DNA of 21,259 nt from Saccoglossus kowalevskii (lineage: Eukaryota > Hemichordata > Enteropneusta > Harrimaniidae), in the NCBI RefSeq assembly GCF_000003605.2, contig NW_003135345.1, positions 320,813 through 342,071 of the forward strand, read 5' to 3'. Below, piece after piece: positions 1 through 21,259 of this stretch. The notes beneath the pieces are model-generated. The model worked only from the letters and a program-made list of their open reading frames with translations, made no database searches and was not told the DNA's origin. Within the stretch, counting starts at the first letter, position 1. Each line of letters opens with the position of its first letter. The position numbers and the translations under genes are program-made.

Positions 1-449
1 TAGATAGACATATAAGCCTGACTTCATGACAATGCAAACACCACACAAAGCATTGCGCACAAATAATAAGCCATGTATACAGGTTAGCTGTAGCCGAACT
101 GCCTAAACCACTATTTACTCATGTGTCTACCACCAGTAAGATGACCAGTCAGATTTTTTTTATAATACTAGTAATCGAAATAAAAATTATTGTAGTTAAT
201 ACTCGAAACCACGAATCAAGCAACATCTTTTCGTACTCACTTATAAGTAAAATGAAATTTAATACGAACTACCCTTGCGCAGTTCTGTAAAGTAACTGAT
301 ACTAAACAGGCCATTAACGTTCTTTAAAAATCACACATTTCATTGTGGACAAACCTGCTTATCAAACATTCAAATGGCATAATGGCTGCATAGTTTGAAT
401 TGAAATAATTGTAATAATATTAACTGAGAGGAGATTGATCCTGCCTTAC

Positions 450-575
450 TTGTAGCGTTCGGGAAAAAAAAATAACTGTTCACTTCAGCTGCAAGGCAGT
501 GACGATATATTGACGACAATAGGCCGGAGAAGCATACGTTTTGAGATTCGAAAACTCCACTCCGTAAAGTAGTTT
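450..575 (-). CDS. Candidate internal exon, unknown product
   Basis: On the minus strand a strong acceptor (gcggtttcttgcag) is followed by 126 bases and a good donor (ACAA|GTAAGG). One frame is open through the whole segment, entering after two bases and reading TTLRSGVFESQN near its start and PNAT near its end. The frame also stays open into the flanking sequence, so openness alone is weak evidence; the two splice sites are the main support. I recognise no domain. No partner exon was found, and a noncoding exon or chance are both possible. Confidence 0.22.
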
Positions 576-2366
576 CTGCAAGAAACCGCAAACATTCACA
601 TTAAATAGCCAGCCACATTATAGCAATGATACAGTAGATTTGATAGGTTTGTATTTGGTTGACCGAGGCAGGTCTTAAAATAATTGGTTATTGGCTGGCT
701 AAGATCTTTTATGTAAAGTTCATGTTCTAATGCTATTTATAAATTGATAAGTCTGAAACTGTGAGGAAAAAGGTTGAAGAAACTTATATCTTTACATAGC
801 TCGCCGTAGAAGTAACACTGATGTAAACATGTAAAAAAAAAAAACTAAAAATATTATTCAAAGGAACACGCGGAAGGAATGATGAATGAGGAAAGCAATT
901 CATGTATATTCATAATGGGCAGGTTGCTGGATTCTAATCAGATGTACGCCTGCAACTTTGAGATGAGAAGTTGTCATGTTGAAGAAGCGTAATACATTCG
1001 TCTTAGAATCAAATCTTATGTTAACATGTATAAAAGAAAATATGAATGTTATTGAAGGGATCTTACAAAATAGATGACGGGTGACAACCCATATGTACAA
1101 GATATAGTTAAGGTAAAGATGCAGTTTACCTGGCAGGTATTTTAATTAGTTAATTAGGAAACCAAGATGACCTCCCTTGTCCACAAAACTATATATTTTC
1201 GGAAAGCTTATTGTATGAATTTTAAAGTTTTGTGAGTATTTTATTTTTATGGACACTGTAGTTTGAAATATGCACAAAAATGTGCTTTTTTGGTCAAAAG
1301 TGATTTTAAAAAATAGCTTCTAAACCATGCTTCTGTTTCCTGTCAAAATTGGTTTATGGGTACATCTGTTTACTATGAAGAAAGTGCCGTCTTGAAAACT
1401 GTCTACAAGTTGTCAATTTTGTTGGGCAGCAGCTCAAATTTCACTACTTTAAGTTTATGCATAAATTAACACCCATGCTAGTTGTCTGTACGATTGCTGT
1501 AACACTATTCAACTAAAAACAATGCCCTGACGGCGTTTTGAAGATAAACACAATGTCAATCATTTGTGAACATTTCAAAACAAAAAGTCAAAGCGTCTAG
1601 GAGCTATCTTTTTACAGTTCTGGAATGTGCACTAAAAGAAGCTGAGATAATTGCTAATTTGCATAACAATTCACTCAGTAAGAAGTTTGCTAATGCTCAT
1701 AATTAAAATGGCTGTTACAGTTTCAAATTTAAATGTATTATCGTTTTGTAAAAAGTTAAATACAGTGCATAATATGGAGATCCCGTCATTTCTTTTTTCA
1801 CCATGTTTTTTTTATTATTGATGTACAGCCTTGCTAAATCTTGCTAAGCATTCAAAAGAGATAATGTTTGCACCTGTTATCTATATTTTAAAATCGTGTT
1901 TTGAGTATGTTCCACTACTCACAATTCTACAAAATTTCAACAGTCTATAGCCAAGACTTTTTGATAATAAAAAGCAAAAAAAATAAAAAATTCTCTCCCA
2001 AGTGCCCACGAACCTGCATCTCTATCTTAAATCAGAAAAAACCTTTAAAATCTGACAGTGGTAATATTTCGAATTACATTTCACCGCAAAGGGACCACCA
2101 ATCTAGATTTTCTTATTAATCAACCAAAATGATTCAAAATGAATCCGATATTAGTATACAAACGACCATACCAGGAATCCACTCTGAACTCATTTCATAT
2201 TGACAACGTTTTCTATATTTTTGAAACTGGATTTAAACGTTTCAAATATTATTCTAAACCATTTCACACGGCAGCTCTCGAGCTCTGATAGTCAATGCAC
2301 GTTTTTAGGGGATATGTGCGTCACTTGAAGGCTTGAATATTTGACTTCAAATCATATCCCGCGGTG
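576..2366. other. AT-rich noncoding stretch
   Basis: No convincing gene is seen. The stretch contains A/T homopolymer runs (830-845, 1805-1815, 1975-1990) and short chance open frames beginning at non-ATG codons. The 15-base string TAATTTGCATAACAA at 1655-1669 recurs exactly at 4881-4895. The nature of the remaining sequence could not be determined. Confidence 0.5.
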
Positions 2367-2382
2367 TTTGTTTTTTACTTAG
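2367..2382 (+). promoter_or_regulatory. Probable 3' splice acceptor before the micropeptide exon
   Basis: A T-rich tract, tttgttttttacttag, ends in AG at 2381-2382. A plausible branch-point sequence (ttgac) lies near 2341. The acceptor falls 59 bases upstream of the micropeptide ATG. This would place the whole coding sequence in one exon with spliced 5' leader, as is common for small genes. No upstream partner exon could be identified. Confidence 0.35.
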
Positions 2383-2441
2383 AGAGTTTAGATTATAATC
2401 CCGAGTTTCAGTCGTGTCACAAAGGTTCACAGAAGCAAACA

Positions 2442-2633
2442 ATGGCGGATGATAACAAGCAAAAAAAAAAATCCGTCAATCAACCGACAGTTGACTCAAA
2501 TGGATACTTAATTCTGAAATTCCCGAAGGCTACGCATAGGCGTCCGTTGGACACTTACATATGGACATTTGTCATCTTAATTTTTGTTTTGTGGACTATT
2601 TATTTGTTTTATCAAACGCATTGCTATTTTTAA
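2442..2633 (+). CDS. 63-aa single-pass membrane micropeptide, candidate SERCA regulator
   Basis: The frame starts at an ATG in a good Kozak context (caaacaATGG), the first in-frame ATG; the frame is open upstream only through a GTG. Residues 1-37 are hydrophilic and basic (KQKKK at 6-10, THRR at 31-34). Residues 39-57 form one hydrophobic helix, YIWTFVILIFVLWTIYLFY, and the peptide ends six residues later, so it is probably tail-anchored with its N-terminus in the cytosol. The helix pattern TFxILxFxLxxxYxFY resembles my recollection of insect sarcolamban. Length and layout are close to vertebrate another-regulin, and the aromatic tail recalls sarcolipin. Those families bind and inhibit the SERCA calcium pump; that role here is inference. 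A polypyrimidine-AG acceptor (tttgttttttacttag, ending 2382) suggests an upstream noncoding exon. No AATAAA is seen within about 1.4 kb downstream. It could instead be an unrelated small membrane protein. Confidence 0.6.
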   Translation: MADDNKQKKKSVNQPTVDSNGYLILKFPKATHRRPLDTYIWTFVILIFVLWTIYLFYQTHCYF

Positions 2634-2755
2634 GTGTGTTTTCTATCAGTGAATATAAATTTAAACTCTCAATTTTACTGTTCTCTGATTTGAATATCAA
2701 TATTAATGTAAATCGTATTCAACTACCTTGCGTGGATATCATGTTACAAAACACG

Positions 2756-2820
2756 CTGTGATTCATTTAATCAATGGAAGTTGTGTTGCTATGGCAACAA
2801 ATCTAACCTCTGAATCACAG
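2756..2820. promoter_or_regulatory. Palindromic element centred on an RFX X-box
   Basis: Perfect 10-base inverted arms, CTGTGATTCA (2756-2765) and TGAATCACAG (2811-2820), flank GTTGCTATGGCAAC at 2785-2798. That sequence is itself an almost perfect palindrome and differs by one base from the RFX-factor X-box GTTGCCATGGCAAC. RFX factors drive ciliary and other genes in animals. The element begins 122 bases after the micropeptide stop. It could act as a promoter or enhancer site, fold as a 3' UTR hairpin, or be the remnant of a short inverted-repeat element. Confidence 0.55.
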
Positions 2821-2908
2821 TACAATACAACAATAATTTCATATTCAGTATTGTTTGGAGGTTTTTAATGAACTCATAAGATAGTGTCAATCCCTTTTTA
2901 AATATAGA

Positions 2909-2916
2909 TGACGTCA
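2909..2916. promoter_or_regulatory. CRE palindrome TGACGTCA
   Basis: A perfect cAMP-response element (CREB/ATF site), TGACGTCA, lies 88 bases after the X-box palindrome. Together they suggest a regulatory element rather than plain spacer, but no transcript start is visible. Confidence 0.35.
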
Positions 2917-4195
2917 TCAGTACTGTTGTTATATTGTTCTGCCGTAACTAACAGCAACACGTCAGTATGCAACACGCGGTGGATATGAACATGTTGATGA
3001 TCATGTTTTTCAAGTTGAAATGAACAATACACAACGACCACAAATATACCCTAAAATGACGGATAATTATGACAACATTTGAACGAGCTAGAAAGTCGTT
3101 CGAATCTCGGACAAGAAAAACTTCGATCTACGCCAAACACAGGATTTAAGTCGTATATTTCTAAGACTCTGTTGGATAAGGTGAAATGTCAATAATGCAT
3201 CATGGTGTATGGCGTATTATCAACATGGAAACGCTTCTAATACACAGAGTACAGTGATTATTGAATGTATGCAGCGTCAACATCATTTCAAACAACATCG
3301 AATGACCGATTGCAGTCCCTGGAGATTAGAGACACGACTGATAACCTCTCTTGTTATCTATTAATAATTGTAGTCCATGATGCAATTCGCTTGGGGTAGT
3401 GGCTATGACCACAGTCAGCTGGCGCGATATTTACTATATGGGGCTGCCATCTTGATAGACGCATAAAACTAAATAAGAGACAAGTTGTGAAAAATTCAAC
3501 CTAATTCATTGATTTTGTGTGGAAAATCCCTTGCATACAAACACCTAATTATTCTCCGCGAGGTGTTTTGCAGATTGACACTCATCATTGTTTACCCATT
3601 TACCCAGACAAAGTTACCCCAGGCAAAGGTCATCGCGTTCTCATATTGTTACTTGGTTGAATGCAAGGAACTTGTTAGGGAATACACAGCACTCTTAGTA
3701 GTTCATTTCAAATAACAGGAAAATGTAAATTGCATAAATTCGGGGATAACTTCAGGATTGTGCTCATTACTACTATCGCGTCTTTTTAGAATGTTTAGAA
3801 AGTTTGTGTGGCCCTGCGAAATGTGCGTGTCGAGAAGCTCTGCCGTGGTCGTGAAATCGTTTCTCGTGAACCATCTTTTCGGGACAGTTAGTTGTTTGAG
3901 TTGTGCCTCTGTTTACAGCGTCGAGACGTGTTGTCTTAAGTATGTGTGCATCTCTGCCCTGGGTCGCCTCGATCTATCCCAGTTTTCGTTCGACTGCTAT
4001 GTGATGTCACAACTGAGCCATCTCAGGGTAGTTTTTACCGCTCCTACTCGAAGTGCTTAGAAAGTTCGAGAAAAAGATAGCGAATGACGAGACCAATAGG
4101 TAAAAAGGTGTTTAAGTAATTTCCTCAAAAATAAAACGCAACTCGGTGTTTTAAAATAAATCTTATACATTTTGCACGAGTTGTCTGTTCGTAGC
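2917..4195. other. Stretch without a supported gene
   Basis: A frame at 3509-3715 and another at 3758-4060 are open but lack recognisable domains. The segment from about 3790 to 4060 is richer in G and C than its surroundings, which lengthens open frames by chance. A second frame across 3490-3670 reads IDTHHCLPIYPDKV after an acceptor-like ttttgcag (ending 3575), but no good donor follows. Confidence 0.4.
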
Positions 4196-4201
4196 AACGA
4201 G

Positions 4202-4218
4202 CCAATAAAATCACGTGA
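4202..4218 (+). promoter_or_regulatory. CCAAT box plus CACGTG E-box
   Basis: CCAAT (4202-4206) is followed five bases later by TCACGTGA (4211-4218), a USF/TFE-type E-box. The surrounding 4150-4330 segment is locally rich in CpG and includes the short palindrome TCGAGGAACCTCGA (4287-4300). This resembles a TATA-less promoter and lies about 850 bases before the proposed gene start at 5061. Confidence 0.35.
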
Positions 4219-4479
4219 CACAACTTCCCGGGATTACGTTCGCGTATACGACTTCTTGTTACCACGGGTTACTAATGTCACGTCAATCGAGGAACCTCGA
4301 CTCAGCAAACGCACTCTTGATCGTGAGTTTTAGGACGGTTAGTGTAGTTGCAATATAAATGTCAGACTCATCATGAAATGCTACCGTTTTAAAAAGGATA
4401 ATATCTCATGCAAAAGCCAATGTCACAAACAGCAAGCAGAATATATTTCTGTGCGCATAAAAAGACAAACATATAATGA

Positions 4480-4860
4480 TCAGAACGTTATAATAATAAT
4501 AAAATAATAAGCTGTGGTATCGAATTTAAAACAAACAACAGTTCATATATACGGGTCAATGGGTAAGACACGATACATGGTATTTGTACATGCATAAGAT
4601 GCACACTTGAGTACACGGTGTCTAGAGTTGTACATTTTTAATCATATTGATAATTGTCATTTTGTTTTTTGTTTTCATTTTACTCTCATTATTGACTAGA
4701 ATATATTGAACGTTATACATGATATATCTTACTAAAACTAAAAACTATATTTATCAATGTTATCAATACAAGACATTATATAAGATAAGCATAATAATAA
4801 ATAAAGAAGATAATATAATATAATATTAATATTATGCGTAACACAATAAAACCATGCTGA
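4480..4860. repeat. AT-rich low-complexity tract
   Basis: TAA- and TAATA-type simple sequence dominates, for example around 4490-4510 and 4785-4835, with a palindromic run near aatattaatatt. It contains nothing gene-like. Confidence 0.5.
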
Positions 4861-4868
4861 TTAAAAGT

Positions 4869-4890
4869 ATGCAAATAAGGTAATTTGCAT
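4869..4890. promoter_or_regulatory. Inverted POU octamer pair
   Basis: ATGCAAAT (4869-4876) and its exact reverse complement ATTTGCAT (4883-4890) are separated by six bases. The octamer is the classical binding site of POU/Oct homeodomain proteins, and such palindromes can be bound by dimers. A further single ATTTGCAT lies at 5075-5082, inside the proposed first exon. Confidence 0.35.
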
Positions 4891-5013
4891 AACAAATTAT
4901 ATTTAAGAAATGCGCGATTTTAATGAAATAATATAATTCACTTGGAGATCGATATTGTTTAATGTTTTTGACATGTGTCATGGTAAATGACACGCCACGA
5001 TATATCGGAACTG

Positions 5014-5027
5014 GTTTCTATGGTGAC
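5014..5027 (+). promoter_or_regulatory. RFX X-box-like site upstream of the proposed gene
   Basis: GTTTCTATGGTGAC fits the two-half-site RFX X-box layout with a few mismatches to GTTGCCATGGCAAC. It lies 34 bases before the start codon proposed at 5061, where an X-box or promoter element could sit. A 7-base inverted repeat (GTGTCAT at 4975-4981, ATGACAC at 4987-4993) lies just upstream. Regulation by RFX is inference. Confidence 0.35.
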
Positions 5028-5060
5028 CGCGGAAGAATTGCCAAAGGGCATCTGCCTAAG

Positions 5061-7209
5061 ATGGAATCAGACATATTTGCATTTAAAGTGAGTGTGTAAG
5101 CTCTGGCAGTAACTACACCATGGAAACACCATCAGCATTCCCCTCACTGCTTACATTACAGGACCTAATCCATCACTTGTGTCAATTGGATGACAAAAGG
5201 TCTTACCTTCTAGCAGGTAATTTAATTTAACTGTCTGCATCTTTGTCAGAAATAGGCATGTTTGCATACTTTTGCGCAACTAGTCATGCTATGTTAGCGA
5301 CGGCCAACGAGACATTGTCTCGTCATTAAAACAGTTCAGTCAAACGAAAACTATTATTGCTTAATGACCAACGCAAGCTGTTGACGACGACGAATGCACT
5401 AGTACAATCGATGTCTTCAAAACAATAATAGTTTGAAATTTAGCATTCTGTGATCAACCTACACGTAAATACTATACCATATGATAGGTACACTGCAAAA
5501 CACAAACACAGAACACTAAAACTACATTCCTATTAGGAAATAAAAAAACATTACGTAGGTAAGTATATTGACTCCTCTCGATGGATTATATATGATGGGA
5601 GAAGAGACAGCTGGTGCAAAGACCATACATCGAGTACTTAAATGTATTATTCAATATTGAAAAAATACATCAATAATATTACAACATCACCCAAAGGGGA
5701 TATCTAATGTACAGTTCTATCACTGAAGTGCTATCTGACGTATCTCCAAATATCCTAGCTACAACAGAGAATACATTTTACATTTGCTGAACAAACCTCG
5801 CTAGAGTTATCCATTTGCCGATTCAAGTAGGATATCTTATAATGTTAGATGTATACAGATCGTAACACCACGCATTAAACTGCTCAGTCAATTAGTAAAT
5901 TGTTCTACTCTTAGAATCGTAACACCAGAAACATGTGAATACTGGAGAAGGCATTTCAAAAGTGAAGCGGTAGTAAAAAGCATTACTATCAGCGATGACA
6001 CATTATTATTAATTAGAAACTAGAGCTATGGAGGTCAATTGGTTGTACATAATCAGTTTTACGGGTTATCAAAATAAAGCAGACTAAATTAAACTGTCCT
6101 AGATCTATAAGCTAAATTGAAATGAAGTTGATGGCTCGATTAGGTTTGTCAAAACAAGTGATCATGTATAACAAATATTATAATTATATTAGCATAAATG
6201 TATAATTTCATCTTTCAAATTACTGATGAATTATAGCTCCGAATTTGGTCCCTACATACGAAGGGTGGTAAGTCGGTATACTTCGATTATAAGATTAAAT
6301 ATCGAAACATTAAATATGAAAAACTGATTAAATCTGAAGGTCATTTAATCTGATTATCGATAGTAAGTGTAATGCATTGTCACATTCAATAAATTAAATA
6401 TATTCCGCAACCGGTCTGTACTTAGACATGTGCGGTAGTTATATGCCAGTGTCTGCTGATGTCTGGGTAATCTTCCCAAACAAGGACCGGTTTCATCTAA
6501 AATAATTACACTACTATATTTGTACAAGGAAACACTTATTTACTGTATTTTTCAATAAAGTTGTTGAATGGAAAGTATATGTTAGTAGTAAAGTTTTATT
6601 CTCGACTTTGATTCCTGATACCAAGATGCTCGACGCTCCCATGTGAGGCTGTTCCTGTGCATTTTCTATTATAAAGTGCACCAACATTTCGGCATCTTTA
6701 AATTCTAGAATGTCTCTGTCTCAATCCATACGTCTATAAAGCGTTAAAAGACTCTGAGTGTAAGTAAAAATAGTACGTGGTGTAGACCTAATGGGTCATG
6801 CATGGGTTGACAGTAATGTTAGCATGAAGAGTTCGAACTACATTTATTTAACCGCCATGAAAACCACTACGTGTTCTCCATACATAGAAGAGTAAAATCA
6901 CCCTACAGCTATGACTAAAACAGAGTATCCATGTTTGCGATTATGTCAATTTTAAGTATATGACATCGTAGTAACGAAATTCCTGATTTAGTGGATTTCG
7001 CTGTCAGTGGTAGAAAAACCAAGCTTCATTTGCTTCAAAATGTATTAACTGATTATTTTGAAAGGGACTAGTATAGACAGCTTTCACATCAAGCTGACGG
7101 ACAAAGCTGGCACCTGGATGGTAATTGATGTAGATTAAGTCTTTCTAACACCGAGTACACACAGATTCTCACTTCCCAGCAAGACCAACTCCTAAGTAAG
7201 AATTCATAA
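5061..7209 (+). CDS. Tentative small spliced gene, about 72 aa, unknown function
   Basis: Proposed coding exons are 5061-5087, 5162-5216, 6709-6759, 7065-7120 and 7180-7209. Exon 1 starts at a strong Kozak ATG (taagATGG), reads MESDIFAFK and ends at donor AAA|GTGAGT. A 74-base intron ends in a strong acceptor (ccctcactgcttacattacag). Exon 2 reads DLIHHLCQLDDKRSYLLA and ends at GCAG|GTAATT. Exon 3 has a good acceptor and a GTAAGT donor, and only the required frame (CLCLNPYVYKALKDSE) is open. Exon 4 (TSIDSFHIKLTDKAGTWM) has a weak acceptor, gaaag. The last, 59-base intron has a CTAAC branch sequence and ends acttcccag; the frame then stops at TAA. All phases agree. No domain is recognised. An alternative start at 5120 joins exon 2 in the same frame. 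The chain could be chance, since splice-like sites are common. Confidence 0.33.
5307..5323. repeat. Small perfect hairpin
   Basis: ACGAGAC and GTCTCGT flank a three-base loop, a perfect 7-bp stem. It lies 24 bases before a larger inverted repeat (5348-5434) within the proposed first long intron. No function is evident. Confidence 0.4.
5348..5434. repeat. Inverted repeat with 12-bp perfect arms
   Basis: AAACTATTATTG (5348-5359) and CAATAATAGTTT (5423-5434) are exact reverse complements separated by 63 bases. This may be a remnant of a foldback element or a structured intronic RNA. No target-site duplication was recognised. Confidence 0.45.
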
Positions 7210-7262
7210 CAAAGACTATTTTACGATTATGACTTCCTAACAAAGACTACTTCCTGATTGTG
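7141..7262 (+). repeat. Degenerate 31-bp tandem repeat (about four units)
   Basis: Four consecutive units of about 31 bases begin near 7141, 7172, 7202 and 7232. Each opens with a version of CTTCCTAACAAAGAC. The last two are clearest, matching at roughly three quarters of positions with a constant 31-base offset (taacaaagacta at 7207 and 7238). The period is not a multiple of three, so it is not a protein repeat. The second unit contains the proposed last exon of the 5061-7209 gene, which weakens that exon. Confidence 0.5.
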
Positions 7263-8070
7263 TTTCGCATTGAAATGTGACGGTTGGTACGAGGGAAAAA
7301 TGACGTGCGTATTGTATTGTCTCTGTGCCCAACCATTAGTCAATTGACTATGTGTTTAGTAATTTTGCTATATAGATTATGATTGAACATTTTCCCTGTG
7401 TGTTTCCTAATTTATAATACGTACATATTGGTCATAGTACGTATTTGAAATGTACCACACACGATTAGCAAATGGTTTCATATACAACTTTTTGCACTGA
7501 CCATGCAATACATTGTAATTAAATTTAAAATCGCCATAATGTCAGTTACTAAAAATATGATTTGTCGATTTCTGAGTAGCTTAATGCTAATTCAATTTTT
7601 ATAAATGCCAGTCAAACTGAATGCATGTTGATAACCATAACTAACAAGTTGAATTGTATGATTAACGATTTGTTATCTGTTTTTGTTGGTGGATCTTTCA
7701 TTACTCGTGTACATTTTGTTACTACTAGATGTAAAAGTAGATGAAACCTATTATATCAACACTTAATTAGTTTAATTTATCGCACACATGTATCTCTATT
7801 GTAGCATTATCTTTTTCAAGGTCTAGTACAGCATGGATTCAAATATTGTTGTGTTGGAAATACATCACAATCAGATCTCGATAAATGTTGATTCTTCACA
7901 AAAGAGCTTCGTTTGTTTTATTTTGACTTTTCTTCCGCTGTGCTGTTTTTAACTCATTATGTTATACTCATCAGAAAATGATAGTGTTTTCAGTTGAATG
8001 TTTGAATGTGGCTGACATGCCTATATTTCTGATTCAATATCTACTTATTGACAAGGTGATTACATAATTA
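7263..8070. other. Stretch without recognisable genes
   Basis: The sequence is AT-rich and holds only short open frames. No strong exon-like pair of splice sites with an open frame was found here. Confidence 0.4.
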
Positions 8071-8110
8071 TATGACTGAATTTTTTACGTTCTTTTTACG
8101 TATGTGTTCT

Positions 8111-8225
8111 TTTAAATTATGGAGCACTTTGCCACTTGATTTAAGGAGAATGTTAAATGTTTATGGTTATAATATGAGTCTGTGTGATTTTATACGTGAG
8201 AATATTTTTGTATATATTCATTTTA
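8111..8225 (+). mobile_element. Possible decayed C-terminus of a non-LTR reverse transcriptase
   Basis: The frame translates to FKLWSTLPLDLRR, followed nine residues later by SLCDFIRENIF. Many LINE-type polyproteins end with a tail of the form LWNxLPxxLR...SLxxFKxxLKxxLF, as I recall. The spacing here is longer, and no upstream catalytic domain (for example the YxDD box) is present, so at best this is a short relic. A polyadenylation-like AATAAA follows at 8385-8390, and repeat DNA begins beside it. Chance resemblance is quite possible. Confidence 0.25.
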
Positions 8226-8274
8226 TTGATGTTTTAATAGCATTTGGAATTACAATTTTGTCACCATTTCTTCA

Positions 8275-8640
8275 AATGCTGTTTCCATGCCAACCAAATC
8301 CACATTTCTATCAACACTTAATGGATAGGTGTAGCATCAAGGGTAACCTTCTAAATTTTATGAAATTATGCACATAATTTTATAAATAAAAAAATATTTG
8401 TTTCCATAGCAACCAGAACTGCATCACAACCCAGATGTAATTGAATAGTTTATTTTAAGAGCAACAACTGTTAAAAAAGTCAAAAATATTCCATCCATCC
8501 CCAAAACCACTGATACTGTGGTAACCAGATCTACATCTCAACCAAAATGTAATTGATTAGTCCGTATCCAAAATGATATTACTATGAAAACTGTATCAAC
8601 ATCTGTAGCATATTATAATATATTTCACGATCATCCATCA
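8275..8640. repeat. Degenerate tandem copies of a roughly 110-bp repeat unit
   Basis: Related blocks recur with anchors at about 8281 (gtttccatgccaacc), 8400 (gtttccatagcaacc), 8515 (ctgtggtaaccagatc), 8583 and 8681. Each anchor is followed by an ACATCT or GCATCA-type stretch and, in the clearest pair, by nearly the same phrase (atgtaattgaatagt near 8435 and atgtaattgattagt near 8547). The block at 8400-8413, GTTTCCATAGCAAC, is X-box-like. The blocks resemble the front half of the dispersed repeat that follows at 8681-8832. Confidence 0.55.
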
Positions 8641-8680
8641 AGAACAAGTTATAAAAGAAAAATCATTCCCAAAATTTGTA

Positions 8681-8832
8681 TTTATATGGTAACCGTACCC
8701 ACATCTGCACCAAATTCAAGTGGTTCGTGATTGTGTATCTATCCACAAAGTTTCTATTTATCCTGGTAACAAACATTCCAACAAACAAACCAAAGCTACC
8801 AAAAACATAACTTCCTTGGCGGAGGTTATTAC
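8681..8832 (-). repeat. Dispersed repeat of the AACCTCCGCCAAGGA type
   Basis: Read on the minus strand it begins aacctccgccaaggaagtta, continues through a GTTTGTTTG-rich tract and ends near aatttggtgcagatgtggg. This matches, from memory, a short interspersed repeat found in many marine invertebrate genomes, in which the CCTCCGCCAAGG phrase precedes a (GTTT)n tract, then an AACTT..GTGG segment and a GGTGCAGATC segment. An open frame across it on the minus strand (8663-8917) is an effect of the repeat, not a gene. Confidence 0.6.
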
Positions 8833-8849
8833 TTTTAGCAACAGAGAGT

Positions 8850-9970
8850 GAGTGGGCCACGCGAGCTTTGGTTAGTTTGCGTCTCAAATTTCCGAATACC
8901 GTGGTTAAATGGATCAATGGAACGGTAGACGCATTGACGAGAAAAAATGAAACACTGTTTTGGGAGCAACAAAATGAGTATAGTGGTTCCTCGCTCTCAA
9001 CGAGATCTCGCCAGCATTTTTAACAATCCTAAATACTGTGGAATAGTCCCAAAATAGCCATACTTCTTCTTCCAATGGTCATGTGATAGTGCAGACGCTT
9101 TGATTTCTCATAATTGTCATACGTCATTCTTTGAAAATATTGATATAACAGTGAAGACGCGTATTTAACTAGACTGTTAAGAGATGTGTCCCAGTCCATT
9201 AGGTGTATTTCTTGATGTATTCGACATTTTAGTGTTATTTTATTATCCTACCGGTAAGCGAATTTCTAAGCACTCGATGAAATTACCGCATTTAAAATGA
9301 TGATGGAATTTGATACGCACCGCCCTAGTAGGTCCAATTTGAACGCAGGCCCAAATTTGCAGATTTGTTTTTACCGGAAAAAGCGTCCATGATGATTTGA
9401 CATCGTTGTCACATAGTTCATTTTTGTCCAAAAAAACTTATCACTACTGATTACTGAAATTAGGATATATTCATTCCTTGCCTGTTTGTCCCCGCTCCAA
9501 AATATGGAAACCCTGACAACAAAATCAACCGCACAAACGATGCATACATGCACATAGTTTCATTTTTTCATTGACGACTTTAAATAAAACGAAAATTTGA
9601 TTTTGACTAATGATAAATGCACTAAATGACAACATCAAAATGATATGGCGTCAGTAACACAACACTTAAGGGAAACATATATACAGAAATTAAATATGAA
9701 AATTGTGACATGTGTTTGAGAGGACGCTCACGTATGGAAAGCAATAATTTCAGTATTAAGAATTCTCTACAACTTGTTGTTTCAAATCGTTTGAAATTGA
9801 TTACCAATAAACATTAGAAAATACACAGAAAATATATAACCCCCAAATCTAAAAATAAAGGGCCGTAGTCGTCGCACCGCGCATATGCGACATTAATTGA
9901 TTTTCCCACAGTTCAATGTGCTCTGAAAAATTTGCCCCGGGCGACACTTGCATTATTTGGCGATTTTTTC
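8850..9970. other. Stretch without a supported gene
   Basis: Three short minus-strand open frames (between 9243 and 9807) lack recognisable domains and, for the most part, ATG starts. Nothing else structured was seen apart from local CpG enrichment near 9860-9960. Confidence 0.4.
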
Positions 9971-9978
9971 AATCCCTT

Positions 9979-10099
9979 CCAATCAGCAAACAAAATACCT
10001 AATTAAAGCTAGGTAACCTCTCAGTTTGTACTCGTTGGTGTGCGCAACAGTCAAAATCGCCATCTTTGTTCATATGAGACCCAATCTCGCGCATGCGTG
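9979..10099 (-). promoter_or_regulatory. CpG-rich promoter-like cluster: CCAAT, YY1-like, NRF1-like
   Basis: The cluster holds CCAAT at 9979-9983, AAGATGGCG on the minus strand at 10057-10065 (a YY1 core) and CGCGCATGCGTG at 10088-10099 (close to the NRF1 consensus). On the minus strand the order NRF1 then YY1/ATG suits a TATA-less promoter. The ATG within the YY1 core opens a 26-codon frame (10063 to 9983) beginning MAILTVAHTNEY. It holds a donor-like TTAG|GTATTT but no convincing downstream exon. Promoter function and direction are inferred. Confidence 0.35.
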
Positions 10100-10673
10100 G
10101 CGCGACGAGCAGTGCCCTTTGACTTCTTGGTTTATGTAAAATATTACGTGATAATGAAATAATGTCAACACCATGCTTATTGAGATAGTTTCAGTAATTC
10201 AAGTAATGAAAGAGCCGAATCGTAGGATCAATTTCATGTTTGCAGTTATGGTTCAAAATTTTGGAAAGCGGTTCTCTAGTCCAATTCATTTAAAGATTTG
10301 AGGACATAATTAGAATAGAACATGAATATTTACTAATTTAAATAGTGATAGCTAGTTAACATATTTCATTTATTTCTAATTCAAATGACTATGAATCAAC
10401 TATTACTAAAACATCACTATTTCGTAAAAATATATTATTTGTAAAAAGGAGGAAATGATTTTAAAGATTTCTACACTACTCAATATGCAAATTGGGTCAT
10501 TAAAACAATGTGGTGCAATTTTATATGTAATTCACTCATAACAGAGTTCTGAATTATTCACAGAATGGTGAGTTAAATTTACAAAATATCAAAAACACAA
10601 AATACCGTTTGTTCAAAACATTTATCAAAGCGTGTACAGCAACTTCGAAGCGTGCGTCACCGAGAAAGCGAGT

Positions 10674-10766
10674 GATTGGTGTTGCAATACATTTTTTGCT
10701 CGTGAAATGATTTGCCACTTCCCTGGCAGTGAATCCCTTCGTATTGAAAGGATAATGTTGACGTCA
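10674..10766. promoter_or_regulatory. Inverted CCAAT and CRE cluster
   Basis: ATTGG (reverse CCAAT) near 10674 and a perfect CRE, TGACGTCA, at 10759-10766 lie about 85 bases apart. A second perfect CRE is at 11000-11007. Two 8-base palindromic CREs within 250 bases are unlikely by composition alone. Together with the E-box-like TCACGTG at 10902 they hint at a regulatory region. Confidence 0.35.
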
Positions 10767-10908
10767 CTGTGTTTTTTTCAAATGTCAGTAGAATGATAAA
10801 GTGTGCTGTTATAAAAAATAAAAACAAAAAATAAGCGTATCTAAGAATGTCTTTGTTGTCACCGGGTAAACGTGTCGTTAGCCCCTTGGCTTGTCATGGA
10901 ATCACGTG

Positions 10909-10909
<1 letters not shown>

Positions 10910-10938
<29 letters not shown>
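10910..10938. repeat. (TA)n microsatellite
   Basis: An uninterrupted run of about fourteen TA dinucleotides. It is a probable length polymorphism and a cruciform-prone tract, and it sits between the two CRE sites. Confidence 0.95.
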
Positions 10939-10942
<4 letters not shown>

Positions 10943-10999
10943 CCAAATTCTCCCAGGCACGTTATGCCCTTACCAGGTCTATATAGCGTTTGTTTCAGG

Positions 11000-11007
11000 T
11001 GACGTCA
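11000..11007. promoter_or_regulatory. CRE palindrome TGACGTCA
   Basis: A second perfect CREB/ATF consensus site in this part of the window, 234 bases after the end of the first. A TATA-like tctatatagcg lies just upstream near 10978. Confidence 0.35.
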
Positions 11008-11907
11008 ATAAACACTAAGTAATGCTGTTAATTATTCATAATGAAGACATCCCCATAGGACAAAAACAAACGCTAAAACTAACGACAGACGTATTTCTAA
11101 TGGTTGTGGCACTCTAATGCAACAGTCAGACATTTGGGGTTAAAACTATCGTTGTCTTCTGTGCACGTTCACATTCAAACTGTTTTATGGGCTGTAATTA
11201 TGTTCTGTAATTACGACAGTTCTATTTTTTATCAAAATATTATAACTTAGATAAACACCACTGAATAAATTAGCTCAACTACCAGGTATGTTAAAGCTGA
11301 AAATAAGACCATAATAAACACATATCAGACAATACACACAATAAAGAAAATAGATACAGACAAGTACAGATATTGAAAACATTATGTTTTATAACATGTA
11401 TGCCACGAAAACGTGTCATTGCGCCATCAACCCACTTGCAAAAACACTACTATATAACGTAGCAAGAATATTTTGAAATCCCAAAAAAAAATCCATTTTC
11501 GTAAGATAATGTTGTTATCATAGTTTCAGGCTTTGGTTTCTTTGAAGTCGGCGATGTCATTACATTACTCGGTTGGTATACAATATACCCTACGGAGGGT
11601 CAATATTTCATAACAGTAAATGTATACTATGTTTGTCTTCGCCATTTGGTGTCTTCTCAAAAGTACTAATTCACGTTTGGTACTTCGGCATAAAAAACGA
11701 AACAAACGAAACTTTAACTCCAGATCTTAACAGATCACAACGAACTTCAATGATTGCGTTCAGCTATTAATGTGCGCGGTGAGGCAGCAACAGATTCTGT
11801 TATACAAGCTGAGCACATATTGCTTCATCTAACTACCAGGATACGTCGTGTCTGCTATATTATAACGACAACAGCATGTGCCTCTATAATTATAAATGTA
11901 ATGTGAC

Positions 11908-12022
11908 TATGAGGATACCTCAAAGTATGCACGAAGACAGTACAGCTGGAGTATCGACCGACGCGCAACGGAAGTCGATGCGCGGCGTACAGTCTGAGTG
12001 CATACTTTGAGGTATTCTCGTA
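11908..12022. ncRNA. Long hairpin, candidate microRNA precursor or foldback element
   Basis: Arms at 11911-11932 and 11998-12019 are reverse complements over 22 bases, with one G-U pair if transcribed from the plus strand. Three further base pairs extend the outer end, giving 25 continuous pairs. Inward, pairing resumes as AAGAC/GTCTG-like, GTAC/GTAC and ATCGAC/GTCGAT blocks separated by small internal loops, closing on a short GC-rich loop. The total is about 115 nt, in the range of animal primary microRNA hairpins. The mature sequence does not match any microRNA I can recall. Either strand could fold. The alternative is a short inverted-repeat transposon remnant. Confidence 0.4.
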
Positions 12023-12066
12023 ATAACCTTATTATTATATAAATATTTTCCTTCCAAGGACACACC

Positions 12067-12264
12067 ATGGAATACCGAAATGTTAGAGCAGAATCAGCGA
12101 ACATTTTTGTGTGGAGTCCGGTCAAACCCTGGTGGCAGCCATGTTTGTTTTTATTATTAGAGGACGCTTACGCGAGTAATCATTCCATGTTTGGAATTCG
12201 CATTTCCTTATATGGTAGGACAAAAATACCCCGTAAAATACCACAAAATTATGGCATGCTGTAA
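12067..12264 (+). CDS. Short ORF with good Kozak context, doubtful
   Basis: The 65-codon frame starts at accATGG 45 bases after the long hairpin, reads MEYRNVRAESANIF and includes a WWQP motif. No domain, signal peptide or membrane helix is convincing apart from a short LFLLL run. An antisense frame overlaps its start. At this length in AT-rich DNA, chance is the likelier explanation. Confidence 0.12.
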   Translation: MEYRNVRAESANIFVWSPVKPWWQPCLFLLLEDAYASNHSMFGIRISLYGRTKIPRKIPQNYGML

Positions 12265-12265
12265 C

Positions 12266-13180
12266 TCATGGCGTTACGGTGACAAATGTACAATTATAAC
12301 TTTTATTATTTAATTTTGTCTGTTGTAATTTGGAAGATTTATATTCTGTATCTTCTCACGCGAACTACATTATTTTATTCAATAGTCATAACGACCCGTA
12401 CATACGCATATGATAACTCAGAATAGCGCATTTCAAATGGCTTCACACTAGCACCATAAAGCGCAATACAATGCTAGTAATTCCCGCCATTTATTTCAGA
12501 AAAAAATAACTTGTAATGCAACATGGTTTATTGAACATGATATCATAAAAGCTGAATACTAACGTGTAGCATTTATATTGAAGGCGGACTAGCACAGCTA
12601 GAAAATACAATCGTAGGTTTCCAGTGAAATGCATCGCTGCATTTACGTAATAAAGTAGTTCGTCTCGTGGTTATTAGTCTGTCGAATTGTTCATTAGATA
12701 CCTCCAACGACAGGCACTATATTCCGAATTTACTGTGATGATAACACTTGTCTCAATTATTAATTTACCTAAAATAATAATTTCAGTATAAATAACGTTT
12801 TTCTTATATTAATAAATAGTTCAATACGTCCAATGAATGTAGAGCAATGATCGGTTATTCCTACAACCATTTTGGAATCTCTTTTCATATATATATATAT
12901 ATTATTTATTTTCATCACACTATTTATCTTTGCACATTTTAATAAAAATATTCGTCTGCCAGTTAGCATTACACTATTCCACTTTACTTTTGGATGCACA
13001 TTGTGACATCAAATACGAGTTGATCAAACGCAGACAGCTACAACAATAGGACATTATTTCGTATAATCTAAATATTCGGTTAATTTTGATTAACTTCTTT
13101 GACAGTATTAATAAAAAAAGAACCACTGCAGCAACGACGGGTGACATTGAAAGTTTTCTTCTTTGTGCCAACTTTAATTA
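12266..13180. other. Stretch without a supported gene
   Basis: AT-rich sequence with a (TA)8 tract at 12887-12902. Two overlapping minus-strand open frames (12769-12999 and 12974-13171) lack recognisable features. An ETS-type CCGGAAGT motif lies at about 13184. Confidence 0.4.
12887..12902. repeat. Short (AT)n microsatellite
   Basis: Eight AT dinucleotides in a row, continuing into a T-rich stretch. This is simple sequence only. Confidence 0.85.
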
Positions 13181-13974
13181 CAGCCGGAAGTCATAAATAG
13201 ATTCAGTACTGCTTTCAAAGCCTCCTGTTCGTAAATGAATCGATATGCATTTTTAATTTATATATTTTGTAAGAGTTATTGCTTTAGAGGGCCTTTCGCC
13301 GATAAAAGAAACACGCTGCAAACAGACATGCTCAAAGGTCTCAATATTTCAGTTACTATAGAAACTGTTTCTTGAAAAAGCTGCATGCGAAACACTATAT
13401 ACTTTGTTTATGAATGAATAAGAGACTGGCAAGCCATTTTTACGATGTAATTCTCAATTGTTCGCCGTATAAAAACAGATATATACATCACCTATATATG
13501 CATGTGTGAGTTTTACTCAAAGCCGTCGACAATGCAAGCTCTTCTTTGAGATTAGGCCGTCGCCATAGCTACGCTTTGAGCACACGTGATTCTTTCAATC
13601 AGATAATAATATTTTGGGATGCATAATGATGGGACTGCAACCTTGAAAGATTAGAATCTATACACAGATCGATGCATTCTTTCGACGTTACGACGAATGT
13701 ACATCACAATTACGTAGCCAGGGGCTTCGGAACATTTTGATTTCCGACAAGTGCCGAGTTTTTAGACCTTCTAACAACAGCTGAACATAACAACTGACCA
13801 AATAATCAAAGCAAATCTGTAAATAAAATGCCATCGTTTAGTGCAACGTGTATTCTTTTAGTCAATTCGTATCATGCATTTAACAGCAACAACAATGATA
13901 TTTGTATCAAATTCTATTTTCGACATTAAAGGTACAGCACTATCGTAAATGTGCATGTACGCGGTGTGCTTAGT

Positions 13975-13989
13975 CGCGCACAGTGCGCG
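13975..13989. repeat. GC palindrome CGCGCACAGTGCGCG
   Basis: A perfect 7-bp inverted repeat around a single central base, unusually GC-rich for this window. It may be a protein-binding palindrome. No neighbouring gene was found. Confidence 0.4.
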
Positions 13990-14697
13990 GTTAATTAACA
14001 TGAAATGACAGGAAGTTATTATAATTGCGAATCTATAATCGTAAAATACAAAAACTCATGATGACACGGCGATATTGAACGTTATAATGAATTTTGGCCT
14101 GAAAATACGAACAATTTTTTTTTATTTTGGTGTTTCCTGAATGAGTGTTCATGAAATTGAATCACCAATATTCTGACACGATTTAATCTATTTGAAATCT
14201 ATAATTATACTGCGAATAATCTTGTTTTATTGGGTATCATAGGCAATGATAGGTGAAATATATCAGCGCTCACATCTGTCGTGATCAATGTTTCTAATTA
14301 GGAGGCCTTAGCAAAAGAAAAACTACCAATTCGTCACTGATACATTGTTAGAAAATAGCACGCTCACAGACGCTCGCGCTTGTGTGCACGTTAATAGCCG
14401 CGCGTTTACATTCATATACAATCATTAAAACTAGTCAGTCGTCGTGCAACGAGCGTTCATAATTAGCGTGAATCAACAAACGTCGTGTACGTCGCATGGT
14501 ACCCGTATCAAACACGTCGCATCACGATGATTGGGCGCTAACGATGTTATAAAGTTTGCGATTTGATGAACGGTCATGACTATATGCGTACTTATAACCA
14601 GATCTTACGGTGGTGACAAACTGTTCGCCTCATTATTTCAAAACATATACTTTAACACGGTGGTGTTTGAGTTGGTCGAGTTTGTTTAAGGTGTTGG

Positions 14698-14710
14698 GCG
14701 CCATCTACTC
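14698..14710 (-). promoter_or_regulatory. CTCF-like core (minus strand)
   Basis: On the minus strand the sequence reads GAGTAGATGGCGC, matching the AGATGGCGC core of the CTCF motif used in bilaterian animals. A second CTCF-like core in the opposite orientation lies about 700 bases away at 15412. Confidence 0.35.
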
Positions 14711-14901
14711 TTTTCAATACATATGAACATTACGGTCAATGTGAACAATTGCAACAGGTTCACGGATTTCTTAGGTAGGTACACGAATGGCTCCGCCTCG
14801 ATGAATAATTGTCACATCAGAGAGACAAATCTCCAAATAACTCTCAGTTAACAATTGTTTGAACGTATAGTAAGTGACGCGCATTTAGATTATATGCTTA
14901 C

Positions 14902-15891
14902 TTAGACTACCAGCGTTTCCATCGCGCTAAAAGCAATAGGAAATACAAAAGGTCTGTCATATTTATATTCAACACAGCTCATCCCCCCAGAAATGTATTG
15001 GCGGGAAGAGAATGTTGACAACATGTAATCTGTAGTTACGATCAACTTGGGAAACCGTAAGAAAAACGGTTCCCTGAATGTAATTATAGTCTTTTTATAC
15101 GCAGTCCAATTATTATGCAATAAATACTGACATCTATTAACCTTATAACTACCAATACGTAGCAATATTTAATCTCATAAATTGCTAAATGTTACTATGA
15201 TGCAGACGCAAGAATACAGTCTTTAACGTGTTACTATAATAACAGTAAAGATTTATGTGATCTATCATTTTAATCGAGGAATACCCAAAATAAAACAAAA
15301 ACGCCACAATAAAAATAATATTACTGGACTATGCAGATACTTGTCATATCCAACATTTGTTGCTGAGCAATAACTTCAAAGTTAAAGCATGAGAATCTCA
15401 CAAACACTGACAGGGGGCGCTATTTCATATGAATTGTCAAGGCTCGCAGAAAAACACAAAAAAACACTCTATATCATTCAAATACTATGCAAATTAAACA
15501 CATATTTTAGAGAACAAAGCGAATACTAATGTCTCTGTTGTCTTATACAATGAACCTGTTTCAAAATAAAATAATAATATATCAACAAATTTATACGTGA
15601 ATATATTCATTATTACCAAAATATAAATGAGATTACATTAGCACAACATGCACACAATGGCTTGACGATATTATACTTCATATATACTTTCTAAAATGTA
15701 GCTATAACTTTCAAAAAATAGGAAAGACTGATAGTAGCCGCAGAACTTCCAAATCACCAAATGTGAATAATAAACGATTTTACAAGTTTTATTATATTTG
15801 CTTTCGTTTTCAAAATGTTACTCAAATTACCTTGTAACTCCGAAGCATCAAATTCACATACTCGACTCGTTATAGTGTGCAAGATTGACAT
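14902..15891 (-). CDS. Tentative two-exon coding region, about 62 aa, unknown function
   Basis: On the minus strand a T-rich acceptor (gatattttttaag) precedes 15896-15831, which ends at a good donor (CAAG|GTAATT). Only one of its frames is open, with an ATG at 15891 reading MSILHTITSRVCEFDASELQ. The proposed next exon, 15029-14902, follows a moderate acceptor (gatcgtaactacag) and keeps the phase: G plus AT gives Asp, then YMLSTFSSRQYISGG, ending METLVV and a stop. A possible noncoding first exon is at 17128-17031. No domain or membrane segment is recognised. Support is splice-site quality and phase agreement only; a chance arrangement is quite possible. The second exon lies in a longer open frame that starts at TTG. 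Confidence 0.22.
15412..15422 (+). promoter_or_regulatory. CTCF-like core (plus strand)
   Basis: AGGGGGCGCTA is an almost ideal CTCF core (AGGGGGCGC) and stands out in AT-rich surroundings. With the site at 14698 it forms a divergent pair. Occupancy cannot be judged from sequence. Confidence 0.4.
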
Positions 15892-16362
15892 TGTATCTTA
15901 AAAAATATCTTGGAACATTTAAATAAATATTTTTTTCACAAACCTTGGAATTATTACAAGTACGAAAAAATGTCACCCGACCTTTAATGGATACACACAA
16001 AGGCTAACGAACGCACAGGAGAACATCAAGACCAATTGTTCAGAGAAGGCAAATATTCAATACAGGTAAACTGATACTCGTAACACCGACATTTCTATTT
16101 GGAATGCAATGCGCATATTATTTGTTACGCGCGCCAAGGGGTATGAACATTAACTTACCTACTAACAGCTAAAACACGTTGGAGGGAACATAATTTGTTT
16201 TTCTAATTAAGCCCCACTCCGTTAAGTTAATTAATCACTTTAGTCACTCAATTCAGTACTCAAGGCTGTATCGAGGTAGCAACTAGGATAATTGTCAAAC
16301 AAGCTTACATAATGCGCTATGAGCCTGAATGTGAAAGTACATACTATGTTTTGACAGCGTGT

Positions 16363-16440
16363 ATGTACATGAAAATGGCGACGTTGTTGCGGCTGTATTT
16401 TTTATTTTTGTTTGATTCTTTAAAAAAGACGAGTGTGTAA
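16363..16440 (+). CDS. Short ORF with YY1-like start context, doubtful
   Basis: Three in-frame ATGs lead into gaaaATGGCGACG, a start codon in good Kozak context that also resembles the YY1 core. The frame reads MATLLRLYFLFLFDSLKKTSV before the stop at 16438-16440. A hydrophobic stretch after one Arg is followed by a basic end, which resembles a signal or targeting peptide. It is too short to judge, and no splice donor breaks the frame. Confidence 0.15.
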   Translation: MYMKMATLLRLYFLFLFDSLKKTSV

Positions 16441-16828
16441 TAGCAATGTAATTTTTTAAACACAAATTCTGAATTAATTAATTATTACATTTACTAATTA
16501 GTTGTATATCGATTTATCTGCGTAATATTGCAGTATTCAGCTATTGTCAATATATTATCTTATTTATATATATCTTAATGTTTTCAATGTATGCAGTTCA
16601 TTGAAAGTTTATTCCAGTTCTTACTCGCACTCCCACACACTCTTAATACAAATATTACTCGACACAATTCGTTTCAGATATTTGATATTTTAAATAAACT
16701 TGTAGAGATCGATATAATAATTAAAACAAACGAGCACGTTGCCATTACAAATCCTATAAAAAACTTATATCTAAATACTCGCGAATATTATTGTGCCTTC
16801 TAATTGAACAGTTATGTGTTTTCGTGTT

Positions 16829-16868
16829 CGTGTGTGTGTGCGCGCGCTCGCATTTGTGTGTGTGTGTT
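16829..16868. repeat. Alternating GT/GC tract, Z-DNA-prone
   Basis: From 16829 to 16847 pyrimidine and purine alternate perfectly over 19 bases, a (TG)n run followed by (CG)n. A second GT run follows to 16868. Such tracts favour left-handed DNA under supercoiling. It lies 36 bases upstream of the NRF1 palindrome. Confidence 0.7.
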
Positions 16869-16903
16869 TGAAAGAAACGTTTTTTTTTCACGGGATACAA
16901 CTA

Positions 16904-16913
16904 GCGCATGCGC
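16904..16913. promoter_or_regulatory. NRF1 palindrome GCGCATGCGC
   Basis: A perfect copy of the NRF1 core palindrome, extended imperfectly on both sides (CTA before, TTAG after). It is surrounded by AT-rich sequence but adjoins the alternating GT/GC tract, a pairing seen near TATA-less promoters. The gene it would serve is not clear. Confidence 0.4.
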
Positions 16914-17030
16914 GTTAGCTATTAAATTATGTTACATCATTACGCTATAAAGTCTACATTCAAAAGATGTTCACAGCTGACTTCTCATCGCTAAATGTCG
17001 CTATCGATAAATAATTTAGAAATCTCTTAC

Positions 17031-17128
17031 CTTGTTAAATGACAATCATTCTAATAACTAAATACTGGCTCTGATTACGAACTGTTCATTCTGACCCACC
17101 ACCAATTAGCGTTCTCAAGCATCCAAGC
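17031..17128 (-). other. Candidate noncoding exon with strong splice sites
   Basis: A very good acceptor (ttacctattctttag) is followed by 98 bases and a near-consensus donor (CAAG|GTAAGA). All three frames contain stops, so if it is an exon it is untranslated, either a 5' UTR or part of a noncoding RNA. It lies on the same strand as, and upstream of, the tentative coding exons at 15891-14902, to which it could be spliced. Confidence 0.25.
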
Positions 17129-17502
17129 CTAAAGAATAGGTAATTACGTCAAATAGCTGAGTTTTCTTGCAATTCACTGAAAATACAATTTCTTTTGTTC
17201 GAATCATTTTTTCCCCTGATGTGTAATTGTTATCTTCGTCGTCATGAGCCGATATTTTCTGTGCACAATGTCTTCAAACCTACTAGGCATATTTGCTATT
17301 CAATCTCACTCAAACCTGCAGCCGAAGTACATTCCCATACCCTAATTCAATTGCGCGCGACATGTCAGCGAATTCCTTGAAATAAATTAACATCATAACT
17401 TAGTATAATCAATGATTCTATTCCACGTATTCTGTGTCTATTATAAAACACACTTTAATATTTCTTTTTCATTCACGCTCTCATTATATAACTTTACTCC
17501 TC

Positions 17503-17566
17503 GATACTACGCAGCAGTAAACAGTCGACAGTAACCATGCGTACACATGCATGGCTGCGTAGAATC
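17503..17566. repeat. 64-nt hairpin with 13-bp stem
   Basis: GATACTACGCAGC (17503-17515) pairs with GCTGCGTAGAATC (17554-17566), with one mismatch. The loop contains CCATGC (17535-17540) facing GCATGG (17549-17554). It may be a structured RNA or a foldback remnant. Confidence 0.4.
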
Positions 17567-17770
17567 TGTGATTCATATCGAACACGGCATATCAATCACC
17601 GCGACCTTCCACCTAATTAAACGTCTCTTGTTAGCCAATAATGAAGTCAGAGTGACCTGATTCATGACATTGAACATATACTTCTTCCCGGAAAGCATAT
17701 ACACCGCGGGCCATGATCAGATCCCAATGTAGACTGAGTCACTGTGTTATACAAATGAAAAGAGTGTACT

Positions 17771-18372
17771 AAGGCCGTGAGACAATTCATGAGCCAACGC
17801 ATCGAAAACGCAAGAGTTGCCTTGTGTGTATGGTAAGAATTGCGTTGCTAAAATGCTCCGTCACCACAGTTGCCTCGTGTACTTTGCGTTGCCAGTTGCT
17901 CATTTCCCCCATAAATCCCGAATTCGTTTTCAAAAATAAAACGTGTGATGTCTTCCTTCAACATCTAGGTCATCTATATTAATTTTTCCAAATCACTTCT
18001 GTAAAATAACACGACCTCTTGCAAGGATTCGCAGACATTCCTTATTGTAATTTGTCCTGTAATTTAGTATTTACTTAGAAACAGATGGAACCCTCTTCTG
18101 ATTGACTAATCACAATTGCTGGTAGTATAGTACAAATAATCAACATTTACCTATAAAATATACGTCCAGAGTTTTAAACAACGCTTGAAATTGCGCGGCA
18201 AAGAATGGGCTGGTCGATAGTATTCTGCCCATGCGCAAAAAGGGGGATTTGGCAACGAGTCGCGCATTCGGTTGCCTCTGGTAACCTATATTGTCGTCTG
18301 CATGCTACTGCATGTTTCTTCATTCGTTGCTGGGTGCGTTGCATCATGAATTGCTTGGCGTAACACGGCCTT
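17771..18372. mobile_element. 602-bp MITE-like element with terminal inverted repeats
   Basis: The ends are inverted copies. Both begin AAGGCCGTG. After a short length difference both continue CAATTCATGA, then CAACGCA two bases later. Subterminal regions of about 150 bases on both sides are rich in GTTGC/GCAAC words and each contains a CCCCC run (near 17908, and GGGGG near 18242 on the right), as expected for inverted subterminal transposase-binding sites. The interior is AT-rich with no open frame, so the element is non-autonomous. The flanks CTA and TTA may be a degenerate three-base target duplication, which would suit a PIF/Harbinger-type origin; that assignment is a guess. Confidence 0.7.
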
Positions 18373-18374
18373 TA

Positions 18375-18925
18375 GAATTGCCGTTTTAAAAACAGAACGA
18401 GTAAATTAATTATTTCATAACAATATGAGGTTATTACAAGTACGCTTTGTGACTATTGAATTGAATACAAGTAAAAATGTAAATTTCAAGTGAATCAATC
18501 AAGTTATGTCTATAATACATTGCTTTCGTTATTATTACAAAAACGTCGAATTAATTGCTCAGTAATCAAATTATTCTCATTAGCAATCCAAGAAAAAGGG
18601 AACAGATTTCGTATCACTAATGTAGAATTAGTGTCCAATATAATAATGGGAAACGAAGAGGTTGCTAATACAAGTACCGTAATGTGAACGAACCTTACGT
18701 TGCCACGTATTGCGATAATAGCTGAGCCTGGAATCCCTTGAACATGTACTAGCATTTACTGCGTTGTATAATGATGGCATTAAGACCGTAATAAGGGATA
18801 AAGCATTGAAAAGGCGGGAGTGTAAATTGGAATAAATTCTGCACAGGTAGAAACAATCGATAGCTTACAGGAAAAAAAAAACAGACCCACACACCTGTGT
18901 ACCGTGAAAGCAACTCCTGCGTGAA
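18375..18925. other. Stretch without a supported gene
   Basis: Overlapping sense and antisense short open frames between 18490 and 18755 show no recognisable features, and the sense frame starts at GTG. Confidence 0.4.
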
Positions 18926-18949
18926 ATATGCAAAAACCAATTTGCATAT
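18926..18949. promoter_or_regulatory. 24-bp octamer palindrome
   Basis: ATATGCAAA (18926-18934) and TTTGCATAT (18941-18949) are exact reverse complements around six bases. Each half contains a POU-octamer-like ATGCAAA. It parallels the octamer pair at 4869-4890. Confidence 0.4.
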
Positions 18950-19625
18950 ACCTTAAAACATCACTCCGGAGTTTCTAATGGTACATCCCTTATACTGTCT
19001 GTACATAATTGTTTAAATTTCACTCAACATCGAAGGAAATGCATTTCACTTAGACAGAATGGTCTCTCTATCCGGTGCCTCTCATCGTTATTGTATTTCT
19101 GTCACTTTTCTATAGTGTTGACAAAAGTAATTGGCTAATAAAACAGAGCTGTTCGGACAAATGACGTTTAGTCAGTCTCTTGTCTCATGTTTTTTTTCTG
19201 ATTTTCACAGAAGAGGTATTAAATGATTCAGGTTAAATCTGATCGGAAAATATTTAATTGTCTGTACCCTCTAAATGTAGTTAACAAACAAAATAAACAC
19301 GTCAGCTCCCTGTTGTATAGAGAATTTATTTCTTTGTGTCGTTTCGTTTTTCACGTCAGTGCCGCATATTAATTTATTCACACAGGTCTACGTGACGTAG
19401 CATAGCAGACATTTCATTGCGGCGTATAGCTGCATTGTGTTAGTCGCCTCGCACAGTGATTAAACGCGCTCTATGCTTGTATATGGCACGGATTTCGTGA
19501 AGAAATCGATAATCTCACTCGGAGATATTCAATAAGTGCCACCTTGATCACTACTAACTCGCTCTTTATATTCAACTGAAATGAATTATATTCTTGAAGT
19601 TATATTTTGCCCTATTATTATTCAG

Positions 19626-19697
19626 TACATAACGGAGAAAAGGAAAACTGTCACGGTTGTTGAACTATCCACTGGATCGACATTTCTGCTTCTGAAT
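19626..19697 (+). CDS. Candidate 72-base internal exon, unknown product
   Basis: A textbook acceptor (ttttgccctattattattcag) and donor (GAAT|GTAAGTATT) bound 72 bases. Exactly one frame is open, in phase 0 at both ends, reading YITEKRKTVTVV near its start and ending FLLLN. Unspliced, the same frame runs from an ATG at 19581 to a stop at 19718. The string TE-KRKTVT resembles the last part of the histone H4 fold (TEHAKRKTVT), but the rest does not fit well. No neighbouring exon in matching phase was found after it. Of the isolated exon-like segments here it has the best splice signals. Confidence 0.35.
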
Positions 19698-20103
19698 GTA
19701 AGTATTTGGCCGTCATGACGTACACAATTGTTGGTTAGGCAGAATTATTCTGATGTTTAATTCATGCAAAATAACTGAATGATGACTGGAGGTGCGATAA
19801 TGCAGAAATAATTACTTCCTCGTGACTCTGTGTATTCGTAATTCTGAATACGAGAAACGCATCTGAAAGAGATGACGTAAGTTAGAATATCCTCCGACAG
19901 TAAAAAAAAAATGTTGTCAAGGTTGTTTCTCGAACGTCGCCCAGAAAAGCATATTGACACAACAAAAGTGCATCGCCATTTCGCGTTTATTTCCGGGGCA
20001 TTCATTCAATGGTAAAATGGAGAGCAGCGCTAACAAAGCTTTCGTATCAGCGACTCGTGCATACACGCATTAATATTGTCTACATCTGTGATGTAAACCA
20101 CTA

Positions 20104-20241
20104 ATGTGCCTCGAACAAACCCAAAAAAAATCTATGCTCATTAGAAGACATCTTGAAGATTATACCGAGCCCACCAGTGCGCATATTCCAGTTGCTTGCG
20201 TATCTAGTGGAAGGCTACTTTCTAATATTAATAAACAATGA
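20104..20241 (+). CDS. Short 45-codon ORF, doubtful
   Basis: A complete frame from ATG to TGA includes RRHLEDYTEPTSAHIPVACV. The acceptor-like ctatgctcattag inside it (ending 20143) could make the second part a terminal exon, but its phase does not match the exon at 19626-19697. Frames of this size are expected by chance in this composition. Confidence 0.12.
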   Translation: MCLEQTQKKSMLIRRHLEDYTEPTSAHIPVACVSSGRLLSNINKQ

Positions 20242-20502
20242 TGACAATACATATGCTGTACAATTCGACGCTATATTGAAAACATATATATTTATATGAT
20301 TAGGAAAAAGCATTCCTCAGCTTTTCGGACATTATAACATTTGACACTTTTATATGAATTGGACTAAAATCAATATCAAACTATATCATCACCAGCAACA
20401 GAGCATATATTTAGTTTTTAGCAGCCGAGGTGTTATTGGTTTTTGGGTACACTAACGATATAGTGTAAAACATGTCTTTTTAGCTAGCACGTTATTTTAG
20501 CT

Positions 20503-20573
20503 AATTTAGCTAATAAAAAAATAAAGAATAAAGAATATTTTTGCAATGAGATTATTGGCACTTTAGCTAAATT
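20503..20573. repeat. Inverted TTAGCTAA-type repeat cluster
   Basis: AATTTAGCTAA (20503-20513) and TTAGCTAAATT (20563-20573) are exact reverse complements with a 49-base A-rich loop. Further TAGCTA words occur at 20481 and 20498. This may be low-complexity expansion or a foldback structure. Confidence 0.4.
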
Positions 20574-20728
20574 AAGATTCAGTTAATTCATGCATTGAGT
20601 AAATTTTGCTAAAATGGTAGATATTTCAAAGTGTTGTAGTAGTTGTTTACACCGAATGTAATCTGCAATTGCTGAAACAGAGACAAGATAATTTCTGGAA
20701 TTCAAGCAACAGTAACAACTCTCTTTAT

Positions 20729-20760
20729 CCATAACGCTGCCCATTACAGTAGCGTTATGG
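20729..20760. repeat. Perfect 10-bp-stem hairpin
   Basis: CCATAACGCT (20729-20738) and AGCGTTATGG (20751-20760) pair perfectly around a 12-base loop. The stem is relatively GC-rich for the area. There is no trailing T-run, so it is not a simple terminator. It may be a protein-binding palindrome or RNA structure. Confidence 0.5.
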
Positions 20761-20761
20761 C

Positions 20762-21259
20762 AGTATTAATGCCGAAGACGAACTCCGTCAGTTATTGAAT
20801 ATCTATTTGTAGATGGTATACAACGGTTTTCTTTTTATTAAGGTCGCAAAGCTGCCGATGACGCCGGTTAATTGACAGGTTTCTCAAACTAAAATATAAC
20901 CTTTGGCAAGGTTCTTTTAATGGAAGATCATATTAGGTGATATTTTCCTATCGTGCCGGAAGTCAAAGTCAACGACAATGTAGAACCGTGTGTACTGGAT
21001 ATGTTCCGTTTTTTTTATTGTCGTGTATACGTATGAAATATTCACATTGATAACAAATAAAACATTCAAATTAATTTATCATCTTGTATATTACAATTCT
21101 CACAGTGCCTAGTATATAGATAGGAAGCCATTGTGTTGTTTTATCGAATATAATAATTTTATCATTTTATCCCAGCCCTCAATACATAGCGGATGATTTG
21201 TCCTGCAAGGGTTTCTTATTGTTTTCTGGTTATTATGTTGATGAATGCACTGGGTAGTT
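20762..21259. other. Window end without recognisable genes
   Basis: AT-rich sequence with no convincing frame. An ETS-like GCCGGAAGTCA lies near 20957, comparable with the one near 13183. Confidence 0.4.

Follow-up and report, generated by a model that had tools for sequence, protein, structure and literature searches.

A candidate sarcolamban-like, tail-anchored micropeptide gene in the hemichordate Saccoglossus kowalevskii

The locus and its surroundings

The window, that is, the whole stretch of DNA analysed here (21,259 nucleotides from contig NW_003135345.1 of S. kowalevskii), contains 23 ATG-initiated open reading frames (ORFs) of at least 50 aa, among them the candidate, one open frame of 63 aa at positions 2442-2633 of the + strand with the translation MADDNKQKKKSVNQPTVDSNGYLILKFPKATHRRPLDTYIWTFVILIFVLWTIYLFYQTHCYF. 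Its start context, CAAACAATGGCG, is a strong Kozak sequence with an A at -3 and a G at +4. The nearest in-frame stop codon on the 5' side is a TGA at 2334-2336, and the frame lacks a second methionine and so a possible start for a short form. The features of the locus are:

2442..2633, + strand: candidate tail-anchored sarcolamban-like micropeptide, 63-aa ORF (open frame, strong Kozak start)
2442..2555, + strand: residues 1-38, hydrophilic basic N-terminal part, presumably cytosolic (hydropathy; low model confidence)
2544..2624, + strand: residues 35-61, single predicted transmembrane helix (AlphaFold2 and hydropathy maximum)
2565..2615, + strand: residues 42-58, TFVILIFVLWTIYLFYQ, sarcolamban B-like core (9/17 identical, BLOSUM62 score 53)
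2381..2382, + strand: possible 3' splice acceptor, 60 nt 5' of the ATG (rank 51 of 2,003 AG sites on a crude ad hoc score)

Structure prediction by AlphaFold2 from the single sequence, without an alignment, yielded one helix spanning residues 35-61. The mean pLDDT was 95 over residues 41-50, 92 over residues 51-60, and 55-67 within the N-terminal 30 residues. Residues 1-37 have a mean hydropathy of -1.19, the hydropathy maximum of the peptide is 2.09 over 19 residues, and the pattern TFxILxFxLxxxYxFY is found literally at residues 42-57. The placement of the ORF, its good Kozak start, the single C-terminal helix and the residue pattern, all of which had been proposed in the original prediction, were thus borne out. 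By the positive-inside rule, the N-terminus would be expected to face the cytosol. With regard to base composition, codons 11-38 have a GC content of 46%, a level that is reached by 5.4% of the 84-nt stretches of the window, and the helix-coding part has a GC content of 25%; a run of 11 A residues lies inside the frame, which counts against a real gene.

The putative acceptor at 2381 is possibly compatible with an intron in the leader or with an upstream coding exon. Downstream of the ORF, variant polyA signals are present at 2652 and 2654, and, as a further point against the gene, no canonical polyA signal was found between the stop codon and position 4130, where the first one occurs. The sequence TTTCAGTCG at 2406-2414, some 31 nt 5' of the ATG, is initiator-like as judged by eye. 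Another ORF of 66 aa (2561-2761) overlaps the candidate in a different frame, has a weak start context and is probably spurious.

In the remainder of the window, Pfam searches in six frames, with stops read as X and E up to 0.1, gave no match within 1-10001 or 11259-21259, in a scan that would have missed the candidate peptide as well. No Rfam family reached its gathering score over the window, and no tRNA was found by ARAGORN in its bacterial setting. The longest ATG-initiated ORF, 8072-8377, encodes 101 aa, is hydrophobic in its central part (hydropathy 2.32), has a weak start context and gave no Pfam match in the scanned frames. An inverted repeat at 11891-12039, with 53-nt arms that are 79% complementary and 43 nt apart, could be a small MITE-like element, and a (TA)n microsatellite of 16.5 copies at 10910-10942 is the only tandem array found in the window. 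Vertebrate genomes are CpG-poor; the observed/expected CpG ratio of the whole window is 1.06, without a depletion of the vertebrate type, which agrees with an invertebrate source and is no proof of an animal one.

Chance expectation for the ORF and its architecture

The length of the candidate is ordinary for this DNA: 200 dinucleotide shuffles of the window contained on average 10.5 ORFs of at least 63 aa. Similarly, AT-rich DNA of this kind often encodes a helix at the C-terminus: ORFs with this property alone were present in 441, 493 and 514 of 600 simulated windows each. The combination of the helix with a strong Kozak start and a hydrophilic N-terminus occurred in 3, 5 and 4 of 600 windows simulated with Markov models of orders 1, 3 and 5, and in about 170 ORFs among 20,108 simulated windows; it was absent from the 200 dinucleotide shuffles, where a slightly stricter N-terminal cut was applied. 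In the real window, the candidate is the only ORF that passes the helix filter. The full architecture is therefore uncommon by criteria that are post hoc, the thresholds having been fixed after the ORF had been seen.

Likeness to sarcolamban

For comparison with calcium-pump regulators, the sequences of seven regulins (sarcolamban A and B, SCLA and SCLB; PLN; SLN; MLN; ALN; DWORF) were used, each of which except MLN matched its own family in a Pfam check. The whole argument is drawn from one sequence and two sarcolambans. In ungapped alignments, residues 42-58 are identical to Drosophila SCLB at 9 of 17 positions (BLOSUM62 score 53), and residues 42-57 to SCLA at 8 of 16 positions (score 39). 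The SCLB score was reached by none of 3,000 shuffles of residues 38-63, the maximum being 51, and by none of 3,000 shuffles restricted to residues 39-57; the SCLA match had p=0.004 and p=0.024 when residues 38-63 or only residues 39-57, respectively, were shuffled. DNA decoys were drawn from the 20,108 simulated windows, 427 Mb in total, which had been generated with an order-5 Markov model of the real window. They comprised 36,010 ORFs that encode a C-terminal helix and are 50-120 aa long; scores were taken over 17 residues without gaps. Not one of these decoys reached 53 against any of the seven regulins, the best scores being 44 against SCLB and 52 overall. The SCLA score of 38 over 17 residues was matched by 36 of the 36,010 decoys, a weaker result than that for SCLB.

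A hidden Markov model (HMM) built from SCLA and SCLB gave 8.0 bits for the candidate, a value attained by 3 of 20,000 shuffles and by 24 of 36,010 decoys, to which the 170 full-architecture decoys contributed none; the model is hence less exclusive than the ungapped SCLB score. When sarcolipin and phospholamban were added, the score on the resulting four-member HMM was reached by 84 of 20,000 shuffles and 106 of 36,010 decoys. In a panel of 16 sequences scored with the two-member HMM, the candidate ranked first (8.0 bits), above the accepted pump regulators SLN (4.7), MLN (0.2), PLN (-0.8), DWORF (-2.5) and ALN (-2.7). The scale of this model is shallow, since the yeast-to-human helix of OST4, which is not a pump regulator, took third place with 3.8 bits.

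Sarcolamban was the sole Pfam family listed for the peptide, and its score of 6.8 bits (E 7.7) lay far below the cut-off of 27 bits; when just the helix region was submitted, the score was 8.4 bits (E 2.5), also below the cut-off. SCLA and SCLB scored 68.8 and 65.4 bits on the same model. Among 30 controls with shuffled helices, 5 had a family match at E up to 10, in no case to Sarcolamban, and one control matched the ALN family with 10.4 bits (E 0.78), better than the peptide's own match. As shuffled controls also give matches, the Pfam match of the peptide is no evidence alone. Furthermore, the ALN scores of 3,000 shuffles rose to a maximum of 57, so that a score of 53 is possible for this composition against some regulin; together with the ALN match of the shuffled control, this indicates that composition alone can yield regulin-like scores. 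The shuffles and decoys support, for this single sequence, a transmembrane core that is sarcolamban-like beyond what composition explains, and the proposed likeness to arthropod sarcolamban is borne out to this extent.

The residues that would face the pump were compared at the critical PLN positions 31, 34, 35, 38, 42 and 48. Aligned on PLN Asn34, the candidate has Y, T, F, L, L and F at these positions, against L, T, F, L, L and I/F in sarcolamban. Five of the six residues agree with SCLA or SCLB, the exception being position 31 with Tyr for Leu. This agreement had p=0.0003 in a fixed register and p=0.0027 over nine registers, and p=0.0022 and p=0.0150, respectively, when the union with SLN and PLN was used as reference. 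Position 34, Asn in PLN, is described as vital in PMC8396278. Of the entry motif of sarcolamban, LFTTF, only TF is kept in the corresponding YIWTF of the candidate.

The remaining regulins gave no comparable signal. Ungapped matches to PLN, SLN, MLN, ALN and DWORF were not significant (p 0.15-0.71 over both kinds of shuffle), and the SLN score over 17 ungapped residues was matched by 1,551 of 36,010 decoys. An HMM of SLN and PLN gave 0.4 bits, which 7,040 of 20,000 shuffles and 8,733 of 36,010 decoys reached, and Pfam listed neither PLN nor SLN for the peptide. A likeness of the N-terminus to MLN (NxxLI...PK), noticed by eye, was rejected: the strongest ungapped alignment with MLN falls within the helix and lacks significance. 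The original prediction had further likened the longer soluble N-terminus to another-regulin, which did not hold up: the ungapped ALN score was 28 against a shuffle mean of 28.1, 1,008 of 36,010 decoys reached it, and Pfam gave no ALN match. The reading as an another-regulin hybrid is rejected on sequence, and no relative of the N-terminus emerged from these comparisons.

Searches for relatives of the peptide gave 12 pattern matches in viral contigs and 98 in prokaryotic genomes, none of which was confirmed, and no relative in plasmids at E up to 1, as expected of an animal gene. By sequence, the PDB returned a single unrelated match (E 4.2), the SCLA and SCLB profile found nothing there at E up to 10, and NCBIfam gave no match to the peptide. 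Among the literature titles searched, which mostly left out subscription papers, none dealt with sarcolamban outside arthropods.

Discussion

The likeliest single reading, which we adopt tentatively and with a confidence just short of even, is that the 63-aa ORF encodes a real sarcolamban-like, tail-anchored regulator of the calcium pump with a long cytosolic N-terminus. According to this model, the ORF would be a small gene whose product is tail-anchored in the endoplasmic or sarcoplasmic reticulum, with the basic 37-residue N-terminus in the cytosol, a membrane-crossing helix formed by residues 38-57, and the tail QTHCYF in the lumen. The helix would occupy the groove of SERCA in a similar fashion to sarcolamban, with Thr42 in place of phospholamban Asn34 and with additional contacts made by Phe43, Leu46, Leu50 and Phe56, and the peptide would lower the apparent calcium affinity of the pump. 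We infer each of these steps, that is, expression, topology, location, pump binding and inhibition.

An alternative that we consider unlikely, albeit one to be taken seriously, is that the ORF arose by chance in AT-rich noncoding DNA, where a T-rich stretch is read as a hydrophobic helix and the likeness to sarcolamban emerges from a very large search. This would be in line with the ordinary length of the ORF, the 25% GC of its helix-coding part, the frequency of C-terminal-helix ORFs in simulated DNA of the same composition, the lack of any Pfam-recognisable gene in the scanned parts 1-10001 and 11259-21259, and the selection of the sarcolamban likeness after the sequence had been read. However, the failure of all 36,010 decoys to reach 53 against any of the seven regulins speaks against it, as do the rarity of the full architecture in the simulations and a GC content of codons 11-38 that exceeds that of most of the window. 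Rather improbable appears a convergence on sarcolamban by a real tail-anchored microprotein that serves a different partner, such as the translocon, oligosaccharyltransferase or a mitochondrial complex, or that has a SNARE-like role. A basic N-terminus followed by a C-terminal helix is a widespread design, the OST4 helix with 3.8 bits outranks most true regulins in the panel of 16, and membrane helices easily share residues, as illustrated by the ALN match of a shuffled control. Against this stand the 8.0 bits of the candidate, well above the rest of that panel, and the lack of any further Pfam or NCBIfam family at E up to 10.

It is highly improbable, in our view, that the ORF forms the final coding exon of a larger, spliced tail-anchored protein, its ATG being internal. 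While the acceptor at 2381 is fair and is followed by a stop-free in-frame stretch up to the ATG, the strong context of this ATG argues for a genuine start, and Pfam recognised no upstream exon. An intron in the 5' leader, as in the PLN and SLN genes, would fit the acceptor at 2381 equally well.

If the reading as a sarcolamban-like pump regulator is correct, it might be speculated that some invertebrates outside the arthropods carry a sarcolamban with a cytosolic arm of phospholamban size, a generalisation that we regard as unlikely at present. Were it true, the basic and possibly phosphorylatable sites of the arm (KKKS) could make the peptide an adjustable brake of the pump, and an ancestral animal regulin with both parts would be suggested, the arm of which was lost in arthropods. 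Owing to their shortness, regulins escape ordinary homology searches across phyla; for instance, SCLA and SCLB gave no match to the Pfam models of phospholamban or sarcolipin, nor vice versa. Should it prove conserved, the combination of a sarcolamban-like core with a long cytosolic arm would be a sequence link for the evolution of calcium-pump brakes, and the 63-aa ORF provides a concrete candidate to test.

Comparison with known systems

Myoregulin and DWORF are small tail-anchored SERCA peptides, as the candidate is by prediction, and differ from it in that no significant match was obtained. Another-regulin (ALN/C4orf3, PF17696) is similar in length (66 aa) and in its layout, in which a soluble N-terminus precedes the C-terminal helix, as predicted for the candidate, but the candidate differs in a score that does not rise above the shuffle mean. 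With sarcolipin and phospholamban (PF05366, PF04272), the candidate shares the overall topology, as far as predicted, and the Phe after the polar residue, and phospholamban has a cytosolic N-terminal part, as is likely for the candidate; the difference is that a sequence signal of either family is lacking. The likeness to Drosophila sarcolamban A and B (PF21898) comprises the single C-terminal membrane helix, predicted for the candidate, with the TFxIL core, the Thr at the position of PLN Asn34 and the aromatic YxFY end. In contrast, these proteins have 28-29 aa and almost no N-terminal extension, whereas the candidate has 63 aa and a long basic N-terminus, and the LF pair before the polar residue of sarcolamban is YI in the candidate. 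Departing from PF21898 in cut-off, length and entry motif, the peptide may thus be regarded as a variant that perhaps works like sarcolamban rather than as a member of the family.
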